In this document: piece by piece, positions 1 through 64,000 of the stretch
Layout: each line of letters starts with the position of its first letter
How positions within the stretch are numbered: the stretch's first letter is position 1
Assembly (NCBI GenBank): GCA_020161265.1
Contig: JAIUOC010000002.1
Coordinates: 372,001 to 436,000, forward strand
Source: Chloroflexota bacterium
GTDB lineage: Bacteria; Chloroflexota; Chloroflexia; Chloroflexales; Herpetosiphonaceae
Length of the DNA: 64,000 nt
Direction of reading: 5' to 3'
Notes under the pieces: model-generated
What the model saw: the letters and a program-made list of their open reading frames with translations, nothing else
What the model was told of the DNA's origin: nothing
Databases searched by the model: none
Translations under genes and position numbers: made by a program

Positions 1-754
1 CAACTTCAGCAAGTTTAACTTTCTCCATGCGTTCACCCAAGCGATCATTGACCACATTCAGCACAGCGGTTTTGAGGCCGCTAAAACTCCAATCGTAGGT
101 TCCGCGCAACCATGCTCGGGGCAATTTGAGTGCACCTGGATTAACCCCACGCGCCACTTTTTCCATTTGCGGGCCGCCTGGATAGCCCAAGCCCATAATT
201 CGCGCCACCTTATCGAACGCCTCGCCCACAGCATCATCACGGGTTTGCCCAAGCAAACGATAATCACCATGATCGTTGAGCAACACCAAGGCCGTGTGTC
301 CACCAGAGACAATCAAGGCTACACACGGAAATTCTGGGGCTTGGTAGGCCAGATCTTTAGCGGTATGCAGCCACGAAGCATAAATATGGCCTTCGAGGTG
401 ATTAACCCCGATAAACGGCAAATTGCGCGACCAAGCAATCGCTTTGGCGGTGTTAATTCCAGTTAATAAAGCGCCAGCTAAGCCTGGGCCATAGGTTGTG
501 GCAACCGCATTAATCGCGCTCCAACCGCCGGGCACTTGGGCCAACACCGTATTAATCACGGGCGTAATCGTCAGAATATGTTGGCGCGAAGCCACTTCGG
601 GCACAACGCCACCATAGCGTTGATGAATATCGATTTGCGAAGCAACGCTATTGGCCACAATCTCGCGACCATCGCGAATAACGGCGGCGGCGGTTTCATC
701 GCACGATGTTTCAATCGCTAAAATCGTAAAACCTGCGGGCATTTGCTGTGACAT
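1..754 (-). CDS. tsaD: tRNA N6-adenosine threonylcarbamoyltransferase TsaD (3' end outside window)
   Basis: Kae1/TsaD family enzyme that transfers threonylcarbamoyl from TC-AMP to A37 of ANN-reading tRNAs, with TsaB and TsaE, in the cytoplasm. The visible 251 codons start at the ATG at 754 ([20 protein letters not shown]). They show the N-terminal ASKHA signature [12 protein letters not shown], the metal-binding HLEGH motif, the SGGHT loop and the GEAFDKVAR segment. The full family is about 330-350 residues, so roughly the last quarter is beyond position 1. The upstream neighbour is a separately terminated small gene. Identification is secure; only the C-terminus is unseen. Confidence 0.96.
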
Positions 755-835
755 GAATTCCTACGTTCTATTTCACCTAGCTGTCAGTTGCGCTACATTG
801 ACGCTGTGCCGTGGCTATGGCATGATATGAGTGGT

Positions 836-870
836 AAAAACGACAACACCCCGTTTTTGGGGTGCTGTCG
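836..870 (-). terminator. Rho-independent terminator of the His-rich small gene
   Basis: The arms CGACAACACCCC and GGGGTGCTGTCG (841-870) form a 12-bp stem with one mismatch around GTTTTT. On the minus strand the stem is followed by TTTTTAC. It lies just downstream of the stop at 876. Confidence 0.85.
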
Positions 871-875
871 TGCGT

Positions 876-1106
876 TTAGTGCTGTGAAGTGGTTTCCTCA
901 GCGTGACTATCAGCAACAACATGCACATCATTTGGATTATGATGTTCAGCGTCGTGATGCTCATGACCATGGTCTGCATCATGATGATCGTGATGGCCAT
1001 GCCCACCAATACTATATTCACGGACTTCACTGGCGGCTTTAACTCGCCGATCATATTCGCCATCGATGGCATCTCGAAATGCCACAAAAAACTCTTTAAT
1101 GCCCAT
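876..1106 (-). CDS. small protein with a His/Asp-rich tail, unknown function
   Basis: A 76-residue protein. The ATG at 1106 is chosen because GGAG lies 8 nt upstream on the minus strand. The N-terminus (MGIKEFFVAFRDAIDGEYDRR) looks helical and charged. Residues about 36-76 are dominated by His, Asp and Glu (for example GHGHHDHHDADHGHEHHD), a composition typical of divalent-metal-binding tails of Ni/Zn/Co proteins. No signal peptide or membrane segment is visible. It is monocistronic with its own terminator and is divergent from the esterase at 1182. Metal binding is an inference from composition only; I do not recognise the family. Confidence 0.75.
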   Translation of the reverse strand: MGIKEFFVAFRDAIDGEYDRRVKAASEVREYSIGGHGHHDHHDADHGHEHHDAEHHNPNDVHVVADSHAEETTSQH

Positions 1107-1181
1107 TACGGTTCTCCGTTGAATGATCTGCTGTCGCATTATACCAAAAGTGGCCGCAGGGTGTAAGAAAGATCATAATTC

Positions 1182-1934
1182 ATGTCAACTGTTGGTTGTT
1201 TAATTCTTCACGGCTTTACGTCATGCGCCGATTCAGTCAATCGCGTGCCGAGCCGTTTAGCTCCCCATCATATTCCGTATCGCATGCCCTATTTGCGTGG
1301 TCATGGCACCTTGCCCGAAGATTTGCAGGGCGTAACCTGGCACGATTGGTATGCTGATGCCAATGCAGCCTTGCGCGATTTACGCCACGAGGTCGATAAA
1401 GTTATTTTGATTGGGCTTTCCATGGGTGGCCTCGTGGCCAATCACCTAGCAGCGGCCCATCGCGATGACGTTATTGGGGTAGTTAGCGTGGCCGCTGCCA
1501 TGCGCTTCCATTATAAACATGCCGATCGGGCACGCTATGTTGCGCCAATGCTAGGGATGTGGGGCGACGAAAATCGTGATATGGGCGCAGGTTGGTACGA
1601 TAAAGAGACCGGTCGCCAACATGGCAATTATCGACGCTTTCCGGCTCCGGCCTTTGTTTCGCTTTGGCGCTATGCCAAAGTCGTGGAACAACAATTGCCA
1701 CGAATTACTGCACCAATCTTAATCATTCATTCACATCAAGATCGTACAATTCCAACATCTGCCGCCGAAGCGATCTATCGCCAAGTTGGCTCCAGCGATA
1801 AACAATTACTATGGTTCGATAAAAGTGGCCACGAAATGCTCCGCGATGGCGAATCGCCAGCAGTCTTAGATGCTGTCGAGCAATTCGTGCTGCATCATCG
1901 TGCTCAATATCAATCATCAACAAACAAGGAGTAG
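1182..1934 (+). CDS. alpha/beta-hydrolase, Est30-type carboxylesterase
   Basis: Serine hydrolase of 250 residues, likely cleaving short carboxyl esters or monoacylglycerols in the cytoplasm. It has the oxyanion-region HG (LILHGFT, His10), the nucleophile elbow GLSMGG with Ser80, a probable acid Asp187 (HSHQDRTIP) and His217 (KSGHEML). Length and motif spacing match the Geobacillus Est30/monoglyceride-lipase group. No signal peptide is visible. The stop lies 8 nt before the LCP gene at 1943, so the two are probably co-transcribed. Substrate cannot be told from sequence. Confidence 0.88.
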   Translation: MSTVGCLILHGFTSCADSVNRVPSRLAPHHIPYRMPYLRGHGTLPEDLQGVTWHDWYADANAALRDLRHEVDKVILIGLSMGGLVANHLAAAHRDDVIGVVSVAAAMRFHYKHADRARYVAPMLGMWGDENRDMGAGWYDKETGRQHGNYRRFPAPAFVSLWRYAKVVEQQLPRITAPILIIHSHQDRTIPTSAAEAIYRQVGSSDKQLLWFDKSGHEMLRDGESPAVLDAVEQFVLHHRAQYQSSTNKE

Positions 1935-1942
1935 ATAGCTGC

Positions 1943-3700
1943 ATGCCTGCAAAAACCGATACACCTGAGGAATCGACCAACGGGTCAGCCAATGATCTAT
2001 CGCTCGATGCTGAGCATGTTCGTAGTCAAGCTACCACGCCCTTGCCAACTCGTTCACGTGCCGCAGCTAAAGCCGATGCTGCCAACGATGCGGCGTTGAT
2101 GAATGATCTGTTGTTGAATAATAATTCGACTGCTGCTGCTCGTCCTCGTCCTCGTACCGTACCACGCGCTGAACACGAAGGATCATATGTTCGCGTGCCC
2201 AAGGCAGTCCAATCGGCGGTTGGCAGCCGACCAACCTCGCGACCATTGCCACCCAAAACTGCTCCCGTCAAAAGTACCTCACGTGGAGCTGGTTGTGGCA
2301 TGATTATGCTTGGAGTATTATTGACGGTGGTTTTGGTCGGTGGTGGTGGGGCACTTTGGGCCTATTTAAAGGTTAAAAATGCCACGAGCGATGCTTTAGT
2401 AACCATCCCAACCCAAGCGCCAAATCTGGTCGAAAATCCTAATAATCCGAATCCTCAGCCCAATCAACCTTTGGCAACCCCCGATATCGTCAAAGATCCT
2501 TTTAATTTGTTGTTGATTGGGGTCGATTTACGCGAGAATGATACCAAAGCTCGCACTGATACGATCATTGTGCTGCATATTGATCCAACCCAAAAATGGG
2601 CAAGCATGGTCTCGATTCCGCGCGATAGTTGCGCCGAAATTCCAGGCTACGATGCCCCAGGCACATGTTCGCAGCGAATTAATGCGGCCTACGAACTGGG
2701 TTATAAAGAAGGTATCGCCCAAAATATGACGATTCCTTCAACTCAGGCAATGGCATTAACTCGCGATACCGTCGCCAATATGCTGAATATTAATATCGAT
2801 TATGTCGCCCAAGTTGATTTTAAGGGCTTTCGCAAAATTGTTGATGCCGTTGGGGGCATTACAATCGATGTACAACGCCCGCTGTGGGATGCCACCTACC
2901 CAACCGATGATGACGATTATGGGGTGATTCGGCTATTTATTCCGGCTGGTTTGCAACATATGGATGGCACAACCGCGCTGCGTTATGCCCGTTCACGCCA
3001 TCAAGATGCCGACTATGGCCGCTCACGCCGCCAGCAAGATGTGATTCGGGCGCTGGTTCAAACCCTCAAAGACAAAGGCTTGCTCGACCAAATTGATGCC
3101 TTGGATAGCCTTGCTGCACAACTCAAAGGCTCGTTCTATACCGACCTGCCAATCGATGACCTTGGCAATTTACGCGCCTTGGCTGGGCTTGGTAGTGATA
3201 TTGCCAATGGCCGGATCAAGAGTGTCAAATGGGATACTAGCTCAGTAATCGGCTATATGGATGAGGCGCAGTATGTGCCAATTTGGGACCCAGCCAGCAT
3301 TGCGGCCACGGTTGATCAATTATTGACCAGCCCAATTCCTGATACCAATAGCCCAGTTGATGGTAGCTCAAACACACCTTCGGACGACAATCTAAGCATC
3401 GAAGTGATCAATGGAGCGCAAATTAGTGGTTTGGCAGGCGATGTAGCAACCCACCTCGAAAACCGTGACTATCAATTGCTCAATCCTTCAACTGCCTCAA
3501 CAGTGTATGACACCACCAAGATCATCGATTTTGGCAACCATAAAGAACTGCGTGAGCAACTTGCTGCTGAATTGGGCATTAGCAGTCGCAACATTATTGT
3601 GGTAAGCAAAACCAGCCCAGCCCCTGAACAACCCAAGGGCGACGCAGCGTTGGTACTGTTGCTTGGTCGCGATTACGACGAGGCTTGGCGCAAACCCTAA
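1943..3700 (+). CDS. LytR-CpsA-Psr (LCP) family membrane protein with LytR_C domain
   Basis: LCP enzymes transfer undecaprenyl-linked glycopolymers to the cell wall outside the membrane. This 585-residue protein has a long polar cytoplasmic N-terminus (1-115, Ala/Arg/Pro rich), one membrane helix at about 118-143, a Pro/Asn linker, and the LCP catalytic domain at about 185-385. That domain carries LLIGVDLR, the Arg/Asp-rich TDTIIVLHIDP strand, SIPRDS and an RYARSRHQDADYGRSRRQQ segment typical of the phosphate-binding Arg cluster. A LytR_C-like domain sits at about 485-580 (SIEVINGAQISGLAG). AAGGAG lies 11 nt before the ATG. What polymer is attached in this lineage is unknown. Confidence 0.93.
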   Translation: MPAKTDTPEESTNGSANDLSLDAEHVRSQATTPLPTRSRAAAKADAANDAALMNDLLLNNNSTAAARPRPRTVPRAEHEGSYVRVPKAVQSAVGSRPTSRPLPPKTAPVKSTSRGAGCGMIMLGVLLTVVLVGGGGALWAYLKVKNATSDALVTIPTQAPNLVENPNNPNPQPNQPLATPDIVKDPFNLLLIGVDLRENDTKARTDTIIVLHIDPTQKWASMVSIPRDSCAEIPGYDAPGTCSQRINAAYELGYKEGIAQNMTIPSTQAMALTRDTVANMLNINIDYVAQVDFKGFRKIVDAVGGITIDVQRPLWDATYPTDDDDYGVIRLFIPAGLQHMDGTTALRYARSRHQDADYGRSRRQQDVIRALVQTLKDKGLLDQIDALDSLAAQLKGSFYTDLPIDDLGNLRALAGLGSDIANGRIKSVKWDTSSVIGYMDEAQYVPIWDPASIAATVDQLLTSPIPDTNSPVDGSSNTPSDDNLSIEVINGAQISGLAGDVATHLENRDYQLLNPSTASTVYDTTKIIDFGNHKELREQLAAELGISSRNIIVVSKTSPAPEQPKGDAALVLLLGRDYDEAWRKP

Positions 3701-3703
3701 TAT

Positions 3704-3753
3704 AGGCTTTAGGCTATTGGCGTTATAAATCTCCGATAGCCTAGCCTAAAGCC
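3704..3753. terminator. hairpin between convergent genes
   Basis: GGCTTTAGGCTA (3704-3715) pairs perfectly with TAGCCTAAAGCC (3742-3753), giving 12 bp with a 26-nt loop, between the LCP stop and the convergent response regulator stop. It has no clear T-run, so it may work in both directions or be a folded repeat. It runs straight into a CTTCGTG-type dispersed repeat (3752-3782). Confidence 0.5.
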
Positions 3754-3784
3754 TTCGTGTGCTTCGTGTCCTTCGTGGATAACA

Positions 3785-4618
3785 TTATTCCTCGGCCAAA
3801 ATATGGTAAAGCTGGGCGATGGCTTCTTTGCGGCGACGATAATATTCGCTTTTCGAGAGGTGTAATTGCTGGGCTTGAGTTTGAGGGTCGTGGAGTTGCA
3901 CAAATTCGCCCTCTAGAATTGCCAAGGTTTCGAGCACATTCAATTGCATGGCCTCACGAATCACCTTAGCAATTTTGGCTTGGGTTTGCAGGCCACGTTG
4001 ATAATCGCTAGCAATCTGCGGAAACAAATATTTGGCCAAATGACTCGTACCCAAACCAACCAAGCCTTGCCGATGCAATTGCAACAGCGCTTTGGTCAGA
4101 TCTTCTTCGTTCAACGGCGGGCTAGGCGTGGGGGCTAGCAAGCGCAAGCGCAGAATATTCAGCAAGGCTTGACTGCCAATCGGCGCTAGTTGAGCGCTTT
4201 TCGCTAGCGCTTGCTCAATGCGCTGGGCCAAATCGGGAGTAGCGGGCTTTTCAAGCACGGCATCACAGCCAAAGGCAATGGCTGTTTGGTGTACTTCGCT
4301 GGCACTTAAGGCAGTCAATGCCACAATTGCCAACGGTGGCAGACTGCCGTTAGCAATCTGAATTTGCAATTGTAAAGCCAAATTTGCACCCGCCAACGAT
4401 GAGGCAACCACTTGCTGAAGCGCAGGATCGTTGGGCATATTTAAATCCACAAGTAATAATATTTGGCTTGGCTGATAGGTCTCCAAGGCCTGCTGTAATT
4501 GCTCGGTAGCCTGTTTGCTGGAACGCGCCATACTGGTTTGATAGCCAGCTGCCTGTAAATAACGCGCCGCCAACTGCCGATCGACCGCCAGATCATCAAC
4601 AATAATGCAATAATTCAT
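3785..4618 (-). CDS. response regulator with HTH-like C-terminus
   Basis: A 277-residue regulator. The receiver domain (about 1-130) has the acidic pair in IIVDDL, the phosphoacceptor Asp in LLLVDLNMP, the Thr switch in VALTALSA and Lys in LEKPATP. The remaining roughly 140 residues are helical. They end in QQLHLSKSEYYRRRKEAI, which resembles a sigma-region-4-like HTH, so DNA binding is likely but not proven. The ATG at 4618 overlaps the kinase stop (ATGA), so the two are translationally coupled and form a cognate pair. A longer reading from further upstream would put kinase-overlapping junk in front of the receiver domain. Confidence 0.85.
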   Translation of the reverse strand: MNYCIIVDDLAVDRQLAARYLQAAGYQTSMARSSKQATEQLQQALETYQPSQILLLVDLNMPNDPALQQVVASSLAGANLALQLQIQIANGSLPPLAIVALTALSASEVHQTAIAFGCDAVLEKPATPDLAQRIEQALAKSAQLAPIGSQALLNILRLRLLAPTPSPPLNEEDLTKALLQLHRQGLVGLGTSHLAKYLFPQIASDYQRGLQTQAKIAKVIREAMQLNVLETLAILEGEFVQLHDPQTQAQQLHLSKSEYYRRRKEAIAQLYHILAEE

Positions 4619-5895
4619 TGCGTAGCCTGTGGAAAATGGAGTTGAATGGTACAACCTGTCGCAACGTCGGGCACATGCAGCCAAGCTTGGGCCTGCGTAA
4701 GCATCTGTTGCACTTGCTTCAAACCCAAGCCTTGGGTGATTGCACTAAAATCAGCCTGATTGAGCGCCGTGCGTAAGGCTTGATGCATGCCAGCCCCATC
4801 ATCACGAACTTCGATGATCACGTTTTGCTCCGATCGATAGCTACGGATATGTACTTCGTGATGGCAACGGCTCAAACTATTATCGAGCAAGTTGAATAAG
4901 GCTCGCTCAAATTGCTCACGATCGGCCACAATCACGCTGCCCGCATCAATTTCAAGCTGCACTTTGGCGATTGGCTCGCTGTAGTAGGCCGCCAAACCGT
5001 TGATTGCTGGCTGCAATTGCCTCAAACAGTGCTGTACATCGATGATTTCGAGGCTCGCCCGCTGGCGACCAAGCTGCTGACGGGCTTGATCCAGCAAATT
5101 ATTAAGTTGACGTTCGACCCGTTGGGTTGCGGCTAGCGCTGGCTGAATCGTACTATTTGTGCTTGGTTGTTCAAACGCCAAGCCTTGTAACAAGCCTTGG
5201 ACGCTTTTCAAGGGCTGGCGCAAATCGTGTTTCAGCAAACTCAGTTGTTGCACATGGGTTTGTAAATCGTGGAGTTGCTGTTGCATGCTGCTCTGTTGTT
5301 GCACCAAATCAGCGGTTTGGCTCTGTTGTTGGCTGGCATGCCATAAGGTTTGGCGCGAAACAAAGCCAATCGTGCTGCACATCAGCACAATGCTCAGCAC
5401 GACAATCATCACCAAGGCCCATTCATTGAGCACAATAAATTGGCTGGCAAAGCAATAATTCAGCCCAATCAGCCCGCCACTGTACGCCAACACCTGCCAA
5501 AATGGCATCACCACCGCAAAACTGGCCAACGCAAACAGCTCTACAATAATCACATTTGGCAAGTGCATCACATAGGCTAAAACCGTATTATGTGTCATTG
5601 CAAACACCATCGTAGCATGCCACGCCCAATTAATCTGTTTACGCCGGATCAACCACCAAACCAGTAAAGGATTGAGCAGGCTACGGGTAAGGTGTAAAAC
5701 TAAAACACTACTTGGCTGCTGATGATTGGCCACCGCTACGATTAATACAAATGTAAATGGCAAAGCCAAACCACCAGCCAACAGCATAATCCACTCTATC
5801 AAGCGACGTTTGTTGTGCTCAAGCAGGTGTTGGTAATGACCTACAATAGCTGGATCGGCATGATTTTTGGTTCGATTAATGATCGTTTTGAGCAT
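4615..5895 (-). CDS. membrane sensor histidine kinase
   Basis: A 426-residue kinase. The N-terminal half holds about six hydrophobic segments with short loops and no large periplasmic domain. A Gln-rich coiled-coil linker (around 180-215) follows, then an H-box with the phosphoacceptor in KHDLRQPLKSVQG. The HATPase_c domain has an N-box (FNLLDNS), G1 (DDGAGM) and a short G2 (GLGLKQV). The sensor layout is like kinases that sense membrane or peptide cues rather than periplasmic ligands. The ATG at 5895 overlaps the upstream small gene by 20 nt; the SD is weak, consistent with coupling. It partners the response regulator at 3785-4618. Confidence 0.88.
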   Translation of the reverse strand: MLKTIINRTKNHADPAIVGHYQHLLEHNKRRLIEWIMLLAGGLALPFTFVLIVAVANHQQPSSVLVLHLTRSLLNPLLVWWLIRRKQINWAWHATMVFAMTHNTVLAYVMHLPNVIIVELFALASFAVVMPFWQVLAYSGGLIGLNYCFASQFIVLNEWALVMIVVLSIVLMCSTIGFVSRQTLWHASQQQSQTADLVQQQSSMQQQLHDLQTHVQQLSLLKHDLRQPLKSVQGLLQGLAFEQPSTNSTIQPALAATQRVERQLNNLLDQARQQLGRQRASLEIIDVQHCLRQLQPAINGLAAYYSEPIAKVQLEIDAGSVIVADREQFERALFNLLDNSLSRCHHEVHIRSYRSEQNVIIEVRDDGAGMHQALRTALNQADFSAITQGLGLKQVQQMLTQAQAWLHVPDVATGCTIQLHFPQATQ

Positions 5896-6196
5896 TGTTG
5901 AACCGTCTTTTGAGGCTAGCCAGCATCGTCTGATAATCGTGATCAAACAGCCAGCCAAAGCAACAAAACAGCATCAGGCTATTCAAGTCAGCACTCACTA
6001 CAATCGCCAGCAACTCGAATGGCAACAAATAGGCAATGATGCTATGCAAAAAATCAATACAGCCAACGATTAATAACGCAATCAAGCTAAAACTAAGAAT
6101 TTCGAATGCTCCACGCGGGCGAAAATGCTGAATTAAACACCAACGACTAAGCGCAGTAATTGCCAGATGCACTGGCCATAGATGACTGAAGATCAT
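5876..6196 (-). CDS. small hydrophobic membrane protein next to the kinase
   Basis: A 106-residue protein (start MIFSHLWPVHLAI) with three or four predicted membrane helices, including GAFEILSFSLIALLIVG and LLPFELLAIVVSADL, and a basic C-terminus (SLKRRFNNAQNDH). The ATG at 6196 is preferred; a TTG 18 nt upstream is possible. It overlaps the kinase start by 20 nt, so it belongs to the same transcript. I do not recognise a family. Its position suggests an accessory or signal-sensing partner of the kinase, which is inference. Confidence 0.65.
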   Translation of the reverse strand: MIFSHLWPVHLAITALSRWCLIQHFRPRGAFEILSFSLIALLIVGCIDFLHSIIAYLLPFELLAIVVSADLNSLMLFCCFGWLFDHDYQTMLASLKRRFNNAQNDH

Positions 6197-6200
6197 CAAT

Positions 6201-6320
6201 TCACCAACGCTCAACGATCAATTGCAGTACTAAACAACTAAACAGCCCCAACCCGCAACCCAAGCCAATCCCAATAATTGGCCAGAACAGCCGTTTAGCC
6301 TCACGATCAAACTTCAACAC
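6201..6320 (-). CDS. possible 39-residue single-span membrane peptide
   Basis: An open frame starting at GTG 6320 (next codon TTG) reads MLKFDREAKRLFWPIIGIGL and continues through a Gly/Leu-rich hydrophobic span to LIVERW. This is a basic head followed by one membrane helix. It stops at 6201, five bases before the ATG of the next gene. The only clear SD (GGAG at about 6340) is 19 nt from the GTG. That SD is better placed for an ATG opening a five-codon frame (MSVAC) which ends on the GTG, so translation may be coupled to a mini-leader. Coding status is uncertain. Confidence 0.35.
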   Translation of the reverse strand: MLKFDREAKRLFWPIIGIGLGCGLGLFSCLVLQLIVERW

Positions 6321-6417
6321 GCTACACTCATGAAACTAGCTCCAACTGATTCGCTCAGCGCTAGTTTAGCTGAATCGGTTGTGTTTGAATCGGGCTTTTT
6401 CCCAGCTTTTTCCCAAG

Positions 6418-8508
6418 CTAGATGGCTAAAATGCTGGCGGGGCTAGGCACTAAATCGCGGGTAACTACGCGCTCATTGGCTCGATTGGGAGCCAAAATAT
6501 CAATTGGTTCTTGAGGTTCGAGCTGATTGTTGGAGCCAGTCGTAAACCATGGCGTAATTCGCAAGCGCCAGCCATTCAAGGTTTCATCAAGATTAAGCGT
6601 AAGCAAGCTTTGCAATAATGGTGAGCGATCGTGATTAAGCGCATTGGTGTAGCCGCGATTTAAAATATTTGGCTCTTGGCCGACGAGCCAGCGGCGCAAG
6701 CCCCACATTTGGTCATCAAGCTCGATTTTGCCGTTGAATTTTGACCGAAGCTGTTGCGCTGTTGGAAAGACTTCGCGCAACATCACCTGATCGACGATAT
6801 CCTGTTCATCGTCACGGTAGACAAAGCGCGATTCCAAGGGGGTCATGCCGCTAGGCGTGTGCCAATGTAAATCAACTGGCTTGCTCAGATACGCGCCACC
6901 ACCGCCATTGACCAGATGATGCGCAATATGTTGGGTTCCGCGCAAAGTGATATAGCGAGCTTCGTAATGTTGGAAGGCATGGGTATCGCCGCCAATCACC
7001 ACATGGGTTTCATAGCGCCGCAATAATTCATACAATTGGCGCATGCCAGGGTGATCGGCAAAGGCTCCATTAACATATAACGGCTCGCTGAGCACTACCG
7101 CAATAATTTTTTGTTGATTGAAGGCCGCTAGTAAACAGGTTTCCAGCCATTGCAACTGAATTGGATCGACGCTGCCGATGCAGCCGGTATCGACCGCCAA
7201 CAACACAAATGGCACAGGATCAAAGCTCAATTCAAAAAATGGCAAGCGTTGGTGAGTGCGCGGCTCATTCAGGTCGCCGCCAAGCCGCGTCAGGCCATAG
7301 CGTTGGCGCAAACTTTGCACTTCGTTCCAACGTAATTGACCCCATGGGTAGCCATAGCGTGCCCAAGGCCCAGTTTTGAGTGCTTTGGCCCATTGTTGCA
7401 ATTGCGGATCGCGGCTTTCGACATGGGCGGCGGCATAGCCAAAATTCAGCATCAAGCCCTTTAAATCGTTGTACCAATCGTGATTGCCCGCCAAACCATA
7501 CATTAATGGCGGGGTTGGGCTATCGCTCGCATAAGGTCGATACAGCGTGCGTTCATAATCCATCAACTCGCCAGCTGGGTAAACAATATCCGAGCTAAGG
7601 ATGGTAAAAGTGGGGTAAGCCGGATTGGCTGGGCCTTGTTGCGCCAATGCGCTTTGTTCGGGCACAATTGGCGGGGCAATCTGCGATTCGTCGCCCTCAC
7701 CAGGATCGCCAATCACCGCGAAGGTAAAACCGCGTTGCGGGTGAGCGACTGGCTCAATTTTGGCGGCTTTGGCGACATCACGCGGCGCTTTGCTACCCAC
7801 AATATGCTCGATATAGGCCATACGCACCGTATCAGCCAAATCGCTTTCGGCCAACGGTGGAATCCCCCAACGTGGCATCAAACTATATTTCAAATGGGGC
7901 AACAATGTGCGCCAGTTTGGCGGGTCGATCCACGAGAAGCTGCCACTTTTGAGCAAACGCCGCGCAAGGTAGAATCCCAAATAGTAAATGGTGAGTAGCA
8001 CACACAGGGTTGCTAGCAATTCAACCCAATTTTTAATCGCATCGATAAAACGAGTGTCGCTATCGAGAATTCGCGCTGGAACCAGCAATAGTTCTAATAT
8101 GATGGCAATTCCGCTGACCGTCAGCAAGACCATACATAAAAATTGGATGACGACTAGCACGCCGCCAGTATAGCTTGAGGGTGAACGATCGCCTGCGCGT
8201 AAGCGTCGCCGTAGCTCGCGATAGAGCGTCAGCAAGCCCATAATTGCTAATGAGCTGGCAATCACCGTGCGTAGTTGAGGAAACGGCAGCAGTGCGAGGG
8301 TGAGCATGGTTGTGCTGACCGCAAAAATCTTAATCAGCAGCAGGGCTGCCCCAGCCAATTCCATCATCGTCATGGTGCGATGTGCCCAGTGTGAGGTTTC
8401 GATCCAAATTAAACTGAGCACTAAGATTGTGGTGATGATTAAGTAGGTACGAGCCGAGCTTGGCATGCCCAACGCAACCAAATATTCAGCGATTGTTCCA
8501 AGCAGCAT
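6418..8508 (-). CDS. membrane-anchored metallophosphoesterase
   Basis: A 696-residue protein. Residues about 1-190 contain five or six membrane helices. Residues about 270-600 form a calcineurin-like phosphoesterase: FAVIGDPGEG supplies the first metal ligands, GLAGNHDWYN is the GNHD block, and VVIGGDTHAFQHYEA supplies the GDxHxxxH-type block, followed by VNGGGGAYL. A roughly 100-residue C-terminal domain follows. The ATG at 8508 has GAGG 6 nt upstream; a TTG 48 nt further up is less likely. It appears monocistronic. Substrate is unknown; a membrane-bound phosphodiesterase acting on lipid or wall precursors is one guess. Confidence 0.85.
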   Translation of the reverse strand: MLLGTIAEYLVALGMPSSARTYLIITTILVLSLIWIETSHWAHRTMTMMELAGAALLLIKIFAVSTTMLTLALLPFPQLRTVIASSLAIMGLLTLYRELRRRLRAGDRSPSSYTGGVLVVIQFLCMVLLTVSGIAIILELLLVPARILDSDTRFIDAIKNWVELLATLCVLLTIYYLGFYLARRLLKSGSFSWIDPPNWRTLLPHLKYSLMPRWGIPPLAESDLADTVRMAYIEHIVGSKAPRDVAKAAKIEPVAHPQRGFTFAVIGDPGEGDESQIAPPIVPEQSALAQQGPANPAYPTFTILSSDIVYPAGELMDYERTLYRPYASDSPTPPLMYGLAGNHDWYNDLKGLMLNFGYAAAHVESRDPQLQQWAKALKTGPWARYGYPWGQLRWNEVQSLRQRYGLTRLGGDLNEPRTHQRLPFFELSFDPVPFVLLAVDTGCIGSVDPIQLQWLETCLLAAFNQQKIIAVVLSEPLYVNGAFADHPGMRQLYELLRRYETHVVIGGDTHAFQHYEARYITLRGTQHIAHHLVNGGGGAYLSKPVDLHWHTPSGMTPLESRFVYRDDEQDIVDQVMLREVFPTAQQLRSKFNGKIELDDQMWGLRRWLVGQEPNILNRGYTNALNHDRSPLLQSLLTLNLDETLNGWRLRITPWFTTGSNNQLEPQEPIDILAPNRANERVVTRDLVPSPASILAI

Positions 8509-8612
8509 AACGCACCTCAACACACAACAATCCTTGGGGCATTTCGATTGATTCAAGTATCCCTGCTATGGCTGATGATTCCAAGCAGGGATGATTGCAA
8601 TTAGCTAACAAA

Positions 8613-8900
8613 TTAGTGGCGTTTTTGTTTGGCAAGCCGTTCGTTGCCCCGTTTAAAATTACCAGTGATTTTGGCCATCACCAGTTGGGCAGCTTCACCA
8701 TCAAGCTCGGCGATGTTGGCGAGAAAGTGTTGGGCTTTGGCTCCACTCAAAATCATCACTTGCTTGCCATACCAACTAATAAAGACTTTGCCAGCTTTAC
8801 TGACGGAGTAATCGAAGGCTTCATCCTCGACGGCATTGGTTTTACGCGGGGCGGGTTCGGTCTCAAGCTCTTCCAGTTCGGGATCAATCTGTTCGCTCAA
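8613..8900 (-). CDS. conserved small protein of unknown function
   Basis: A 95-residue soluble protein starting at TTG 8900, with GGAG 9 nt upstream. The first 25 residues are acidic (EQIDPELEELETEPAPRK). The rest is a compact mixed alpha/beta segment (YSVSKAGKVFISWYGKQVMI, then a helical Ala-rich part) ending in a basic tail. It lies 24 nt after the RuvC-fold gene and is last in the three-gene operon. I do not recognise it. Confidence 0.7.
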   Translation of the reverse strand: MSEQIDPELEELETEPAPRKTNAVEDEAFDYSVSKAGKVFISWYGKQVMILSGAKAQHFLANIAELDGEAAQLVMAKITGNFKRGNERLAKQKRH

Positions 8901-8924
8901 CGTTGGCGACTCCTTGGCAAAAAA

Positions 8925-9389
8925 TTAGCGTCTGCGCACTTCAGGAGGAATTGCCGCCAGCCAGCCAAGTTCAACCACCGCCCATAATCCCAAAAGAATG
9001 GCTTCGGCTGCATCGTGACGCAACGAGGTAGGGCGTGGTGCATCCGACCATTCGATCACGCGGCGGGCTAATTCATCGGCCACAGCTTTGGCTTGCTCTC
9101 CGGTGCGTTGCTCACGAGCATATAACAAACTCGCTCGCCAAACCTCAGCACTTGTACGGATCAACTGTAGGTCGCGGCGGGTAGCTTCGCGCTCCCAAAC
9201 ATCGGCAATCGGGCCGCCGCCCTCAAGCACCAACACGCTCAGATCGCTAATTTCGGCTAATTGGCCGCTACTGCCACGGCGTAAGCGCGGCAATGAACCA
9301 TAGTTATGCGAACGATACCAAAGTAGTTGGCCTGCGCGGTTGTAGCACGCAAAACCAGTGCGAATGCCCAAATCAACCGCTAGTAACAT
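8925..9389 (-). CDS. RuvC/RNase H-fold protein, possible Holliday-junction-type nuclease
   Basis: A 154-residue protein. LLAVDLGIRTG gives the first-strand Asp of an RNase H-like fold. VLVLEGGG gives a Glu at the end of a later strand, and LRHDAAEAILLGLW gives the C-terminal Asp on a helix. This is the order and spacing of RuvC-type active sites, and the length fits RuvC (about 160-170). It lacks the usual RuvC sequence elsewhere, so it may be a divergent resolvase or a non-nuclease homologue. Its ATG shares a base with the upstream stop (TAATG), so it is tightly coupled to the TPR gene. Confidence 0.7.
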   Translation of the reverse strand: MLLAVDLGIRTGFACYNRAGQLLWYRSHNYGSLPRLRRGSSGQLAEISDLSVLVLEGGGPIADVWEREATRRDLQLIRTSAEVWRASLLYAREQRTGEQAKAVADELARRVIEWSDAPRPTSLRHDAAEAILLGLWAVVELGWLAAIPPEVRRR

Positions 9390-10393
9390 TAGCGTTCTCC
9401 AAAACTATCGCCCCGTTGCGGGTTGCTTAGCTCTTGATTGTAGGCTTCTAGCCCACCAATTGCTCGTTGAAAATGGCCATCGGCCTCTTGCAAACGTAGG
9501 GCAGCACGGTTGGCAATCGCCACATTATAGTTAGTATAGTATTCCAAAATATCATCAAAGGCAGCTTGTTCTAATTGCAGGCCTTGTTTATATTCGTTAT
9601 GAATTTCGGCCAAAATATCAGGAGCTTTGACCCGCTCCAAATCGGTGTAGGCTTGACGCACCACATCGCGATAGATTTTGGCGGCCTCAATTTGCTCAGT
9701 TGCCACGGTCGAGGTATCACTGGTTGCGCGATAGGTTGTGACTGCTTGGTCGAGGCGTTGGCGAATTTCACCAACTTGGCTCAGATAGCGCAATAATTCA
9801 ACCTGATTCATTTCCGAGGCCGCGACCACCGCCTGCGGATCAGATTGATCATTAATGGCGACATCAAGGCCTGCGGGAATTTGGGGTAAGGGCTGGGCTT
9901 TGGCAACCGAAAGCATCACTGCGGTGAAGCTAATTGCCAAAATCACGGCAACGAGCGAAGCAACGCGCACAACTTTACCGCTGCGCTCAGAATCGCGCCA
10001 TTCTTGCCACCAAGCTTTTTCGGCAGTTGGGGCGATTTCGGCAGCACGCTCCTCGGCGGTTGGGATGCTGATTTGTTGCAAGCCACTAGGCGGTTTGGGC
10101 GTGGTAACACTAGCAGGCTTAGTTTGCTGCTGCTGAATCCAAGCTAAACCTTTGCGGGCTTGTTGGTTATGCGGGTTGATTTTGAGCGCCGATTGCAAAC
10201 AAAATTCGACATCACGCGGCTCGTCGAGCACCCCACTAAGCCAAAGCCAAGCTTGTTCGTGGCGCGGATCAAGCTGAACCGCCTTGGTCAATAAGCCTGC
10301 TGCAATCCGCCGTTGACCGCCACGAGCCGCCGCCAAGCCACGCTCATATAAGCGCTGCGCCTCAACACTATAGGTTGTAATGCCTTGTTCCAT
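9389..10393 (-). CDS. TPR-repeat membrane protein
   Basis: A 334-residue protein. Two tetratricopeptide repeats lie near the N-terminus (AQRLYERGLAAARGGQRR and LTKAVQLDPRHEQAWLWLSG, continuing to ALKINPHNQQARKGLAWIQ). After a Pro-rich linker and a basic stretch, one membrane helix (VVRVASLVAVILAISFTAVM, about 158-180) leads to a helical, probably extracytoplasmic C-terminal domain with charged coiled-coil character. The ATG at 10393 is preferred because upstream codons lie in a dispersed repeat. First gene of the operon with the RuvC-fold and 95-residue genes. Role unknown; TPRs imply protein binding. Confidence 0.78.
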   Translation of the reverse strand: MEQGITTYSVEAQRLYERGLAAARGGQRRIAAGLLTKAVQLDPRHEQAWLWLSGVLDEPRDVEFCLQSALKINPHNQQARKGLAWIQQQQTKPASVTTPKPPSGLQQISIPTAEERAAEIAPTAEKAWWQEWRDSERSGKVVRVASLVAVILAISFTAVMLSVAKAQPLPQIPAGLDVAINDQSDPQAVVAASEMNQVELLRYLSQVGEIRQRLDQAVTTYRATSDTSTVATEQIEAAKIYRDVVRQAYTDLERVKAPDILAEIHNEYKQGLQLEQAAFDDILEYYTNYNVAIANRAALRLQEADGHFQRAIGGLEAYNQELSNPQRGDSFGER

Positions 10394-10404
10394 AATCCTC
10401 TGTA

Positions 10405-10535
10405 GGGATGAAGGATGAAGTATGAGGGATGAAGCTTTATCCTTCAACAATTAGGTTAATCACATGCCAGAAATCACGCGGAATCAATCAGTCTCGATTA
10501 AGTTTTCATCCTTCATCCCTTATCCTTCATCCTTC
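10405..10535. repeat. inverted pair of GGATGAAG-type dispersed repeats
   Basis: The stretch at about 10405-10437 carries GGATGAAG words in plus orientation, and 10507-10535 carries the complementary CATCCTTC words. They flank about 70 bp between the GH18 gene and the TPR gene. The same words recur at 11885-11917, 25290-25322 and 39886-39898. Confidence 0.7.
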
Positions 10536-10539
10536 TAAA

Positions 10540-11796
10540 TCAATGGCCAGGAATATAGCGATTGATTGAGCGTTGGACGATCAAGGGATCTTGTTTCAAC
10601 GAGTCACGAATATAGGTCCAGTTTTGGGGATCTTCGCTGCCCAAGCGCCAAATTGCAATGCCCGCTAAATCGTTTTCGCGAATCATCTCCATTTTGGCGG
10701 TTAGCGACCGATAATTGGAGAACCAAACCGTGCGTCCAGCATAGTTAAAGGTTGATTCTTGGATTTGCAGCCCGCCATCTTCTTCGACCAAGCGAATTTG
10801 GGGCTGGTAGGTGGCCTTAATTTCTTCAACCTCGGTATAACTTCGGGCAATGCCAAAACCGCCATTACCAGGCCAATCGTAGGCATAAAACGAAATTCCA
10901 ATTTGAATTTTGCTGGGGTCAACTTGGGTTTTGGCATATTCGGCCACCGCTTTGACCCAAAACATCGGAGCAATTGGGCCTGGCTCCGAGCCACGCCAGC
11001 TATAATCGTAGGTCATAATCCGCAGGCGATCAACCACTTTGCCCAAATCGGCATAATTTTGGTAATCGGGACGGCCTGTATGGGCATGCACTGCAACCGT
11101 TAGCAATTTATCTTCAGCATGCAACGCAGCACCCAATTCAGTCATAAACGCGGTAAATTCATCTTCATAATCAAGCGAAAGCGATTCATAATCGATGTCA
11201 ATGCCATCGTAGCCGTAGGTACGAACCTCATCCATAATAATATTAATATGGTTTGTACGGCTTTCGGGCGTAGCCAACACCACCGAAGCTGCTTCCAAAT
11301 CTTCAATATTATGCACAGTTGGGATAATCAGCACATTATTTTCTTTGGCAATTTGCACCAATTCGGCATCACGTGAGCCAACATCGGCGATTAACGTGCC
11401 ATCAGGGCGCACGCCATACCAAAACGGGCTGACCTCATCGAGAATATCTTTGTTGGCTTCAAAGGTTGCACGAGCAGCCTCGGCATCAAACGATGTTGGT
11501 AGCCAAGCAGCGACATAGCGGCCTGTTTTGGGGTGGACTCCGCGCACATCATTGGCGCTAGCAGGCAACTCTGAGCCACCTTGACCATCGGCTACCGTGT
11601 TAGGCAGCGGCTGCAAGGTTGGCGCAACAAAGGTAGGGACGGGCAGAGCGGTTGAAGTTGCTCGGGGCAATAGAGCTTGGGCGGCGGCATCGGCGGCGCG
11701 ACTGTGCTTGATCCGTAAATCAATAAACTGCCAGAGAAACACGATCCAGACCAAAATCCCAATTGCAAGAACCCCACGGAAGAGATGACGAAACAT
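10540..11796 (-). CDS. glycoside hydrolase family 18 protein, YaaH-like, membrane anchored
   Basis: A 418-residue protein. A basic N-terminus and one membrane helix (GVLAIGILVWIVFLWQF, about 8-24) are followed by a Pro/Ala linker and a GH18 TIM barrel (about 90-410). The catalytic motif DGIDIDYE occupies residues 197-204, with Glu204 as the predicted proton donor. LTVAVHAH, LRIMTYDYSW and the late GIAIWRLGSEDP Trp region are also present. This layout matches spore-germination YaaH/SleL-type N-acetylglucosaminidases and related cell-wall or chitin hydrolases. It faces outside; a wall-related role is inferred. Monocistronic between repeat-rich gaps. Confidence 0.88.
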   Translation of the reverse strand: MFRHLFRGVLAIGILVWIVFLWQFIDLRIKHSRAADAAAQALLPRATSTALPVPTFVAPTLQPLPNTVADGQGGSELPASANDVRGVHPKTGRYVAAWLPTSFDAEAARATFEANKDILDEVSPFWYGVRPDGTLIADVGSRDAELVQIAKENNVLIIPTVHNIEDLEAASVVLATPESRTNHINIIMDEVRTYGYDGIDIDYESLSLDYEDEFTAFMTELGAALHAEDKLLTVAVHAHTGRPDYQNYADLGKVVDRLRIMTYDYSWRGSEPGPIAPMFWVKAVAEYAKTQVDPSKIQIGISFYAYDWPGNGGFGIARSYTEVEEIKATYQPQIRLVEEDGGLQIQESTFNYAGRTVWFSNYRSLTAKMEMIRENDLAGIAIWRLGSEDPQNWTYIRDSLKQDPLIVQRSINRYIPGH

Positions 11797-12208
11797 AACA
11801 ATTCACTCGATCAGCAAAAAATCCACAAAAAAGACCACTCAAAGTATAACCGATTAAACAAGGCTTTCCAAGAAAGCCTAGATTAAAGGATGAAGTATAA
11901 GGGATGAAGGATGAAGCAAAGGTTTTAACGCAGAGGATTCAGAGGTCAGGATTCAGGGGTTAGGATTGAGCAGCGCTGAGCCAATTAGTCCATTAGGGAT
12001 GGCAAAAGCATCATTCGGGGCAAAAAACAACCTAGCACTCTTCAGGTGCTTTGCGGTTTTAGCCCTTCGTGTCTTTCGTAAATCAATATTCTGATCCCTG
12101 ATGCCTAACCACTGACCCCTAATCCTATTCTCTGTTCTTGATCGGCGTTTGCGTGAGGGTGATAGCCTCGTTTATAATGAAGGGCAGTTTTGAAGACGAG
12201 GCATATCC
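11797..12208. other. intergenic gap built of dispersed repeats
   Basis: A 412-bp gap between divergent genes. It contains a GGATGAAG-type repeat (11885-11917), an AACGCAGAGGATTCAGAGG and TCAGGATTCAGGGGTTAGG stretch (11930-11967), and a CCCTTCGTGTCTTTCGT stretch (12062-12078). Versions of all three occur at other gaps in this window. No gene is seen. The promoter for the downstream TTG-start gene should lie in the last 60 bp. Confidence 0.6.
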
Positions 12209-12739
12209 TTGATAGCTTTTTGGACAACCTATGGCTTCTACTTATGGATCGGCAGCGGCCTACTGATTATCGGCTTGCTGATCTGGATCGGGCGTTTAAG
12301 CAAACGGCTGAGCGTCATCGATCAACGCTACACAGCCCTCACTAAAGGTGTTGATGCTGAACATCTTGAAGATATTTGGCTTCAGCGCTCGCTGCAAGTT
12401 GCTCATCACGATGATCAAATAACCGCCCTCGAACGTGAAGTTCGGCGTTTGGGCCGCAGCAGCCTGCATCATGTTGGGTTAGTGCGCTTTAATCCCTTTG
12501 GCGATGTTGGCGGCGATCAAAGTTATGCTTTGGCGCTGCTTGATGGCGAACAAAGTGGGGTTGTCCTGAGCAGTATCTACAGTCGTTCAGGGGTGCGTAC
12601 CTACGCCAAGGCTGTGCAACGCGGCCAATCAACCCATACGCTTTCCGAAGAAGAAGTTGCATCAATTGCGCAAGCCCTTGGTCAATTTACCTCGGTGGAA
12701 TCAGCAGCTCAACCCGCTACAACAGGAGGCAATTCATGA
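12209..12739 (+). CDS. DUF4446 family protein
   Basis: A 176-residue protein starting at TTG 12209, with GAGG 8 nt upstream. It has one N-terminal membrane helix (FYLWIGSGLLIIGLLIWIG), a coiled-coil region (about 30-80) and the conserved DUF4446 core VRFNPFGDVGGDQSYALALL followed by a short beta-rich end. The family is usually found in Gram-positive and Chloroflexota genomes with no defined function. Its stop overlaps the bactofilin start (ATGA), suggesting that the anchored coiled-coil protein and the bactofilin act together at the envelope; that link is inference. Confidence 0.87.
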   Translation: MIAFWTTYGFYLWIGSGLLIIGLLIWIGRLSKRLSVIDQRYTALTKGVDAEHLEDIWLQRSLQVAHHDDQITALEREVRRLGRSSLHHVGLVRFNPFGDVGGDQSYALALLDGEQSGVVLSSIYSRSGVRTYAKAVQRGQSTHTLSEEEVASIAQALGQFTSVESAAQPATTGGNS

Positions 12740-13173
12740 GCTTATTCGGTAACAAAAAAGTGGTACAACCAATCGCCCAATCGCCAACCGGCAAGCCCGA
12801 AACCGTGATTGGAGCCAATACCACCTTTGTTGGAACCCTCAAATCCGACGGGAATGTTCGGGTTGATGGCTCTGTTGAGGGCGAGATCGAGGTGCTTGGC
12901 AATTTGATTGTTGGTTCAACTGGGCGGGTTATCGCTACGCTCAAGGCTCAAAATATTCACGTCTCGGGCGCAGTCAAAGGCGAAATTATCGCGACTGAGC
13001 AACTGGAAATCTCGCCTTCGGGCAAGGTTTGGGGCGATATTACTGCCGCTTCGTTACATATCGAGCCAGGTGGCTTGTTCCGTGGCCAAAGCAGCATGAC
13101 TTCAAATATCGACGAGCCATTGTTGCTCGATGCTCCACGCTCACGCTTAAACGAAGAGCCAAGCGGGGTTTAA
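12736..13173 (+). CDS. bactofilin (polymer-forming cytoskeletal protein)
   Basis: A 145-residue protein that should polymerise without nucleotide into filaments guiding wall growth, cell shape or protein localisation. The DUF583 beta-helix core spans about 22-125, with repeating Gly/Val turns (VGTLKSDGNVRVDGSVEGE, NLIVGSTGRVIATLKAQN, QLEISPSGKVWGDITA). The flanking ends are short and disordered, as usual for the family. It overlaps the DUF4446 gene by 4 nt. AGGAGG lies just before the ATG. Confidence 0.93.
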   Translation: MSLFGNKKVVQPIAQSPTGKPETVIGANTTFVGTLKSDGNVRVDGSVEGEIEVLGNLIVGSTGRVIATLKAQNIHVSGAVKGEIIATEQLEISPSGKVWGDITAASLHIEPGGLFRGQSSMTSNIDEPLLLDAPRSRLNEEPSGV

Positions 13174-13275
13174 TTCCTCAATGCTGATTGTTAGCAATTT
13201 GTCATCGATCAAGGCAGTTTTTTGCCCAAGCGGTGTGCTAGGCTAACACGACTATCTAAACCTGAGGATGATGTT

Positions 13276-13731
13276 ATGGCTCGTTGGCGCTGGCCACAAT
13301 GGCGTAAACCACAAATTCCGCAACCAACGCAATTGCGCAGCGGGGCGACGTTGGCCGTAACTTGGGGCTTGGCCGCCTTTGCCCTGTATTTGATGGTGCT
13401 ATTTGGCAGTTTGGTGGTTCAAGGCTATACCATGGAGCAACAAGCTCAAGCCTTAGAGGCTGAAAATGCTCGTTTGGCCGCCGAAAGCCAAGCCCTGCGT
13501 GACCGCGCTGCCTATGTGCGCTCCGATGCAGCGATCGAATTGGCCGCCCGTGATATGCTCGATATGGCCAAGCCAGGCGATGTGGTGTTGCATGTGAGTG
13601 TCGTTACGCCAACCTTGACCGTTTCGCCAACCATTGCCTTAGAAGCTCCCGCCGCCGATCCAGTGGCCTTGCCGCCTGTGGACTCAACGCCCAATTGGCG
13701 GCGTTGGCTGGAAGTGCTATTTGATTCTTAA
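13276..13731 (+). CDS. FtsB/DivIC-like septum formation initiator
   Basis: A 151-residue bitopic protein with a basic cytoplasmic start (MARWRWPQWRKPQ), a membrane helix at about 37-56 (FALYLMVLFGSLVVQG), then a periplasmic coiled coil (QQAQALEAENARLAAESQAL). A segment ARDMLDMAKPGDVV resembles the family's AR..L.M.KPGE motif. The last 40 residues are a Pro/Thr/Val tail. Family members bridge FtsL/FtsQ in the divisome. GAGG 8 nt upstream favours the ATG at 13276. A terminator follows directly. Confidence 0.82.
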   Translation: MARWRWPQWRKPQIPQPTQLRSGATLAVTWGLAAFALYLMVLFGSLVVQGYTMEQQAQALEAENARLAAESQALRDRAAYVRSDAAIELAARDMLDMAKPGDVVLHVSVVTPTLTVSPTIALEAPAADPVALPPVDSTPNWRRWLEVLFDS

Positions 13732-13749
13732 TTTTGGATGAAGGATCGA

Positions 13750-13776
13750 GCGATTGGGTGACCAATCGCTTTTTTT
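13750..13776 (+). terminator. Rho-independent terminator after the FtsB-like gene
   Basis: GCGATTGG (13750-13757) pairs with CCAATCGC (13762-13769) around GTGA, followed by seven T (13770-13776). The next start codon lies only 3 nt beyond. Confidence 0.9.
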
Positions 13777-13778
13777 GT

Positions 13779-14774
13779 ATGAATTGTTCTGTCATTATTT
13801 TAAATTGGAATGGCCGCGCACTGCTCGCTGATTGCCTCAATGCCTTATTGCCCCAATGCGATGCTTCAATCGAAGTGTTGGTGGTGGATAATGGCTCACA
13901 TGATGGCTCGGCAGCGTGGCTGCATCAACATTATCCTCAAGTGCGCTTGCTGGCGCTCACCAACAATCGCGGGTTTAGCGGTGGGGTTAATGTTGGCTTG
14001 CATGTGGCGCGTGGCGATGTGCTGTTGTTGTTGAATAATGATGCAATCGTTGAGCCAAATTTTATCTCGGCCATTCTCGCGCCGTTTCAGCACCAACCAA
14101 CGCTTGCTGCTAGCGCTGGTCTGCTGACCTTCGCTCATCGACCCGAAATCATTGCCTCAGCCGGAATCCAGCTCTATCACGATGGCGTGGCGACTGATGC
14201 TGGGTTGTTGCAGCCAGTTGCTCAATTAGCCAGCCAACCCAGCCCAATTTGGGGTGGCAGCGGCGGAGCAGTGGCCTATCGACGCGCCGCTTTAGCCGAT
14301 GTCGGCATATTTGATGAAGGCTATTTTGCCTATTTGGAAGATGTCGATTTGGCCTGGCGGTTGCAGTTGCGTGAATGGCAAACCGTGCTAGCCCCACAGG
14401 CCGTCGCTCGGCATATCTACTCGGCAACTGGCGGCGAAGGCTCGCCCTTCAAAGCTTGGCTGATTGCGCGTAATCGCTGGCGGGTAATTTTGCGTTGCTG
14501 GCCAACGCCGTTGTTGGCCCGTGATCTCCCATTAATGCTAGCTTACGATGGTTTAGCCTGTGCTCAAGCCATCCTGCGCCGCCGCTGGACGACGGTCAGT
14601 GGGCGCTTGCATGCCTTGCGTCAACTACCGCAACTACGTCAACAGCGCCACGCGATCCAAACCCGCCGCACTGCTCCAATCGCTGAGCTTGATCGTTGGA
14701 TTAAACCAGCCCGTTCGCCGCTGGCAATTTGGCGCGAAACCAAAGCTCTTGGTCAATTGATCGCCCAACGCTAG
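13779..14774 (+). CDS. glycosyltransferase family 2, rhamnosyltransferase-like
   Basis: A 331-residue GT-A enzyme. It starts with CSVIILNWNGR (nucleotide-sugar fold), then VVDNGSHDGS, the NNRGFSGGVNVGL block and LLLNNDAIV (the DxD-equivalent). GGSGGAVAYRRAALADVG and FDEGYFAYLEDVDLAWRLQ carry the acceptor-side ED motif. The C-terminal roughly 90 residues are basic and amphipathic, likely membrane-associated. No SD is seen, and the ATG lies 3 nt after a T-run terminator, so the start is the least certain point. An in-frame TTG at 13734 would put translation through the terminator hairpin. It transfers a sugar to a glycan or lipid acceptor; acceptor unknown. Confidence 0.87.
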   Translation: MNCSVIILNWNGRALLADCLNALLPQCDASIEVLVVDNGSHDGSAAWLHQHYPQVRLLALTNNRGFSGGVNVGLHVARGDVLLLLNNDAIVEPNFISAILAPFQHQPTLAASAGLLTFAHRPEIIASAGIQLYHDGVATDAGLLQPVAQLASQPSPIWGGSGGAVAYRRAALADVGIFDEGYFAYLEDVDLAWRLQLREWQTVLAPQAVARHIYSATGGEGSPFKAWLIARNRWRVILRCWPTPLLARDLPLMLAYDGLACAQAILRRRWTTVSGRLHALRQLPQLRQQRHAIQTRRTAPIAELDRWIKPARSPLAIWRETKALGQLIAQR

Positions 14775-15787
14775 CCTTTGCTGGCCTCGATCATTCGTTG
14801 CATGCGCTGATTAGCAGTGCCAGTGTCGATGGCCTGTTGGGCTTGACGCAAAGCTTCGCCAAATGAATCGGCGCGTTCGCAAGCAACCAAAGCGGCGGCG
14901 GCATTCAACAGCACAATATCGCGGCGCGGGCCAGTATCGCTGCCATCAAGAATCGCCTTGGTCATGGCCACATTTTCTGCGACCGAGCCGCCAGCAATTG
15001 CTTCACGCGGCGCGAGGCTTAACCCAAAATCACTGGGGCTAATTGTCGAGGCTTGGGGCGTAGCCCCAGCTCGCACATCAAACACTAAGGTTGAGGCGCT
15101 GATTGAAATTTCATCAAGCCCATCGCTGCCATGCACCACCAACGCGCGGCGAATGCCCATTTTGCTTAAGGCGTTGGCTAACTTTTCGGCCAAACCAGCA
15201 TTAGCAACCCCAATCACCTGATATTCGGCGCGGGCTGGGTTGGTCAGTGGCCCCAGCACATTGAAAATCGTGCGAATGCCAATTTCGCGGCGCACCGGCC
15301 CAGCGTAGCGCATGGCTGGATGAAACTTAGGCGCAAACATAAAACCAATGCCTGCTTGGCGCAAACAACGGGCCACACCGTCAGCATCAAGCTCGATATT
15401 GACCCCTAAACCTTCGAGTACATCAGCTGAGCCACATTTCGATGACATGGCGCGATTGCCGTGCTTGGCGACGGTTGCACCTGCACCTGCTGCCACAAAC
15501 GCCGCAGTGGTTGAAATATTAAAAGTATTCGAATGATCGCCGCCAGTGCCACAGGTATCGACCACGCCGCCATCGTGAGGCACGGCCAGCGATTTAGCCC
15601 GCATCACTTGGGCCATACCAGCAATTTCTGCGTCAGTTTCACCTTTAAAATGTAACGCTGTGAGCAAGGCCGCGATTTGGGCTGGCGTGGCCTCGCCATT
15701 CATCATCTGCTCCATCACCGCCGCCGCATCGTCTTGGCTTAAATCCGTTCGATTGGTAACCGTAATAATTGCATCGCGAATCTGCAT
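14771..15787 (-). CDS. trpD: anthranilate phosphoribosyltransferase
   Basis: Second step of tryptophan synthesis: anthranilate + PRPP to N-phosphoribosyl-anthranilate. The 338-residue protein has the usual family length. The Gly-rich PRPP loop TCGTGGDHSNTFN, the KHGNRAMSSKCGSADVLE block and the RRALVVHGSDGLDE block identify the family. The ATG at 15787 is preferred over an upstream in-frame TTG/CTG region because MQIRDAI is the normal N-terminus. No other trp genes are nearby. Its stop overlaps the convergent glycosyltransferase stop: both read the shared palindrome CTAG at 14771-14774. Confidence 0.96.
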   Translation of the reverse strand: MQIRDAIITVTNRTDLSQDDAAAVMEQMMNGEATPAQIAALLTALHFKGETDAEIAGMAQVMRAKSLAVPHDGGVVDTCGTGGDHSNTFNISTTAAFVAAGAGATVAKHGNRAMSSKCGSADVLEGLGVNIELDADGVARCLRQAGIGFMFAPKFHPAMRYAGPVRREIGIRTIFNVLGPLTNPARAEYQVIGVANAGLAEKLANALSKMGIRRALVVHGSDGLDEISISASTLVFDVRAGATPQASTISPSDFGLSLAPREAIAGGSVAENVAMTKAILDGSDTGPRRDIVLLNAAAALVACERADSFGEALRQAQQAIDTGTANQRMQRMIEASKG

Positions 15788-15811
15788 GGTTGGCTCCTTG
15801 CAGCAAAACAA

Positions 15812-15844
15812 CAAAAAAACAACGAGAGCAAATTGCCCTCGTTG
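15812..15844 (-). terminator. terminator of the tRNA-Pro transcript
   Basis: CAACGAGAGC (15820-15829) pairs with GCCCTCGTTG (15835-15844), 10 bp with one G-U. On the minus strand it is followed by seven T. It lies 3 nt after the tRNA CCA end. Confidence 0.88.
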
Positions 15845-15847
15845 TAG

Positions 15848-15923
15848 TGGTCGGGGTGATAGGATTCGAACCTACGACCTCAACGTCCCAAACGTCGCGC
15901 GCTACCAACTGCGCTACACCCCG
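15848..15923 (-). tRNA. tRNA-Pro, anticodon UGG
   Basis: A full cloverleaf of 76 nt. The acceptor CGGGGTG pairs with CACCCCG. It has U8-A9, a D-stem GCGC/GCGC, an anticodon stem CGACG/CGTTG with loop TTTGGGA (anticodon TGG, G37 as expected for proline), a five-base variable region, and a T-arm GTAGG-TTCGAAT-CCTAT. Discriminator A and CCA are encoded. It is transcribed alone between a strong promoter and a terminator. Confidence 0.97.
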
Positions 15924-15951
15924 TTGCTTTTGTTTTATCGTTGCGCGTGGC

Positions 15952-15980
15952 ATTATAGCGGAGAATAGTTTGTTTGTCAA
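15952..15980 (-). promoter_or_regulatory. consensus housekeeping promoter of tRNA-Pro
   Basis: On the minus strand: TTGACA (15980-15975), a 17-nt spacer, TATAAT (15957-15952). Both hexamers match the sigma-70/SigA consensus exactly. The predicted start is near 15945, about 22 nt before the tRNA 5' end. Confidence 0.9.
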
Positions 15981-15993
15981 ATTGTACGAAACC

Positions 15994-16032
15994 GAGCATC
16001 AAACTGCTGTTTCTGGTAGCAGTTTGATGCTC
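15994..16032 (-). terminator. 15-bp hairpin after the esterase gene
   Basis: GAGCATCAAACTGCT (15994-16008) pairs perfectly with AGCAGTTTGATGCTC (16018-16032), with a 9-nt loop. On the minus strand it is followed by GGTTTCG. It sits 8 nt after the stop of the gene at 16041. Confidence 0.8.
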
Positions 16033-16040
16033 GAACAAAA

Positions 16041-16664
16041 CTAGCCGAGCTTACTCAGCAAAGCTTGAATTGCGCTAATTTCGTCGTCGTTGACAGTATG
16101 ACCCATATTTGGGTAGAGCCGCAGATCAACCTTGGCCCCAGCTTGCTCAAAAACGCTAGCACTTTCGCGCACCCGTTCGGCAGCAATATGAAAATCACGG
16201 TCGCTACAGCCGAGAAATGCCGTTGTACCTGCGAGGTTGGTGCTATAGCTAGTCAAATGCGTGCCAGCGCCAATCAGGCCGCCGCTGAGCGCAATTACGC
16301 CAGCCAAGCCCTGACCATAGCGGGCCACCCATTCCAAGGCTAAACATGCGCCCTGCGAGAAGCCCAACACTACAATCTTATTGCGCGGAATTTTGTGAGC
16401 TTCGGCCTCAGCCACGGCGCGACCAACCGCCGCTAAGGCAAAATCGAGTGCTGGCTGATTGACCGCGACTGGCTCGATAAAACGCTGCGGATACCAGGTA
16501 TGATTATCGGCTTGGGGCGCAAGATAAGCCCAATCTGGCCGCTCAAACGCTTGGCTCAAACTGAGGATGCTGGCAGCATCAGCGCCGCGTCCATGCACCA
16601 TAATCATCACGCCAGCTGCGGTTTCAAGGCTGGCTCCTGTTTGAATAATCGGATTAGAATGCAT
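16041..16664 (-). CDS. carboxylesterase/phospholipase family hydrolase (MhqD-like)
   Basis: A 207-residue alpha/beta hydrolase of the predicted esterase YpfH/MhqD group. It has MVHGRGADA (oxyanion region), the nucleophile elbow GFSQGACLA, Asp in LGCSDRDFHI and the catalytic His in NMGHTVNDDE. Its start overlaps the end of the ring-cleaving dioxygenase by 11 nt, the same partnership seen in Bacillus mhqE-mhqD and mhqO operons, where the pair detoxifies hydroquinones and related electrophiles. GGAGCAAAGTC precedes the ATG. The hydrolase would act on ring-cleavage or conjugate products; that role is inferred from context. Confidence 0.87.
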   Translation of the reverse strand: MHSNPIIQTGASLETAAGVMIMVHGRGADAASILSLSQAFERPDWAYLAPQADNHTWYPQRFIEPVAVNQPALDFALAAVGRAVAEAEAHKIPRNKIVVLGFSQGACLALEWVARYGQGLAGVIALSGGLIGAGTHLTSYSTNLAGTTAFLGCSDRDFHIAAERVRESASVFEQAGAKVDLRLYPNMGHTVNDDEISAIQALLSKLG

Positions 16665-17757
16665 GACTTTGCTCCACCACTGCCAATTTACTACATGGAA
16701 TAACCAACGGCGTAAGATGTTCTTCGATTAGGCTGCGTTGAGTTTCGAGCCATGGTGGCAATTTTAGGCTTTTACCCAATTGCTCAACTGGCTCATCGAC
16801 TGCAAAACCAGGCCCAAGCGTTGCCAACTCAATGATATGCCCATCGGGATCATTGGTATAAATGCTTTTGAAATAAGTCCGATCTTGGACAGGCGAAACG
16901 CGTTTGCCAAAACTCAGCAAGCGTTCGCGCCATGCCAACTGCTCATCGTCGTTAGCAACTGCAAAAGCAATATGATGGGTTTGGCCAGCACCCATGCGTA
17001 CAGGCCGCGTATGCGCTGGATCACGCTCAAAATAGGTCATGACCGTGCCAGGTTTGCCATTCTCACTGCCCCAGTACCAGTGCGCCGAAGTTGGATCATC
17101 GAAGTTATAGGTCATTTTGACTCGTTGCAAGCCCAAAATACCTGCATAAAACTCGTGCGAACGCTCGACGCTCGCGCCGATTGCTGAAATATGGTGCAAG
17201 CCTTCGTGCAACGACATATCGGCGGTAATTTCGGGCACTGGTTCTGGCCAATTGATCGTAGCAATATCACATTCGTTACGATTGCTGCTCATCAAATCCA
17301 TTGGTGGCATCAAGGCTGTTTGTCCAAGGCTTTCCAATGGCTCATCGACCGTCCAGCCTGGGCCTTTGGTCGCAATTTCGATGATCGTGCCATCGGGATC
17401 ACGGAAGTACAGCGATTTGAAATAGTTACGATCGTATGGGCCGTTGACCCGTACTTTGGCATCGAGCAAACGGCGTTTCCATTTGAGCAAAGCCTGCTCG
17501 TTGGCAACGCTCAGCGCCAAGTGATGGGTGCCACCGATGCCAGTTGCCCCGCGCGGCGCACGTGGCCATTCAAAAAAAGTGATAATCGTGCCAGCAGAGC
17601 CATGCTGATCGCCAAAATAAAGATGATAGGAACCGGGATCGTCGAAATTCACGGTTTGCTTGACCAAACGCAGCCCCAATACGCCAGTATAAAAATCAAC
17701 AGTTCGCTGCGCATCTGCACTAACAATTGTAATATGATGTAAGCCCAAAATCGACAT
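16654..17757 (-). CDS. ring-cleaving dioxygenase, MhqO/LinE-like VOC protein
   Basis: A 367-residue protein with two glyoxalase/VOC modules. The first half starts SILGLHHITIVSADAQRTVDFYTGVLGLR. The second repeats it as EGLHHISAIGASVERSHEFYAG. Metal ligands are expected at the His of LHHIT, the later GGTHHLA or QTHHIAFAV His, and Glu of GTIIEIAT or GHIIELAT. Family members are Fe(II)-dependent extradiol (hydro)quinone dioxygenases. The ATG at 17757 has AGGAG 8 nt upstream; a TTG 9 nt further up is rejected. First of the two overlapping genes with the MhqD-like esterase; the FMN reductase lies 54 nt upstream on the same strand. Confidence 0.9.
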   Translation of the reverse strand: MSILGLHHITIVSADAQRTVDFYTGVLGLRLVKQTVNFDDPGSYHLYFGDQHGSAGTIITFFEWPRAPRGATGIGGTHHLALSVANEQALLKWKRRLLDAKVRVNGPYDRNYFKSLYFRDPDGTIIEIATKGPGWTVDEPLESLGQTALMPPMDLMSSNRNECDIATINWPEPVPEITADMSLHEGLHHISAIGASVERSHEFYAGILGLQRVKMTYNFDDPTSAHWYWGSENGKPGTVMTYFERDPAHTRPVRMGAGQTHHIAFAVANDDEQLAWRERLLSFGKRVSPVQDRTYFKSIYTNDPDGHIIELATLGPGFAVDEPVEQLGKSLKLPPWLETQRSLIEEHLTPLVIPCSKLAVVEQSHAF

Positions 17758-17811
17758 AATCAACACTCCTTTGTGTGAACATGCGACGACCCGGTTGCCC
17801 TAATTAACTAT

Positions 17812-18375
17812 TTATTGACTTAACCGTTTCGTCCAAGCCACAAGCGCTTCTAAATGGTTACGTACAACCTTGCGGGTTGGTTCATCGTGTAATTGACCAT
17901 CGCTAAACTTTTTGTCTGCGAAGGTAATCATCACCTCAGGTTTATTTAAGGGATGCATGTTGGTATTGACGGTCACTTGGCGTAAATGGTGCTGGCCGCG
18001 AGCGGTGCCATAGGCTCCAACGCTTGCGCCAATAATTCCCAAGGGCTTGCCGCTCAGTGGCATCTCGCCAGCGCTACCAGGCCGCGAAGCCCAATCGAGC
18101 GCATTTTTCAGCACGCCAGGAATTGAGTAGTTGTACTCAGGCGTGGCGATTAGTACAGCATCGGCTTGACTAATTGCTTGGCGAAGGATTTGCACACTGC
18201 TCGGGAAGCCATGTTGCTCAACATCCTCATTGAATAACGGAATATCATGCAATGTGACGATATTGAACTCCACGTCATCGGGCATTAACCCAGCCGCAGC
18301 CCACAACAACGCCGTGTTATACGAATCCTTGCGCAAGCTGCCCGAAATCCCAACAATCTTGAGTGTGTCTGCCAT
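17812..18375 (-). CDS. NAD(P)H-dependent FMN reductase, quinone/chromate-reductase type
   Basis: A 187-residue flavodoxin-fold protein. GISGSLRKDSYNTALLW is the FMN-phosphate loop, and ATPEYNYSIPGVLKNALDW is the diagnostic ChrR/YieF/SsuE motif. The GIIGASVGAYGTARGQ loop follows. It gives two-electron reduction of quinones, azo compounds or metals by a cytoplasmic dimer. GGAGG lies 10 nt before the ATG at 18375. It heads a probable transcript with the dioxygenase and esterase, making a reduce-cleave-hydrolyse quinone detoxification module. A repeat array 70-100 nt upstream may bind the regulator. Confidence 0.9.
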   Translation of the reverse strand: MADTLKIVGISGSLRKDSYNTALLWAAAGLMPDDVEFNIVTLHDIPLFNEDVEQHGFPSSVQILRQAISQADAVLIATPEYNYSIPGVLKNALDWASRPGSAGEMPLSGKPLGIIGASVGAYGTARGQHHLRQVTVNTNMHPLNKPEVMITFADKKFSDGQLHDEPTRKVVRNHLEALVAWTKRLSQ

Positions 18376-18444
18376 AGACGAACTTCCTCCAACAAATGGT
18401 TGTTGATGATCACACACTGATTGTATCGCGATAATACGATCGTG

Positions 18445-18474
18445 TTGTCCGTCAAGTTGTCCATCTTTTTGTCC
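18445..18474 (-). promoter_or_regulatory. three TTGTCC direct repeats at exact 12-bp spacing
   Basis: TTGTCC occurs at 18445, 18457 and 18469, upstream of the FMN reductase start at 18375. The 12-bp period puts the copies roughly one helical turn apart. This resembles a site for a regulator binding direct repeats; the regulator is not in the window. Confidence 0.45.
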
Positions 18475-18500
18475 TTGGAAGCGTCCTATTTTCGTTAAAC

Positions 18501-18526
18501 AATAAAGAGCAGCAGGTGCTGCTCTT
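18501..18526 (-). terminator. terminator of rsbST
   Basis: AAGAGCAGCA (18505-18514) pairs with TGCTGCTCTT (18517-18526). On the minus strand it is followed by TATTGTTT. It is 27 nt past the rsbT stop. Confidence 0.8.
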
Positions 18527-18552
18527 GGTCGGGGTGAATTCTGATCGGTTGT

Positions 18553-18966
18553 TTAGGGGCGTTTCCATTTGCGGCAGGTAATTTTGGTACCCTCGCCGAC
18601 CACCGACTCAATTTCGAACTCATCCATGAGCCGTTTTGCACCTGGCATGCCCATCCCCATCCCCTTGGAGGTGGTATAGCCATCCTGCATCACGAGGCTA
18701 ATATCCTCGATCCCTGGCCCTTGGTCTTCGCAAACGACCTGAAGCCCCTTGCGGAGCCCCTGTTGAATTTCACTGACAGTGACAGTACCTTCACCGGCGT
18801 AGAGATAAATATTCCGCGCCAGTTCGGAGATCGCGGTAGCAATCCGTGCTTGGTCGATAGCGCCAAAGCCCATTGCCTTAGCCATATCGCGGGCCGCCAT
18901 CCGTGCCGCCACAATGTCGAGGTCGCTCTGAATTGTGATGACTTTATTAGGCATTGCCATCCGCAT
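18553..18966 (-). CDS. rsbT: RsbT-type serine kinase (stressosome switch kinase)
   Basis: A GHKL-fold kinase of 137 residues that phosphorylates RsbS and, once released, activates a downstream phosphatase or cyclase. Near-canonical RsbT blocks are seen: ISELARNIYLYAGEG (N-box), CEDQGPGIEDI (G1), DGYTTSKGMGMGMPGAKRLMDEF (G2 region) and GEGTKI. Three in-frame ATGs (18966, 18960, 18954) all overlap the rsbS end. The first is taken, with GGAG 4 nt upstream; the third gives the most typical N-terminus. It is translationally coupled to rsbS. No rsbR, rsbU or rsbX lies next to it. Confidence 0.93.
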   Translation of the reverse strand: MRMAMPNKVITIQSDLDIVAARMAARDMAKAMGFGAIDQARIATAISELARNIYLYAGEGTVTVSEIQQGLRKGLQVVCEDQGPGIEDISLVMQDGYTTSKGMGMGMPGAKRLMDEFEIESVVGEGTKITCRKWKRP

Positions 18967-19330
18967 TGTTCTCCGTAATCAGCCGCAACTTAGCGATGCC
19001 TTTTTCCAAATTCAGCGCCGTTGTGACACCAGGCAACTCAAGCCCAAGCTCCACCAACGTAATTGCGACGGCTGGTTGCAACCCTGTAATAACAACGGTT
19101 GTCCCCATCAGGCGAGCCATCGCCGCAATATCACTAATCAAGCGGCCTACGAAGCTGTCTAATACATCCATCGCCGTTAGATCGATGATGACCCCTTTTG
19201 CTTTGGTCTCATAGATCTTCTGGAGAACCGCGTCTTTGAACTGAATTGCTTGCATGTCATACAGGGCAACCTGAACCGAAGCAATTAAAAAGTTCTCGAT
19301 CTTAAGAATTGGAATATTAACGATGTCCAA
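18947..19330 (-). CDS. rsbS: RsbS-type STAS-domain antagonist
   Basis: Core stressosome STAS protein that holds RsbT until Ser phosphorylation. The TTG start at 19330 is chosen: GGGAGG lies 4 nt upstream and the N-terminus then reads MDIVNIPILKIENF. It gives 127 residues and places the phosphoacceptor at Ser59 in DVLDSF, the same number as in Bacillus subtilis RsbS. A GTG 36 nt further up would add a 12-residue extension and is less likely. The core KGVIIDLTAMDVLDSF and ITGLQPAVAITLVELGLEL are family hallmarks. An upstream promoter is visible. Confidence 0.93.
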   Translation of the reverse strand: MDIVNIPILKIENFLIASVQVALYDMQAIQFKDAVLQKIYETKAKGVIIDLTAMDVLDSFVGRLISDIAAMARLMGTTVVITGLQPAVAITLVELGLELPGVTTALNLEKGIAKLRLITENNADGNA

Positions 19331-19396
19331 GCGGCCTCCCTGAAGTCGAACGCGAAGATGAGCCACAACAAAAGCTTGCGTATGGAGTATGTGCCT

Positions 19397-19425
19397 ATTA
19401 TACGTATGATATTGCTACTCGGCAA
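19397..19425 (-). promoter_or_regulatory. probable rsbST promoter
   Basis: On the minus strand: TTGCCG (19425-19420), 17-nt spacer, TATAAT (19402-19397). The -10 is perfect and the -35 matches four of six. It leaves a leader of about 60 nt before the rsbS TTG. Confidence 0.6.
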
Positions 19426-19577
19426 GCGTGAGTTTGCTGCTCATTTCGGAGTAATTTTCGCTATCATACAGCATAAAGCATCTCTATGCACATGTTTTTA
19501 GGCCTGTCCTAGGCTATAACAGGACTTAAGGATTACTCACGGCGGGTTTTAGCAAATCTAGCAACGAAAGGTTGATG

Positions 19578-19958
19578 ATGTTTAATGCACTTTTGATGCT
19601 CTGGCGTGGTTTGGGTGGGCGTTGCCCCACATGTGGCTATGGGCACATGTTCAAAACATTTTTTGGCCTAATTGAAGGGTGCGCGGGCTGTGGCCTACGC
19701 TTTGAAGGAACTGGCGATCAAAGTACGGGGGCAATGGGAATTTCATTAACAATCACCGTAGCACTTGGCTTTGCTGGAGCATTAATTTTAGTTTGGCAAT
19801 GGCCTGACCATTTAATTCTGGGTACTGCTGGGTTAATTGGCGTGCTGAGTATTTTTCAATTGTTCTGCTACCGGGTGTCGCGTGGCTTCTGGATTGGCAT
19901 TCTAGCAATTACTGGGGCGATCCACGAGGATGAGCGGCGCGATGAGTTTTTTCTTTAA
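19578..19958 (+). CDS. DUF983 family membrane protein
   Basis: A 126-residue protein. A zinc-ribbon-like N-terminus (GRCPTCGYGHMF, then EGCAGCGLRF, a CxxC pair twice) precedes two membrane helices (ISLTITVALGFAGALILVW and LILGTAGLIGVLSIFQLFCY). This is the DUF983 layout, sometimes seen near cytochrome oxidase genes, with no established function. Two ATGs and a TTG lie together (19572-19580); the ATG at 19578 has the best spacing from GAAAGG. It stands alone before ppk. Confidence 0.85.
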   Translation: MFNALLMLWRGLGGRCPTCGYGHMFKTFFGLIEGCAGCGLRFEGTGDQSTGAMGISLTITVALGFAGALILVWQWPDHLILGTAGLIGVLSIFQLFCYRVSRGFWIGILAITGAIHEDERRDEFFL

Positions 19959-20065
19959 ACCTTGGTTAAATTTAGCCATTGTCGTAGGTTTACTGGTTGT
20001 AGGGCACACTTTTTGCCGTACAATGGCAACGCCGTTTTGATCTTGAATGTGGAAAGAAGCGTCCC

Positions 20066-22153
20066 ATGACTGAGTTGTTGATACCCGACACAGTTGCTGA
20101 ACCACTAAATTTGGCTGACCCACGAAATTTTCTGAATCGTGAATTGAGTTCGTTAGCGTTTCATCGGCGCGTCTTAGAGGAAGCCCTCGATCCTTCATTG
20201 CCCTTGTTGGAGCGCGTGAAATTTTTGGCGATTTTCAGCACCAATCTCGATGAGTTTTTTATGATTCGGGTTTCGGGGATTCGCCAGCAAGTTGCAGCGC
20301 GGGTCTTTGAACGCTCAGCCGATGGCAAAACGCCGCTTGAGCAATTACGTGCAATTCGGGCAGCAGTTGCGCCCTTGATGGAAATGCAGCGCGAATGCTT
20401 TACCCAAGATTTGCAGCCCAAATTGGCTGCCGAAGGGGTTTTCATTCAAGAATATAGCCAGCTTTCGATTCATCAACAGGCGTGGCTCAAAAATTATTTT
20501 GATAATGAGATTTTTCCGGTGCTGACCCCCTTGGCATTTGACCCAGGCCATCCCTTCCCACATATTTCTAATTTGAGCCTCAATTTGGCGGTGGTGATTC
20601 AAGACCCTGATAGCGATGAACATTTTGCGCGGATCAAAGTGCCCGCTTCGTTGCCACGCTTGGTCAGCGTGCCCAGCGAGCAGCCAAATACCGTTTGTTA
20701 TACTTGGCTCGAACAAATTATCGCCGAAAATATTAGCACGCTCTTTCCTGGCGTACAGGTTTCTGAGGCTTATACCTTTCGAGTTATTCGCAACGCCGAT
20801 GTCGAAATTGAAGAAGATGAAGCCGCCGATTTGCTTGAGACGATTCAGGCAGGTGTCCGTCAACGCCGTTTTGGCTCAGTCACCAAGCTTTCAGTTCACT
20901 CGACCATGCCGCCACGAATTGTCGATTTGCTGATCGATAACCTTGAGGTTGAACGCGATGATGTCTATCAATTGAATGGTTCGCTCGATTTGAGCAGCCT
21001 CATGAGTGTCGTGCGCTTGGATCGTTGGCAGTTGAAGCTGCCACCATTCAAGCCCAGCGTGCCAGCGGTGCTTTCAACGGGCGAAGATATTTTCAATGTA
21101 GTGCAACGCCGCGATGTGCTGCTGCATCATCCCTACGATTCGTTTATGCCAGTGGTGGATTTTCTGCAAGCAGCGGCGCGTGACCCAAACGTGTTGGCGA
21201 TTAAACAAACGCTCTATCGGGTTGGCTCGAATTCGCCAATTGTTAAAGCCTTGCTCAAAGCGCGTGAGAACGATAAACAGGTAGCGGTGCTGGTGGAACT
21301 CAAAGCGCGTTTCGATGAGGAAAATAACATTGAATGGGCCAAGGCTTTGGAACGTGAAGGCGTGCATGTGGTTTATGGCTTGATGGGCTTGAAAACTCAC
21401 TGCAAAGTTGCCTTGGTGGTGCGCAAAGAGCGCGATGGCGTATCGCGTTATCTGCACCTTGGTACAGGCAATTACAACGCTGTAACCGCCAATATTTATA
21501 CCGACCTTGGTTTGCTGACCTGTAATCCTGATTTTGGGGCTGATGCCTCGGATTTGTTTAATTTTCTCACAGGCTACTCGCGCCAAAGCCAATTTCGCAA
21601 ATTATGGATTGCCCCGATCAATTTGCGCCGCCGCTTGACCCATATGATCGAGCGCGAGATTCAACATCAACAAGCTGGGCGGAGCGGCAAATTAATTTTC
21701 AAAATGAATTCGCTGGTTGACCCAAACATCATTCAATTGCTCTATCGGGCTTCGCAGGCTGGGGTTGAAATTCAATTATTGGTTCGCGGCATGTGTTCGC
21801 TACGACCTGGGGTTGAAGGCTTGAGCGAAACCATCCAAGTTAAGAGTATTGTTGGGCGCTTTTTGGAGCATAGTCGCCTGTATTATGCTCGCAATGGCGG
21901 CGACGAGCAATTATATGTTGGCAGCGCCGATTTGATGGAGCGCAATTTAGATCGCCGAGTTGAGGTTTTATTCCCAATCGAAGACCCAAGTTTATTGAAC
22001 TATATTCGTGAAGAGATTTTGGGCGTGGCATGGCGCGATACCGCCAAAGCACGAATTTTGCTGCCCAATGGCTTATATGGCTGTAATTTGCCACCTGCTG
22101 GCGAAGAACCCTTCGATAGCCAGATGTATTTTTTGCGTCGCCACACAGCTTAA
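20066..22153 (+). CDS. ppk1: polyphosphate kinase 1
   Basis: Reversible synthesis of polyphosphate from ATP. The 695-residue protein has the usual four-domain layout: N domain with NRELSSLAFHRRVLEEA, head domain, then two PLD-like catalytic domains. The autophosphorylated His lies in GLKTHCKVAL (equivalent of E. coli His435), followed by RYLHLGTGNYNAVTA. The second His lies in VGRFLEHSRLYY (equivalent of His592). The monocistronic look and trailing hairpin suggest independent expression. No exopolyphosphatase gene is adjacent. Confidence 0.97.
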   Translation: MTELLIPDTVAEPLNLADPRNFLNRELSSLAFHRRVLEEALDPSLPLLERVKFLAIFSTNLDEFFMIRVSGIRQQVAARVFERSADGKTPLEQLRAIRAAVAPLMEMQRECFTQDLQPKLAAEGVFIQEYSQLSIHQQAWLKNYFDNEIFPVLTPLAFDPGHPFPHISNLSLNLAVVIQDPDSDEHFARIKVPASLPRLVSVPSEQPNTVCYTWLEQIIAENISTLFPGVQVSEAYTFRVIRNADVEIEEDEAADLLETIQAGVRQRRFGSVTKLSVHSTMPPRIVDLLIDNLEVERDDVYQLNGSLDLSSLMSVVRLDRWQLKLPPFKPSVPAVLSTGEDIFNVVQRRDVLLHHPYDSFMPVVDFLQAAARDPNVLAIKQTLYRVGSNSPIVKALLKARENDKQVAVLVELKARFDEENNIEWAKALEREGVHVVYGLMGLKTHCKVALVVRKERDGVSRYLHLGTGNYNAVTANIYTDLGLLTCNPDFGADASDLFNFLTGYSRQSQFRKLWIAPINLRRRLTHMIEREIQHQQAGRSGKLIFKMNSLVDPNIIQLLYRASQAGVEIQLLVRGMCSLRPGVEGLSETIQVKSIVGRFLEHSRLYYARNGGDEQLYVGSADLMERNLDRRVEVLFPIEDPSLLNYIREEILGVAWRDTAKARILLPNGLYGCNLPPAGEEPFDSQMYFLRRHTA

Positions 22154-22160
22154 GCTACCA

Positions 22161-22190
22161 TAAGAGCGAACTCGGCTGGGTTCGCTCTTA
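22161..22190 (+). terminator. terminator after ppk1
   Basis: TAAGAGCGAAC pairs with GTTCGCTCTTA, 11 bp with an 8-nt loop, followed by GTGTTT. It starts 8 nt after the stop. Confidence 0.75.
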
Positions 22191-22242
22191 GTGTTTAACC
22201 TCTACTCAACTCCACAATCGCACTTTGCTTGGGGGAATCACA

Positions 22243-24261
22243 ATGACTGCTTGTGGTGGTGCCCAGTTTTCGTGTAGCCAGCTTTTGCTACAATTGGTAA
22301 TTTTTGGCTTGGCCAATGGCGCAATTATCGCCCTGAATGCGATCAGTGTGACGCTGGTGTATAGCGTTGTGCGCATGCTCAATTTTGCCCATGGCGATTT
22401 ATTTTCCTTGCTCACGGTTTTGGCCGCTGAATCAATCGCGATTTTGGGCTTGCAAGTTGGCGCTTCATGGCTCTCGATTGGGCTGGGGTTGCTGGTAGTA
22501 TTGGTTGTTTGCGCAGTGGTTGGGGCAGGCACAGGCCTGCTCATCGAACAAATTGGCTTTCGGCCTTTTCGCGGGGCTTCGCGTCTAGCCCCGTTGATGG
22601 CAACCCTTGGGATTTCATTTATGCTCTACCAAGCCGCTTTGTTTGTGCGTACCCTGACCAACGCCGTTATTCCAGGCGAACATCGCAGTGTGCCTGGCAT
22701 TCCTGAAGTAGCCCGAATTAATGTGCCCGATCTGTTGCCGCATGGCAATTTGTTTGGCGATGCGGCGCTGATTTTACAAGGCAAAGATTTGATTGTACTG
22801 GCGGCAGCGGTGAGTGTGGCGCTGAGCGTGCATTGGCTATTGCAGCGCACCCGCTTTGGTTGGAAACTCCAAGCCAGCGCCGCCGACCCGACCATGGCCC
22901 AGTTGTGTGGCATCAACTACAGTGCAACGTTACGTCAAGTTTTTGCGCTTGGCGGTGCTTTGGCAGGCTTGGCGGCCTTGCTCTTTAGCCTGTATTACAC
23001 TGCGCCCTACACCAATTATGGGGCACAAAGTGGCTTAATTGCCTTTACCGCAGCCTTGTTGGGTGGGGTTGGCAGGCCGCTGGGAGCATTACTGAGTAGC
23101 TTGGCTTTGGGCATTTTGGCGGCCTTCAGCGATTATTTTATCGCCGCCCAGTGGACTCCAGCGCTTACGCTTGGTTTGTTGGTTCTAATTGTGGTGCTGC
23201 GCCAACAACCAAAACTAGACGATAGCCCGATTAATTCAGCCTTGGCTGGAAGCGTCCAAGCAGTACGGCAAAATTGGCGTTGGCTGATCGTGCCAGCATT
23301 CTTGGCCTGTGTGCCGTTGCTAAATAGCTGGTTTGAATTAGGCATTCAAGTTGCTGCGATTCAGATCTTGATTTATGGTTTGCTGGCATTGGGATTAAAC
23401 CTGATTGTTGGCTGGGGCGGCATGCTTGATTTAGGCTATGCTGCGCCGTTTGTGCTAGGCGCTTATTTGGTCGGCTTAATGAGCACGGGCTTGCATGGCG
23501 GTTGGCAAACATGGCTAAGCTCAGGCGAATTGGCAGGAATTTTACTGGTCTGTGGGATTGGCGGCAGCCTATTTGGCTGGCTAATTGGGCTTTTAGCAGC
23601 GCGGCTCGATAATGAACTGTTGGCAATTGTTACCTTTGCACTTGGCGTAATTGCTCAGCGCGTGTTGCAAAATTGGCGCAGCCTGACCAATGGCTCAAGC
23701 GGCATTTCGGGCGTGCCCAATCTGCAAATTTTTGGCTTAGATTTGGCTACGCCCAGCGCGACCTATTATGCAGTGTTAGCAATTACCTGTGGCGTTGGTA
23801 TCTTGGGCTATAACTTGGTGCGTTCGCATTATGGGCGAGCTTTGGCGGCCTTGGCCAGCGATGAATTGGCAGCGGCCAGTGTTGGGGTTGCACCTGTGGC
23901 GCTCAAACGCTTGGCGTATGCTTGGGGTGGCGGCGTGGCGGCCTTGGCTGGTGGCCTGTTCGCAGTCAGTTTTAGCTATATTTCACCCACGTTGGCCGAA
24001 TTTCGGGTTTCGGCAATTGCCTTAATTATTGTGGTTTTGGCGGGTTCGCGGCGAATTATTGCCCCGTTGATCGCCACATGTTTGGTGTTGGGCTACGATT
24101 TATTGCTGATTCCCAAGCTTGGCAAATTGTTTGATGATTTACGCGAGCAAACTGGCAATTGGCTGTGGAGCGCGATTAATCCGCGTGGCGCGAATTTTCT
24201 CAGTTTTGGTTTGATGCTCTATTTGACCGTATGGTATCGCGCACGAGCACGCCGCGCATGA
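22243..24261 (+). CDS. fused LivH-LivM branched-chain amino acid (or amide/urea) ABC permease
   Basis: A 672-residue inner-membrane permease joining the two normally separate subunits. Residues about 1-310 are LivH-like (NGAIIALNAISVTLVYSVVR, the family opening, then LNFAHGDLFSL and GGVGRPLGALLSS). Residues about 345-670 are LivM-like (LIYGLLALGLNLIVGWGGML, YAAPFVLGAYLVGL, GISGVPNLQIF, ELAAASVGVAPVALK). GGGGG lies 7 nt before the ATG at 22243. No ATPase (LivG/F) or binding protein gene is adjacent, so partners must be encoded elsewhere. The substrate could be amino acids, amides or urea. It overlaps the EEP gene by 4 nt. Confidence 0.9.
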   Translation: MTACGGAQFSCSQLLLQLVIFGLANGAIIALNAISVTLVYSVVRMLNFAHGDLFSLLTVLAAESIAILGLQVGASWLSIGLGLLVVLVVCAVVGAGTGLLIEQIGFRPFRGASRLAPLMATLGISFMLYQAALFVRTLTNAVIPGEHRSVPGIPEVARINVPDLLPHGNLFGDAALILQGKDLIVLAAAVSVALSVHWLLQRTRFGWKLQASAADPTMAQLCGINYSATLRQVFALGGALAGLAALLFSLYYTAPYTNYGAQSGLIAFTAALLGGVGRPLGALLSSLALGILAAFSDYFIAAQWTPALTLGLLVLIVVLRQQPKLDDSPINSALAGSVQAVRQNWRWLIVPAFLACVPLLNSWFELGIQVAAIQILIYGLLALGLNLIVGWGGMLDLGYAAPFVLGAYLVGLMSTGLHGGWQTWLSSGELAGILLVCGIGGSLFGWLIGLLAARLDNELLAIVTFALGVIAQRVLQNWRSLTNGSSGISGVPNLQIFGLDLATPSATYYAVLAITCGVGILGYNLVRSHYGRALAALASDELAAASVGVAPVALKRLAYAWGGGVAALAGGLFAVSFSYISPTLAEFRVSAIALIIVVLAGSRRIIAPLIATCLVLGYDLLLIPKLGKLFDDLREQTGNWLWSAINPRGANFLSFGLMLYLTVWYRARARRA

Positions 24262-25172
24262 GTTGGCCACGGCTTTGGTTAGGCTTATGGCTGCTTGGGC
24301 TAGGCCTGAGTTATAGCAACACGGTTGATCTACTGAGCGTGCTGCAACCATGGTTTTTTGCGCCAGCCCTGCCGTTATTGCTGTGGGCAATTCCGCAACG
24401 GCGGCGCTGGCTGAGTGTAATGGCAATCTTTATCGGTTTGATCTGGCTTTGGTTGTACGCTGAGCGTTGGTTACCTCAACCAAGACCAGATACAACGCCA
24501 GCCTTGCGCCTACTCAGTTGGAATGTAGCTGGTTGGAATTTAAACAGCGCTGATATTCTACGAGTGATCAATGATGAACAGCCCGATTTAATTGCCCTGC
24601 AAGAAGTTGATGTTGGCTTGGGTCAACCATTGCAAACAGCCTTAGCTAGCAAGTATCCATATGTTGAATTTCGCCCAGCGAGCGGCGCGGCGCAACCAGC
24701 CGATTTGGCCTTGTGGAGCAAATGGCCGTTTGAGTTAATTCAGCCATGTGCCTATTGGCAATGCTATCGGCGAGCCTATCGCGTGCAGCACCCGCAACAA
24801 CCCTTAATTTTGGTGAATGTGCATATTGAGCATAGCCCGATTCGTTGGCTCAAGTTCGAGCGTGAGCGTGAAGACGCAGCGATTGGGCAAATGATCGCTG
24901 ATTTTAGCCGCACAACCGAGCCATTGCTCTTGGCAGGCGATTTTAATACGGTCGAGCAACAGGCGGGCTATCTGGCATTGAACACGGTTTGGGGTGATAG
25001 TTGGCGCGAACACGGGGTGGGCATGGGTTTTAGCTGGCCGCAGCGATCGTGGCATCCGCCTGTGGTACGCATTGATTATATCTGGCACAACACAGCAATC
25101 CGGCCAATTCAGCTTGAAACAGGAGCTGGCGTATCCGATCATCGTTATTTGATTGGCGCATTTGATTTTTGA
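24258..25172 (+). CDS. endonuclease/exonuclease/phosphatase (EEP) family membrane protein
   Basis: A 304-residue protein. Three N-terminal membrane helices (about 1-80) precede an EEP domain: LSWNVAGWN (Asn), LIALQEVD (catalytic Glu), VNVHIEHSP, LLAGDFNTVE (GDFN), RIDYIWH and GVSDHRYLIG (final Asp-His). All Mg-dependent phosphodiesterase residues are present. Homologues with a membrane anchor include VanX-linked YafD-type proteins; real substrates are unknown. Its ATG overlaps the permease stop (ATGA). A functional link to the permease is not obvious. Confidence 0.88.
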   Translation: MSWPRLWLGLWLLGLGLSYSNTVDLLSVLQPWFFAPALPLLLWAIPQRRRWLSVMAIFIGLIWLWLYAERWLPQPRPDTTPALRLLSWNVAGWNLNSADILRVINDEQPDLIALQEVDVGLGQPLQTALASKYPYVEFRPASGAAQPADLALWSKWPFELIQPCAYWQCYRRAYRVQHPQQPLILVNVHIEHSPIRWLKFEREREDAAIGQMIADFSRTTEPLLLAGDFNTVEQQAGYLALNTVWGDSWREHGVGMGFSWPQRSWHPPVVRIDYIWHNTAIRPIQLETGAGVSDHRYLIGAFDF

Positions 25173-25464
25173 TCCGCCAAGGATGGCATACGCAAGAATT
25201 TTAGCCACGAATTGCACGAATTACACAAATTATATGTTTATTTCTCTAGTCCAGTACTTATGCTCTGTGACTCTGCGTTAAAGCCTGATATCATTTATCC
25301 TTCATCCCTCATAATTCATCCTTTGAAAAACGGTTGCAACTCCCCCGCTTTTAAGCCATAATAGGCACTAACGTTCAGGCTCAAAACAAACAACGCGATG
25401 TTGCGACAGGCTTTTTCTGGCTGGCGGCATCGGTTTTTAATTAATCGTAGTACAAGGAGTTGCA
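25173..25464. other. repeat-bearing intergenic gap before glucan phosphorylase
   Basis: Contains ACGAATTGCACGAATTACAC (about 25206-25225), a CTGTGACTCTGCGTTAA stretch and a CATCCTTC-type repeat (25290-25322), all variants of words found in other gaps here. The promoter for the phosphorylase should lie in 25360-25450. No hexamer pair is convincing. Confidence 0.5.
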
Positions 25465-27603
25465 ATGAACGTTGCTGAATTACCACCGCTGTTTGCCCCA
25501 CTACCCCAACGGATCAACCGACTCTATGAGTTGGCTTATAACCTTTGGTGGAGCTGGCAACCAGAAGCCCAAGCACTTTACCAAACGATTGATGCAACGT
25601 TGTGGGAGCGCACGGGCCATAATCCAGTAAAATTTTTGCGTGAAGTTAGCTTGGCTAGCCTCGAACAAAAAGCTCTTGATAGCAATTATGTAGCCCAGTA
25701 TGATCGGGTAACGATCAAATTTGATCAGTATATGCGTGATGATCAAACTTGGTTTGCCCGCACCCATCCTGAGCTTAAAGATCAAACAATTGCCTATTTC
25801 TCGGCTGAATTTGGCATTCATGAATCATTGCCAATTTACTCTGGCGGCTTGGGCATTTTGTCGGGCGACCATTGTAAAGAAGCTAGCGATATTGGTTTGC
25901 CATTTGTTGGGGTCGGCTTTTTATACCCTCAAGGCTATTTTCGCCAATTCATCAATAGCGAAGGCACTCAAGAAGCGCTCTACGAACGCTTGAATTTTGC
26001 CGAGTTGCCAGCCTTGGTTGTGCGCAACAGTGATGGCAGCGAATTACGCGTGAGCGTGGATCTACCTGGGCGCATGGTGTTTGTCAAAGTTTGGCGCTTC
26101 CAAGTTGGCCGCATCACCCTGCTGCTGATGGATACCGACGTTGACGAAAATCGCCCTGAAGATCGCGAATTGTCAGCCCGCTTGTACGGCGGCGATCAAT
26201 GGTTGCGGGTCGCTCAAGAAATTATCTTGGGGATTGCTGGCGTGCGAGTGTTACGTGCCCTCAACATCAACCCAACCGTTTGGCACATGAATGAAGGTCA
26301 CTCAGCATTCTTGGGCTTAGAATTGTTGCGCGAACGGGTACAACGCGGCGAAAACCTTGAGCATGCTGTCAGTGAAGTGCGCAAACGCTCAGTCTTTACC
26401 ACCCATACCCCAGTGCCTGCTGGTAACGATGCCTTCCCACTCGATCTGATCGATCAATTCTTCCACAACTACTGGCCACAATTGGGCATTGATCGCGACA
26501 CCTTTATGAATATTGCCTTGCAGCAACAAAGCTGGGGGCCAACCTTCAGCATGACCGTGCTAGCATTGCGCTTATCGGAATATCATAATGGCGTGAGCGA
26601 ATTGCACGGCGCTGTAGCCCGTCAAATGTGGCAATTCCTGTATCCAGGCAAATCAGTTGACGAAGTGCCAATTGGCCATGTGACCAACGGCGTGCACTCG
26701 GATACGTGGCTTGCTCCAGCTATGGCCAATATGTACGATTCAGTGCTTGGGGCTGGTTGGCGCGAAGTTATGGATGACCCTAAAACATGGGACCGCATCA
26801 CGACGATGCCCGATGAAGTGCTTTGGGGCGTACACTCAGGCCAAAAGCACGATTTGGCTCGCTTTATTCGCGAACGCGCTTGGCAACGCCAACGTCGTTT
26901 AGGCTATCATCGCGACGATGCAATTAGCGGCGATGTGAACCCCAACGCGTTGTTGATTGGCTTTGCCCGCCGATTTGCCACCTACAAACGCGCAACCTTG
27001 ATTTTCCGCGATTTGGATCGGATCAAGCGGATTTTGAACAACGCTGAGCGTCCAGTTCAAATTATTTTCGCTGGTAAATCGCACCCAGCCGATGAGCCAG
27101 GCAAGAGCTTTATTCGCGCCGTTTACAACATGGCTCGCGACCCTGAGTTGCGTGGCAAGATCTTCTTTATCGAAGAATATGATATTAACGTTGGCCGCCA
27201 TTTGGTGCAAAGCGTTGACGTATGGTTGAACAACCCACGCCGACCCTTGGAAGCATCGGGAACCAGCGGCGAAAAAGCTGGCATGAACGGTGTGCCAAAC
27301 CTAAGCGTGCTTGACGGCTGGTGGCGCGAAGCCTACAACGGCAAGAACGGTTGGGCGATTGGGCGCGAAGCTGGCTACGACGATCTTGAACAACAAGATG
27401 TTGACGATGCTGAATCGTTGTATAGCTTGTTGGAAAACGAAGTTATTCCATCGTTCTATGATCGCGATGCCAATGGCTTGCCCCACAAGTGGATTGCAAC
27501 CATGAAAGAATCGATTCGCACGGTTGCCCCGGAATTTAGCTTCCGTCGCATGCTCAAAGATTACGTAGCCCAATACTACGTGCCAGGCATGCAAGCCGAA
27601 TAA
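25465..27603 (+). CDS. glgP: alpha-glucan (glycogen/maltodextrin) phosphorylase
   Basis: GT35 enzyme releasing glucose 1-phosphate from alpha-1,4-glucans with PLP. The 712-residue protein is the short bacterial type: a DUF3417-like N-terminus (RINRLYELAYNLWWSWQPEA), the core with FSAEFGIHESLPIYSGGLG and HMNEGHSAF, FARRFATYKRA, and the PLP-lysine region EASGTSGEKAGMNG (Lys in EKAGMNG). AAGGAG precedes the ATG. A strong terminator follows. Together with the amylosucrase downstream it supports storage and mobilisation of alpha-glucan. Confidence 0.95.
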   Translation: MNVAELPPLFAPLPQRINRLYELAYNLWWSWQPEAQALYQTIDATLWERTGHNPVKFLREVSLASLEQKALDSNYVAQYDRVTIKFDQYMRDDQTWFARTHPELKDQTIAYFSAEFGIHESLPIYSGGLGILSGDHCKEASDIGLPFVGVGFLYPQGYFRQFINSEGTQEALYERLNFAELPALVVRNSDGSELRVSVDLPGRMVFVKVWRFQVGRITLLLMDTDVDENRPEDRELSARLYGGDQWLRVAQEIILGIAGVRVLRALNINPTVWHMNEGHSAFLGLELLRERVQRGENLEHAVSEVRKRSVFTTHTPVPAGNDAFPLDLIDQFFHNYWPQLGIDRDTFMNIALQQQSWGPTFSMTVLALRLSEYHNGVSELHGAVARQMWQFLYPGKSVDEVPIGHVTNGVHSDTWLAPAMANMYDSVLGAGWREVMDDPKTWDRITTMPDEVLWGVHSGQKHDLARFIRERAWQRQRRLGYHRDDAISGDVNPNALLIGFARRFATYKRATLIFRDLDRIKRILNNAERPVQIIFAGKSHPADEPGKSFIRAVYNMARDPELRGKIFFIEEYDINVGRHLVQSVDVWLNNPRRPLEASGTSGEKAGMNGVPNLSVLDGWWREAYNGKNGWAIGREAGYDDLEQQDVDDAESLYSLLENEVIPSFYDRDANGLPHKWIATMKESIRTVAPEFSFRRMLKDYVAQYYVPGMQAE

Positions 27604-27674
27604 GCCGCCGTTGTAGCGTGAGCCTGTGCTACAGTAGCGCTTTTTTGGCTTTCAAACAATGTTTGTCAGTCAAA

Positions 27675-27728
27675 CAAACGAGCAAGGTTTTGAAAAAGCG
27701 CAAAATCTTGCTCGTTTGGCATTTTTAG
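27675..27728 (+). terminator. long terminator hairpin after glucan phosphorylase
   Basis: CAAACGAGCAAG (27675-27686) pairs with CTTGCTCGTTTG (27707-27718). An inner TTTTG/CAAAA extends it, and GCATTTTTA follows. A weaker TGTAGC/GCTACA hairpin with T6 lies at about 27612-27647. Confidence 0.85.
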
Positions 27729-27776
27729 CCCTAAACTTCGTTCGCCTGCCGATCTTTCAAGCTTGAAAACTCCCCC

Positions 27777-27805
27777 TTGACAATGATCTACTTTTGGCGT
27801 ATTGT
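27777..27805 (+). promoter_or_regulatory. promoter of the sugar transporter-amylosucrase operon
   Basis: TTGACA (27777-27782), a 17-nt spacer, TATTGT (27800-27805). The -35 is perfect and the -10 matches four of six. The -10 runs straight into a palindromic operator. It leaves a leader of roughly 250 nt before the binding-protein gene. Confidence 0.65.
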
Positions 27806-27824
27806 AATGGAAACGCTTCCATTA
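27805..27824 (+). promoter_or_regulatory. LacI-family/cre-like operator 1
   Basis: TAATGGAAAC followed by GCTTCCATTA is a 20-bp palindrome with one mismatch and the central CG typical of LacI/GalR/CcpA sites. It overlaps the transcription start region of the promoter at 27777, so a bound repressor would block initiation. Confidence 0.75.
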
Positions 27825-27938
27825 CTTCAAATACTCAATCAAGGCCAGAATCACCAGTGTTGGCCGTCAAGTGACCGTTATTCCTGTTTGCCTATAGCTC
27901 TAAATGCCTTCCCAGTGCGGGATTTTTTTATCATAATA

Positions 27939-27954
27939 ATGGAAACGTTTTCAT
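27939..27954 (+). promoter_or_regulatory. LacI-family/cre-like operator 2
   Basis: ATGGAAAC followed by GTTTTCAT, one mismatch from a perfect palindrome, shares the TGGAAACG core of operator 1. Its centre is about 132 bp from the centre of the first. It lies within the leader, allowing looping or a road-block. Flanking TATCATA/TATGATA (27930-27973) adds a wider inverted repeat. Confidence 0.7.
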
Positions 27955-28064
27955 GCAAAATTGACGTATGATATAGGAGGATTGCTCGCCGCTGCCAACC
28001 TGCCTCATCCACCCAATTTCGCTGTTAGCTTGACGTTTGGTTTAATCAATGAGGATACACCACT

Positions 28065-29390
28065 ATGCAACGACCATGGATTCGCTCGTTTACCTTGCTG
28101 ATCGGCTTAATTTTGGCGGCATGTGGCGAGGCGGCTACGCCAACCACGCCCCCGACCAACCCAACTGCGGCAACTGGCGCTAGCAGTGCGGCTAGTGGCA
28201 CGGTCACGCTGTGGTTTCACTCCGGCCAAGGCGCTGAACGCGATGCTTTGAACGCAACGCTTCAAGCATTTGCAGCCAACAACTCAGCGATCAAAGTCGA
28301 AGCAATCGAATTGCCCGAAGGCGCGTATAACGATCAAGTCAATGCTGCTGCCTTGGCTGGCGAATTGCCCTGCTTGCTCGATTTTGATGGCCCATTTGTC
28401 TATAACTATGCATGGTCGGGCTATTTGCAACCCTTGGATAGTTTGATCGCTGCCGATGTCAAAGCCGATTTCCTGCCTTCAATCATTCAACAAGGAACCT
28501 ACAATGGCAAATTGTATAGCCTTGGGCAGTTCGATTCGGGCTTAGGCTTCTATGGGAATAAAGAGTTGTTGGAAAAAGCTGGGGTGCGCATTCCAACTTT
28601 GACCCAACCATGGACTCGCGCTGAGCTTGACGAGGCCTTGAGCAAACTCAAAGCCAATGGCTTGGACTATCCGCTCGAATTGAAAATGAACTATGGCCGT
28701 GGCGAATGGTTTAGTTATGGCTTTTCACCTTTCTTGCAATCATTCGGCGGCGATTTGATCGATCGTTCAACGTATCAAAAAGCTAGTGGCACTTTGAATA
28801 GCGCGGCTTCGGTCGAAGCAATGAAGTGGTTCCAAGGTCTCTTCACCAATGGCTATGTTAATCCTAAGCCTGCTGGCGACACCGATTTCGCTGAAGGTAA
28901 AGCAGCTTTGAGCTGGGTTGGTCACTGGGCCTACCCCGATTATGCCAAAGCCTTGGGCGATAAATTGTTGGTGCTGCCTGCCGCCGATTTGGGCAAGGGC
29001 GCAAAAACGGGTATGGGTTCGTGGAATTGGGGGATTACCAGCAAGTGTGCTAATCCTGCTGCTGCCGCTGAAGTGCTTTCGTTCATCGTCTCGCCCGAAG
29101 AAGTGCTGCGCATGAGCGATGCCAATGGCGCTGTGCCCGCTCGTACTTCAGCAATTGCCAAATCCAAATTGTTTGGTGATGGCGCTCCGCTGAACCTTTA
29201 TGTGCAGCAGTTGACCAGCGGTGTTGCCGTGCCCCGCCCAATTACTCCAGCCTACCCAGTCATTACCACAGCTTTTGCCGAAGCCGTCGATAACATTGTG
29301 GCCGGAGCCGATGTGCAAGCTGAGTTGGATAAAGCGGCCCAAAAGATTGATGCCGATATTGAAGATAATCAAGGCTATCCCGTGAAGTAA
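28065..29390 (+). CDS. sugar ABC transporter substrate-binding lipoprotein
   Basis: A 441-residue extracellular binding protein of the MalE/UgpB type (SBP family 1). The lipobox LILAAC puts the lipidated Cys at residue 20, followed by a Thr/Pro/Ala linker. The domain has VTLWFHSGQGAERDAL near the start, GKLYSLGQFDSGLGFYGNKELLEKAG in the middle and a C-terminal FIVSPEEVLRM region. It binds a carbohydrate and delivers it to the permeases at 29453 and 30405. It is first in a four-gene operon that ends in amylosucrase, which points to sucrose or an alpha-glucoside as ligand. Confidence 0.92.
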   Translation: MQRPWIRSFTLLIGLILAACGEAATPTTPPTNPTAATGASSAASGTVTLWFHSGQGAERDALNATLQAFAANNSAIKVEAIELPEGAYNDQVNAAALAGELPCLLDFDGPFVYNYAWSGYLQPLDSLIAADVKADFLPSIIQQGTYNGKLYSLGQFDSGLGFYGNKELLEKAGVRIPTLTQPWTRAELDEALSKLKANGLDYPLELKMNYGRGEWFSYGFSPFLQSFGGDLIDRSTYQKASGTLNSAASVEAMKWFQGLFTNGYVNPKPAGDTDFAEGKAALSWVGHWAYPDYAKALGDKLLVLPAADLGKGAKTGMGSWNWGITSKCANPAAAAEVLSFIVSPEEVLRMSDANGAVPARTSAIAKSKLFGDGAPLNLYVQQLTSGVAVPRPITPAYPVITTAFAEAVDNIVAGADVQAELDKAAQKIDADIEDNQGYPVK

Positions 29391-29452
29391 CTGTTGATCA
29401 ACCACCAAGCCGTTGGTTTCAGCGGCTTGGTGCTTCACAAGGAGTGTGTCTG

Positions 29453-30397
29453 ATGGCTATTTCAAAATCGCAAACCGCTAGCGCCAAACCCACCACCAGC
29501 CGCCCAATGCTTAGTTGGAAACGCCGCGAACAACGGGTCGCTTGGGCGTTTGTGGCTCCGGCACTGCTGTTGCTGCTGATCTTTTTGATCGCGCCCTTTG
29601 GTTTGGCGTTTTATCTTTCGCTGACCGACCAACGCCTCGTGCCCAACCCCAACTTGCCAACGCGCTTTGTTGGCCTCAAACATTATCTGGCAATGTGGCA
29701 AGATGCGACCTTTGTCCGCGCTTTGCTGAACAATTTCTTGTTTGTGGCGGTAGTTGTGCCAGTTCAAACCAGTTTTGCCTTATTTCTGGCAGTTTTGGTC
29801 AACCAAAAAATCAAAGCAATCAACGTTTTTCGCACAATCTACTTTATTCCAGTTGTCACCATTATGGCGATTGTGGCGGTCGTTTGGACATTTCTCTACA
29901 ATCCTGATCAGGGCATTATCAACAAATTTATCCAGACGATCAGTTTTGGTCAACTTGGCCCGTATCGCTGGCTGGAAGATCCTAAATTAGCCTTTCCAGC
30001 GATTATGTTGATGTCGATCTGGCAGGGCGTTGGCTTTCAGATGGTGATTTATCTGGCGGGCTTGCAAGAAATTCCTGGCGAATTATACGAAGCAGCTCAG
30101 TTGGATGGAGCCAGTGCTTGGCAACAGTTTCGCTTTGTCACCCTGCCCCAATTGCGCAACACCTCAATTTTTGTGGTGATCTCAACCACAATTATGGCCT
30201 TCAAGCTGTTCGATCAAGTTGAGATTATGACCAAGGGCGGCCCTAACGATGCCACTGTCACTGCCATGTTGCATATTGTCAACAGCGGGTTTCGCACCCA
30301 AAAAGTTGGCTATGCCTCGGCACTTTCGGTAGTGTTTTTCGTGATTGTGTTGCTGATCTCGCTGGGCCAACGAATTTTTACCCGCTCAGAAAGGTAG
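29453..30397 (+). CDS. sugar ABC transporter permease, MalF type
   Basis: A 314-residue permease with six membrane helices. The family opening WAFVAPALLLLLIFLIAPF is followed by the cytoplasmic EAA loop YEAAQLDGASAWQQFRFVTLPQL, which contacts the ATPase. AAGGAG lies 8 nt before the ATG at 29453; a start 9 nt upstream is less likely. It pairs with the MalG-type permease 8 nt downstream. No MalK-type ATPase is in the operon, so a shared multi-use ATPase encoded elsewhere is expected. Confidence 0.92.
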   Translation: MAISKSQTASAKPTTSRPMLSWKRREQRVAWAFVAPALLLLLIFLIAPFGLAFYLSLTDQRLVPNPNLPTRFVGLKHYLAMWQDATFVRALLNNFLFVAVVVPVQTSFALFLAVLVNQKIKAINVFRTIYFIPVVTIMAIVAVVWTFLYNPDQGIINKFIQTISFGQLGPYRWLEDPKLAFPAIMLMSIWQGVGFQMVIYLAGLQEIPGELYEAAQLDGASAWQQFRFVTLPQLRNTSIFVVISTTIMAFKLFDQVEIMTKGGPNDATVTAMLHIVNSGFRTQKVGYASALSVVFFVIVLLISLGQRIFTRSER

Positions 30398-30404
30398 GTT
30401 AATC

Positions 30405-31295
30405 ATGCAACGTCCTGCAATTGAACCAACCAAGCGCTGGCAGCAAAGCTCGCGTAGATTCGGAATCTACCTGCTGATGACGGGAATCGCGCTGTTTACC
30501 CTGTTTCCCATCCTATTTATGTTGGTCACGGCGATCAAAGCCGATGAATCGCAGATTTTGCGTGAAATGAGCACATTTGCGGCATTTTTGCCAACTGGTG
30601 AGCTTTCGCTGCAAAACTTTCGCGATGTTTTTGAGCGCGTGCCATTTGCCCAATATCTAATCAATTCGGTAATTATCGCCTTGTCAATCGTGATCTGTGG
30701 GCTATTTGTCAATAGCTTGATTGCCTATGCTTTGGCTCGTATGCAATTTCGCGGCCAAAAATTGCTCTTGGCAATCGTCGTGGCATTGATTATCATTCCA
30801 TTTCAGGCAGTTGCCGTGCCTTTGCTGCTGATCGTCAATCAGTTGCCATGGTTTGATGGCCGCATGACCTGGCTCGATAGCTATCATGTGCAGATCATTC
30901 CATTTATTGCCGATGCTTTTTCGATTTTCCTGTTCTACCAGTTTTTCCTGAATATTCCCAAGGATATTGAGGAAGCGGCCTTGGTCGATGGAGCCAGCCG
31001 TTTTCGGATGTATTCGCAGATCATTGTGCCACTTTCACGCCCAGTTTTTGCGACCGTCGCCATTCTGCAATTTCTGACCCACTGGGGCGATTTCTTGTGG
31101 CCATTGATGGTGGTACGTGATCCAGCGGTGCGGCCATTGACGGTTGGTATGCAAGCCTTTTTTGGCCAAATGCCACGCCAATGGGGCGATATTATGGCCT
31201 TCGCCACGATGGTAACGCTACCAGTGCTGATTATTTTCCTGCTGTTCCAAAAATGGTTTGTCCAATCGGTGGCCTCATCAGGGGTCAAGGGCTAA
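30405..31295 (+). CDS. sugar ABC transporter permease, MalG type
   Basis: A 296-residue permease with six membrane helices (GIYLLMTGIALFTLFPILFM first). The EAA loop DIEEAALVDGASRFRMYSQIIVPL interacts with the ATPase. The C-terminus GVKG is typical of CUT1 permeases. It lies 8 nt after the MalF-type gene and 34 nt before amylosucrase, which confirms a carbohydrate uptake operon. Confidence 0.92.
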   Translation: MQRPAIEPTKRWQQSSRRFGIYLLMTGIALFTLFPILFMLVTAIKADESQILREMSTFAAFLPTGELSLQNFRDVFERVPFAQYLINSVIIALSIVICGLFVNSLIAYALARMQFRGQKLLLAIVVALIIIPFQAVAVPLLLIVNQLPWFDGRMTWLDSYHVQIIPFIADAFSIFLFYQFFLNIPKDIEEAALVDGASRFRMYSQIIVPLSRPVFATVAILQFLTHWGDFLWPLMVVRDPAVRPLTVGMQAFFGQMPRQWGDIMAFATMVTLPVLIIFLLFQKWFVQSVASSGVKG

Positions 31296-31328
31296 ACTAG
31301 CGTTATAGGCAGTATGAGGAGTGTGGTT

Positions 31329-33302
31329 ATGCAACCACTCACAGTTCAAACAATGCATTTGCCCAATCCAACCACGTTCGACAATTTGCTCGATCAACTG
31401 ATCACGAATCCGCGTGATCGCGATATTTTTCGCTTGCGCATGCAACGCCACTTTGGCGATTGCTTAGAAGCGCTAGGCGCATTGTATGCCCTGCATCCAG
31501 CTTGGACACAGTTGTTGGAGCAATTGCCCGAACGTTTGATTACTGCCTATGCCCAACGCCGCGATGCCCTGAAAATTCACGATTTAGCTCGCGAAATCCA
31601 GCCCGATTGGTTTGCTGAGGCCAAGATGGTTGGCGGCATTTACTATGTTGATTGCTTGGCAGGCACGTTGCGCGGGGTGATTGAGCATATTGATTATTTG
31701 CAGGAACTGGGTTTGACCTATGTGCATCTGATGCCGCTATTACAGCCACGCCATGGCCCCAACGATGGCGGTTATGCGGTGCTCGATTATCGCTCGATTG
31801 ATCAACGGCTTGGTAATGTGGCCGATTTTATCGAATTAAGCGATTTGCTCCGCGCCAACGGCATCAGCTTATGCATTGATGTGGTGGTGAATCACACTGC
31901 CAAAGAGCATGAATGGGCAGTTAAGGCTCGTGCCGGTGACGCTCAATATTTGGATTATTATCTGAGTTTTGCCGATCGCAGTTTGCCTGATGCCTATGAA
32001 CAACATTTACCCGAAGTGTTTCCTGATTTTGCGCCTGGTAATTTTACCTGGTATGCCGAGCTGGGCGAGCATGGTCGTTGGGTTTGGACGACCTTCAACG
32101 AATTTCAATGGGATTTGAATTATACCAACCCCATGGTTTGGCTGGAGATGCTGGATATTTTGCTGTATCTCGCCAATTTAGGCGTTGATGTCTTGCGCTT
32201 GGATGCTGTACCGTTTATGTGGAAACGCCTCAGCACGAATTGCCAAAATCAGCCCGAAGTGCTCGATCTATTGCAAGCGTGGCGAGCAGCCATGCGAATC
32301 GTCTGTCCAGCGACAATTTTCAAGGCCGAGGCAATTGTGGCCCCCGACGATTTGGTGCAATATTTGGGCTTGGGGCGGCGCACAGGCAAGCTTTGCGAAA
32401 TTGCCTACCATAATTCGCTGATGGTGTTGTTGTGGAGTGCCTTGGCCTCGCAACGCGCCGATCTGTTGACCCAATCGTTGCTGAACATGCCCGCAACGCC
32501 CAGCAATGCCGCTTGGATTACCTATGTGCGCTGCCACGATGATATTGGCTGGGCTGTGACCGACCACAATGCAGCCTTGGTTGGCGAAGATGGGCCATTG
32601 CATCGCCAATTTTTGAGTGCTTGGTATAGCGGCGAATTTGCTGGTAGTTTTGCACGGGGCGAGGTGTTTCAATACAACCCGCTCACCAACGATCGCCGAA
32701 TTAGCGGCATGACTGCCTCGTTGGCTGGGCTAGAGCAAGCCTTGGAGACCGCCGATCCAACAGCGATTGAATTGGCGATTCGCCGGATCGCGTTGCTCTA
32801 CGCCGTTATTTTTAGTTTTGGTGGCATTCCATTGATCTATATGGGCGATGAATTGGGTATGCTCAATGATCACAGCTACCTGCAGGACCCTACCAAAGCC
32901 AACGATAACCGCTGGTTGCATCGCCCAGCCATGGATTGGTGCTTGGCGGCCCAACGCCATGATCCAACTACGATTGCTGGGCGCTTATGGCAAGTGTTAC
33001 GCCATTTGATTCAGGTGCGCCAACATACTCCAGCCTTGCATAGCGCAGGCCAAACCTTGCCAATCTGGACACAGCAACGCCATGTTTTAGGGGTGGTTCG
33101 AGTTCACCCATTGGGGCGAATTTTAATTCTTGGAAACCTTTCCGCAAAGCCGCAGCGGGTTAGTTTAGCGGTTATCCAACAGGCAGGCCTCGTTGGACGC
33201 TTATATGATTTGTTGGATGAAAAAGAACTTAATATTGATACTGAAAGCCATGAAATCGTACTTGATAGTTACCAATGCTGCTGGCTTAGTACCCAAGCTT
33301 AA
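31329..33302 (+). CDS. amylosucrase (GH13 subfamily 4)
   Basis: Transglucosidase that builds alpha-1,4-glucan from sucrose and releases fructose. The 657 residues align along the whole length with the Neisseria polysaccharea type: GGIYYVDCLAGTLRG, NDGGYAVLDYRS, VVVNHTAKEHEW, WVWTTFNEFQWDLNY, the nucleophile Asp in DVLRLDAVPF, acid/base Glu in IFKAEAIV, and VRCHDDIGW. QYNPLTNDRRISG and LIYMGDEL follow. GAGGAG lies 7 nt before the ATG at 31329; an ATG 15 nt upstream overlaps that SD. No secretion signal, so it acts on imported sugar. It can also have sucrose hydrolase activity. Confidence 0.94.
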   Translation: MQPLTVQTMHLPNPTTFDNLLDQLITNPRDRDIFRLRMQRHFGDCLEALGALYALHPAWTQLLEQLPERLITAYAQRRDALKIHDLAREIQPDWFAEAKMVGGIYYVDCLAGTLRGVIEHIDYLQELGLTYVHLMPLLQPRHGPNDGGYAVLDYRSIDQRLGNVADFIELSDLLRANGISLCIDVVVNHTAKEHEWAVKARAGDAQYLDYYLSFADRSLPDAYEQHLPEVFPDFAPGNFTWYAELGEHGRWVWTTFNEFQWDLNYTNPMVWLEMLDILLYLANLGVDVLRLDAVPFMWKRLSTNCQNQPEVLDLLQAWRAAMRIVCPATIFKAEAIVAPDDLVQYLGLGRRTGKLCEIAYHNSLMVLLWSALASQRADLLTQSLLNMPATPSNAAWITYVRCHDDIGWAVTDHNAALVGEDGPLHRQFLSAWYSGEFAGSFARGEVFQYNPLTNDRRISGMTASLAGLEQALETADPTAIELAIRRIALLYAVIFSFGGIPLIYMGDELGMLNDHSYLQDPTKANDNRWLHRPAMDWCLAAQRHDPTTIAGRLWQVLRHLIQVRQHTPALHSAGQTLPIWTQQRHVLGVVRVHPLGRILILGNLSAKPQRVSLAVIQQAGLVGRLYDLLDEKELNIDTESHEIVLDSYQCCWLSTQA

Positions 33303-33406
33303 ACTTTCTCAAATCAAAAGATTAAGCTTCCGGTAACGATTGCAGTCCTCAATTGGATCAAGTATAGTTGCGCTATCCCTGTTCTTTTTTCAGAAGGAGC
33401 GCAACG

Positions 33407-35590
33407 ATGCGAAATGTTCAATTACGCATGCTCTTGCTTGTTGGGCTATTGGCGGGCTTGAGCACTGGGGTCTGGCTGCGACGACCAGCGGCCTATGCCG
33501 TGCCTAGCGCTACCAGCCAAACCCTACCGCCACCAGCGCGGGTCGCGGTGACAACTCGTAGTTTCAACAACGCTCGCACTGGCACAACCGCCGCCGAGCA
33601 ACTACTAGCCCCAACCAATGTTATGTCTACCACCTTTGGTAAATTGTTCAGCCGCACAGTTGACGGCCAGATCTACGCTCAACCGTTGTATGTGCCCGAT
33701 TTGAACATGCCCGGGGTTGGCACTCGCAACGTCGTATTTGTTGCAACTCAAAAAAACAACGTTTACGCCTTCGATGCTGACGATCCAGCGATGAGCCAGC
33801 CATTGTGGTCGCTCAACCTTGGGCCATACGCGATTAGCAATTTAAAAGAATTTGGCACGCGCTATAATGGCGGCGTGTACCAAGATATCAAGCCCTACGT
33901 TGGGATTACCGGCTCGCCAGTGATCGATCCGGCCACCAACACGCTCTATGTTGTACCATTTATCCGCCTAGGAGCCTATCAATATCAACATCGTATGATT
34001 GCGATTAATATTTTGGATGGCACACTTATTCAATCCACCACGATCCAAGGCTCAGTGCCAGGTGATGGCAACGATGCTAATCCCAATGATGGAATTGTCG
34101 TATTCGATAGCCGCCAGCATTTGCAACGTTCTTCATTGCTGCTTGACGGCAATCGGGTGTATGTGGCATTTGCTGGCTATGCCGACACCGATCCTTACCA
34201 TGGTTGGGTCTTTGGCTACAACAAAACGACCCTGCAACAAGAATTGATCTACAACACAACGCCGCAAAAAGAAGTTACTTCGCAGCCCAACGCCGCCAAT
34301 GATGGCGAAGGTGGTATCTGGATGAGCGGGCAAGGCCTTACCAGCGATGGTCAAGGCAATTTGTATCTTTCGATTGGCAACGGCAGTTGGAACGCCAATT
34401 TGCCCAATGGCCGCGATTATGGCTCGTCGGTCAACAAATTGAATGTCACTAATCCACTCTCGCCAACCGTTGAAACATGGTTTACGCCTTACGATTATAA
34501 AACCCTCAACACCAACGACACCGACCTAGGCACAACTGGCGCGGTCTTAATTCCCAATACCAATGTGATGATCGCTGGCAGTAAGGGCGGCAAAATCTAT
34601 GTCTTCAATCGCAATGATATGGGTGGTCTAGGGGTTCAGCAAGGCACAACTGGCTTTGATAAAACTGTGCCCGGCAAGTTCTATCAAAGCTTCAAACCCC
34701 ATGGTGGCTCGGGCTTTCGTGGAATTTTTGGCACACCAGTGGTTTGGGCAGCTGGTGGGGCAACCGGCACTCGCATGTTTGTTTGGCCAGTCAATTCGCC
34801 GTTGAAAGCTTTTCAATTTAGCACGACGCAGCCATTGACCCCAAGTTTTAATACCACGCCTGTAGCCACCAGCACCTTGCAAACCGTGACGATGCCTGGT
34901 GGTGTGATGTCGTTATCGTGGAATGGCAGCAACGCCAATACCGGAATCGTTTGGGCAACCCACTCGACTGGCGGCAGCGCCAATACCACCACCCAGCCCG
35001 GGGTTATTCATGCCTATAACGCCTTGACCTTGCAAGAAACCTGGAATAGCAACCAAAACGCTACCCGCGACGCGATGGGCAATTTGGCCAAATTCAATAC
35101 CCCATTAATTGCTGATGGTAAAGTCATCGTTGGCACATTCTCAGTCGATAGCATCACCAACACCGATAAATTGGTGGTGTATGGTCATTTAGCTCCGCGA
35201 ATTGTGCGCGAACCAGTTGATACTACGGTTGCTTTTGGCCAAAATGCTAGCGTCAATGTAACCGCAACTGGCGCGGCAAATCTCAGTTATCAATGGTATC
35301 GTGGCACAACTGGCGACACCAGTAACCCAATCAGTGGTGCAACAATGCCAAGTTTAACCTTGACCAATGTCCAAACCAATAGCCAAGTTTGGGTGCGCGT
35401 CGCCAATCAGCAAGGCAATGTAAATAGCATTACCGCTAGCGTGATGGTGACCAATATTCCAACCAACACGCCGACAATTACGCCAACACCGAGCAACACA
35501 CCGACCCCCAGCAATACCCCAACGCCAAGCAACACGCCAGTTGTTAGCCAATGGAAGGTTTGGTTACCAATGGCAATGCGAGGTCAATAA
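33407..35590 (+). CDS. secreted PQQ-like beta-propeller protein with Ig-like domain and C-terminal tail motif
   Basis: A 727-residue exported protein. Signal peptide MRNVQLRMLLLVGLLAGLST ends near Tyr/Ala at about 31. Residues about 50-600 form a quinoprotein-like propeller (NVVFVATQKNNVYAFDADDP and ITGSPVIDPATNTLYVVPF). An Ig-like domain follows at about 602-690 (SYQWYRGTTGDTSNPISGA). Then a TPTPSNTPTPSNTPT stalk leads to the tail WKVWLPMAMRGQ. The tail, one short hydrophobic strand with Pro and terminal basics, matches those of three other secreted proteins in this window. AAGGAG lies 7 nt before the ATG. It probably sits at the cell surface. Whether it binds PQQ is unknown. Confidence 0.87.
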   Translation: MRNVQLRMLLLVGLLAGLSTGVWLRRPAAYAVPSATSQTLPPPARVAVTTRSFNNARTGTTAAEQLLAPTNVMSTTFGKLFSRTVDGQIYAQPLYVPDLNMPGVGTRNVVFVATQKNNVYAFDADDPAMSQPLWSLNLGPYAISNLKEFGTRYNGGVYQDIKPYVGITGSPVIDPATNTLYVVPFIRLGAYQYQHRMIAINILDGTLIQSTTIQGSVPGDGNDANPNDGIVVFDSRQHLQRSSLLLDGNRVYVAFAGYADTDPYHGWVFGYNKTTLQQELIYNTTPQKEVTSQPNAANDGEGGIWMSGQGLTSDGQGNLYLSIGNGSWNANLPNGRDYGSSVNKLNVTNPLSPTVETWFTPYDYKTLNTNDTDLGTTGAVLIPNTNVMIAGSKGGKIYVFNRNDMGGLGVQQGTTGFDKTVPGKFYQSFKPHGGSGFRGIFGTPVVWAAGGATGTRMFVWPVNSPLKAFQFSTTQPLTPSFNTTPVATSTLQTVTMPGGVMSLSWNGSNANTGIVWATHSTGGSANTTTQPGVIHAYNALTLQETWNSNQNATRDAMGNLAKFNTPLIADGKVIVGTFSVDSITNTDKLVVYGHLAPRIVREPVDTTVAFGQNASVNVTATGAANLSYQWYRGTTGDTSNPISGATMPSLTLTNVQTNSQVWVRVANQQGNVNSITASVMVTNIPTNTPTITPTPSNTPTPSNTPTPSNTPVVSQWKVWLPMAMRGQ

Positions 35591-36384
35591 TGCTGATTGA
35601 TCGTCAACTAGCGGCCCAACTTGAGGCTGCTGATGCGCATAATTTGCGTCAATATACCGCTGCGGTAGCCAACATTGTGCCTACAAGCCAGGCAACCTGG
35701 GCGCAGATTGGCGATGCAACAGCTTGCTACACTGGCCCCGACTTACCGATTAATCGGGCGGTTGGGGCTGGCAGCCAACAGCCTTGGGATGCACAACAAT
35801 TTGCTGCATTAGAAGATTTTTATCGGCAACGTCAACTAGCAGTTAGCCTCGAACTAACCCCATTCAGCGATCCGAGTCTGTCAACACTGTTGAGCCAGCG
35901 CAATTACCGAATTATTCGTTGGTGGAGTGTGCTAGCCTTTGACATGCTGCGTTATACCCCTTTTAGCCCAAGTAGTGTACAATCGCGGATGATCGCACCT
36001 GAACAGCCCGAACTATGGGTTGAAGCTATGACCAACCATGGCCAAAGTAGCCCGATGGGCATCACGATGGCCAGGGCTGCCGCCGCCCGATCGGATAGCC
36101 AGCTTTTTGGAGCGTGGCTTGAAGATCAACTGATTGGTTGTGGCGCATTAAGCATTAATGCCGAAGTTGCCACGCTGTTTTCAACCTTTGTCAAGCCAGA
36201 TTGGCGACGGCGCGGAGCACAAACCAGCCTGATTGCAGCACGTTTAGCTTATGCTCAGGCCCAAGGTTGTCGTTGGGCAACCGTGCTAACCATTAGTGGG
36301 AGCGATTCGCAACGGATTGTAACGCGAGCTGGTTTTGAGCTTGCCTACAATAAAGTGACGCTAGAAGAGCAACGAGGATCGTAG
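35590..36384 (+). CDS. GNAT-family N-acetyltransferase
   Basis: A 264-residue protein. The ATG overlaps the preceding stop (TAATG). The N-terminal half (1-150) is a divergent, possibly degenerate GNAT-like domain. The C-terminal half has the acetyl-CoA motif A KPDWRRRGAQTSLIAARLAYA and a following VLTISGSDSQRIVTRAGF strand-helix. Substrate is not predictable; coupling to the secreted propeller gene may just reflect compact layout. Confidence 0.8.
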   Translation: MLIDRQLAAQLEAADAHNLRQYTAAVANIVPTSQATWAQIGDATACYTGPDLPINRAVGAGSQQPWDAQQFAALEDFYRQRQLAVSLELTPFSDPSLSTLLSQRNYRIIRWWSVLAFDMLRYTPFSPSSVQSRMIAPEQPELWVEAMTNHGQSSPMGITMARAAAARSDSQLFGAWLEDQLIGCGALSINAEVATLFSTFVKPDWRRRGAQTSLIAARLAYAQAQGCRWATVLTISGSDSQRIVTRAGFELAYNKVTLEEQRGS

Positions 36385-36410
36385 ACAATCTATCTAGGAG
36401 GAAGCTGCAC

Positions 36411-37010
36411 ATGTATCGTGTGGAATCGGTAGCGGAACGACAAACCTTGGCCGACCTGATTCGTGGCAAATCACTGGGTCGTGATCTTGCGCTGATTATC
36501 GGGTTTAGTTTGTTTGTTGCCCTCACCGCTCAAATTGCTATTCCGTTGCCTTGGACTCCCGTGCCAATTACGGGCCAGACCTTGGGGGTGTTGCTGACGG
36601 GGGCGATTTTGGGGCCACGTCGTGGCGCTTTGGCGATTTTGCTTTATCTGGTCGAGGGCTTGGCTGGAATGCCTGTCTTTGCTGGCATGACCAGCGGCTT
36701 GGCTAAATTGCTCGGCCCAACTGGTGGGTATCTCCTGTCGTGGCCATTGGCCGCAGCTTTGGTGGGCTGGTTGGCTCAACGTGGCTGGGATCGGCGGATT
36801 CCAACCGCTTTGGCGATGTTTTGTTTTGGCAATATCTTGATCTACGCGATCGGTGCATCGTGGCTAAACATCTACAAAGATACGTTTGGTCAAATCAGCG
36901 TGATGTGGGCGGGGGTTTATCCCTTCTTGCCTGGTGATGCTTTGAAGATTGTGATTGCGGCCTTGGTATTACCTGGGGCGTGGGCGCTATTCGGGCGCAA
37001 CGAACGCTAA
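36411..37010 (+). CDS. bioY: biotin transporter BioY
   Basis: S-component of an ECF-type biotin transporter. The 199-residue protein has six membrane helices and the BioY signatures QIAIPLPWTPVPITGQT, GAILGPRRGALAILLYL and GMPVFAGMTSGLAKLLGPTGGYL. AGGAGG precedes the ATG at 36411. No EcfA/T genes are adjacent, so it uses shared energising subunits or works alone. A hairpin follows. Confidence 0.95.
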   Translation: MYRVESVAERQTLADLIRGKSLGRDLALIIGFSLFVALTAQIAIPLPWTPVPITGQTLGVLLTGAILGPRRGALAILLYLVEGLAGMPVFAGMTSGLAKLLGPTGGYLLSWPLAAALVGWLAQRGWDRRIPTALAMFCFGNILIYAIGASWLNIYKDTFGQISVMWAGVYPFLPGDALKIVIAALVLPGAWALFGRNER

Positions 37011-37028
37011 ACTTGTTTGGCTAAACCA

Positions 37029-37059
37029 CAACACGGCTGAAATTGCTTCAGCCGTGTTG
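37029..37059. terminator. bidirectional hairpin between bioY and a convergent small gene
   Basis: CAACACGGCTGAA pairs with TTCAGCCGTGTTG, 13 bp with a 5-nt loop, followed by GCATTT on the plus strand. It lies 18 nt after the bioY stop and 4 nt beyond the stop of the minus-strand gene at 37064. Confidence 0.8.
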
Positions 37060-37063
37060 GCAT

Positions 37064-37312
37064 TTAACCGCGTCGGAACATGCCGAAGAAACTGCTTTTT
37101 GGTTGGAGCTTGTGCATCAGCATCAGCCGATATTGGCCCCAATCGCCTGGATCACGCTCGATCCGCAAATCGTAGTGATGATTGATAAAGACTGGACCAT
37201 ATTCGTTGTTGGCCGATTGGGATAAGCCGCGTTTTGTGCCTTCCTCTTTAAGTCGCTCGACAAGTGGTGCAAGCTCTACGCCTTGCATCAAGATTTCACG
37301 CTTCACGTTCAT
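37064..37312 (-). CDS. small protein of unknown function
   Basis: An 82-residue soluble protein. The ATG at 37312 is chosen for AAGGAG 8 nt upstream (MNVKREILMQGVELAPLVER). It contains a short beta-rich part (EYGPVFINHHYDLRIERDPG, then GQYRLMLMHKL) and a basic, Phe-rich C-terminus (SSFFGMFRRG). I do not recognise it. It is convergent with bioY. Confidence 0.65.
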   Translation of the reverse strand: MNVKREILMQGVELAPLVERLKEEGTKRGLSQSANNEYGPVFINHHYDLRIERDPGDWGQYRLMLMHKLQPKSSFFGMFRRG

Positions 37313-37681
37313 CTCAGTAACTCCTTGGGTATGTAGATATCGTTGAATTAATAATGTCATGTGGGTTTTATCCTATCATGCTGTGCAAGAGCTATGCCAT
37401 AAGCCATGTGTCCTACACAACGATAGGGCGTAGTAGAAAGGAGGAATTATGAGGGAGGAAAGCTGAAGTTTTAACCACGAAGGACACGAAGAGGCACGAA
37501 GGGAGCTGATTAACGACTGGTTTTGTAGGAGCTAAATCGATTCAGACAGCTGTAGGAATATGATCTGGGTAATCTGTGGCTAAAAATGGCCTTGGCGTTC
37601 TTCGCGCTCTTCGCGGTTCCAATCCTTTGTGCCCTTCATGGATCAAAAATCTGGCTTAATCCCTATGTTCTATGCTCTATT
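37313..37681. other. repeat-bearing intergenic gap
   Basis: Contains AACCACGAAGGACACGAAGA followed by GGCACGAAGG (about 37473-37502), TTCTTCGCGCTCTTCGCGG (about 37598-37616) and CCTTTGTGCCCTTCATGGAT (about 37623-37642). All are variants of dispersed words also found at 3752, 12062, 25206 and 39971. No gene is seen. Confidence 0.6.
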
Positions 37682-38074
37682 TTATGCATGTTGTTGGCCA
37701 CGCAAGGGTGGCCCAGCAGCTTGCAATTCGGAATATTCGGCATCGCTAAATACTCGTGAACGAGTTAAAAAGCGCAAGCCTTCAGGCGCTTCGACCGAAA
37801 AGCCGCTACCACGACCTTTGACCACATCGATGATTAATTGGGTATGTTGCCAATATTCAAATTGCGGCCCGCTGATATAAAATGGGCAGCCTGCAATCTC
37901 GCCAAGATACACATCGTACTGACCGATTCGAAATTCTTGGCGGGGGTAGCACATTGGGGCACTGCCATCGCAGCAGCCACCCGATTGATGAAATAATAAT
38001 GGGCCATGCAATTGGCTGAGTTTAGCAACCAAGGCTTCAGTTTGTTCGGTTGCCAGCACACGTTCAACCGTCAT
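37682..38074 (-). CDS. DUF779 family protein, aldehyde dehydrogenase companion
   Basis: A 130-residue protein of the DUF779 family, habitually encoded next to AldB/ExaC-type acetaldehyde dehydrogenases. It shows the hallmark HQSGGCCDGSAPMCYP with its Cys-Cys pair, a later FYISGPQFEYWQHTQLIIDV and VEAPEGLRFLTRSRVF. The Cys-rich block suggests a metal or thiol role; the function is undefined. It lies downstream of the dehydrogenase at 38155 but is separated by a strong terminator, so it may have its own promoter or arise by read-through. Confidence 0.9.
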   Translation of the reverse strand: MTVERVLATEQTEALVAKLSQLHGPLLFHQSGGCCDGSAPMCYPRQEFRIGQYDVYLGEIAGCPFYISGPQFEYWQHTQLIIDVVKGRGSGFSVEAPEGLRFLTRSRVFSDAEYSELQAAGPPLRGQQHA

Positions 38075-38092
38075 GATCCAACTCCTTGTTGA

Positions 38093-38131
38093 GATAAAAA
38101 CACTACCGCAAGCAGCAAACCTGCGGTAGTG
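38093..38131 (-). terminator. terminator after the aldehyde dehydrogenase
   Basis: CACTACCGCA (38101-38110) pairs with TGCGGTAGTG (38122-38131). On the minus strand five T follow. It lies 24 nt past the dehydrogenase stop. Confidence 0.88.
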
Positions 38132-38154
38132 TGACGTTTGGAAGCACCAATCAA

Positions 38155-39675
38155 CTAAAAGAAGCCCATTGGATTGGGATCGTAGCTGACCAACAGGTTT
38201 TTAACTTGTTGATAATGGTTAAGCATCATCTTATGGTTTTCGCGGCCAATCCCCGATTGTTTGTAGCCACCAAACGCAGCATGGGCTGGATACAAGTGGT
38301 AGCAGTTAGTCCAAACGCGACCTGCTTGGATGGCGCGACCCATACGATAGGCTGTGTTCATATCGCGTGTCCACAAACCAGCGCCTAGGCCATACAAGGT
38401 ATCATTGGCAATACTCAAGGCATCGTCAAAATCATCGAACGAAGTTACCGAAACAACTGGCCCGAAAATTTCTTCTTGGAAAATGCGCATGCGGTTGTTG
38501 CCAGCAAAGATCGTCGGCTGAATGTAATAGCCTTCGGCTAAATCGCCGCTGAGTTCGGCTTTAGCCCCACCAACCAGCACTTTAGCCCCTTCGTCGCGGC
38601 CAATCGCCAAATACGACAAAATTTTCTCAAATTGATCGTTAGAGGCTTGTGCACCCACCATGGTGGCAGGATCAAGCGGGTTGCCCTGAATGCAGCGTTT
38701 GGTGCGTTCGACCGCTCGCTCTAAAAACTCACCATAGATTGATTTTTGAATTAATGCCCGTGATGGGCAGGTACAAACTTCACCTTGGTTCAAGGCAAAC
38801 ATGGTAAAGCCTTCGAGCGCTTTATCAACAAACGCATCTTGCTTGCTCAAAACATCCTCGAAGAAGATGTTGGGCGATTTACCACCAAGCTCTAAGGTCA
38901 CAGGAATGATATTTTCTGAGGCATATTGCATAATCAAACGGCCTGTGGTGGTTTCGCCAGTGAAGGCTATTTTGGCGATCCGATTGCTGCTGGCCAATGG
39001 CTTGCCTGCTTCAATCCCAAAGCCATTGACCACATTGACCACGCCCGCTGGAATCAAATCGCCAATCAATTCCATCAAGACCAAAATTGTGCTGGGCGTT
39101 TGCTCGGCGGGCTTGAGTACCACACAATTGCCAGCAGCGAGGGCTGGAGCCAATTTCCAAGTTGCCATCAACAGCGGGAAATTCCACGGAATAATTTGGC
39201 CCACCACACCCAGCGGTTCATAAAAATGATAGGCAATCGTATTTTCGTCGATTGTGGCCGCACTGCCTTCTTGCGCCCGAATCACTCCAGCAAAATAGCG
39301 GAAGTGATCGATCGCTAGCGGTAAATCGGCGGCGAGCGTTTCGCGCACAGGCTTGCCATTTTCCCATGTTTCGGCGACCGCCAACATCTCTAAGTTGGCT
39401 TCCATGCGGTCGGCAATCTTATTCAGAATATTGGCACGTTGGGCAGGTGAGGTTGCACCCCAAGCAGCTTTGGCAGCATGGGCCGCATCGAGCGCTTTTT
39501 CGATGTCTTCGGCGGTCGAACGAGGAATTTCGCAGAACGGCTTGCCATTAACTGGGCTGATATTTTCAAAATACATGCCCTTGACTGGCTCAACAAACTC
39601 GCCATTGATGTAGTTGCCATACCGTGACTTAAAACTGACTTTACTGCCCGGCTGATTGGGATTGGTGTAGACCAC
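38155..39675 (-). CDS. NAD-dependent acetaldehyde/aldehyde dehydrogenase (AldB/ExaC type)
   Basis: A 506-residue ALDH oxidising short aldehydes to acids with NAD(P). The GTG start at 39675 has GGAGG 5 nt upstream and gives the usual N-terminus and length. An upstream in-frame ATG would add 27 unlikely residues. Catalytic features are [21 protein letters not shown], the Glu in [10 protein letters not shown] and the nucleophile Cys in [26 protein letters not shown] follows. With DUF779 nearby it fits acetaldehyde removal during alcohol oxidation or general aldehyde detoxification. Confidence 0.93.
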
Positions 39676-40107
39676 AGTGTCCTCCAATAAGCATGTTTCA
39701 AGCTTGGGCCAAAATGAGTGGGGGAATGTTTCAAACCAGAGGTGAAGCGTTTCCAAACGTCGTGCCTGTTATGATATCACAAAATAGAACATAGAACATA
39801 GTGTTGAGTGGGCAGGGATCAGGGGCTAGGGATCAGGGGTCAGATACATTTTAATTAACGCAGAGGCGCAGAGAGCGAAGGATGCAGGATGAAGGCAAAA
39901 AGGTCGGAGCGAGCAATCAAGCATTGGGCATAGGAGAATAATCATAGCAATCTGTGGCAAAAAACTTAACTTCGCGATCTTCGTGTTCTTAGCGGTTTCA
40001 GTTCTTCGTCGATCAACATTCATATATTCTATGTTCTTTGCGCTTACTTTTGCATAATTACTGCAAATCGGCTAGCATAGAGCGCTGATTATTGTAGGAG
40101 TTTGGGT
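39676..40107. other. repeat-rich intergenic gap
   Basis: A 432-bp gap between divergent genes. It has AATAGAACATAGAACATAG, then GGGATCAGGGGCTAGGGAT and another CAGGGGTCAG (about 39783-39842), ACGCAGAGGCGCAGAGAG (39860-39877), GAAGGATGCAGGATGAAGG (39879-39897) and a CTTCGCGATCTTCGTGTTCTT stretch from 39971. It also has TTGCATAATT and ACTGCAAAT near 40050-40065, which may hold the promoter of the gene at 40108. No gene is seen. Confidence 0.6.
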
Positions 40108-41088
40108 ATGTTGCCACCAGCTTTGCGGGTTGCCTTAGAACGTGAATTAACTGGCACTGATCAACGGCGTTTAGCGGCGGCAGCCAGCGGACTTTCCGAG
40201 CGCTACCGTGCAGGCCATAGCCGCACCACTGCGCCATTTGTGCAAAATGCTGCCGATGTGTTGGCCTACGCCGCCACGCGCATGCCCGCAACCCTTGGGG
40301 CCATCAAAGCCGCTTGTGCTGAAATCGCCCAACGCCAACTAAACTTTCAGCCGCAAACTCAGCTTGATTTAGGTGCAGGCACTGGAGCAGCAACCTGGGC
40401 CGCCAGCCAAACATGGCCAAGTTTGCACCAGCATCAGTTAATTGAACGTGAAAACACCATGTTGCAACTTGGCCAACGGTTAATGCAGGCTGGGCCAACT
40501 TCGCTCCAACACGCTCGCTGGCAACAGGCCAATTTACCCAATCCCAATGCCTTGGGTCATTATGATTTGGTGACGATTGGCTATGTGTTGGGTGAATTAA
40601 ATGCAACGCAGCGCCAACAATTATTGATCCAAGCTTGGCAAGCCAGCAATGGCGTATTATTAATTGTTGAGCCAGGCACACCGCGCGGCTTTGAACTAAT
40701 CTTGGCAGCACGGACATTTTTGCTCGAACAACAAGCCCATTTAATTGCGCCATGTCCTCATCAACAAACGTGCCCAATGCAAGCCAACGATTGGTGTCAT
40801 TTTGCCACCCGCATCGAACGCACCCGCTTCCATCGCAACTTAAAAGCTGCTGAGTTGGGCTATGAAGATGAAAAATCGAGCTATATTGCGGTTAGTCGTC
40901 AGCCAAGCCAGCTAGCGCAAGCACGAGTTATTCGCCACCCCTTGCAACAACCACAGCGCATCCAATTGCAACTCTGTACACCCCAAGGCCTTAGTAGTAT
41001 AACGATTAATAAACGTGATGCCCAATGGAAACAAGCGCGAAAAGCCGAATGGGGTGATAGCTTCGAGCTAAATCCAACCCAAGATTAA
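40108..41088 (+). CDS. Rsm22-like SAM-dependent methyltransferase
   Basis: A 326-residue protein of the mitochondrial/bacterial Rsm22 family, associated with small-subunit ribosome assembly. The SAM motif I reads QLDLGAGTGAATWAA. VTIGYVLGEL and LIVEPGTPRGF are family blocks. A Cys cluster (CPHQQTCPMQANDWCHF) is also diagnostic and may bind Fe-S or Zn. TAGGAG lies 7 nt before the ATG at 40108. Mitochondrial homologues carry a 4Fe-4S cluster, which fits the Fe-S carrier gene just downstream, though co-transcription is not supported. Confidence 0.88.
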   Translation: MLPPALRVALERELTGTDQRRLAAAASGLSERYRAGHSRTTAPFVQNAADVLAYAATRMPATLGAIKAACAEIAQRQLNFQPQTQLDLGAGTGAATWAASQTWPSLHQHQLIERENTMLQLGQRLMQAGPTSLQHARWQQANLPNPNALGHYDLVTIGYVLGELNATQRQQLLIQAWQASNGVLLIVEPGTPRGFELILAARTFLLEQQAHLIAPCPHQQTCPMQANDWCHFATRIERTRFHRNLKAAELGYEDEKSSYIAVSRQPSQLAQARVIRHPLQQPQRIQLQLCTPQGLSSITINKRDAQWKQARKAEWGDSFELNPTQD

Positions 41089-41131
41089 CCTTAATCATTG
41101 ACAAAACTAGCGAACTAAGCCCCTCAGACCA

Positions 41132-41140
41132 TGCTATACT
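41132..41140 (+). promoter_or_regulatory. extended -10 promoter ahead of the Fe-S carrier gene
   Basis: TGCTATACT is an extended -10 (TGN plus TATACT). TTGACA (41098-41103) is too far away (31 nt) to pair. The predicted start is near 41147, leaving a leader of about 215 nt before the ATG at 41364. Confidence 0.45.
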
Positions 41141-41246
41141 AGCAATGGTATCAGCACATTGCACAGCTTAGGAATTTGGCTGAATTGCAGCCCAAACCAA
41201 GCCAAAGCCATGACCTAATCGGCCCTTGGTTTATGCGCGTTTTACC

Positions 41247-41287
41247 CTTGAAACAGGTCAAGCATTGCTTGCGTTTCAAGCTTTTTT
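41247..41287 (+). terminator. hairpin with T-run inside the leader of the Fe-S carrier gene
   Basis: CTTGAAAC (41247-41254) pairs with GTTTCAAG (41273-41280), with an inner CAAGC/GCTTG stem, and is followed by CTTTTTTC. It lies 77 nt upstream of the start codon, inside the likely 5' leader, so it is a possible attenuator. It could also be the terminator of the upstream gene, about 160 nt past its stop. Confidence 0.65.
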
Positions 41288-41363
41288 CAAGTATGCTACA
41301 GGGAAGCAAATGCCATTTGAAGGCATGTTGTCAACCTGATTTTCCGGCACAGGAGGCTCTCAA

Positions 41364-41807
41364 ATGAGCGATGTAGCAGTAAAACCAATGACTGCCATTG
41401 AAATCGATCCAGCATTGGTCACGGTGACGGCATCAGCAGCAAATCGCTTGTTGTCGATCAAGCAAGAAAAAGAATTGTCCGATGAATATGCCCTGCGGGT
41501 TTTTGTGGCCGGCGGTGGCTGTTCAGGCTTGCAATATGGTATGAGCTTCGATGATCAAACCAACGAAGGCGATACCGAATTCTTCGCCAGTGGCTTGCGG
41601 GTAATTGTAGACCCAATGAGCGCTCAATACATTGGCGGTGCCTCGATCGATTACATCGACAGTTTGATGGGTGGCGGTTTCAAAATTGATAACCCCAACG
41701 CAACCTCAAGCTGTGGCTGTGGTAGCTCGTTCAAACCCAAAAATGGCGAAGCTCCCGCCAGTGGTGGTAGCTGTGGCAGCGGGGCCGGCGGCTGCGGCTG
41801 TCACTAA
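41364..41807 (+). CDS. A-type iron-sulfur carrier (ErpA/IscA-like) with Cys-rich tail
   Basis: Delivers [2Fe-2S]/[4Fe-4S] clusters to apo-proteins. The HesB/IscA core (about 18-130) has the first Cys in VAGGGCSGLQYGMSF and the terminal pair in NATSSCGCGSSF. Normal A-type proteins end there, at about 110-125 residues. This one continues with a linker KPKNGEAPASGG and an extra Gly/Cys tail ending GAGGCGCH (147 residues in all), adding further CxC-type ligands. AGGAGG lies before the ATG. A terminator follows. A role for the tail in metal storage or transfer is inference. Confidence 0.92.
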   Translation: MSDVAVKPMTAIEIDPALVTVTASAANRLLSIKQEKELSDEYALRVFVAGGGCSGLQYGMSFDDQTNEGDTEFFASGLRVIVDPMSAQYIGGASIDYIDSLMGGGFKIDNPNATSSCGCGSSFKPKNGEAPASGGSCGSGAGGCGCH

Positions 41808-41835
41808 GCCTTAAGCTGTTTTACGATACAGTGAG

Positions 41836-41863
41836 CGGGGACGAGCAACTCGTCCCCGTTTGT
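41836..41863 (+). terminator. terminator after the Fe-S carrier
   Basis: CGGGGACGAG pairs with CTCGTCCCCG around CAA (41836-41858), followed by TTTGTT. Confidence 0.9.
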
Positions 41864-41871
41864 TATGTTTC

Positions 41872-42312
41872 ATGAAGCGCAGACATTTCTATGGTTGGTT
41901 GGGGTTGCTCTATACATTGGCCGTATTTGGCCTAGCATGGCATAATTGGACAGGTAGCACAACCCAGCCTAGCCTTCAATTGCACATCGGAGCCACAATC
42001 AGGGCAGCCATCCAGCAAGGGGGGCGGGTTGCTTTGATTAATATCGTCGGAAATGTGGCGGCATTTGCCCCTAGCAGCTGGCTTTTAGCCTTCTGGCGGC
42101 CCAAACTGCGGCTTTGGCAAATTGGTCTCATTGGTATTGGGATAAGTTGCACCGTCGAGCTTGGTCAATATTGGCTGGGCTATCGGGTTGTTGATATTGA
42201 TGATGTTGTGTTGAATAGCTTGGGGTTTTGCCTCGCTGGCAGCGTTGCTCGCGCAAGCCAACGCTTGATTCAACGGTGTACGAGGGAAGCCGATCGTGGC
42301 GATTCCAGCTGA
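41872..42312 (+). CDS. VanZ-like family membrane protein
   Basis: A 146-residue protein with four membrane helices and the VanZ signature near the end: ELGQYWLGYRVVDIDDVVLN. NIVGNVAAFAP is another family block. VanZ confers low teicoplanin tolerance in enterococci, but most homologues have unknown envelope roles. The ATG at 41872 has no visible SD and sits just after a terminator, so expression and the exact start are uncertain. Its end overlaps the next frame by 17 nt. Confidence 0.85.
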   Translation: MKRRHFYGWLGLLYTLAVFGLAWHNWTGSTTQPSLQLHIGATIRAAIQQGGRVALINIVGNVAAFAPSSWLLAFWRPKLRLWQIGLIGIGISCTVELGQYWLGYRVVDIDDVVLNSLGFCLAGSVARASQRLIQRCTREADRGDSS

Positions 42313-42772
42313 TCATGAGCTTTGGCTCACTGCTTATTGTTTTCAAAGTAATAATCATCAAATTATTGCCGCTGCCGTACGGACGATCACCCAATGCCAC
42401 GATCAAGCCCCTACGCTGGCGCAATGGCAAGCAACCCAGCCCTTCGCTGAACAGGTTGTTCAAGGCATGCCCACCTCATATCATATCGCACCTGCCGAAC
42501 AAGGCTGGGTGCTGGTTTATCCCAATCGTTATGCCAACTTAGCCTTTGCCTCATCACTCTCACGTCAATCTCGCAAATTAACCATCGCCTATTTTCCTGA
42601 GCGACGCGAAGCCTGGGAGCGTGGTCACCCTGCCGATCTGCCAAGTTTGCCCGATTTCGGCTTGCTTGATTGCCGTTATTTTAGCCAACTGATTCAGCCA
42701 CCAGTTGCCGATTGGTCGCAATGGATACACCTATGGCATCCACGTTGGATTGCCCCTAGCCAAGGAGCTTAA
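42296..42772 (+). CDS. hypothetical soluble protein
   Basis: A 158-residue protein with a GTG start overlapping the VanZ end. It has a Gln/Ala-rich helical N-terminus (LWLTAYCFQSNNHQIIAAAV), then a mixed segment with GWVLVYPNRYANLAFA and a Trp/Pro-rich C-terminal half (PPVADWSQWIHLWHPRW). No known motif. It sits 1 nt before the rhodanese gene, so it is probably co-transcribed with it. Confidence 0.6.
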   Translation: MAIPADHELWLTAYCFQSNNHQIIAAAVRTITQCHDQAPTLAQWQATQPFAEQVVQGMPTSYHIAPAEQGWVLVYPNRYANLAFASSLSRQSRKLTIAYFPERREAWERGHPADLPSLPDFGLLDCRYFSQLIQPPVADWSQWIHLWHPRWIAPSQGA

Positions 42773-42773
42773 G

Positions 42774-43097
42774 ATGTATAACAACCAAAGTGCCGAAGAC
42801 ATTGCTGCCCGCATTGCCGCTGGGGAAGATTTGTATCTGCTCGATGTGCGCGAACCCAACGAATGGGAAATTGCCAGTATCGCAGGCAGCGAACGCAAAG
42901 CAATGAGCCAAATTAACGATTGGTGGGGCGAATTGCCCAAAGATCGCGAGATTGTGGTCTTTTGTCACCATGGCGGTCGCTCGGCTCAAGTGTGTCAGGC
43001 GCTTGCTACCCAAGCAGGGTTTACCCAACTCACCAACATGACTGGCGGGATTGATCGCTGGTCGGTAGCGGTCGATTCCAGCATCAAGCGCTACTAA
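42774..43097 (+). CDS. rhodanese-like sulfurtransferase domain protein
   Basis: A 107-residue single rhodanese domain. The active-site loop is VFCHHGGRSAQVC with the catalytic Cys in FCHHGGRS. LYLLDVREPNEWE and MTGGIDRWSVAVD mark the fold ends. It transfers sulfane sulfur in the cytoplasm. AAGGAG lies 6 nt before the ATG at 42774. Confidence 0.94.
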   Translation: MYNNQSAEDIAARIAAGEDLYLLDVREPNEWEIASIAGSERKAMSQINDWWGELPKDREIVVFCHHGGRSAQVCQALATQAGFTQLTNMTGGIDRWSVAVDSSIKRY

Positions 43098-43112
43098 AAT
43101 CTGGTGGTGACG

Positions 43113-43484
43113 ATGGACATGCCAATCCAGCAAACCAGTGAATTTATCCAAGGCTTCGAGTTATTCAATGCTGGCCACTATTGGCATGCCCACGAAGCTT
43201 GGGAAGTGCAATGGCTCCAACGAAGCGGCAACGAACGTGATTTGCTCCAAGGCCTGATCCAAACCGCTGCGGCGTTGGTTCATTGGTCGCGGGGCAACCC
43301 CAAAGGTTTGTTGCTCAATTGGCATAAAGCCGCTCCCAAGCTCCAAGCCGCCCTAGCTTGGGTCGATTTTCTTGATCTTCAGCATGTAATTGTTACCATG
43401 CAAGCACTGGTTGATGATCAGGCTAAGCATCCGCCGCAATTGCGTTTCGTTTCAGCTTCCGATCCACTTTGCAATCAACATTGA
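43113..43484 (+). CDS. DUF309 family protein
   Basis: A 123-residue helical protein with the DUF309 hallmark FNAGHYWHAHEAWEVQW (HxxHExWE-type His/Glu ligands) and a later GLIQTAAALVHWSRGN. The family likely binds metal and has no established function. The ATG at 43113 is preferred over GTGs 6-9 nt upstream. It lies between the rhodanese and response regulator genes on one strand. Confidence 0.88.
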   Translation: MDMPIQQTSEFIQGFELFNAGHYWHAHEAWEVQWLQRSGNERDLLQGLIQTAAALVHWSRGNPKGLLLNWHKAAPKLQAALAWVDFLDLQHVIVTMQALVDDQAKHPPQLRFVSASDPLCNQH

Positions 43485-43494
43485 GGGTATCGTC

Positions 43495-44481
43495 ATGTCG
43501 GAGATCATTTTAGTTGTTGATGATGAGGCTCGTAGTATTGATACCTTGCGACGGGTGCTTGAACGTGAGCGCTATACCGTGCGCATCGCTCGTGATGGTG
43601 TCGAGGCACTAGCTGACATTCAAGCATGTATGCCTGATTTGGTCTTGCTCGATGTAACCATGCCCGTTATGAATGGGTTTGAGGTCTGTCGGCGGTTGCG
43701 CGACCGCGAGGAAACCCAGTTGTTGCCAGTGGCCATGCTCACCGGCCTCAACGATGATGAATCGCGGATTTTGGGCTTGGAGATGGGCGCTGATGATTTT
43801 ATCAACAAGCCGTTCGAGCGCACTGTGCTCTTGGCCCGCATTCGCTCGCTGCTACGAGTGCGTCGCCTCACCGAGGAACTTGAAAGCACTGAGCGAGTAA
43901 TTTTCACCCTCGCTACGACGGTCGAATCACGTGATCCCTACACTGAAGGCCACTTGCGCCGCCTAGCTTCGTATAGTTATGCCTTGGCGACGGCCTGCGG
44001 CTGCGATGCCAAAGAGTCGCGTTTGATTCGCTATGGTGGTTTGTTGCATGACATCGGCAAAATTGCTATCCGCGAAACCGTACTACAAAAAGAGGGCAAA
44101 CTCACCAGCGAAGAATACGACGAGATGAAGAAGCATCCGCAAATTGGGGCAAATATTGTCGCGCCAATGCGCTTTTCGGTTTCGGTTGGGCCAATGGTTT
44201 TACACCATCATGAACGTTGGGATGGCAAAGGCTATCCGCATGGAATCGCTGGTGATACAATTCCGCTAGGGGCGCGGATTATCGCGGTGGTCGATAGCTT
44301 CGATGCGATGACGACCGATCGACCTTATCGCAAAGGTATGAGCCGTGCCGAAGCAGTGCAAGTGCTTCAATCGGGGCGTAACACCCAATGGCAAGCCGAA
44401 TTGGTCGATCTCTTCGTCGAATTGATCGAACATGGCCATGTGGCTTCCGATGATCTTAGTTGGGTGCTGCGCAACGCCTAA
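43495..44481 (+). CDS. response regulator with HD-GYP phosphodiesterase domain (RpfG-like)
   Basis: A 328-residue protein. The receiver (1-120) has ILVVDDEARS, the phosphoacceptor Asp in LVLLDVTMPV, and Lys in FINKPFER. The HD-GYP domain (about 145-325) has the HD motif in LLHDIGKIAI and the GYP motif in HHERWDGKGYPHG, followed by RIIAVVDSFDAMTTDRPYR. It should hydrolyse cyclic di-GMP to pGpG or GMP when phosphorylated. No histidine kinase is adjacent. The ATG at 43495 is preferred; an upstream in-frame extension would overlap DUF309. Confidence 0.94.
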   Translation: MSEIILVVDDEARSIDTLRRVLERERYTVRIARDGVEALADIQACMPDLVLLDVTMPVMNGFEVCRRLRDREETQLLPVAMLTGLNDDESRILGLEMGADDFINKPFERTVLLARIRSLLRVRRLTEELESTERVIFTLATTVESRDPYTEGHLRRLASYSYALATACGCDAKESRLIRYGGLLHDIGKIAIRETVLQKEGKLTSEEYDEMKKHPQIGANIVAPMRFSVSVGPMVLHHHERWDGKGYPHGIAGDTIPLGARIIAVVDSFDAMTTDRPYRKGMSRAEAVQVLQSGRNTQWQAELVDLFVELIEHGHVASDDLSWVLRNA

Positions 44482-44520
44482 GCTCAATGCGCCTCAAACG
44501 GGCGTTTCAGTGAGGTAGCT

Positions 44521-45345
44521 ATGCATCCTGATTTGCTTCCATGGTTGCGTTGTCCGGTTTCACAAACCAGCCTTAGCCTGCACGATGCCCGTTGGCGCGA
44601 TGGCATGATTTGGTCGGGCACTTTGGTCAGCGCCGTCGGTCACAGTTGGCCTATTCGCGATGGAATTGTCGATCTGTTGCCACGCGCCGCAGCTTGGAAT
44701 GGCGCACAGGTGGTCAATCGGCTGCCCTTAGCCGCGTGGGGCTATGAACGGCTCTGGCGTTGGCAAGCCTTGAGCACGCTCAGCGGGCGCAGTTTTCCGG
44801 TCGATGAAGAATTAGCCCTGCTAATCGCTCAATTAGCACCACAACGCGGTGGTGTTTACCTCGATTTGGCTTGCTCGAATGGCTTGTATGCGCGGGCAAT
44901 CGCCGCAGCTCTCCCCGCCGATAGTTATTGTATTGCCCTTGATCATTCGTTGCCAATGTTGCGCGAAGCCCAACGCCGCAGCCGCGCTAAACGCCTCAAA
45001 ATTAGCTACATCCGTGGTTTAGCTGAGGATCTGCCGTTTGCCGACCAATGTTTGGCGGGCGTGGCGTGTGGTGGCTCGATCAACGAGTTTGTTCGGCCAG
45101 ATCGGGCAATTTCTGAGGTACGCCGCTGTTTATTAGCCGCAGGCCGCAGTTTTTGGATGCAAGCCCAGCAGGCTGCCTCACGCTCAGGCCGTTTATTGCA
45201 AACATTTTTATTAAGCGGCGGAATTCAATTTCTGGCAGGCGATCAGTTTGTCGAAAGTTTACGCGCCGCTGGCTTGTATGTCGCCTACGAACAGCGCGAT
45301 GGCGCAGTCCAAATTGTGGCAACTCGTGGCCGGATTATTGCTTAG
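44521..45345 (+). CDS. class I SAM-dependent methyltransferase with Trm112-like N-terminus
   Basis: A 274-residue protein. Residues 1-55 resemble the Trm112/Cys-ribbon module (PWLRCPVSQTSLSLHDARW, then DGIVDLLP), which often precedes UbiE-type methyltransferases. The catalytic domain has motif I YLDLACSNGLYARAIA, an acidic strand end CIALDHSLPMLREAQRRSR and IRGLAEDLPFADQCL. The substrate is probably a small lipid or metabolite. GAGG lies 5 nt before the ATG. Confidence 0.87.
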   Translation: MHPDLLPWLRCPVSQTSLSLHDARWRDGMIWSGTLVSAVGHSWPIRDGIVDLLPRAAAWNGAQVVNRLPLAAWGYERLWRWQALSTLSGRSFPVDEELALLIAQLAPQRGGVYLDLACSNGLYARAIAAALPADSYCIALDHSLPMLREAQRRSRAKRLKISYIRGLAEDLPFADQCLAGVACGGSINEFVRPDRAISEVRRCLLAAGRSFWMQAQQAASRSGRLLQTFLLSGGIQFLAGDQFVESLRAAGLYVAYEQRDGAVQIVATRGRIIA

Positions 45346-45396
45346 CTATTGCGGATTTTGCCCATAGCATGGCGCTCTGATTGCAGGATACAATTC

Positions 45397-45930
45397 ATGG
45401 CACAAGCACAATTACTCTATATCGGAACTGAACAAGGCGTGGTGTTGTTGAGCAATCCAGGTCGAATTGATCGCTGGATTTCGGTTGGTATCGAATTAGC
45501 TGATCAGGCAATTGCCGCCGTTAGTTGTCAAGCCGATGCCCCGATGCAAGCCACCGTTTGGAGCAGCAACCAAGCTTGGCAAACCAAGGATGGTGGTCAA
45601 TCGTGGCAAGCGCTTGAGCCAGCACCCAGCCTAATCACACCAAGCCAAACGATTCAACTTGCAGGTCAACCACCAGCCACAATTCGCATTGCCAGTGATC
45701 CCAACCAACTCGAACGCAGCAGCGATGGCGAAAGCTGGCAAAGCTTGGCAATTGGCCAGGTTGGGGAATGGAGTTGTTTGATCAGCGTAGCCTACCAAAT
45801 TGATAGTGTTTACGCAGCAACCAAGGCTGGGCAGGTGTGGGTTTCCAGCGATCGGGGCCGCACATGGGCTCTGTTGAAACAACAACTTGCGCCGATTACA
45901 TCCTTGGCAATTGGTCGGGTTATCTCTTAG
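45397..45930 (+). CDS. BNR/sialidase-like beta-propeller fragment protein
   Basis: A 177-residue soluble protein with several Asp-box-like turns (WQTKDGGQSWQALE, LERSSDGESWQSLA, VWVSSDRGRTWALL). It is short for a propeller, so perhaps three or four blades. It starts MAQAQLLYIGTEQGVVL without a signal peptide. It lies 22 nt before the CarH-like gene. Function unknown. Confidence 0.72.
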   Translation: MAQAQLLYIGTEQGVVLLSNPGRIDRWISVGIELADQAIAAVSCQADAPMQATVWSSNQAWQTKDGGQSWQALEPAPSLITPSQTIQLAGQPPATIRIASDPNQLERSSDGESWQSLAIGQVGEWSCLISVAYQIDSVYAATKAGQVWVSSDRGRTWALLKQQLAPITSLAIGRVIS

Positions 45931-45951
45931 CAACAATGTTTGGTGGAGCAC

Positions 45952-46872
45952 ATGAGCAAAATAACCGACCGATTCACGCATTTTAGCCAAGAACCGTTAT
46001 ACAACACCAAGGCTGTGGTGCAACGAACAGGCGTTGCCGCCGATACGCTGCGAGCTTGGGAGCGCCGCTATGGTGTGCCGTTTCCTGAGCGCACCGAAGG
46101 CCGCCAACGGGCCTATTCTGATCGCGATATTGCGATTATTGATTGGTTGCGCCAACAAACTGAATCGGGATTAACCATCAGCCAAGCCGTGGCCTTGCTG
46201 CAAACCGATAGTGTGATCGAACAGCCACCAAGTTTTGATCCAGCACCACTAGCTGAATTAAGTAACGATTGTGTCCAAGCCTTGCTCAGCTTCGATGTGC
46301 TCAAAGCTGAAGATATTTTGAACAAAGCCTTTAGCGTTTATCCAGTTGAAACGGTTTGTATCGAAGTCATCGAACGGGCGATGGTGGCAATTGGCGATGG
46401 TTGGCATGCTGGCAAAATCTCAATCTCGCAGGAGCATGCAGCTACCGCGTTTATGTCGTTGAAATTGAGCAATCTGATTCATCAAGCCCGCACGCGCTCA
46501 AACCGAGGCGTAATTGTGGTGGCAACCGTGCCTGGCGAGCAGCATGAGCTTGGGGTGATGATGGTAGCCTTGTTTTTGATGCGGCGCGGCTGGCGAGTGG
46601 TATATCTTGGCAGCAACCTGCCTGCTTCCGAATTATTGCATACGGTGCAACGGCTCAGCCCGAAATTGGTAGCGCTCAGTGCCACCACCAAAGACAATTA
46701 CAGCCAAGCCATGCATTTGCTCCAAGAACTGCACAAAATGCCAAAACCACCAATCATTGGCTATGGTGGGGCAGCATTAAGTGGCGCAACCCAACAAACC
46801 GTGTTGCCAGGGATCTTTTTGGGCTATAACGCCGACCAAGCCTGCGACAAAATCGAGGATTTATTGGCCTAA
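45952..46872 (+). CDS. CarH/LitR-type adenosylcobalamin photoreceptor repressor (MerR family)
   Basis: A 306-residue regulator. The MerR HTH (about 15-85) has YNTKAVVQRTGVAADTLRAWERR. A middle helical bundle carries the light-sensing signature W151-x9-E161-H162 (DGWHAGKISISQEHAAT). A C-terminal B12 domain has the CarH form ExHxxG in VPGEQHELG (Glu196, His198) in place of DxHxxG. In the family, AdoCbl tetramers repress carotenoid genes in the dark and light breaks the Co-C bond to release DNA. The next gene is phytoene synthase, the classic target. The ATG at 45952 is preferred. Confidence 0.92.
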   Translation: MSKITDRFTHFSQEPLYNTKAVVQRTGVAADTLRAWERRYGVPFPERTEGRQRAYSDRDIAIIDWLRQQTESGLTISQAVALLQTDSVIEQPPSFDPAPLAELSNDCVQALLSFDVLKAEDILNKAFSVYPVETVCIEVIERAMVAIGDGWHAGKISISQEHAATAFMSLKLSNLIHQARTRSNRGVIVVATVPGEQHELGVMMVALFLMRRGWRVVYLGSNLPASELLHTVQRLSPKLVALSATTKDNYSQAMHLLQELHKMPKPPIIGYGGAALSGATQQTVLPGIFLGYNADQACDKIEDLLA

Positions 46873-46902
46873 TTCTTGCGCCGACTCATCCAAAACCAAA
46901 AT

Positions 46903-46926
46903 GTTTGCGTAGCACCAAAAGCAAAC
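46903..46926. promoter_or_regulatory. inverted repeat between carH and crtB
   Basis: GTTTGC (46903-46908) and GCAAAC (46921-46926) form an inverted repeat with a 12-bp spacer, 32 nt before the phytoene synthase ATG. It is a possible CarH operator or small hairpin. Confidence 0.35.
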
Positions 46927-46958
46927 CTATGGTGAGTCTGTAGCAGGAAGGATGCGCT

Positions 46959-47933
46959 ATGTCTTGGCCTTCGCTCGATCCTCAAATGTGTGCTGGGTTG
47001 ACCTTACCAGCTCAATTTATTCCAACGGTTGCCGAGTGCGTGTCACATCAGCCCAGCAACCAATGGCTTAATCATGCTTATGCCCATTGTACCGAACTAA
47101 CCAACGTTCACTCAAAGAGCTTCTATTTTAGTACTCAATTGTTGCCTGCTCGGAAGCGTGATGCGATTCGGGTATTGTATGCCTTCTGTCGAACGAGCGA
47201 CGACTTGGTAGACATGCACCCAGAAACAGCCCCAGAGCGTTTGCAACAATGGCTCAAAACCTTACGTTCCACCCCGCGCCACGACGACCCCGTGCCGTTG
47301 GCTTGGCATCATGTGCGCAACCATTTTCGAATTTCCAGCAAACTTGAATCAGAATTATTGGCGGGAGTCGAGATGGATCTCTCGATTAATCGCTATGCAA
47401 CCTTTGCCGATTTATGGCTCTATTGCTATCGTGTGGCTTCGGTAGTCGGGTTGCTCAGCATGCAAGTGATTGGCTACGCCGCAGGAGCCGTGCCCTACGC
47501 AATCAAATTAGGCGTGGCCTTGCAATTAACCAACATTCTGCGCGATATTGGTGAAGATGCGCGGCGTAATCGGATCTACCTACCAAAAGAAGATCTAGCG
47601 CGCTTCGGGGTGAGCGAACAAGATATTTTGAATGGGGTACGCAGCCCACAGATGCAGCAATTATTACAATTTGAAATGCAGCGGGCGCATCAACTCTATG
47701 ATGAAAGTTGGCAGGGCATCGGGTTATTGCACCCCGATTCACGCTTTGCCGTGGCAACCGCGGCAACTGTCTATCGCGGCATTCTTGATCAGATTGTGCG
47801 CAATAACTATGATGTGTTTAATCGACGCGCCAGCCTCTCGTTAGGGGCAAAATTGGCTTATCTACCCAAAATTCTCTGGCGCTTGCGCAAGCTCAACCGT
47901 GAGTTTCCGCTTGATCAATGGGGGCAAGTATGA
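46959..47933 (+). CDS. crtB: phytoene/squalene synthase family protein (phytoene synthase)
   Basis: Head-to-head condensation of two GGPP to phytoene, first committed step of carotenoids. The 324-residue protein has SKSFYFSTQLLPARKRDAI, the first Asp-rich motif RTSDDLVDMH, and the second NILRDIGEDARRNRIYLP. The SKSF opening and its CarH neighbour favour CrtB over squalene synthase, though the families overlap. AGGAAGG lies before the ATG. Its end overlaps the downstream SDR by 4 nt. Confidence 0.92.
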   Translation: MSWPSLDPQMCAGLTLPAQFIPTVAECVSHQPSNQWLNHAYAHCTELTNVHSKSFYFSTQLLPARKRDAIRVLYAFCRTSDDLVDMHPETAPERLQQWLKTLRSTPRHDDPVPLAWHHVRNHFRISSKLESELLAGVEMDLSINRYATFADLWLYCYRVASVVGLLSMQVIGYAAGAVPYAIKLGVALQLTNILRDIGEDARRNRIYLPKEDLARFGVSEQDILNGVRSPQMQQLLQFEMQRAHQLYDESWQGIGLLHPDSRFAVATAATVYRGILDQIVRNNYDVFNRRASLSLGAKLAYLPKILWRLRKLNREFPLDQWGQV

Positions 47934-48856
47934 TTTTAGTAACTGGTGGCACAGGCTATGTTGGTTCACGTTTGATTGAAAAATTACGCCAACGCCCTGA
48001 GCCAGTGCGAGTGTTGGCTCGCACCCCAGAAAAAGCTCAAAAGCTGGTTGCTGGCAATGTTTCAATTGTCAAAGGCGATGTGACCGATCCTGAGTCGTTA
48101 ATCGCGGCGATGAAAGGGGTTAGCACGGTTATTCATTTGGTGGCGATTATTCGCGAACGTTCGGGCGGAATCACGTTCGAACGCATGAATTATCAAGCCA
48201 CGGTTAATGTGGTCGATGCCGCCAAGGCTGCCGGAGTCAAGCGTTTTTTGCATATGAGTGCGCTTGGCGTGGTCAACGACCCCAATTTGCCCTATATGGA
48301 TACGAAATTTCGGGCACAAAAATATGTTGAGGCTAGTGGCTTAGACTGGACGGTCTTTCAGCCGTCGGTGATTTTTGGCGAAGGCGATGAATTTATCAAT
48401 ACCTTGGCCGATTTGGTGCGCCGCCCGTTGATGATTGCCCCAGCGCCGTTTGTGCCCGTTGTTGGTGATGGCAAAACTAAATTTCAGCCTGTTTGGCGCG
48501 ACGATGTGATCGATGCCTTTATCAAAGCCTTAGATGATCACAGCACGATTGGCCAAATCTATCAATTGGGCGGGCCAGAAGCGCTAACTTACGAGCAAAT
48601 GCTTGATTTGATTATGCAAAAATTGGGCAAAAAACGTAGCAAAATCTATGTGCCAGTGCCATTGATGAAGCCAGCAGTCTTTATGATGGATAAATTATTG
48701 CCCAAACCACCAGTCACGCCCGCCCAACTGACCATGCTCAGCCTTGATAATAGTGCGCCGCAATCGGCCACCGAACAGCTGATTGGGCATAGGCCATTAG
48801 CTTTAGGCGATGGCATCGACTACATCAAAAAGTCTAACGCTGCTCGCCACGGCTAA
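47930..48856 (+). CDS. atypical SDR, NDUFA9/epimerase-like NAD(P)-binding protein
   Basis: A 308-residue Rossmann protein with ILVTGGTGYVGSRLIEKL, a later VIHLVAIIRERSG and SALGVVNDPNLPYMDTK. It resembles the complex I NDUFA9-like / NmrA group that often lacks the full catalytic YxxxK. It is translationally coupled (ATGA) to crtB, so a role in carotenoid or isoprenoid metabolism is possible but unproven. A hairpin follows at 48879-48905. Confidence 0.87.
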   Translation: MILVTGGTGYVGSRLIEKLRQRPEPVRVLARTPEKAQKLVAGNVSIVKGDVTDPESLIAAMKGVSTVIHLVAIIRERSGGITFERMNYQATVNVVDAAKAAGVKRFLHMSALGVVNDPNLPYMDTKFRAQKYVEASGLDWTVFQPSVIFGEGDEFINTLADLVRRPLMIAPAPFVPVVGDGKTKFQPVWRDDVIDAFIKALDDHSTIGQIYQLGGPEALTYEQMLDLIMQKLGKKRSKIYVPVPLMKPAVFMMDKLLPKPPVTPAQLTMLSLDNSAPQSATEQLIGHRPLALGDGIDYIKKSNAARHG

Positions 48857-48878
48857 ACCGCTAGCCCAATTAAACCAA

Positions 48879-48905
48879 CAACGGCGGGTAGCAATTACCC
48901 GCCGT
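48879..48905. terminator. bidirectional hairpin between convergent genes
   Basis: AACGGCGGGTA (48879-48889) pairs with TACCCGCCGTT (48895-48905), 11 bp with a 5-nt loop. It sits 22 nt after the SDR stop and 19 nt from the TerC stop. Confidence 0.75.
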
Positions 48906-48924
48906 TACATCGTTAACCAATCGG

Positions 48925-49692
48925 TTACTTGGTGCTTTCTTCAACTGCTTCTTGCAAATATGAAGGTTGGCGCAATTCGACAGGCTTTTGAGAAACTTTC
49001 TTAACCCGTAAGTTAAGCATTTCGACCAACACCGAAAAGCCCATTGCAAAATAAATATAGCCTTTTGGAATGTGTTGATCGAAGCCTTCGGCCACCAACG
49101 ACATCCCAATCAAGAGCAAGAAGCTCAGGGCCAACATTTTGACCGTTGGGTGACTGTTGACAAAATCGCTGATTTTGCCTGCTGAGAGCAACATCACGCC
49201 CACCGAAATAACCACTGCTGCGATCATAATTTCAATATGATCAACCATACCCACCGCTGTAATCACCGAGTCGAGCGAGAACACAATATCTAAGACTAAA
49301 ATTTGGGCAATTACTGAATTGAATGATTTGGCTTTGACATTTTGCTCATGATGCTCAGAACCTTCCAAACGTTCGTGAATTTCAAAGGTTGCCTTGCCCA
49401 AGAGGAACAAGCCCCCAACCAGCAAAATTAAGTCGCGCCCTGAAATTTCTTGGCCAATAACCGTAAAGAGTGGCTTGGTTAAGCTCATAACCCACGAAAG
49501 CGAAAGCAGCAGCAAAATCCGTGTGATCAAGGCTAAGGCTAAACCAGTTTGGCGTGCTTTGGCTTGTTGGGCTTGGGGTAGTTTGCCTGATAAGATCGAA
49601 ATAAACACAATATTATCGATCCCTAAGACGATTTCGAGCATAGTCAAGGTTAATAGGGATACCCAAGTCTGTGGATCAGATAACCATTCCAT
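48925..49692 (-). CDS. TerC family integral membrane protein
   Basis: A 255-residue protein with seven membrane helices. The signature acidic motifs are [17 protein letters not shown] and [17 protein letters not shown], which form a metal site in the family (Mn/Ca export, tellurium resistance). A His/Glu-rich cytoplasmic loop ([20 protein letters not shown]) follows helix 4. AAGGAG lies 9 nt before the ATG at 49692. A Mn-efflux role is inferred from characterised homologues. Confidence 0.92.
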
Positions 49693-49777
49693 ACAGGTGC
49701 GCTCCTTCAATTAGCGAAAATGAATTCTTCCAAATTGTATGCAATCATGCTGCAATGTAAAGGGTATAATTTCTTGT

Positions 49778-51589
49778 ATGATACGAACACATGCTTCAAT
49801 CGAATGGCTGGCCAGTTTACCTACCAGCGAACGCCATGTGCTGGCACATTTATGGCAAGTTGCCGATGCTGCTCAGCTTGGGCAACCAAGCGCCATTCAA
49901 GCCCTGGTTGCGCGTTTATCCACGCCTGAACGCTCGGCGCTTGATCGGGTGATTGCGGTTGGTGGTAAGCTCGCGGCCAAATCGCTTGAACGTGAGTTTG
50001 GCAAAATTCGCTCACATCGGGATATTGTGACTCCTCGGGCCTATTTATTGGCGCTGCACGGCCAAGCTTCGGTGCTTGAACATCTCTATATTTTGGGCTT
50101 GCTTCAGCCACTCAAAACGCTGGACGGCGAGTATTACGTGATTTTTAGCGATTGGTTGCAGGCTTTGCCAGCAGTTTCGGCCCCCAGTTTGCCAACATGG
50201 CAGCACCATCCCAGCCCAAACAACTGGATCGAAGCGGATCTCAATCAAACCGAAACGCTGCTCACCACGATCTTGGCGCTGTGTTATCAGCAACCATTAC
50301 GGCTGACCCGCCAACTCCAGCTTGAACGCGACGGCTTGAAAGCAATCTGTCAACGCATAGCAGTTTCTACGCCAGCAAGCGAACGCCAATTTCCGCAATT
50401 AGTGTGGCTACGAAATTTGGCGCTTGAGGCTGGCTTATTACAGGTTCAGAATCAGCAGCTTCAGCTCGCTGGCAACCCAATTAATTGGCTGGAAGCTACG
50501 CCCAAACAGCGGTTAGAGCGCTTGTTTAATGGATGGTTGACTTGTGATTTTGATGAGTTTAGCTTGACTGAGTTGCAAATTCAAGTTCGATTTACCCACC
50601 AAGCTGCTCGTCAAGCCTTATGGCAAGTATTAACAACCGCACCAGGCGATCAATGGTTGGCCTTCGACGATTTACTGGCACAAATCCAAGCCTTGCATCC
50701 CGAACTGTTGCGCAGCGATTTCGAGCAGCCTAGCATTCACGATCAAGCTGGCAAGCCATTGATTGGTTGGCAGCATTGGGCCAAGGTTGAGGGCGCATGG
50801 ATCAAAGCCGCCTGCCAAGGGCCATTGTTCTGGCTCGGCTTGATTGATGTCGATCAACTTAACAATCCGCAGGCCTTGCGTTTAACCCAATGGGCAAGCT
50901 GCTTAATCGATCCAGTGTACGAGCCGAGTCACTTCGCAGGGCAACTACAACTAAGCAGCGATGGCCTGATTCGGGTTCCACCAACGGTTGAGCCGTTGCC
51001 GCGCTTTCAAATCCAACGCATCACGGAATGGCAATCAACCGATACGCAGGGCACAATGCTCGTGCGATTGACCGCCCATTCGTATAGCCAAGCCTTGCAC
51101 CGTGGAATTCAAGCCAGCCAAATGCGCACATTTTTGCAACGTTGGTGTGACCGACCAGTGCCAAACGATTTGCAAAGCTTATTTCAGCAATGGCAAACCG
51201 ATCGCCAGCACTTATTGGCTCGTCCGGCGTTATTGCTGGAAGCCGATGATCCTACGTTGCTCAACGAGCTGGCTAAGCTGCCCAACTTACCACCTTATGC
51301 TGAGCTTAATCCCCAACTTTGGGAATTAGAAATAGCTGATAGTGCCGCATTAACCAATCTGTTGCATGCAGCAGGCTATGCGATCAACCAAGTCAGCGAG
51401 CCAGATCAACGGATCAATGACCATGATCTTAAACAGTTGATTACTGCTTTATTGACAGTTCAGCGTTTAGCACCAAATTTGGTCAGCCAAGCAGTGATTG
51501 AGCGGGTGGTGCAGGCCTTGCCCAACAGCGAACGCCAACAACTCACCGCCAACGTCAACCAGTGGCTATCAATCATTAATCGAAGCTAG
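49778..51589 (+). CDS. helicase-associated (XPB_N-like) protein without helicase motor
   Basis: A 603-residue soluble protein from the ATG at 49778 ([20 protein letters not shown]). The region around 395-480 ([52 protein letters not shown]) matches the XPB/Ssl2 N-terminal / Helicase_C_3 type domain seen in actinobacterial and Chloroflexota proteins. No Walker or SF2 motor motifs are present. TATAAT lies 8 nt upstream, suggesting a leaderless mRNA. A start at 49739 is possible. The 11-nt gap to recO suggests one operon and a DNA-transaction role. Confidence 0.75.
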
Positions 51590-51600
51590 AAGGAGCCAGC

Positions 51601-52362
51601 ATGCGCGACCGATTATATACCACTGAAGCCTTGATTATTCGGCGCTCCGATGTTGGCGAGGCTGATCGAATTCTGACGATCTATACGCCGCATCATGGCA
51701 AACTCAGCGTTACGGCGCGAGGTGTGCGCAAAATGACCAGCAAATTAGCTGGTCACTTAGAACTTTTTATCCATACCCGCTTACAACTTGCCAAAGGGCG
51801 CTCATTCGATGTGGTGACCGAAAGTCGCGTGGTTCAGCCATTTCGCAGCTTGCGTGAAGATCTCTCGCGGATCAGCCAAGGCTATTACGTTGCCGAATTG
51901 CTTGATCAAATGACTCCCGACGAGAGCGATAATCCGGCGCTTTTTCGCCTAACATGCGAAACCCTGGCAGCCTTGGATGTGCTTGATGAAGTTGTGCGGC
52001 GCGATGTAATTTTGCGGTATTATGAATTACACACGCTGATTCTTTCAGGCTATCGGCCACATCTGTTTGATTGTGCTAACTGCGAACGCGAGCTTAGCCC
52101 AGAAGCAGATCGGTATAGCCCAATCACTGGAGGTGTTTTATGTCAACAATGTTCAAGCAGCGAGCCACGAACATTGCCGATCAACCTCAATACCTTCAAA
52201 TTGTTACGCTATCTGGCACGAATGCCGCTAGAGACGGTCGTCAGCCTTGTGCCAGCCCCAGCGACAGTTCATGAAGCTCGCGCTGTTTTGAAAGCCTCGT
52301 TAAGCCAAATTTTAGAGCGTGAGCTAAAATCAACCCAATTTCTCAATTTAGTGCGTGGTTGA
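51601..52362 (+). CDS. recO: DNA repair protein RecO
   Basis: RecFOR mediator: binds ssDNA and loads RecA onto gapped, SSB-coated DNA. The 253-residue protein has the OB-fold N-terminus ([37 protein letters not shown]) and a C-terminal helical domain. A zinc finger of the C-x2-C...C-x2-C kind is present ([12 protein letters not shown] and LCQQCSS). AAGGAG precedes the ATG; spacing to the upstream gene is 11 nt. Confidence 0.95.
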
Positions 52363-52418
52363 CAAGCCTATAGCTTACCACTACACTAGCCGCGATTCCC
52401 CCTAAAGGAGCACAACCA

Positions 52419-53102
52419 ATGAGCTATGTTGAGCAACTCTTGGCTGAAAACGAAGAGATTAAATATGAAGCCCATCAGCATCCGTTCGTTTTCTTGGGAC
52501 GCATTAGCTTTGAAGTCGTTGTTATAGCAATTATGGTTGCGGCAATTGTGTTTATCACCAATTTGCCAAGCCAAAAATGGCAAGAAATCCAACCATATGT
52601 GCAATTAATTCTAATTGCAATAATTCTGTTGATTCTGGCGAGCGCTGTAGTGGACTTCTTGCGTTGGCGTAACGAAAAGTTTTTATTAACCGATCGTCGG
52701 GTCATTCATTTACGCGGCATTGTTAATAAAACGAGCCTCGATTCATCACTCGATAAAATTAACGATGTCCAAATGCGTCAAACATTTATGGGTCGTATGT
52801 TTAATTATGGTGATCTTGAGGTACAAACCGCCAACGAAAATAGTGATAACTTCTTTGCATTTATTCGTGCGCCACTTGAATTCAAACGGGCTATGCTCAA
52901 TGCTAAAGAGGAACATGATCGCGAACCAGCGATGTATATGCAATCAGTTAATGCCTATCAGAACTTTGTACCGCCCTATCAACGCCCCAACGATCAGGAT
53001 GTTGAAGAATTGTTGGTGCGCTTAAACGATCTACGTCAGAAAAATTTAATTACTGATGCTGATTTTGAAGCCAAAAAACGTGAAATTTTAAGTCGGATAT
53101 AA
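52419..53102 (+). CDS. PH-domain membrane protein with C-terminal SHOCT domain
   Basis: A 227-residue protein with two membrane helices (about 29-49 and 59-80), a bacterial PH (bPH2) domain (RNEKFLLTDRRVIHLRGIVN to DNFFAFIRAP), then a linker and a SHOCT module (DVEELLVRLNDLRQKNLITD, then EAKKREILSRI). SHOCT is a short oligomerisation helix pair. AAGGAG lies before the ATG. Function unknown. Confidence 0.88.
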   Translation: MSYVEQLLAENEEIKYEAHQHPFVFLGRISFEVVVIAIMVAAIVFITNLPSQKWQEIQPYVQLILIAIILLILASAVVDFLRWRNEKFLLTDRRVIHLRGIVNKTSLDSSLDKINDVQMRQTFMGRMFNYGDLEVQTANENSDNFFAFIRAPLEFKRAMLNAKEEHDREPAMYMQSVNAYQNFVPPYQRPNDQDVEELLVRLNDLRQKNLITDADFEAKKREILSRI

Positions 53103-53150
53103 TGCCTGCGGCCATAGCAATGTGGCTATTGTTGCAAAGGATTTCAATTC

Positions 53151-53996
53151 ATGACCACCAATCGAACTCAAGCAATCGCTGGCGCAGTCGCCACCATTCG
53201 TCAATATACCGAGCGTGTACCCCAAGTTGGCATCATTCTTGGCTCTGGTTTGAGTCAACTCGTCGATCATATTCAGGATGCCGTAGTAGTTCCTTACACT
53301 GCGATTCCAGGCTTCGCACCTTCAGCGGTGCCAGGCCATCGCGGTGAACTTGTTTTAGGTGAACTCGGTGGGGTTTCAGTGCTGGCAATGCGTGGCCGCT
53401 TTCACTTTTACGAAGGCTATGCCATGGACGAAGTAACCTTGCCTGTGCATGTGATGCGAGCGCTGGGAGCCGATATATTAATTGTTACGAATGCTGCTGG
53501 TGGCTTAAATGCCAATTGGCAGGTTGGCGACTTGATGCGCATCAGCGACCATATTTTTATGCCAGGCATGGCGGGCTTTCACCCATTGCGCGGCCACAAC
53601 GACGATACGCTTGGTCCACGCTTCCCAGCTATGCTCAACGCCTATGATCCTGAATTGGGTGCAATGGCCAAGGCCGCCGCTGAACGGGCTGGCGCAACGC
53701 TACGCGAAGGGGTTTATGCCATGCTGGCCGGGCCATCGTTTGAAACTGGCGCTGAGATGAACTATCTGCGCGGGGTTGGGGTTGACGCTGTAGGTATGTC
53801 TACCGCACCTGAAACGATTGTGGCTCGCTACCGTGGCATGCGCGTCTTGGGCATTTCGTTGATCACCAATATTGCCCACCCCGACGCACCACCAGCCAAC
53901 CATGAAGAGGTGCTTGAGGCAGGCGAGAACGCTAAACCTATGTTCAGCGCGTTGATCACCGATGTGCTAAGCCAAATTGCTGCCTATGGCAAATAG
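53151..53996 (+). CDS. purine nucleoside phosphorylase
   Basis: Phosphorolysis of inosine/guanosine in purine salvage. The 281-residue trimeric-type PNP has GIILGSGLSQL, the VPGHRGELVLGE phosphate block, GRFHFYEGY, TNAAGGLN and MAGPSFETGAEM-like LAGPSFETGAEMNYL. MSTAPETIVARY and SLITNIAHP follow; the Asn in TNIAHP specifies 6-oxopurines. AAAGGA lies before the ATG. Its end overlaps the CAP gene by 11 nt. Confidence 0.95.
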   Translation: MTTNRTQAIAGAVATIRQYTERVPQVGIILGSGLSQLVDHIQDAVVVPYTAIPGFAPSAVPGHRGELVLGELGGVSVLAMRGRFHFYEGYAMDEVTLPVHVMRALGADILIVTNAAGGLNANWQVGDLMRISDHIFMPGMAGFHPLRGHNDDTLGPRFPAMLNAYDPELGAMAKAAAERAGATLREGVYAMLAGPSFETGAEMNYLRGVGVDAVGMSTAPETIVARYRGMRVLGISLITNIAHPDAPPANHEEVLEAGENAKPMFSALITDVLSQIAAYGK

Positions 53997-54660
53997 TTTG
54001 CGTGGCTTAGGCTTATTGTTGGTAGGAATTATGATTGGCATGATCATTGGGGTGTGGTGGTTAGCGCCACGCCTCAATGGCACAATTATTCGCTTTGAGA
54101 GCGCTACCAATCCAATTGCTAGCCCTAGCGTATTGCCAACTCTACCGACGATCACGCCCAATCAAGCCCCAACGCCAAGCGCCACCAGCCCAGCCAGCCC
54201 AAGCAACTCAGCTAGTCCAGTTCCATCAGCAACCATCCAAGCAACTGCCAGTTTGACCAGTTCCGGTGACCTTAAACTTGATCTGTTAGCAGCGGTTAAT
54301 CGCGAGCGCCAACAAACCAATTGTGAAGCCTTGGTTTTCGATTCGCGGCTACAAAGCATTGCCCAAGCCCATGCCGATGATATGGCTCAGCATGAAAAAA
54401 TCGATCACGTTGGCAGCGATGGTCGGAGCTACAGTCAGCGACTTGAAGCGGTTGGCTATCAATTTATTCGGCGTGGCGAAAATATCTCAGCATGGTTTGC
54501 CACTCCGGTTGAGGTTGTAGCCCAATGGATGGACGAGCCAGTTGATGGGCCACATCGTGCCAACATCACTAATTGTGCTTATCGCCATGTGGGCATTGGC
54601 CTAGCCTACGTTGGCGACCACCCGTATTGGGTGCTTGACATGGCCGAACCAAAACCCTAA
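53986..54660 (+). CDS. membrane-anchored CAP (SCP/PR1) domain protein
   Basis: A 224-residue protein. An N-terminal anchor (GLGLLLVGIMIGMIIGVWWL) leads to a Ser/Pro/Thr linker (about 40-85). A CAP domain follows at about 100-222 (LLAAVNRERQQTNCEALVFD, SIAQAHADDMAQHEKIDHV, GENISAWFATPVEVVAQWMD, HRANITNCAYRHVGIGLAYV). The active-site-like His pair and Glu of the fold are present. It sits outside the cell; bacterial CAP proteins have unclear ligand or protease roles. It starts inside the end of PNP. Confidence 0.9.
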   Translation: MANSLRGLGLLLVGIMIGMIIGVWWLAPRLNGTIIRFESATNPIASPSVLPTLPTITPNQAPTPSATSPASPSNSASPVPSATIQATASLTSSGDLKLDLLAAVNRERQQTNCEALVFDSRLQSIAQAHADDMAQHEKIDHVGSDGRSYSQRLEAVGYQFIRRGENISAWFATPVEVVAQWMDEPVDGPHRANITNCAYRHVGIGLAYVGDHPYWVLDMAEPKP

Positions 54661-54669
54661 CATGCACTT

Positions 54670-56193
54670 ATGTTAAGCGTCATTGAGCATATCATTCAGC
54701 CAATGCTATGGGCAATTGGCACCTATGCAGTGTTGCGCCTGTTAATCCGGCTTGGTCGGCGCATTGGGCTGATTAGCGGGTTAAGCATCCTTGGCCAATT
54801 TTTGGCGCTTAGCAGTGCTGGCTTAATTGGCCTATGGTCGGATCAACAGCTTGAGCATTGGCCGCTGCTCACCAAAATGCTACAAACTACCATGACTGTT
54901 TCGATTATTGCGGTGGTTTTGCATATTGGCGATCAACTATTGGTGCGGCGTTTGGCAGCCGATGGCCGCCCCAACGCAATCCCGCGCTTGATGCGTGATA
55001 TTGCGCGAGGGTTTGTGCTGCTCATGACTTTGTTGATTTGTATTGGCCATTTTTTCAAAGTGCAAATTGGCACGGTACTGCTCAGCTCGACCGTTTTTAC
55101 AGCCGTGGTTGGCCTTGCCTTACAAGATTTGCTCAAAAATGTGATTGCTGGGATTGCGCTGCAAATGGAGCGGCCTTTTATGCCTGGCGATTGGATTTTC
55201 ATCGATGTGCAAACTGGCTATGGCCGCGTTTTGGAGATGAGCTGGCGGGCGATTCGGGTCAAGCCGCGTGATGGACAGGTCGTAGTCATTCCCAACACGA
55301 TTATTGCCCAACAACAAATTATCAATATGAGTGCAACTGGGTTGCCTGTGGCCATGCGGGTTGCAGTAACTGTCGATTGTGTGCACCCGCCGATGATGGT
55401 GCGCGAATTGTTGAAAGAAGCAGTGCTTTCCAGTCGTGGGGTCGTCGCCCAGCCTGAACCATTTGTGTTTGTGCGCAACTACACTGCGTTTTCGACGACC
55501 TACGAAGTTAAATGTTGGATCAGCAACTACGATGATTTTCCCCAGTTGCAAGGCGATGCACTCAGCCGAATTTGGTATGTGTTCCAGCGTCAAGGCATTC
55601 ACTTTGCCTCAAACGAAATGGTGCTGACCCGTCCTGAACAAGCGAGTCGGCAACGTCGCCTCGATTACACCCCTGAGCAAATTTTCGACCGTTTGCGGCG
55701 AATCAAGCTGCTCGATGGCTTGCACGAGCAAGAATTGCGCTTTTTATCAGAGAATGTCGAAATTCGCTTATTTGAACGCGGCGAAATTCTGGCCCATCAA
55801 GGCCGCCATGAACATATTTTGTATGCAATCACGCGCGGCAAAGTACGGGTTGAAGTTGCGCATGACGATCAGCCGGCAATTGTCGTCTCGTACTTAGGCG
55901 CTGGCGATGTGTTTGGCGAGCGCGGCATGTTAATGGATGAGCCACGTTCGGCCAGCGTGATTGCCGAGGAAGATACCCGCACAATTGTGATCGAACGCCA
56001 CGATTTAGCTCCGTTGTATGCCAAAAATCCCTCATTGGCTGAACGTTTGGGGGTGATGGTAGCCGAGCGCCAACAAGCCACCCACAATTATCTAGAGCAG
56101 CAACGCTCGGTCAACCAAAACCCCACGCCCTCGCCTGCCGCCCGCTCAATCACCGAGCGCATCCGCGATGTGCTGCTCGATTTAAGCAAATAA
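54670..56193 (+). CDS. MscS-type mechanosensitive channel fused to a cyclic-nucleotide-binding domain
   Basis: A 507-residue protein. Helices 1-3 (about 10-150) include the TM3-like GLALQDLLKNVIAGIALQME. The beta domain (PFMPGDWIFIDVQTGYGRVLEM, RDGQVVVIPNTIIAQQQIIN) is the MscS signature. A CNB domain lies at about 345-470 (LLDGLHEQELRFLSENVEIR, RGEILAHQGR, GDVFGERGMLMDEPRSASV) with FGE and PRSAS as a phosphate-binding cassette. It probably couples tension gating to cAMP or cGMP. No SD is visible. It is convergent with the HIT gene, stops abutting (56193/56194). Confidence 0.93.
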   Translation: MLSVIEHIIQPMLWAIGTYAVLRLLIRLGRRIGLISGLSILGQFLALSSAGLIGLWSDQQLEHWPLLTKMLQTTMTVSIIAVVLHIGDQLLVRRLAADGRPNAIPRLMRDIARGFVLLMTLLICIGHFFKVQIGTVLLSSTVFTAVVGLALQDLLKNVIAGIALQMERPFMPGDWIFIDVQTGYGRVLEMSWRAIRVKPRDGQVVVIPNTIIAQQQIINMSATGLPVAMRVAVTVDCVHPPMMVRELLKEAVLSSRGVVAQPEPFVFVRNYTAFSTTYEVKCWISNYDDFPQLQGDALSRIWYVFQRQGIHFASNEMVLTRPEQASRQRRLDYTPEQIFDRLRRIKLLDGLHEQELRFLSENVEIRLFERGEILAHQGRHEHILYAITRGKVRVEVAHDDQPAIVVSYLGAGDVFGERGMLMDEPRSASVIAEEDTRTIVIERHDLAPLYAKNPSLAERLGVMVAERQQATHNYLEQQRSVNQNPTPSPAARSITERIRDVLLDLSK

Positions 56194-56682
56194 CTACAAC
56201 GCTTGAAAATGACCAACTAAAGCTGCGTAAGTATCATCCATGGCTTCGGGAATGAGCTTGACCCCGCCGATTAATGGCATAAAATTGGTATCGCCATTCC
56301 AGCGTGGCACAATATGCATATGCAAGTGCTCATCGATGCCCGCGCCAGCTGGCCGCCCCAAATTCATACCCAAATTGTAGCCATGCGGGTTCATCACAGT
56401 ACTCAAAATTGTGGCTGAACGTTGGGTCAAATGCATAATTTCGGCAGCAGTTTCAGCAGGCAAATTGGCAAAATCATTAGTATGGGCATAGGGCACAATC
56501 ATCAAATGACCTGGATTATAGGGGTACAAATTCATTAGCACATAGCTATATTGCCCGCGATAAAGCACATGATTTTCAGCATCGTTTGATTCTTCATGTT
56601 TGACGCACAGCACACAGCGCGAATCTTTGGGCGTTTCACCTTTGACAAACTGTCCGCGCCATGGTGTCCATTTAATCTCCAT
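56194..56682 (-). CDS. HIT family hydrolase/phosphorylase (Ap4A-type)
   Basis: A 162-residue protein. The HIT triad is HLHMHIVPRW with the catalytic His in HMHIV. LYPYNPGHLMIVPYAHTNDF is the mycobacterial Ap4A-phosphorylase-like block. An N-terminal CVLCVKHE is a possible Zn pair. GGAGG lies 5 nt before the ATG at 56682. It cleaves dinucleoside polyphosphates or nucleotide conjugates; the exact substrate is not clear. Confidence 0.92.
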   Translation of the reverse strand: MEIKWTPWRGQFVKGETPKDSRCVLCVKHEESNDAENHVLYRGQYSYVLMNLYPYNPGHLMIVPYAHTNDFANLPAETAAEIMHLTQRSATILSTVMNPHGYNLGMNLGRPAGAGIDEHLHMHIVPRWNGDTNFMPLIGGVKLIPEAMDDTYAALVGHFQAL

Positions 56683-56744
56683 TACGACCTCCAAAAAGCC
56701 AAAGAACCAGCGCCATTGTAGCCGAGAATTGCTGTTTAAATGCC

Positions 56745-56771
56745 AACCGATCGCCCTAACGACGATCGGTT
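56745..56771 (-). terminator. terminator of paralog A with CGATCG stem
   Basis: AACCGATCG (56745-56753) pairs with CGATCGGTT (56763-56771). On the minus strand GGCATTT follows. It is nearly identical to the one at 58231 and shares its core with 60234. Confidence 0.75.
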
Positions 56772-56793
56772 GAGCCTTGTTTAGTTGGAAGGT

Positions 56794-57963
56794 TTATCGG
56801 TTTTTGACGAACGGAATAAAGAGTTTATAGGGTAGACCATCGTGTACTTGCACATTAATGGGATTACGGGCGCTCGTATAACCAAACGTCCAGCGATCAC
56901 CAATAAGCAACTCGCCGAAGGCTTGGCCATTGATTGTTAATATCCCCGGAGCCATCGCCCGTAATGTAATCGCTGAACACTGGGTCGGATGTTCAGAATA
57001 GCGACATGGCATGGTCAATGGTGGATCAAACTGGGCCAACTCGCTTGCACTAAGCGTGATTTCCATTTGAGGTCCGCTGATATTCTGATAATCGACGGTC
57101 ATGGTAAAAATATCGCCAACCTGGACTTGGCTTGGGGCACTCAACAGCAACTTAGGTGCTGCTGCTGGTTGACAAGGCACAGGGGTGATGATCGGTGTAG
57201 AACTCGGCGATGGGGTTTGGGTTAAATCAGGAACTCGCTGACCAACGACGGTTGGTGTAGATGTATAGGTTGGCTGGACTGTGACCGTAGGCGTTAATGT
57301 GGCAGGCACACAAGTTGGGGTTGGCACTGGTGTGCCATTTGGATCAATAACATTAATCGTCAGCGGAGTTCGTGCCGCTGCTGAGCTCCAATACCAACCA
57401 TTATGAAACGATTCACCTCGTGCATCAGCATTGATAACCAAGGTACCAACGCTAGTAGCTCGCAACGTAATACGCTCACAGCGGGTTGGGTGGCGATCAT
57501 ATTGACATGGCATGAGTAGTGGTGGGTCGAATCGCGCCAAATTCGCATCATTAAACCAGATTCGCGTGTGTTGCATACCAATATTTTCATAGGTAATCGA
57601 TAAAGTGAATAATTCGCCAACATTAACTTGGCTTGGTCCGTTGAGAAATAATGTCGGATGCACATAGCAAGGATCGACATTGGGTGTTGGAACTGGGGTT
57701 CGGGTTGGAGTTAAGTTTGGTATATGCGCCTGAACGCTACTCTCGAGTGGATAGTAGGTTGGACAGATAACACTCGGTGTCGTGGTAGTAGTATTAGTTG
57801 GTGATGGTACTATAGTACTACTTGTTGCAATGGGAATTTCGCTTGGGGTTGGGGTTTCAGTTAATCCTACTTTGGCACTTGTTGATCCAGGGTTTTTAGC
57901 GACAGCAAAAGCAAATAACACTGCACATAAACCAACTAACAAAGCCAGCCGCCTGTTACTCAT
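56794..57963 (-). CDS. secreted Cys-pair repeat protein A (tandem paralog family)
   Basis: A 389-residue exported protein with signal MSNRRLALLVGLCAVLFAFAVA. It has two copies of a beta-rich domain of about 105 residues (about 105-210 and 275-375), each with APSQV-like or GPSQV-like opening, VGE/VGD, a conserved Cys pair (MPC-x8-9-C) and a closing Asn-Pro-Ile-type strand. Copies are joined by Pro/Thr/Val linkers. The C-terminus ends YKLFIPFVKNR. The Cys pair probably makes a disulfide outside the cell. No known enzyme motif. It is the first of three tandem paralogs read from the right-hand side of the window leftwards, and it has an upstream element at 58024. Confidence 0.82.
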   Translation of the reverse strand: MSNRRLALLVGLCAVLFAFAVAKNPGSTSAKVGLTETPTPSEIPIATSSTIVPSPTNTTTTTPSVICPTYYPLESSVQAHIPNLTPTRTPVPTPNVDPCYVHPTLFLNGPSQVNVGELFTLSITYENIGMQHTRIWFNDANLARFDPPLLMPCQYDRHPTRCERITLRATSVGTLVINADARGESFHNGWYWSSAAARTPLTINVIDPNGTPVPTPTCVPATLTPTVTVQPTYTSTPTVVGQRVPDLTQTPSPSSTPIITPVPCQPAAAPKLLLSAPSQVQVGDIFTMTVDYQNISGPQMEITLSASELAQFDPPLTMPCRYSEHPTQCSAITLRAMAPGILTINGQAFGELLIGDRWTFGYTSARNPINVQVHDGLPYKLFIPFVKNR

Positions 57964-58023
57964 AGAAGTTTCCTCGATTCCGAATAATAATCCTAGACTC
58001 TTAGTATTGACTATCGGAACTAT

Positions 58024-58050
58024 GCTTGCTATAGGACTAATGGCCCAAAA
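58024..58050 (-). promoter_or_regulatory. conserved upstream element, copy A
   Basis: The core TGCTATAGGACTAATGGCCC is shared with copies B and C. It sits 61-87 nt upstream of the paralog A start. It may be a promoter or regulator site. Confidence 0.5.
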
Positions 58051-58230
58051 ATAAACTTATTTACAACTATCGTTATTTTTATTCATTAAGCAAGCTTTTA
58101 CGGCTACTTTGCAGCATCAAATTTCTGGCACGCGCTTTGAAACCGATCTATCACCACGTTAATATCCATTAAAATCTCCCAAATCTAAAGAACTATCACT
58201 TCTAACCTTGAAGAAATATGTTTAAATGCC

Positions 58231-58257
58231 AACCGATCGCCATAACGACGATCGGTT
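58231..58257 (-). terminator. terminator of paralog B with CGATCG stem
   Basis: AACCGATCG (58231-58239) pairs with CGATCGGTT (58249-58257). On the minus strand GGCATTT follows. Confidence 0.75.
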
Positions 58258-58279
58258 AAGCAGGCTTGAACTCAGCAGT

Positions 58280-60067
58280 TTATTGGGTTTTGACGAACGG
58301 AATAAAGGCTTTGTGGGCTAAAACGCTGCGCACTTGCACATTAATAGGATTCCGTGCATGAGCACTGCCCCAAGCCCAACCACCACCAGAAATTGGTACT
58401 TCGCCATTTGCTCCGGCATTAATTGTAATCGTACCAGGCGCAACCGCCCGCAAACCAATCGTGCGGCAATGGGTTGGGTGCTGGTTGAATTTACATGGCA
58501 TCGTCAATGGTGGATCGAATTGGACAGTTCCGGTTGGGCTGAGTGTGATTCCAGTATACGGCACGCCAATATTGACATACTGAATTGTCAAACTGAATGC
58601 ATCACCAACATTGACCAATGGCGGCGCACTCAAAATCAATTCTGAAACAATTGGCGTAATGGTCGGACTACCACGGTTTGGCGTGATCGTTGGGGTTCCG
58701 ATACACGTGCTACCACGCATCGCCAAGTTGGTTGGGCATGGAGTCGCTGTTTTAGTAGTCGTTGGGGTTGGCGTGCACGGCACTTGGGTTGTTTGCACGC
58801 GATTGCTATTCAATGGTTGAGCGGTTGGCGTGAAACATGGTGCCGTTGGGAAGGTCGGCGTTGCGGTTGAAGTTGGCGTTGGCGTACACGGCGCTTGGGT
58901 TACTTGGGGTGCTTGCTTCTGAGTTGGCCGTGTGGTTGGCGTATAGCATGGATAGCTTGGGAAGGTTGGAGTTGGCGTGCCAGTCTTCGTTGGGGTTGGG
59001 GTTGGCGTACATGGTACTCGGGTCGTTTGCACACCATTGCTATTTAATGGTTGTGGCGTTGGCGTGAAACATGGCGCAGTTGGGAAGGTCGGGGTTGGCG
59101 TAAAGGTGGGTGTGCCATCACCCGCCACAATATTTACATACACAGGATTACGTGCCCGTGCCCCACCCCACATCCAGCCGCCATCAATAAACAATTCACC
59201 AGTTGCCCAGGCATCAATCGTTAATTCACCGACGGCAGTTGCCCGCAAACGAATTTGGGTACAATGGGTTGGATCTTCGAAGAAATCGCAGGGTATGACT
59301 GATGGCGCTTCAATTTGGGCCAAGCCATTGGGGCTGAGGCTAATGCCAGTATCTGGCGCACCAATATTCACATAATCAATCGTTAGCGTAAAGACATCGC
59401 CAACTCGGACTTGGCTTGGGGCACTCAACAGCAACTCGGCATATGAGGCTTGTTGGCATGGCAGAGCTGTTGGTGTTGGTGTGCGAGTTTTGGTTGGAGT
59501 TGGCGTGGCTGTCGCCTGACCTGCTGGAGTTGGGGTATAGGTTGGCAACATCGTAGCCGTTGGGGTTCGGGTCGCAGGCACACAGGTTGGCATAGGAGTT
59601 GGCGTGGCCGTCGCATTCGGATCAACGACATTGATCCAAATTGGATTACGCGCTTGGGCACTGCCCCAAGCCCAACCACCGCCAGCAATCGGCACTTCGC
59701 CTGTTGCCGATGCAGAAATTTCTAACATTCCCTCAGCCGTTGCCCGTAATGTAATTGCACGACAACCTGTCGAATGTTCATTGTACTTACAGGGCATCGT
59801 CATCGGTGGATCAAATTGAGCCAGATTGTTCGGACTCATGGTGATCGTGGTGTAGGGCAGACCAATATTGACATACTGAATCATGATCACGAACAGTTCA
59901 CCGACTTGGACTTCGGTCGGGCCGCTCAGAATTAATTCTGAACGAATGGGCGTTGGAGTTGGCGTTAATAACGCCTTGGCACTTGTTACTTCAGGTCGTT
60001 TAGCCACAGCAAAGCCAAGCAACACTGCACACAAGCTCACTAACAGGGCCAGCCGCCTGTTATTCAT
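58280..60067 (-). CDS. secreted Cys-pair repeat protein B with long Pro/Thr/Cys stalk
   Basis: A 595-residue exported protein with signal MNNRRLALLVSLCAVLLGF. Three copies of the Cys-pair domain lie at about 45-150, 205-315 and 480-585. The long linker before the third (about 315-470) is Pro/Thr rich with repeated Cys-containing units of about 37-41 residues (see the repeat feature). The C-terminus ends HKAFIPFVKTQ. The third domain is nearly identical in DNA to the third domain of the neighbouring copy C, indicating recent duplication or conversion. It looks like an extended surface stalk-and-bead protein; ligand unknown. Confidence 0.83.
   Translation of the reverse strand: MNNRRLALLVSLCAVLLGFAVAKRPEVTSAKALLTPTPTPIRSELILSGPTEVQVGELFVIMIQYVNIGLPYTTITMSPNNLAQFDPPMTMPCKYNEHSTGCRAITLRATAEGMLEISASATGEVPIAGGGWAWGSAQARNPIWINVVDPNATATPTPMPTCVPATRTPTATMLPTYTPTPAGQATATPTPTKTRTPTPTALPCQQASYAELLLSAPSQVRVGDVFTLTIDYVNIGAPDTGISLSPNGLAQIEAPSVIPCDFFEDPTHCTQIRLRATAVGELTIDAWATGELFIDGGWMWGGARARNPVYVNIVAGDGTPTFTPTPTFPTAPCFTPTPQPLNSNGVQTTRVPCTPTPTPTKTGTPTPTFPSYPCYTPTTRPTQKQAPQVTQAPCTPTPTSTATPTFPTAPCFTPTAQPLNSNRVQTTQVPCTPTPTTTKTATPCPTNLAMRGSTCIGTPTITPNRGSPTITPIVSELILSAPPLVNVGDAFSLTIQYVNIGVPYTGITLSPTGTVQFDPPLTMPCKFNQHPTHCRTIGLRAVAPGTITINAGANGEVPISGGGWAWGSAHARNPINVQVRSVLAHKAFIPFVKTQ
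58765..59101 (-). repeat. tandem stalk repeats inside protein B
   Basis: Three Cys-containing units begin at about 58771, 58882 and 59005 (periods 111 and 123 bp, or 37 and 41 codons). Units 1 and 3 share words such as CTATTCAATGGTTG or CTATTTAATGGTTG and GAAACATGG. They code for Pro/Thr-rich stalk with one or two Cys each. Confidence 0.75.
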
Positions 60068-60132
60068 AGGGGTCCTCCTCTAAATTAGATTAATGGGCCT
60101 AGGCTGTTAAGTATTCACCAACTAGGACTACT

Positions 60133-60158
60133 CCTGCTATAGGACAAATGGCCCAAAA
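60133..60158 (-). promoter_or_regulatory. conserved upstream element, copy B
   Basis: The core CTGCTATAGGACAAATGGCC sits 66-91 nt upstream of the paralog B start. Downstream AT-rich words (TAGCAATATAGATAT) are also shared with copy C. Confidence 0.5.
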
Positions 60159-60233
60159 AACAAGCTATCTAGCAATATAGATATTAAAAATCATTAAAGA
60201 AGCTCGCTAGCAATAATGAATTTAAATTGAATT

Positions 60234-60274
60234 AAACAGCAACCGATCGCTGTGGTAGCGATCGGTTGCTGTTT
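60234..60274 (-). terminator. terminator of paralog C, 18-bp stem
   Basis: AAACAGCAACCGATCGCT (60234-60251) pairs perfectly with AGCGATCGGTTGCTGTTT (60257-60274), with a 5-nt loop. The CCGATCG core matches the terminators of A and B. Confidence 0.8.
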
Positions 60275-60289
60275 AATCAACTCAGCAGT

Positions 60290-61939
60290 TTATTTTCTCG
60301 CCAGCGGAATAAAAATCCGATATGCTAACACGTCGCGCACTTGAATCGAAATTGGGTTTGAAATAGCACTGCCCCAAGCCCAACCACCACCAGCAATTGG
60401 CACTTCACCTGTAGCGCTAGCACTAAGGTGAAGCGAGCCTGCGGCAATTGCCCGCAACCGAATAGTGCGACACTGGGTTGGATGCTGATTGAATTTGCAT
60501 GGCATGGTCAATGGTGGATCAAATTGCCCAATTCCACCTGACCCATTGGTGACCCTCGTATAGGGCATCCCAATATTGATATACTGGATCGTCAGGGTAA
60601 AAACATCACCAACATTGACCAGGTATGGCGCACTCAAAAACAAGCCTGAAACAATCGGCGTAGCCGTTGCAGTGCCATTGATTGGTGTGATAGTTGGGGT
60701 TCCGCTACAGCTACCGCCGTTGATTGCTAAGTTCGTTGGGCATGGCGTAGCAGTTTTGGTAGCGGTCGGGGTTGAAGTACGGGTTGGTATGGCATTGTTT
60801 GGCAGAATATTGATATGAACTGGATTGCGAGCATACGCATATCCATCCTCCGCCTGTTGACCATTAATGAAAACCAAGCCAAAAGCACTAGCATCGATCG
60901 TTAATTCACCTGCGGAAGTCGCCCGCATGGTTATTTCTTCACACGAAGTAGGGTGCGAGAATCGTTGGCAAGGCATTGCTAGCGGCGGATCAAACATCGC
61001 TAAATCATTCGAGGCGCGGCTAATATCGATGGTATAAGGGGCAATATTCACATAACTCATTCTCAACGTAAAAATATCGCCAACCTGCACTTGGCTTGGT
61101 GCCTGTAACACCAACTCGGCATATGAGGTTTGGTAGCATGTCAAGGGGGCAGCAGTTGGGGTTGGAGTACGGGTTTGAATTGGGGTCGAAGTGGCTGTCG
61201 CCTAACCAGCCAGGGTTGGCGTATTTGTCGGTATATTTGGGGTTGGAGTGCTGGTAGCAGGTACGCAGGTTGGCACAGGCGTAAAGGTTGAAGTTGGCGT
61301 TGAATTCCAATCAATAATATTAATAAAAACTGGGGCTTGGGCTTCAACCCAAATGAAGTGCCAATTACCATTGTAATAAGCTTCGCCTAATGCCACGGCA
61401 TCAAAATTAAAAACCCCTACATTAGTAGCTCGTAGGGTAAAACTACGACACTGGGTGCTATGGTATTCAGCAATACAATACTCATTCATTGCTGGCTCAA
61501 AATGGGCTAAACCGCCATCATTAACCCAAAGCGAGGTTGAGGGTAAGGCTAGATTGATATACTCAATTGAGATGGTGAATAGCTCGCCAACCTCGACCTG
61601 ACTTGGTGCTGTGATAATCACCTTTGGCTCGACAAAACAGGGATCATTTGGAGTTGCAGTAAAGGTTGGCCTTTCGGTCACTGTTGGCTGCTGCCCAGTA
61701 GGAGTTGCAGTAGCATTTGGTCGAATTCCTTGGGTTGGTGTTGGCAGATTTACCGCGCAGGTTGGACCAACTGGTGCGGTTGGGGCCATCGTACTACGCG
61801 TAACAAGTGAATCAATACTTTGATTATGGGTTGAGGGTAATAATCCGTTGGCGTTGATTACTTCGGAGCGTTTAGCCATAGCAAAGCCAAGCAATATCGT
61901 GCACAAGCATACGAACAGGATTAACTGCCTATTATTCAT
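60290..61939 (-). pseudogene. secreted Cys-pair repeat protein C, interrupted by one in-frame amber codon
   Basis: The reading frame of 549 codons runs from ATG 61939 (signal MNNRQLILFVCLCTILLGF) to the stop at 60290, except for TAG at 61204-61202. The frame is open on both sides. Paralog B has CAG at the matching place (GQATAT in B, G-stop-ATAT in C), so a C-to-T change is the likely cause. The N-terminal 245 codons code for one Cys-pair domain; the rest codes for two more and a tail ending YRIFIPLARK. Outcomes could be a broken gene, read-through, or two products. The sequence does not decide. Confidence 0.8.
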
Positions 61940-62003
61940 ACGTTCCTCTCTATAAAACTGATTATTGGGCCTAGCTCTCTAGTATCACACGATGAGGACT
62001 AAT

Positions 62004-62029
62004 CCTGCTATAGGATAAATGGTCTATTA
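62004..62029 (-). promoter_or_regulatory. conserved upstream element, copy C
   Basis: CCTGCTATAGGATAAATGG (62004-62022) with GTCTATTA after it matches copies A and B. It is 65-90 nt upstream of the paralog C start. Confidence 0.5.
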
Positions 62030-62140
62030 ATGGAACTATCTATCAATATAGATATCAAAGATCATTAAAAGATCCTAACGCGAAATAGCTTGCTCACAAG
62101 CGTCAAACGGCCAAGCGGCTATGATACAATAGACTCTGTG

Positions 62141-62788
62141 ATGAATCGAACAGATGCGGCGCTACAACTGAGCTGGCACGAGCTTGCCAAAACCTACAGC
62201 ACCCGCCCGGTCTACGACCAGTTGGCGGGCGAATTGCATAGTGGCGAAGTTTTGGCAGTGCGCGGCCCAAATGGCGCTGGCAAATCGACCTTTTTGCGCT
62301 TGCTCTGCGGCCTCGAACGGCCAAGCGCTGGTACAATTCGCTATCAGTGGCAAGGCCAAACCTACAGCCCAAACACCATGCGCCCATGGATCGGCTTTGT
62401 TGGGCCGGATGTCGCTTTGTATCGTGAATTAAGTGCGATTGAACATTTGCAATTTTTGGCCAAAGCCCGTGGTTTAGCCGCCGATCAAGTTTATTGGCAC
62501 GAATTGTTGGCCCAAGTTGGCTTGGCTGGGCGCGAGGCTGAACGGGTCGCCCATTTTTCATCGGGCATGGCCTTGCGTTTGAAATATGCAATCGCGCTTT
62601 TAGCCAAGCCACCAGTGCTGCTGCTCGATGAGCCAACCGCCATGTTCGATGAGCATGGTCGCCAATTTGTGGCTCAGCTGGTTGAACAACAACGCCAGCA
62701 TGGCCTAACCATTTTGGCCACCAACGATCAGCGCGATGCTGCTTGGGCAGATCTGGTTTTGACGGTAGGAGTGGCGGCGCGTGGCTAA
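62141..62788 (+). CDS. ccmA: heme exporter ATP-binding protein CcmA
   Basis: ATPase of the CcmABC(D) complex in system I cytochrome c maturation, releasing holo-CcmE. The 215-residue protein has Walker A GPNGAGKST, an abbreviated signature FSSGMALRLKYA, Walker B LLLLDEPTAMFD and the H-loop region ATNDQR (Asn where many have His). The ATG at 62141 (GTG 3 nt before) has no SD; TACAAT at 62125-62130 would start transcription near the ATG, so it may be leaderless. It overlaps ccmB by 8 nt. Confidence 0.9.
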   Translation: MNRTDAALQLSWHELAKTYSTRPVYDQLAGELHSGEVLAVRGPNGAGKSTFLRLLCGLERPSAGTIRYQWQGQTYSPNTMRPWIGFVGPDVALYRELSAIEHLQFLAKARGLAADQVYWHELLAQVGLAGREAERVAHFSSGMALRLKYAIALLAKPPVLLLDEPTAMFDEHGRQFVAQLVEQQRQHGLTILATNDQRDAAWADLVLTVGVAARG

Positions 62789-63473
62789 ACCAACATTATG
62801 GCAAGCTGCTTGGGCAGTCGCCTACAAAGATTTACAAATCGAGCTGCGCACCCGCTATGCCTTGAATGCCATGGCCTTGTTTGCAGTCACGACCGCGGTG
62901 ATGGTCAGCTTTCGTTTGGGACCATTGGGCCTGAGCCGTGATCCGCGCTCGGCAGCAACCTTGGCCGTGCTCTTGTGGATTGCGATCTTTTTTGCGGCAA
63001 TGAATGGCTTGGCTCGCTCGTTTGTGCGCGAGGAAGAAGCGCATACTGCAACCTTATTACGCTTAAATGTGCCAGCGTTGGCAGTCTATTTGGGCAAACT
63101 CTTGGTCAACTTGTTGATTTTGGCCTTGCTCGAAACGCTGGTTACCCTGCTATTTATTGGTTTGTTGAATGTCACAATTGCCAAAGTTGGCTTGTTTCTG
63201 GCGACGCTCAGTTTAGGCGGAGTTGCCTTGGCTGGAGCAACCACTATTTTAGCAACTTTAGTCGCCAAGGCCGATGGCAAAGGCTCGTTATTTACAATTT
63301 TGGCCTTTCCCTTGGTGCTGCCATTATTGATTATCGCGGTTGAAACAACCGAATTAGCGCTAAGCGGCGGGACATGGGGTTCAGCTGGCAGCGGTTTGCA
63401 ACTGCTGGCGGCCTATACCATCGCTGAACATGTGGCCGCGCTCTGGCTGTTTGAACGAGTTTGGGAAGCCTAA
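62781..63473 (+). CDS. ccmB: heme exporter membrane protein CcmB
   Basis: Six-helix permease subunit of CcmABC. The 230-residue protein starts at GTG 62781 inside the end of ccmA and opens with WAVAYKDLQIELRTRYALNA, the family N-terminus. FFAAMNGLARSFVREEEA and a late FPLVLPLLIIAVE are diagnostic. It is translationally coupled to ccmA. Confidence 0.93.
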   Translation: MAKPTLWQAAWAVAYKDLQIELRTRYALNAMALFAVTTAVMVSFRLGPLGLSRDPRSAATLAVLLWIAIFFAAMNGLARSFVREEEAHTATLLRLNVPALAVYLGKLLVNLLILALLETLVTLLFIGLLNVTIAKVGLFLATLSLGGVALAGATTILATLVAKADGKGSLFTILAFPLVLPLLIIAVETTELALSGGTWGSAGSGLQLLAAYTIAEHVAALWLFERVWEA

Positions 63474-63499
63474 AACTCTACTGGTGGGAACAATTAAGC

Positions 63500-64000
63500 A
63501 TGCTTGCGACAACCTTTAAGTGGTTTACTGGAATTTGGCTAGCATTGGTCACTGTAGCAATGTTCTTGTGGGTGCCGGCTCACGAGGGCTTGGGCAATGT
63601 TGGACGAATTGTGATTGTGCACGTGCCAACAGGCTGGCTAACCAGTGTAGCCTTTTTGTTTTCGGCAATTTATAGCTGGCGCTACTTGCGCAATGGCCGT
63701 GCTCGTGACGATGCCTTGGCCTTGGCTGCGGCAGAATTGGGCTTGATTTTTAGCATTCTGGCCACCGTAACTGGCTCGATGTTTGCCAAAGTAGTGTGGG
63801 GAACTTACTGGAATTGGGACCCACGCGAGACCGCGATCGCTGCATTAATGTTGATTTATGCGGCCTATTTTGCCTTGCGTACCTCGATTGAAGATCGTCA
63901 ACGCCAACGCTACCTTGGCTCGATCTATGCCTTGCTGGCGTTTGTAGCTGTACCATTTTTGATCTTTGTGATTCCCCGAGTCACCGATGATACGCTGCAC
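63500..64000 (+). CDS. ccmC: heme handling protein CcmC (3' end outside window)
   Basis: The visible 167 codons start MLATTFKWFTGIWLALV. Several membrane helices are seen, with an external His (IVHVPTGWL) and the heme-binding Trp-rich WWD-type motif GTYWNWDPRETA. It passes heme to CcmE. It lies 26 nt after ccmB. The family is about 230-250 residues, so roughly a third is beyond the window; further ccm genes probably follow. Confidence 0.93.
   Translation, partial: MLATTFKWFTGIWLALVTVAMFLWVPAHEGLGNVGRIVIVHVPTGWLTSVAFLFSAIYSWRYLRNGRARDDALALAAAELGLIFSILATVTGSMFAKVVWGTYWNWDPRETAIAALMLIYAAYFALRTSIEDRQRQRYLGSIYALLAFVAVPFLIFVIPRVTDDTLH

Follow-up and report, generated by a model that had tools for sequence, protein, structure and literature searches.

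Among described systems, saePQRS of Staphylococcus aureus is nearest in build to the operon reported here, since it too consists of four genes, two of which are auxiliaries placed ahead of the two-component genes. Passages of one study (PMC5083920) describe a complex of SaeP and SaeQ with SaeS, a SaeQ of 157 aa with four predicted spans, autoinduction of the saeP1 promoter, and direct repeats of the form GTTAAN6GTTAA with an 11-bp period in this first promoter; the same passages present SaeP and SaeQ as dispensable for activation. Small membrane proteins that set the activity of a kinase by direct contact are described in two further studies, where ScrA activates SaeS via transmembrane contacts (PMC12239555) and MgrB, SafA and UgtS control PhoQ through direct contact, which for MgrB is also transmembrane (PMC10576120). 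An accessory membrane protein belonging to a kinase and a regulator is likewise seen in LiaFSR and VraTSR, and LiaF is named as a negative regulator in PMC3543457. DUF1127 and PhoR are the subject of another study (PMC12501420).

The locus compared with these systems lies in a stretch of 64,000 nucleotides (the window) from a Chloroflexota bacterium of the Herpetosiphonaceae. Four closely spaced frames follow one another there on the minus strand in the order short ORF, 106-residue membrane protein, HisKA kinase and response regulator. An 11-bp-period direct repeat stands in front of this operon as it does in front of saePQRS in the passages cited, with regulator binding putative here. However, the first protein of the window operon is a single-span protein of 38 or 39 aa and not a lipoprotein, the order is HK-RR and not RR-HK, the kinase is multi-span, and the C-terminus of the regulator has no Pfam family. 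A family shared with SaeP or SaeQ was not seen, as judged by Pfam alone and not by direct sequence comparison, and the promotion of phosphatase activity by SaePQ is not transferable to the window operon. ScrA, MgrB, SafA and UgtS are likened to the short protein by kind, without sequence comparison, and their genes lie outside their kinase operons whereas the small gene here leads one. The likeness to LiaFSR and VraTSR is limited by the lack of any LiaF-type Pfam match in the small proteins of the window or in six orthologues of the 106-residue protein; LiaS also has a small sensor, and LiaR is of the NarL type. The likenesses to saePQRS, ScrA and MgrB are offered as analogies, and homology is not claimed.

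The operon and its distribution

An earlier sequence-only reading had proposed a four-cistron cassette in this order, and all frames were found at their expected place on the minus strand. The stop/start overlaps that it described hold for two of the three junctions, with 20 nt shared by the 106-residue frame and the kinase and 4 nt (ATGA) by the kinase and the regulator, but the short ORF and the 106-residue gene are separated by a gap of 4 nt between stop and ATG. An ATG stands at all three spacings (+4, -20, -4) in six of six Herpetosiphon genomes, which carry conserved syntenic copies of the four genes in fixed order and spacing. A second kinase ATG, at -11, is present in G003. Upstream of the operon, synteny is kept in all six genomes, the first neighbour being a phosphoesterase-like gene (Metallophos 21.1 bits, slightly below the Pfam cut-off of 21.5). 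The downstream neighbour varies: G000 and G003 have an LCP-family gene there, and the remaining four genomes have an aldehyde dehydrogenase (gene names by reading). Pfam assigned HisKA and HATPase_c to the kinase and Response_reg to the regulator, and left the small proteins without any family. Literature searches on Herpetosiphon two-component systems, on small membrane proteins with histidine kinases and glycine zippers, and on AgrD/AgrB in Chloroflexi found no published work on this operon.

The four genes evolve at different rates. Nei-Gojobori dN/dS values, listed for 9 of the 15 genome pairs and including some pairs near dS saturation, were 0 to 0.13 for the short ORF, 0.13-0.37 for the 106-residue gene, 0.12-0.19 for the kinase and 0.05-0.08 for the regulator. 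Between the window copies and three far-clade genomes, identity was 87-90% for the short ORF, 87-91% for the regulator, 70-71% for the kinase and 54-55% for the 106-residue protein. Since five syntenic neighbours of the operon are 78-96% identical in the same comparison, the conservation of the short ORF is ordinary and not extraordinary.

Searches of the phylum with the regulator, the 106-residue protein and the short ORF covered 400 genomes each, with counts taken among a capped number of candidates per genome. Regulator orthologues (E<=1e-15) occurred in 7 of the 400, namely the six Herpetosiphon genomes and G007, a MAG from another genus of the same family in which the kinase adjoins the regulator. 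Neither the short ORF nor the 106-residue gene had a match in G007, whether beside the kinase-regulator pair or elsewhere in that genome. Two other genomes of this family, with a completeness of 75-76%, likewise gave no match to the 106-residue gene, and in one of them the regulator had a receiver-only match. Among 41 relatives, the regulator matched in 15 (7 full-length orthologues, the rest mainly the receiver part) and the 106-residue gene in 6. A regulator scan of contigs from 84,980 species, covering only contigs that hold one of two peptide patterns, returned 7 loci: 4 from Herpetosiphon, 1 from a Herpetosiphonaceae MAG and 2 receiver-only. Because G007 keeps the kinase and the regulator without the small genes, the small genes look accessory, and the small proteins seem either to have joined an older kinase-regulator pair or to have been lost from it. 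G007 is the only relative of this kind, and it is a single MAG. As the full set is confined to six species of one genus, the co-occurrence of the four genes is weak evidence in phylogenetic terms.

The two small membrane proteins

The short ORF (6201..6320, minus strand) comprises 39 codons if translation starts at GTG 6320, or 38 if it starts at TTG 6317. The GTG is present in five of the six genomes (GTA in G005) and the TTG directly after it in all six, while three far-clade genomes (G002, G004 and G005) have an in-frame ATG directly before the GTG/GTA codon. A ribosome-binding-like site with a presumed role lies 6 nt ahead of the GTG/GTA codon, at 6327..6331 on the same strand; five genomes have AGGAG there, and the window has ATGAG.

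Mentioned at first as a possible peptide, the short ORF proved to be a real, preserved protein. The frame, whose breakage in close relatives would have counted against it, is intact in all six Herpetosiphon genomes. Variation affects 29 of 117 nucleotide columns, split 5/2/22 over codon positions 1/2/3, and only 5 amino-acid columns vary. When the same substitutions were redistributed in 2000 trials, a mean of 17.2 and a minimum of 11 columns varied, and none of the trials reached 5. Invariant residues number 33 of 39, and the start codon is one of the remaining six. With an intact frame in every genome, 22 of the 29 variable columns at third positions and this number of invariant residues, the short ORF is clearly protein-coding and under strong purifying selection. 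What stands out is how low the variation is for a peptide.

The N-terminus of the encoded protein is charged and net basic; a single hydrophobic span rich in Gly (GLGCGLG) follows, and the chain closes with a few residues ending in ERW. A hydropathy scan of two of the sequences found one hydrophobic segment in each, so that together with the coding evidence the product is a genuine small single-span membrane protein. The glycines of the span follow an i/i+4 pattern in which G19/G23 and G21/G25 are invariant and G17 is present in four of six genomes. Strong matches to the short ORF were restricted to this operon, in 6 of 400 phylum genomes. At E<=0.1 there were matches in 51 of the 400, 45 of them with weak matches only, and in each of the six Herpetosiphon genomes the real copy was accompanied by one or two further, weak matches. 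The best weak match (G201, E 4e-4) aligns residues 3-29 with a 77-aa two-span protein, and no kinase was seen near it in a 2.85-kb stretch. The weak matches were taken as chance, G201 being the single case inspected.

It could be asked whether the short ORF acts mainly as a leader, with its translation controlling the 106-residue gene and the kinase through coupling or attenuation and the peptide itself doing little. The 4-nt gap that separates its stop from the following ATG in all six genomes would suit such a role, as would an upstream ATG that in the window strain only takes the place of the AGGAG site. However, the amino acids are conserved beyond the frame itself, as the comparison with the shuffles indicates, and no Rfam family was found in 3600-6600 at the gathering threshold. 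A role mainly as a leader is therefore regarded as very improbable.

The 106-residue multi-span membrane protein (5876..6196, minus strand) is present in all six Herpetosiphon genomes and is the fastest evolving of the four products. Residues C46, D48, H51, E61, N72, C78 and C79 are nevertheless invariant. The phylum search matched 9 of 400 genomes, 3 of them by weak partial matches (E 0.002-0.007), and strong matches were again confined to this operon in six genomes. No Pfam family was assigned to the window protein. Across the six orthologues five very weak families appeared (E 0.024 to 0.7), none of them in more than one member, and these were taken as chance. The protein was also considered as a stray piece of the kinase sensor, which a profile comparison rejected (probability 0.4% over 13 columns). 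Its structure model is poor (pLDDT 62.5, pTM 0.28).

The invariant polar residues in the hydrophobic stretches of this protein (D48, H51, E61, N72 and the three Cys) would suit a functional site, and single-span subunits of membrane complexes can be as short as the short ORF product. Both points agree with the idea that the small membrane proteins work as an output or as a membrane unit of their own, serving envelope protection or as a small subunit of a membrane enzyme, and are only co-regulated with the two-component genes. Against it, strong matches to both proteins occur only ahead of this kinase, the operon contains no enzyme, and the downstream neighbour differs among genomes. This explanation is thus held to be possible but rather unlikely.

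The kinase, the regulator and the upstream repeat

The histidine kinase (4615..5895, minus strand) combines a multi-span sensor with short loops, a coiled linker, HisKA with the motif KHDLRQPL and HATPase_c, and exceeded the Pfam cut-offs for both domains (HisKA 30.9 bits against 26.9, HATPase_c 40.8 against 26.4). The prediction that its sensor is nearly all membrane held up, as a hydropathy cut-off marks 4 segments in the window protein and 3 in that of G002, and inspection by eye suggests about 6 spans with no long extracytoplasmic loop. Pfam recognised no sensor domain. Identity to the G007 kinase is 21% over the sensor part (residues 1-180) and 38% over the linker and transmitter. In alignments from 7 genomes, KHDLRQPL and the N and G boxes of the kinase are invariant, as are D8/D9, D58, T102 and K124 of the regulator; these positions include the phospho-acceptor His of the kinase and the acidic pocket, the Asp and the Lys of the regulator. 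The kinase and the regulator are a two-component system.

The sequence-only reading had likened the cassette to AgrB/C/A-type peptide quorum systems. On that reading, the product of the short ORF would leave the cell as a peptide pheromone, its processing or export helped by the 106-residue protein, and the multi-span kinase would sense it in an Agr- or Com-like manner. The resemblance is that one operon holds a short ORF, a membrane protein, a multi-span kinase and a regulator, in a gene order like that of peptide-HK-RR cassettes, although the order of AgrBDCA itself differs. The multi-span kinase lacking a recognised sensor domain, the conserved Cys and Gly residues of the short peptide, and a very weak Peptidase_M50B match (E 0.095) in one of six orthologues of the 106-residue protein would also fit. 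However, the same early reading had seen no AgrB-like protease motif, and this was borne out by the Pfam search, in which AgrB (PF04647) matched neither the 106-residue protein of the window nor its six orthologues and was found in 0 of 7 genomes, a search whose sensitivity is poorly shown as only one of 14 controls responded, below the cut-off. The HExxH motif of M50 proteases is absent from all six orthologues. Agr-type systems pair a GHKL/HPK10 kinase with a LytTR regulator, but the kinase here is of the HisKA kind, with 16 bits to the GHKL model (HATPase_c_5) under a cut-off of 22, and a Pfam search of the regulator gave no LytTR match at E<=10. The short ORF has no Pfam match. Pheromones of the Agr and ComC kind diversify, whereas this peptide is nearly invariant (5 of 39 residues varying) while its would-be processor is the fastest gene of the four. 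Its hydrophobic span also extends almost to the C-terminus, and a leader is not visible. Membership in the Agr type was rejected on the AgrB, GHKL and LytTR results, and the sequence argues against an exported, processed signal, so the pheromone is considered improbable. Of the suggestion that the system senses membrane or peptide cues, a membrane cue remains plausible given the membrane-embedded sensor, but the peptide-pheromone half was not upheld.

The response regulator (3785..4618, minus strand) has a receiver domain (Response_reg 33.3 bits, cut-off 30.2) followed by a C-terminal helical domain that ends in LSKSEYYRRRKEAI, a motif that by eye looks helix-turn-helix-like. For the C-terminal ~130 residues no Pfam family was found, and no winged-helix family was matched in the regulator at E<=10. 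The NCBIfam domain MG284/MPN403 weakly touches LSKSEYYRRRKEAI (19 bits, cut-off 37.3), and a PDB profile search returned 0 matches at 1e-5. The structure model has a pLDDT of 64.6, with residues 145-206 below 50. Receiver-bearing proteins make up the whole of the best 50 of 1392 Foldseek rows, which agrees with Pfam on the receiver fold but leaves the C-terminus undefined. A profile of the C-terminal part matched 24 of 150 class genomes, consisting of the 7 orthologues and 17 weak matches (E 5e-6 to 9e-4), two of which were read by eye as an N-terminal HTH with a P-loop ATPase. DNA binding is predicted for the regulator from the HTH-like motif, because the C-terminus lacks a Pfam family and its residues 145-206 are modelled below pLDDT 50.

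Directly past the stop of the upstream phosphoesterase-like gene lies an 11-bp direct repeat, TTGGGAAAAA-N-CTGGGAAAAA (6396..6416, minus strand), two copies with an 11-bp period that form a putative regulator-binding site. It is followed by a -10-like block, TAAACTAG (TAnACTAG; 6361..6368, minus strand), and would stand at about -60 to -40 if that block is the -10 element. Identical columns in the six genomes amount to 19 of 21 in the repeat and 7 of 8 in the block, but only 3 of 27 in the spacer between them, whose length is constant at 27 nt in all six. For scale, there are 132 identical columns in the preceding 180 nt of coding sequence and 14 in the 40-nt leader. A consensus scan for sigma-70 promoters reported none at the block, which is accordingly placed by its conservation and fixed spacing. 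The repeat is exact in 5 genomes and has one mismatch in G005. With up to 2 mismatches allowed there is one match per genome, only at this operon, and 0 in a backward control. A relaxed pattern is exact at this operon only, with 3-7 one-mismatch sites per genome elsewhere; six such sites were inspected, of which one (L095) falls in no long frame and the others are inside, or border on, frames of at least 250 codons. A spacer of constant length and drifting sequence would fit an activator site held at a distance from a -10 element, and we read the repeat, the spacer and the block as a candidate autoregulated promoter to which the operon's own regulator may bind. A regulator site that occurs exactly once per genome is unusual; either looser sites exist at other targets or the repeat serves something else.

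Proposed mode of action and meaning

The data point, with a probability of roughly 55%, to a two-component system whose operon also encodes two accessory membrane proteins, which would set the activity of the kinase via its membrane domain. The multi-span domain of the kinase would do the sensing, either inside the membrane or at its surface. Beside it in the membrane would sit the single-span protein of ~38 residues, with its Gly-rich helix and a probably cytoplasmic N-terminus, and the 106-residue protein, both of which may set the kinase/phosphatase balance by helix-helix contacts. A membrane cue would alter this complex, and the kinase would then phosphorylate the regulator, whose C-terminal HTH-like domain would bind DNA. 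One target is probably the operon's own promoter at the 11-bp direct repeat, and such binding would make a feedback loop that also fixes the dose of both small proteins. A shared operon alone proves no contact; we infer binding of the small proteins to the kinase, the sign of their effect, binding of the regulator to the repeat, and the nature of the signal.

A more specific and more speculative version would make the small helix, the 106-residue protein and the kinase a three-part sensor lying wholly in the membrane. The helix might then be an internal ligand whose packing, perhaps via membrane-buried Cys, Asp, His or Glu, reads the lipid, redox or metal state, with the operon repeat closing the feedback via the regulator. 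This version is regarded as unlikely.

Only a few systems are known in which a small membrane protein tunes a kinase, and among the cases considered here most come from enterobacteria and staphylococci. If the proposed reading is true, this operon would add a Chloroflexota example that was recognised from sequence and has clear evidence of coding, and because the small protein leads a kinase operon its partner and its regulator are named at once. The regulator, with a C-terminal domain outside Pfam, adds to the interest of the system. Few inputs are known for kinases that have no external sensor domain, and the input of this one becomes testable through the conserved partner that its operon encodes.

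Leader and repeat of the operon

Ahead of the short ORF of the operon, at 6327-6331, the sequence ATGAG is found in the window strain only, whereas the other five of the six genomes carry AGGAG. With ATGAG the window strain gains an upstream frame of five codons, the stop of which overlaps the TTG codon of the short ORF. The 11-bp direct repeat of the operon recurs with one mismatch in five of the six genomes; the copy at 1501-1518 of L095, a stretch from another site, lies outside any long frame. This version is possibly a second binding site, or possibly something unrelated to the operon's repeat.

Genes behind the regulator

In two genomes (G000 and G003) LCP and hydrolase genes lie behind the regulator (1-3784 in the window), while the remaining four of the six have aldehyde dehydrogenase (ALDH) and BioY genes there instead. 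The window has its ALDH and BioY genes at 35551-39756, about 33-36 kb away. The differing genes behind the regulator, compared over 12-kb stretches of the relatives, are a rearrangement between species.

Weakly similar proteins and a module-repeat cluster

A distant genome of the phylum encodes a 77-aa two-span protein (1366-1599 of its stretch L053). The beginning of this protein shows weak similarity to the short ORF (E 4e-4), and no kinase was seen near it within the 2.85-kb stretch. Another family of the order has proteins of 520-544 aa (L079, 1111-2673; L080, 1060-2694), adjoining a frame that resembles ribose-phosphate-pyrophosphokinase. Their middle has a weak likeness to the C-terminus of the operon's regulator, and by eye they have an HTH-like start and an ATPase-like end.

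Elsewhere in the window, four adjacent minus-strand ORFs (56794-61939) contain repeated modules with Thr/Pro-rich linkers between them. The N-termini of three of these ORFs are related to one another, whereas the remaining one (60290-61144) is possibly a fragment of a disrupted gene. Together the ORFs have the appearance of a tandemly arranged family of secreted proteins.

Follow-up and report, generated by a model that had tools for sequence, protein, structure and literature searches.

A tandem array with one interrupted copy

The window, the whole stretch of 64,000 nucleotides that was analyzed, corresponds to positions 372001 to 436000 of contig 2 of a 6.04-Mb genome (13 contigs, 99.98% complete), whose source is, as judged from sequence, a Herpetosiphon close to H. 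aurantiacus. It contains a tandem array of three paralogous genes, A, B, and C, of which C is the third copy (Table 1). The minus-strand frame of gene C, read from 61939 to 60290, comprises 550 triplets, namely, 548 sense codons, one internal TAG, and the terminal TAA. The internal TAG, at 61204-61202, is codon 246 of the 549 that precede the terminal stop, and the frame carries no frameshift. An earlier note on this DNA had described a lone TAG at this site in an otherwise open 549-codon frame, with CAG in the same context of paralog B; our count and position agree, and the CAG is indeed found at 59508-59524 (minus strand), where B reads GCAGGTCAGGCGACAGC and gene C reads GCTGGTTAGGCGACAGC (61194-61210, minus strand). 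In codons, this is GGT-CAG-GCG-ACA in paralog B versus GGT-TAG-GCG-ACA in gene C. One substitution would turn 127 of the 548 sense codons of gene C into a stop, and 24 sense codons are CAG, CAA, or CGA, which become stops by a C-to-T change.

Table 1. Positions of gene C, its parts, and its paralogs in the window
Feature	Position	Strand	Remarks
Gene C, ancestral frame	60290..61939	-	Secreted protein with three Ig-like domains; one TAG inside
5' open frame	61202..61939	-	245 aa; signal peptide, Pro/Thr linker, first beta-sandwich domain, part of next linker; likely product
In-frame amber codon TAG	61202..61204	-	Codon 246; CAG in DSM 785 ortholog and paralog B
3' part	60290..61201	-	303 sense codons after TAG; domains 2 and 3, conserved C-terminal tail
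Predicted beta-sandwich domain 1	61307..61630	-	Mapped from DSM 785 residues 100-207
Low-confidence (disordered) Pro/Thr-rich linker, domains 1-2	61118..61300	-	Holds the TAG; from DSM 785 residues 210-270
Predicted beta-sandwich domain 2	60800..61120	-	Mapped from DSM 785 residues 270-376
Predicted beta-sandwich domain 3	60332..60646	-	Mapped from DSM 785 residues 428-532
C-terminal tail YRIFIPLARK	60293..60322	-	Conserved across paralogs; lost from truncated product
Paralog B	58280..60067	-	Intact, 595 aa
Paralog A	56794..57963	-	Intact, 389 aa
Element TCCTATAGCA upstream of C	62006..62015	-	Intact; also 60135-60144 (B) and 58027-58036 (A)

The upstream region, ribosome-binding site, and signal peptide of gene C are all intact. 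The element TCCTATAGCA occurs three times in the window, once ahead of each of A, B, and C, where 0.06 occurrences are expected. It lies about 65 to 80 bases upstream of each gene, within a longer similar stretch, and is kept in H. aurantiacus DSM 785, which makes it a candidate for a common promoter or regulator site. Downstream of the TAG, a TTG-initiated frame of 284 aa starts at 61144. No purine-rich stretch that might serve as a Shine-Dalgarno sequence is apparent before this TTG (ccccaactgctgcccc), the ATG that follows, at 61060, falls within domain 2, and the 3' part has no signal peptide.

Predicted structure and family

A model of the DSM 785 protein was obtained with AlphaFold2 from a 9-row alignment (mean pLDDT 54.6, with the domain cores at about 70 to 85). 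The predicted fold consists of an N-terminal hydrophobic helix, a signal peptide by sequence, followed by three beta-sandwich domains separated by disordered Pro/Thr linkers. Residues with pLDDT below 50 number 226 of the 545, so that the linkers make up about 40% of the protein. The glutamine at the position of the stop is residue 242, which the model places within the linker between domains 1 and 2.

Searches of Pfam, NCBIfam, and PDB sequences returned no family above cut-off; the best Pfam match, to a BatD/DUF11-like domain, scored 17.8 bits against a curated cut-off of 24.1 and is a resemblance only. Foldseek, run with the three-domain model (mean pLDDT as above), found nothing more specific than generic Ig/beta-sandwich proteins (TM-scores, about 0.1 to 0.4) and named no function. 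The domain shared by A, B, and C is also present between the GH10 xylanase catalytic domain and the CBM2 of a predicted xylanase elsewhere in the same genome (L081:5908-7878, contig C12). From this arrangement, an accessory, surface- or polymer-binding role would be a reasonable guess.

The proteins A, B, and C share a short C-terminal tail with the pattern aromatic-[IL]-P-x-x-x-[KR], encoded at 56797-56826, 58283-58312, and 60293-60322, respectively (all minus strand). Similar tails are seen on an unrelated 740-aa protein of the window that also has Pro/Thr linkers (WKVWLPMAMRGQ; 35560-35590, plus strand) and on a large multidomain secreted protein of 2186 aa (L080; YVYIPYVINR). The shared tail is possibly a sorting or anchoring signal; a literature search for a C-terminal sorting tail in Chloroflexi gave nothing relevant.

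Comparison with H. aurantiacus DSM 785 and the genus

In a collection of 84,980 species genomes, an ortholog of gene C was found in DSM 785 (CP000875.1) alone. It lies at the same locus, between paralog B and an ABC-transporter gene, and the genes flanking the locus are 93 to 96% identical in DNA between the two genomes. The ortholog is a single intact frame of 545 aa with CAG at the position of the stop, and its amino acid identity to gene C is 84% upstream and 92% downstream of the TAG; the continuous frame of gene C is therefore not a chance one. A tblastn search with the DSM 785 protein covered the whole frame in the window and met exactly one stop. Over the 1650 columns of the DNA alignment all differences are in frame, including a single length difference of 12 bases in the 5' half, and the 303 codons of the 3' part align without an indel. 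The TAG is the only disabling difference. These results bear out the view of the earlier note that the flanking frames keep their coding character and that domain order and the C-terminal tail persist past the stop. The note had left open whether close relatives carry CAG or TAG, which DSM 785 answers with CAG, and had considered that relatives might hold several disabling changes, of which the DSM 785 ortholog has none.

Of the five other Herpetosiphon genomes compared, four lack the ortholog and have one or two family members at the locus; in G004, for example, B is the sole member and is separated from the ABC gene by about 150 bases. Across the genus the array thus numbers one to three copies between the same two flanking genes, one encoding a HIT-type protein and the other the ABC gene. 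The TAG does not recur at this codon in the other genomes compared: DSM 785 reads CAG there, and gene C is missing from the remaining four Herpetosiphon genomes. Because both the DSM 785 ortholog and paralog B have a sense codon at this position, the TAG is most likely a derived, lineage-specific nonsense change. With the TAG in one genome and the ortholog in one other, its direction and age rest on these two sequences plus paralog B.

Across the window more widely, positions 12209 to 25172 are inverted relative to DSM 785, and positions 25173 to 40101 have no good counterpart in the 78-kb DSM 785 region compared. Among the 38 window genes with a counterpart in that region, gene C alone has an internal stop. 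In the published annotation of DSM 785, 82 of 5,654 genes (1.5%) are listed as pseudogenes (PMC3368417). Gauged against this background, which consists of the 38 genes and the published count, one broken gene in 38 fits an ordinary rate and is unremarkable. A second frame that appeared damaged, with two stops at 16065-16700, proved to be the antisense shadow of an intact 207-aa gene.

Constraint on either side of the stop

The two parts of gene C have the same pairwise dN/dS against DSM 785, 0.27, both before the stop (Nd 48.2, Sd 50.8) and after it (Nd 25.5, Sd 30.5); the corresponding values are 0.33 for paralog A, 0.12 for paralog B, and 0.02 to 0.06 for conserved neighbors. Had the 3' part drifted for the whole branch of its lineage, a dN/dS of about 0.6 would be expected. 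With paralog A or the 5' part of C itself as the reference, neutral drift over the whole branch is disfavored about 50- to 60-fold, and the neutral fraction of the branch has a posterior median of about 0.2, with 95% of the posterior below about 0.6. The age bound depends on the reference rate chosen: with the more conserved paralog B the likelihood ratio is 1.8, the age is almost unconstrained, and the data hardly discriminate. Since constraint downstream equals constraint upstream, the nonsense mutation is probably young; the same undiminished constraint is equally expected from readthrough or from an assembly error.

The 5' half of gene C (61205-61939, minus strand) has an unusually high dS relative to DSM 785, 0.355 versus 0.15 to 0.27 for its neighbors, or roughly double the value of most of them, and this may reflect recombination or conversion among family members.

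Decoding of UAG

TAG terminates 8 of the 38 compared genes, and the genome encodes release factor 1 (RF1; 480.6 bits). Of the 56 Rfam tRNA matches checked with ARAGORN, two were oversized and unreadable by that program, and none of the others has a CTA anticodon; these matches come from the 150 candidates, of 244, that Rfam scored, and their list lacks a few standard isotypes (e.g., Ile-GAT). A genome-wide scan for a CTA anticodon loop with a T-loop downstream, a pattern that would miss tRNAs with unusual T-loops, gave three matches and no CTA tRNA: one match is tRNA-Arg(tct), another falls in the D-loop of tRNA-Gln(ttg), and the third is not a tRNA. A tRNA-Gln with anticodon TTG is present. 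With RF1 encoded, UAG in use as a normal terminator, and no CTA tRNA found in these searches, reassignment of the code and a dedicated suppressor tRNA are not supported.

Elsewhere in the genome (C1), three neighboring tRNA-like genes (1093755-1093886, 1094039-1094178, and 1094348-1094455; L073, L093, and L067) have good acceptor, D, and T arms and about 40 to 70 extra bases in the anticodon arm. Two of them are listed by Rfam, both unreadable by ARAGORN. The first is 95 to 96% conserved in two other Herpetosiphon genomes, and the differences between copies in the acceptor stem include a change on both sides of a pair (C-G to T-A). The three genes may represent tRNAs with introns or a family of tRNA-derived RNAs.

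Origin and fate of the interrupted gene

Taken together, the intact syntenic ortholog with CAG, the single lesion, and the undiminished constraint downstream make it probable that gene C suffered a recent nonsense substitution, leaving a secreted one-domain stub as its product; among the options listed in the earlier note, a very young pseudogene is the best supported. A single substitution on the lineage of this genome, later than its divergence from H. aurantiacus DSM 785, would have changed a glutamine codon in the first interdomain linker to TAG. RF1 would be expected to end translation there, yielding a secreted protein of 245 residues with a single domain; domains 2 and 3 would be lost together with the conserved tail, and what follows the stop would be a very young pseudogene remnant. 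The direction of the change, its recency, the fate of the product, and the dispensability of gene C are what we infer from these comparisons. Copies of the array appear to be dispensable over time, given the redundancy of the paralogs, the turnover between one and three copies, and the absence of C from four of the five other genomes.

Several other explanations were weighed against a recent loss. That the strain really carries CAG and the TAG is an error of sequencing or assembly is unlikely. A single substitution in a gene that is otherwise intact and constrained would look like this, and the motif shared with paralog B makes mis-mapping between copies conceivable; cross-mapping from B would, however, bring in CAG rather than TAG, the assembly is nearly complete in few contigs, and no other compared gene in the window has an internal stop. 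The earlier note had grouped a sequencing error with a phase-varying state, and the latter is disfavored, because the change is a substitution and not slippage of a repeat. We regard partial readthrough as quite unlikely: here the near-cognate tRNA-Gln (TTG), or another tRNA, would read UAG at a low level and give a mixture of one-domain and full-length protein. The unrelaxed downstream constraint and the presence of this tRNA would suit such a mechanism, and alternation of TAG and CAG in bacterial orthologs with dN/dS below 1 has been read in this way before (PMC7918605); yet in-frame stops are mostly short-lived according to the same study, so that recency alone suffices, and UAG is an ordinary terminator in a genome with RF1 and no CTA tRNA found. 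The suppressor tRNA that the earlier note had proposed to look for was sought in the searches described above and not detected.

It is very unlikely that the truncated form is a selected, functional short secreted variant. The stop falls in a disordered linker past a complete predicted domain, and everything needed upstream for expression and export (the upstream region, ribosome-binding site, and signal peptide) is intact, but nothing points to the truncation having been selected, the tail is retained in the other intact members of the family, and a stop within a linker is not surprising when low-confidence linker makes up so much of the protein. A reversible switch between CAG and TAG, at the level of the population or of translation, that tunes export of the full-length, tail-bearing form versus the one-domain form, is highly improbable. 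A truly split gene, with the 3' part translated on its own, is the least credible reading and is given almost no weight; the TTG-initiated frame is available for it, but nothing resembling a Shine-Dalgarno sequence precedes it, its product would lack a signal peptide, and in the sister species the gene is a single fused one, so that this option of the earlier note is disfavored. Besides an assembly error and low-level readthrough, a polymorphic allele is a remaining alternative for the TAG.

Relation to known systems

The probable recent nonsense change in gene C looks like ordinary gene decay, one more recent nonsense allele in a fast-turnover secreted family of a soil-type, predatory bacterium. 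It is a clean case of a stop caught soon after its origin, with an intact sister copy available for comparison.

Within the Herpetosiphon Ig/DUF11-like secreted family (A, B, and a copy on contig 3), gene C shares the signal peptide, the Thr/Pro-linked beta-sandwich domains, and the tail x-F-I-P-x-x-K, and differs in being the sole interrupted member; in the xylanase the domain is present and the tail is not. Systems of readthrough or amber suppression (pyrrolysine, suppressor tRNA) resemble gene C in the open frame that continues past the UAG. Unlike them, its genome has no detected suppressor tRNA, encodes RF1, and uses UAG as a normal stop, and the ortholog has a sense codon. In-frame TAG/CAG stops in bacterial orthologs with dN/dS below 1 have been documented and are mostly short-lived (Belinky et al. 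2021, PMC7918605). Gene C fits this pattern in that TAG and CAG face each other at a single codon while the rest of the gene is under constraint, although that study required stops common to at least two species and the TAG of gene C is in one genome only. Closest are young pseudogenes with a single nonsense change, as in lineage-specific gene decay of bacteria: the derived nonsense substitution, the intact sister ortholog, the absence of further lesions, and the presence of paralogs are all found in gene C, and among the features compared there is no difference.
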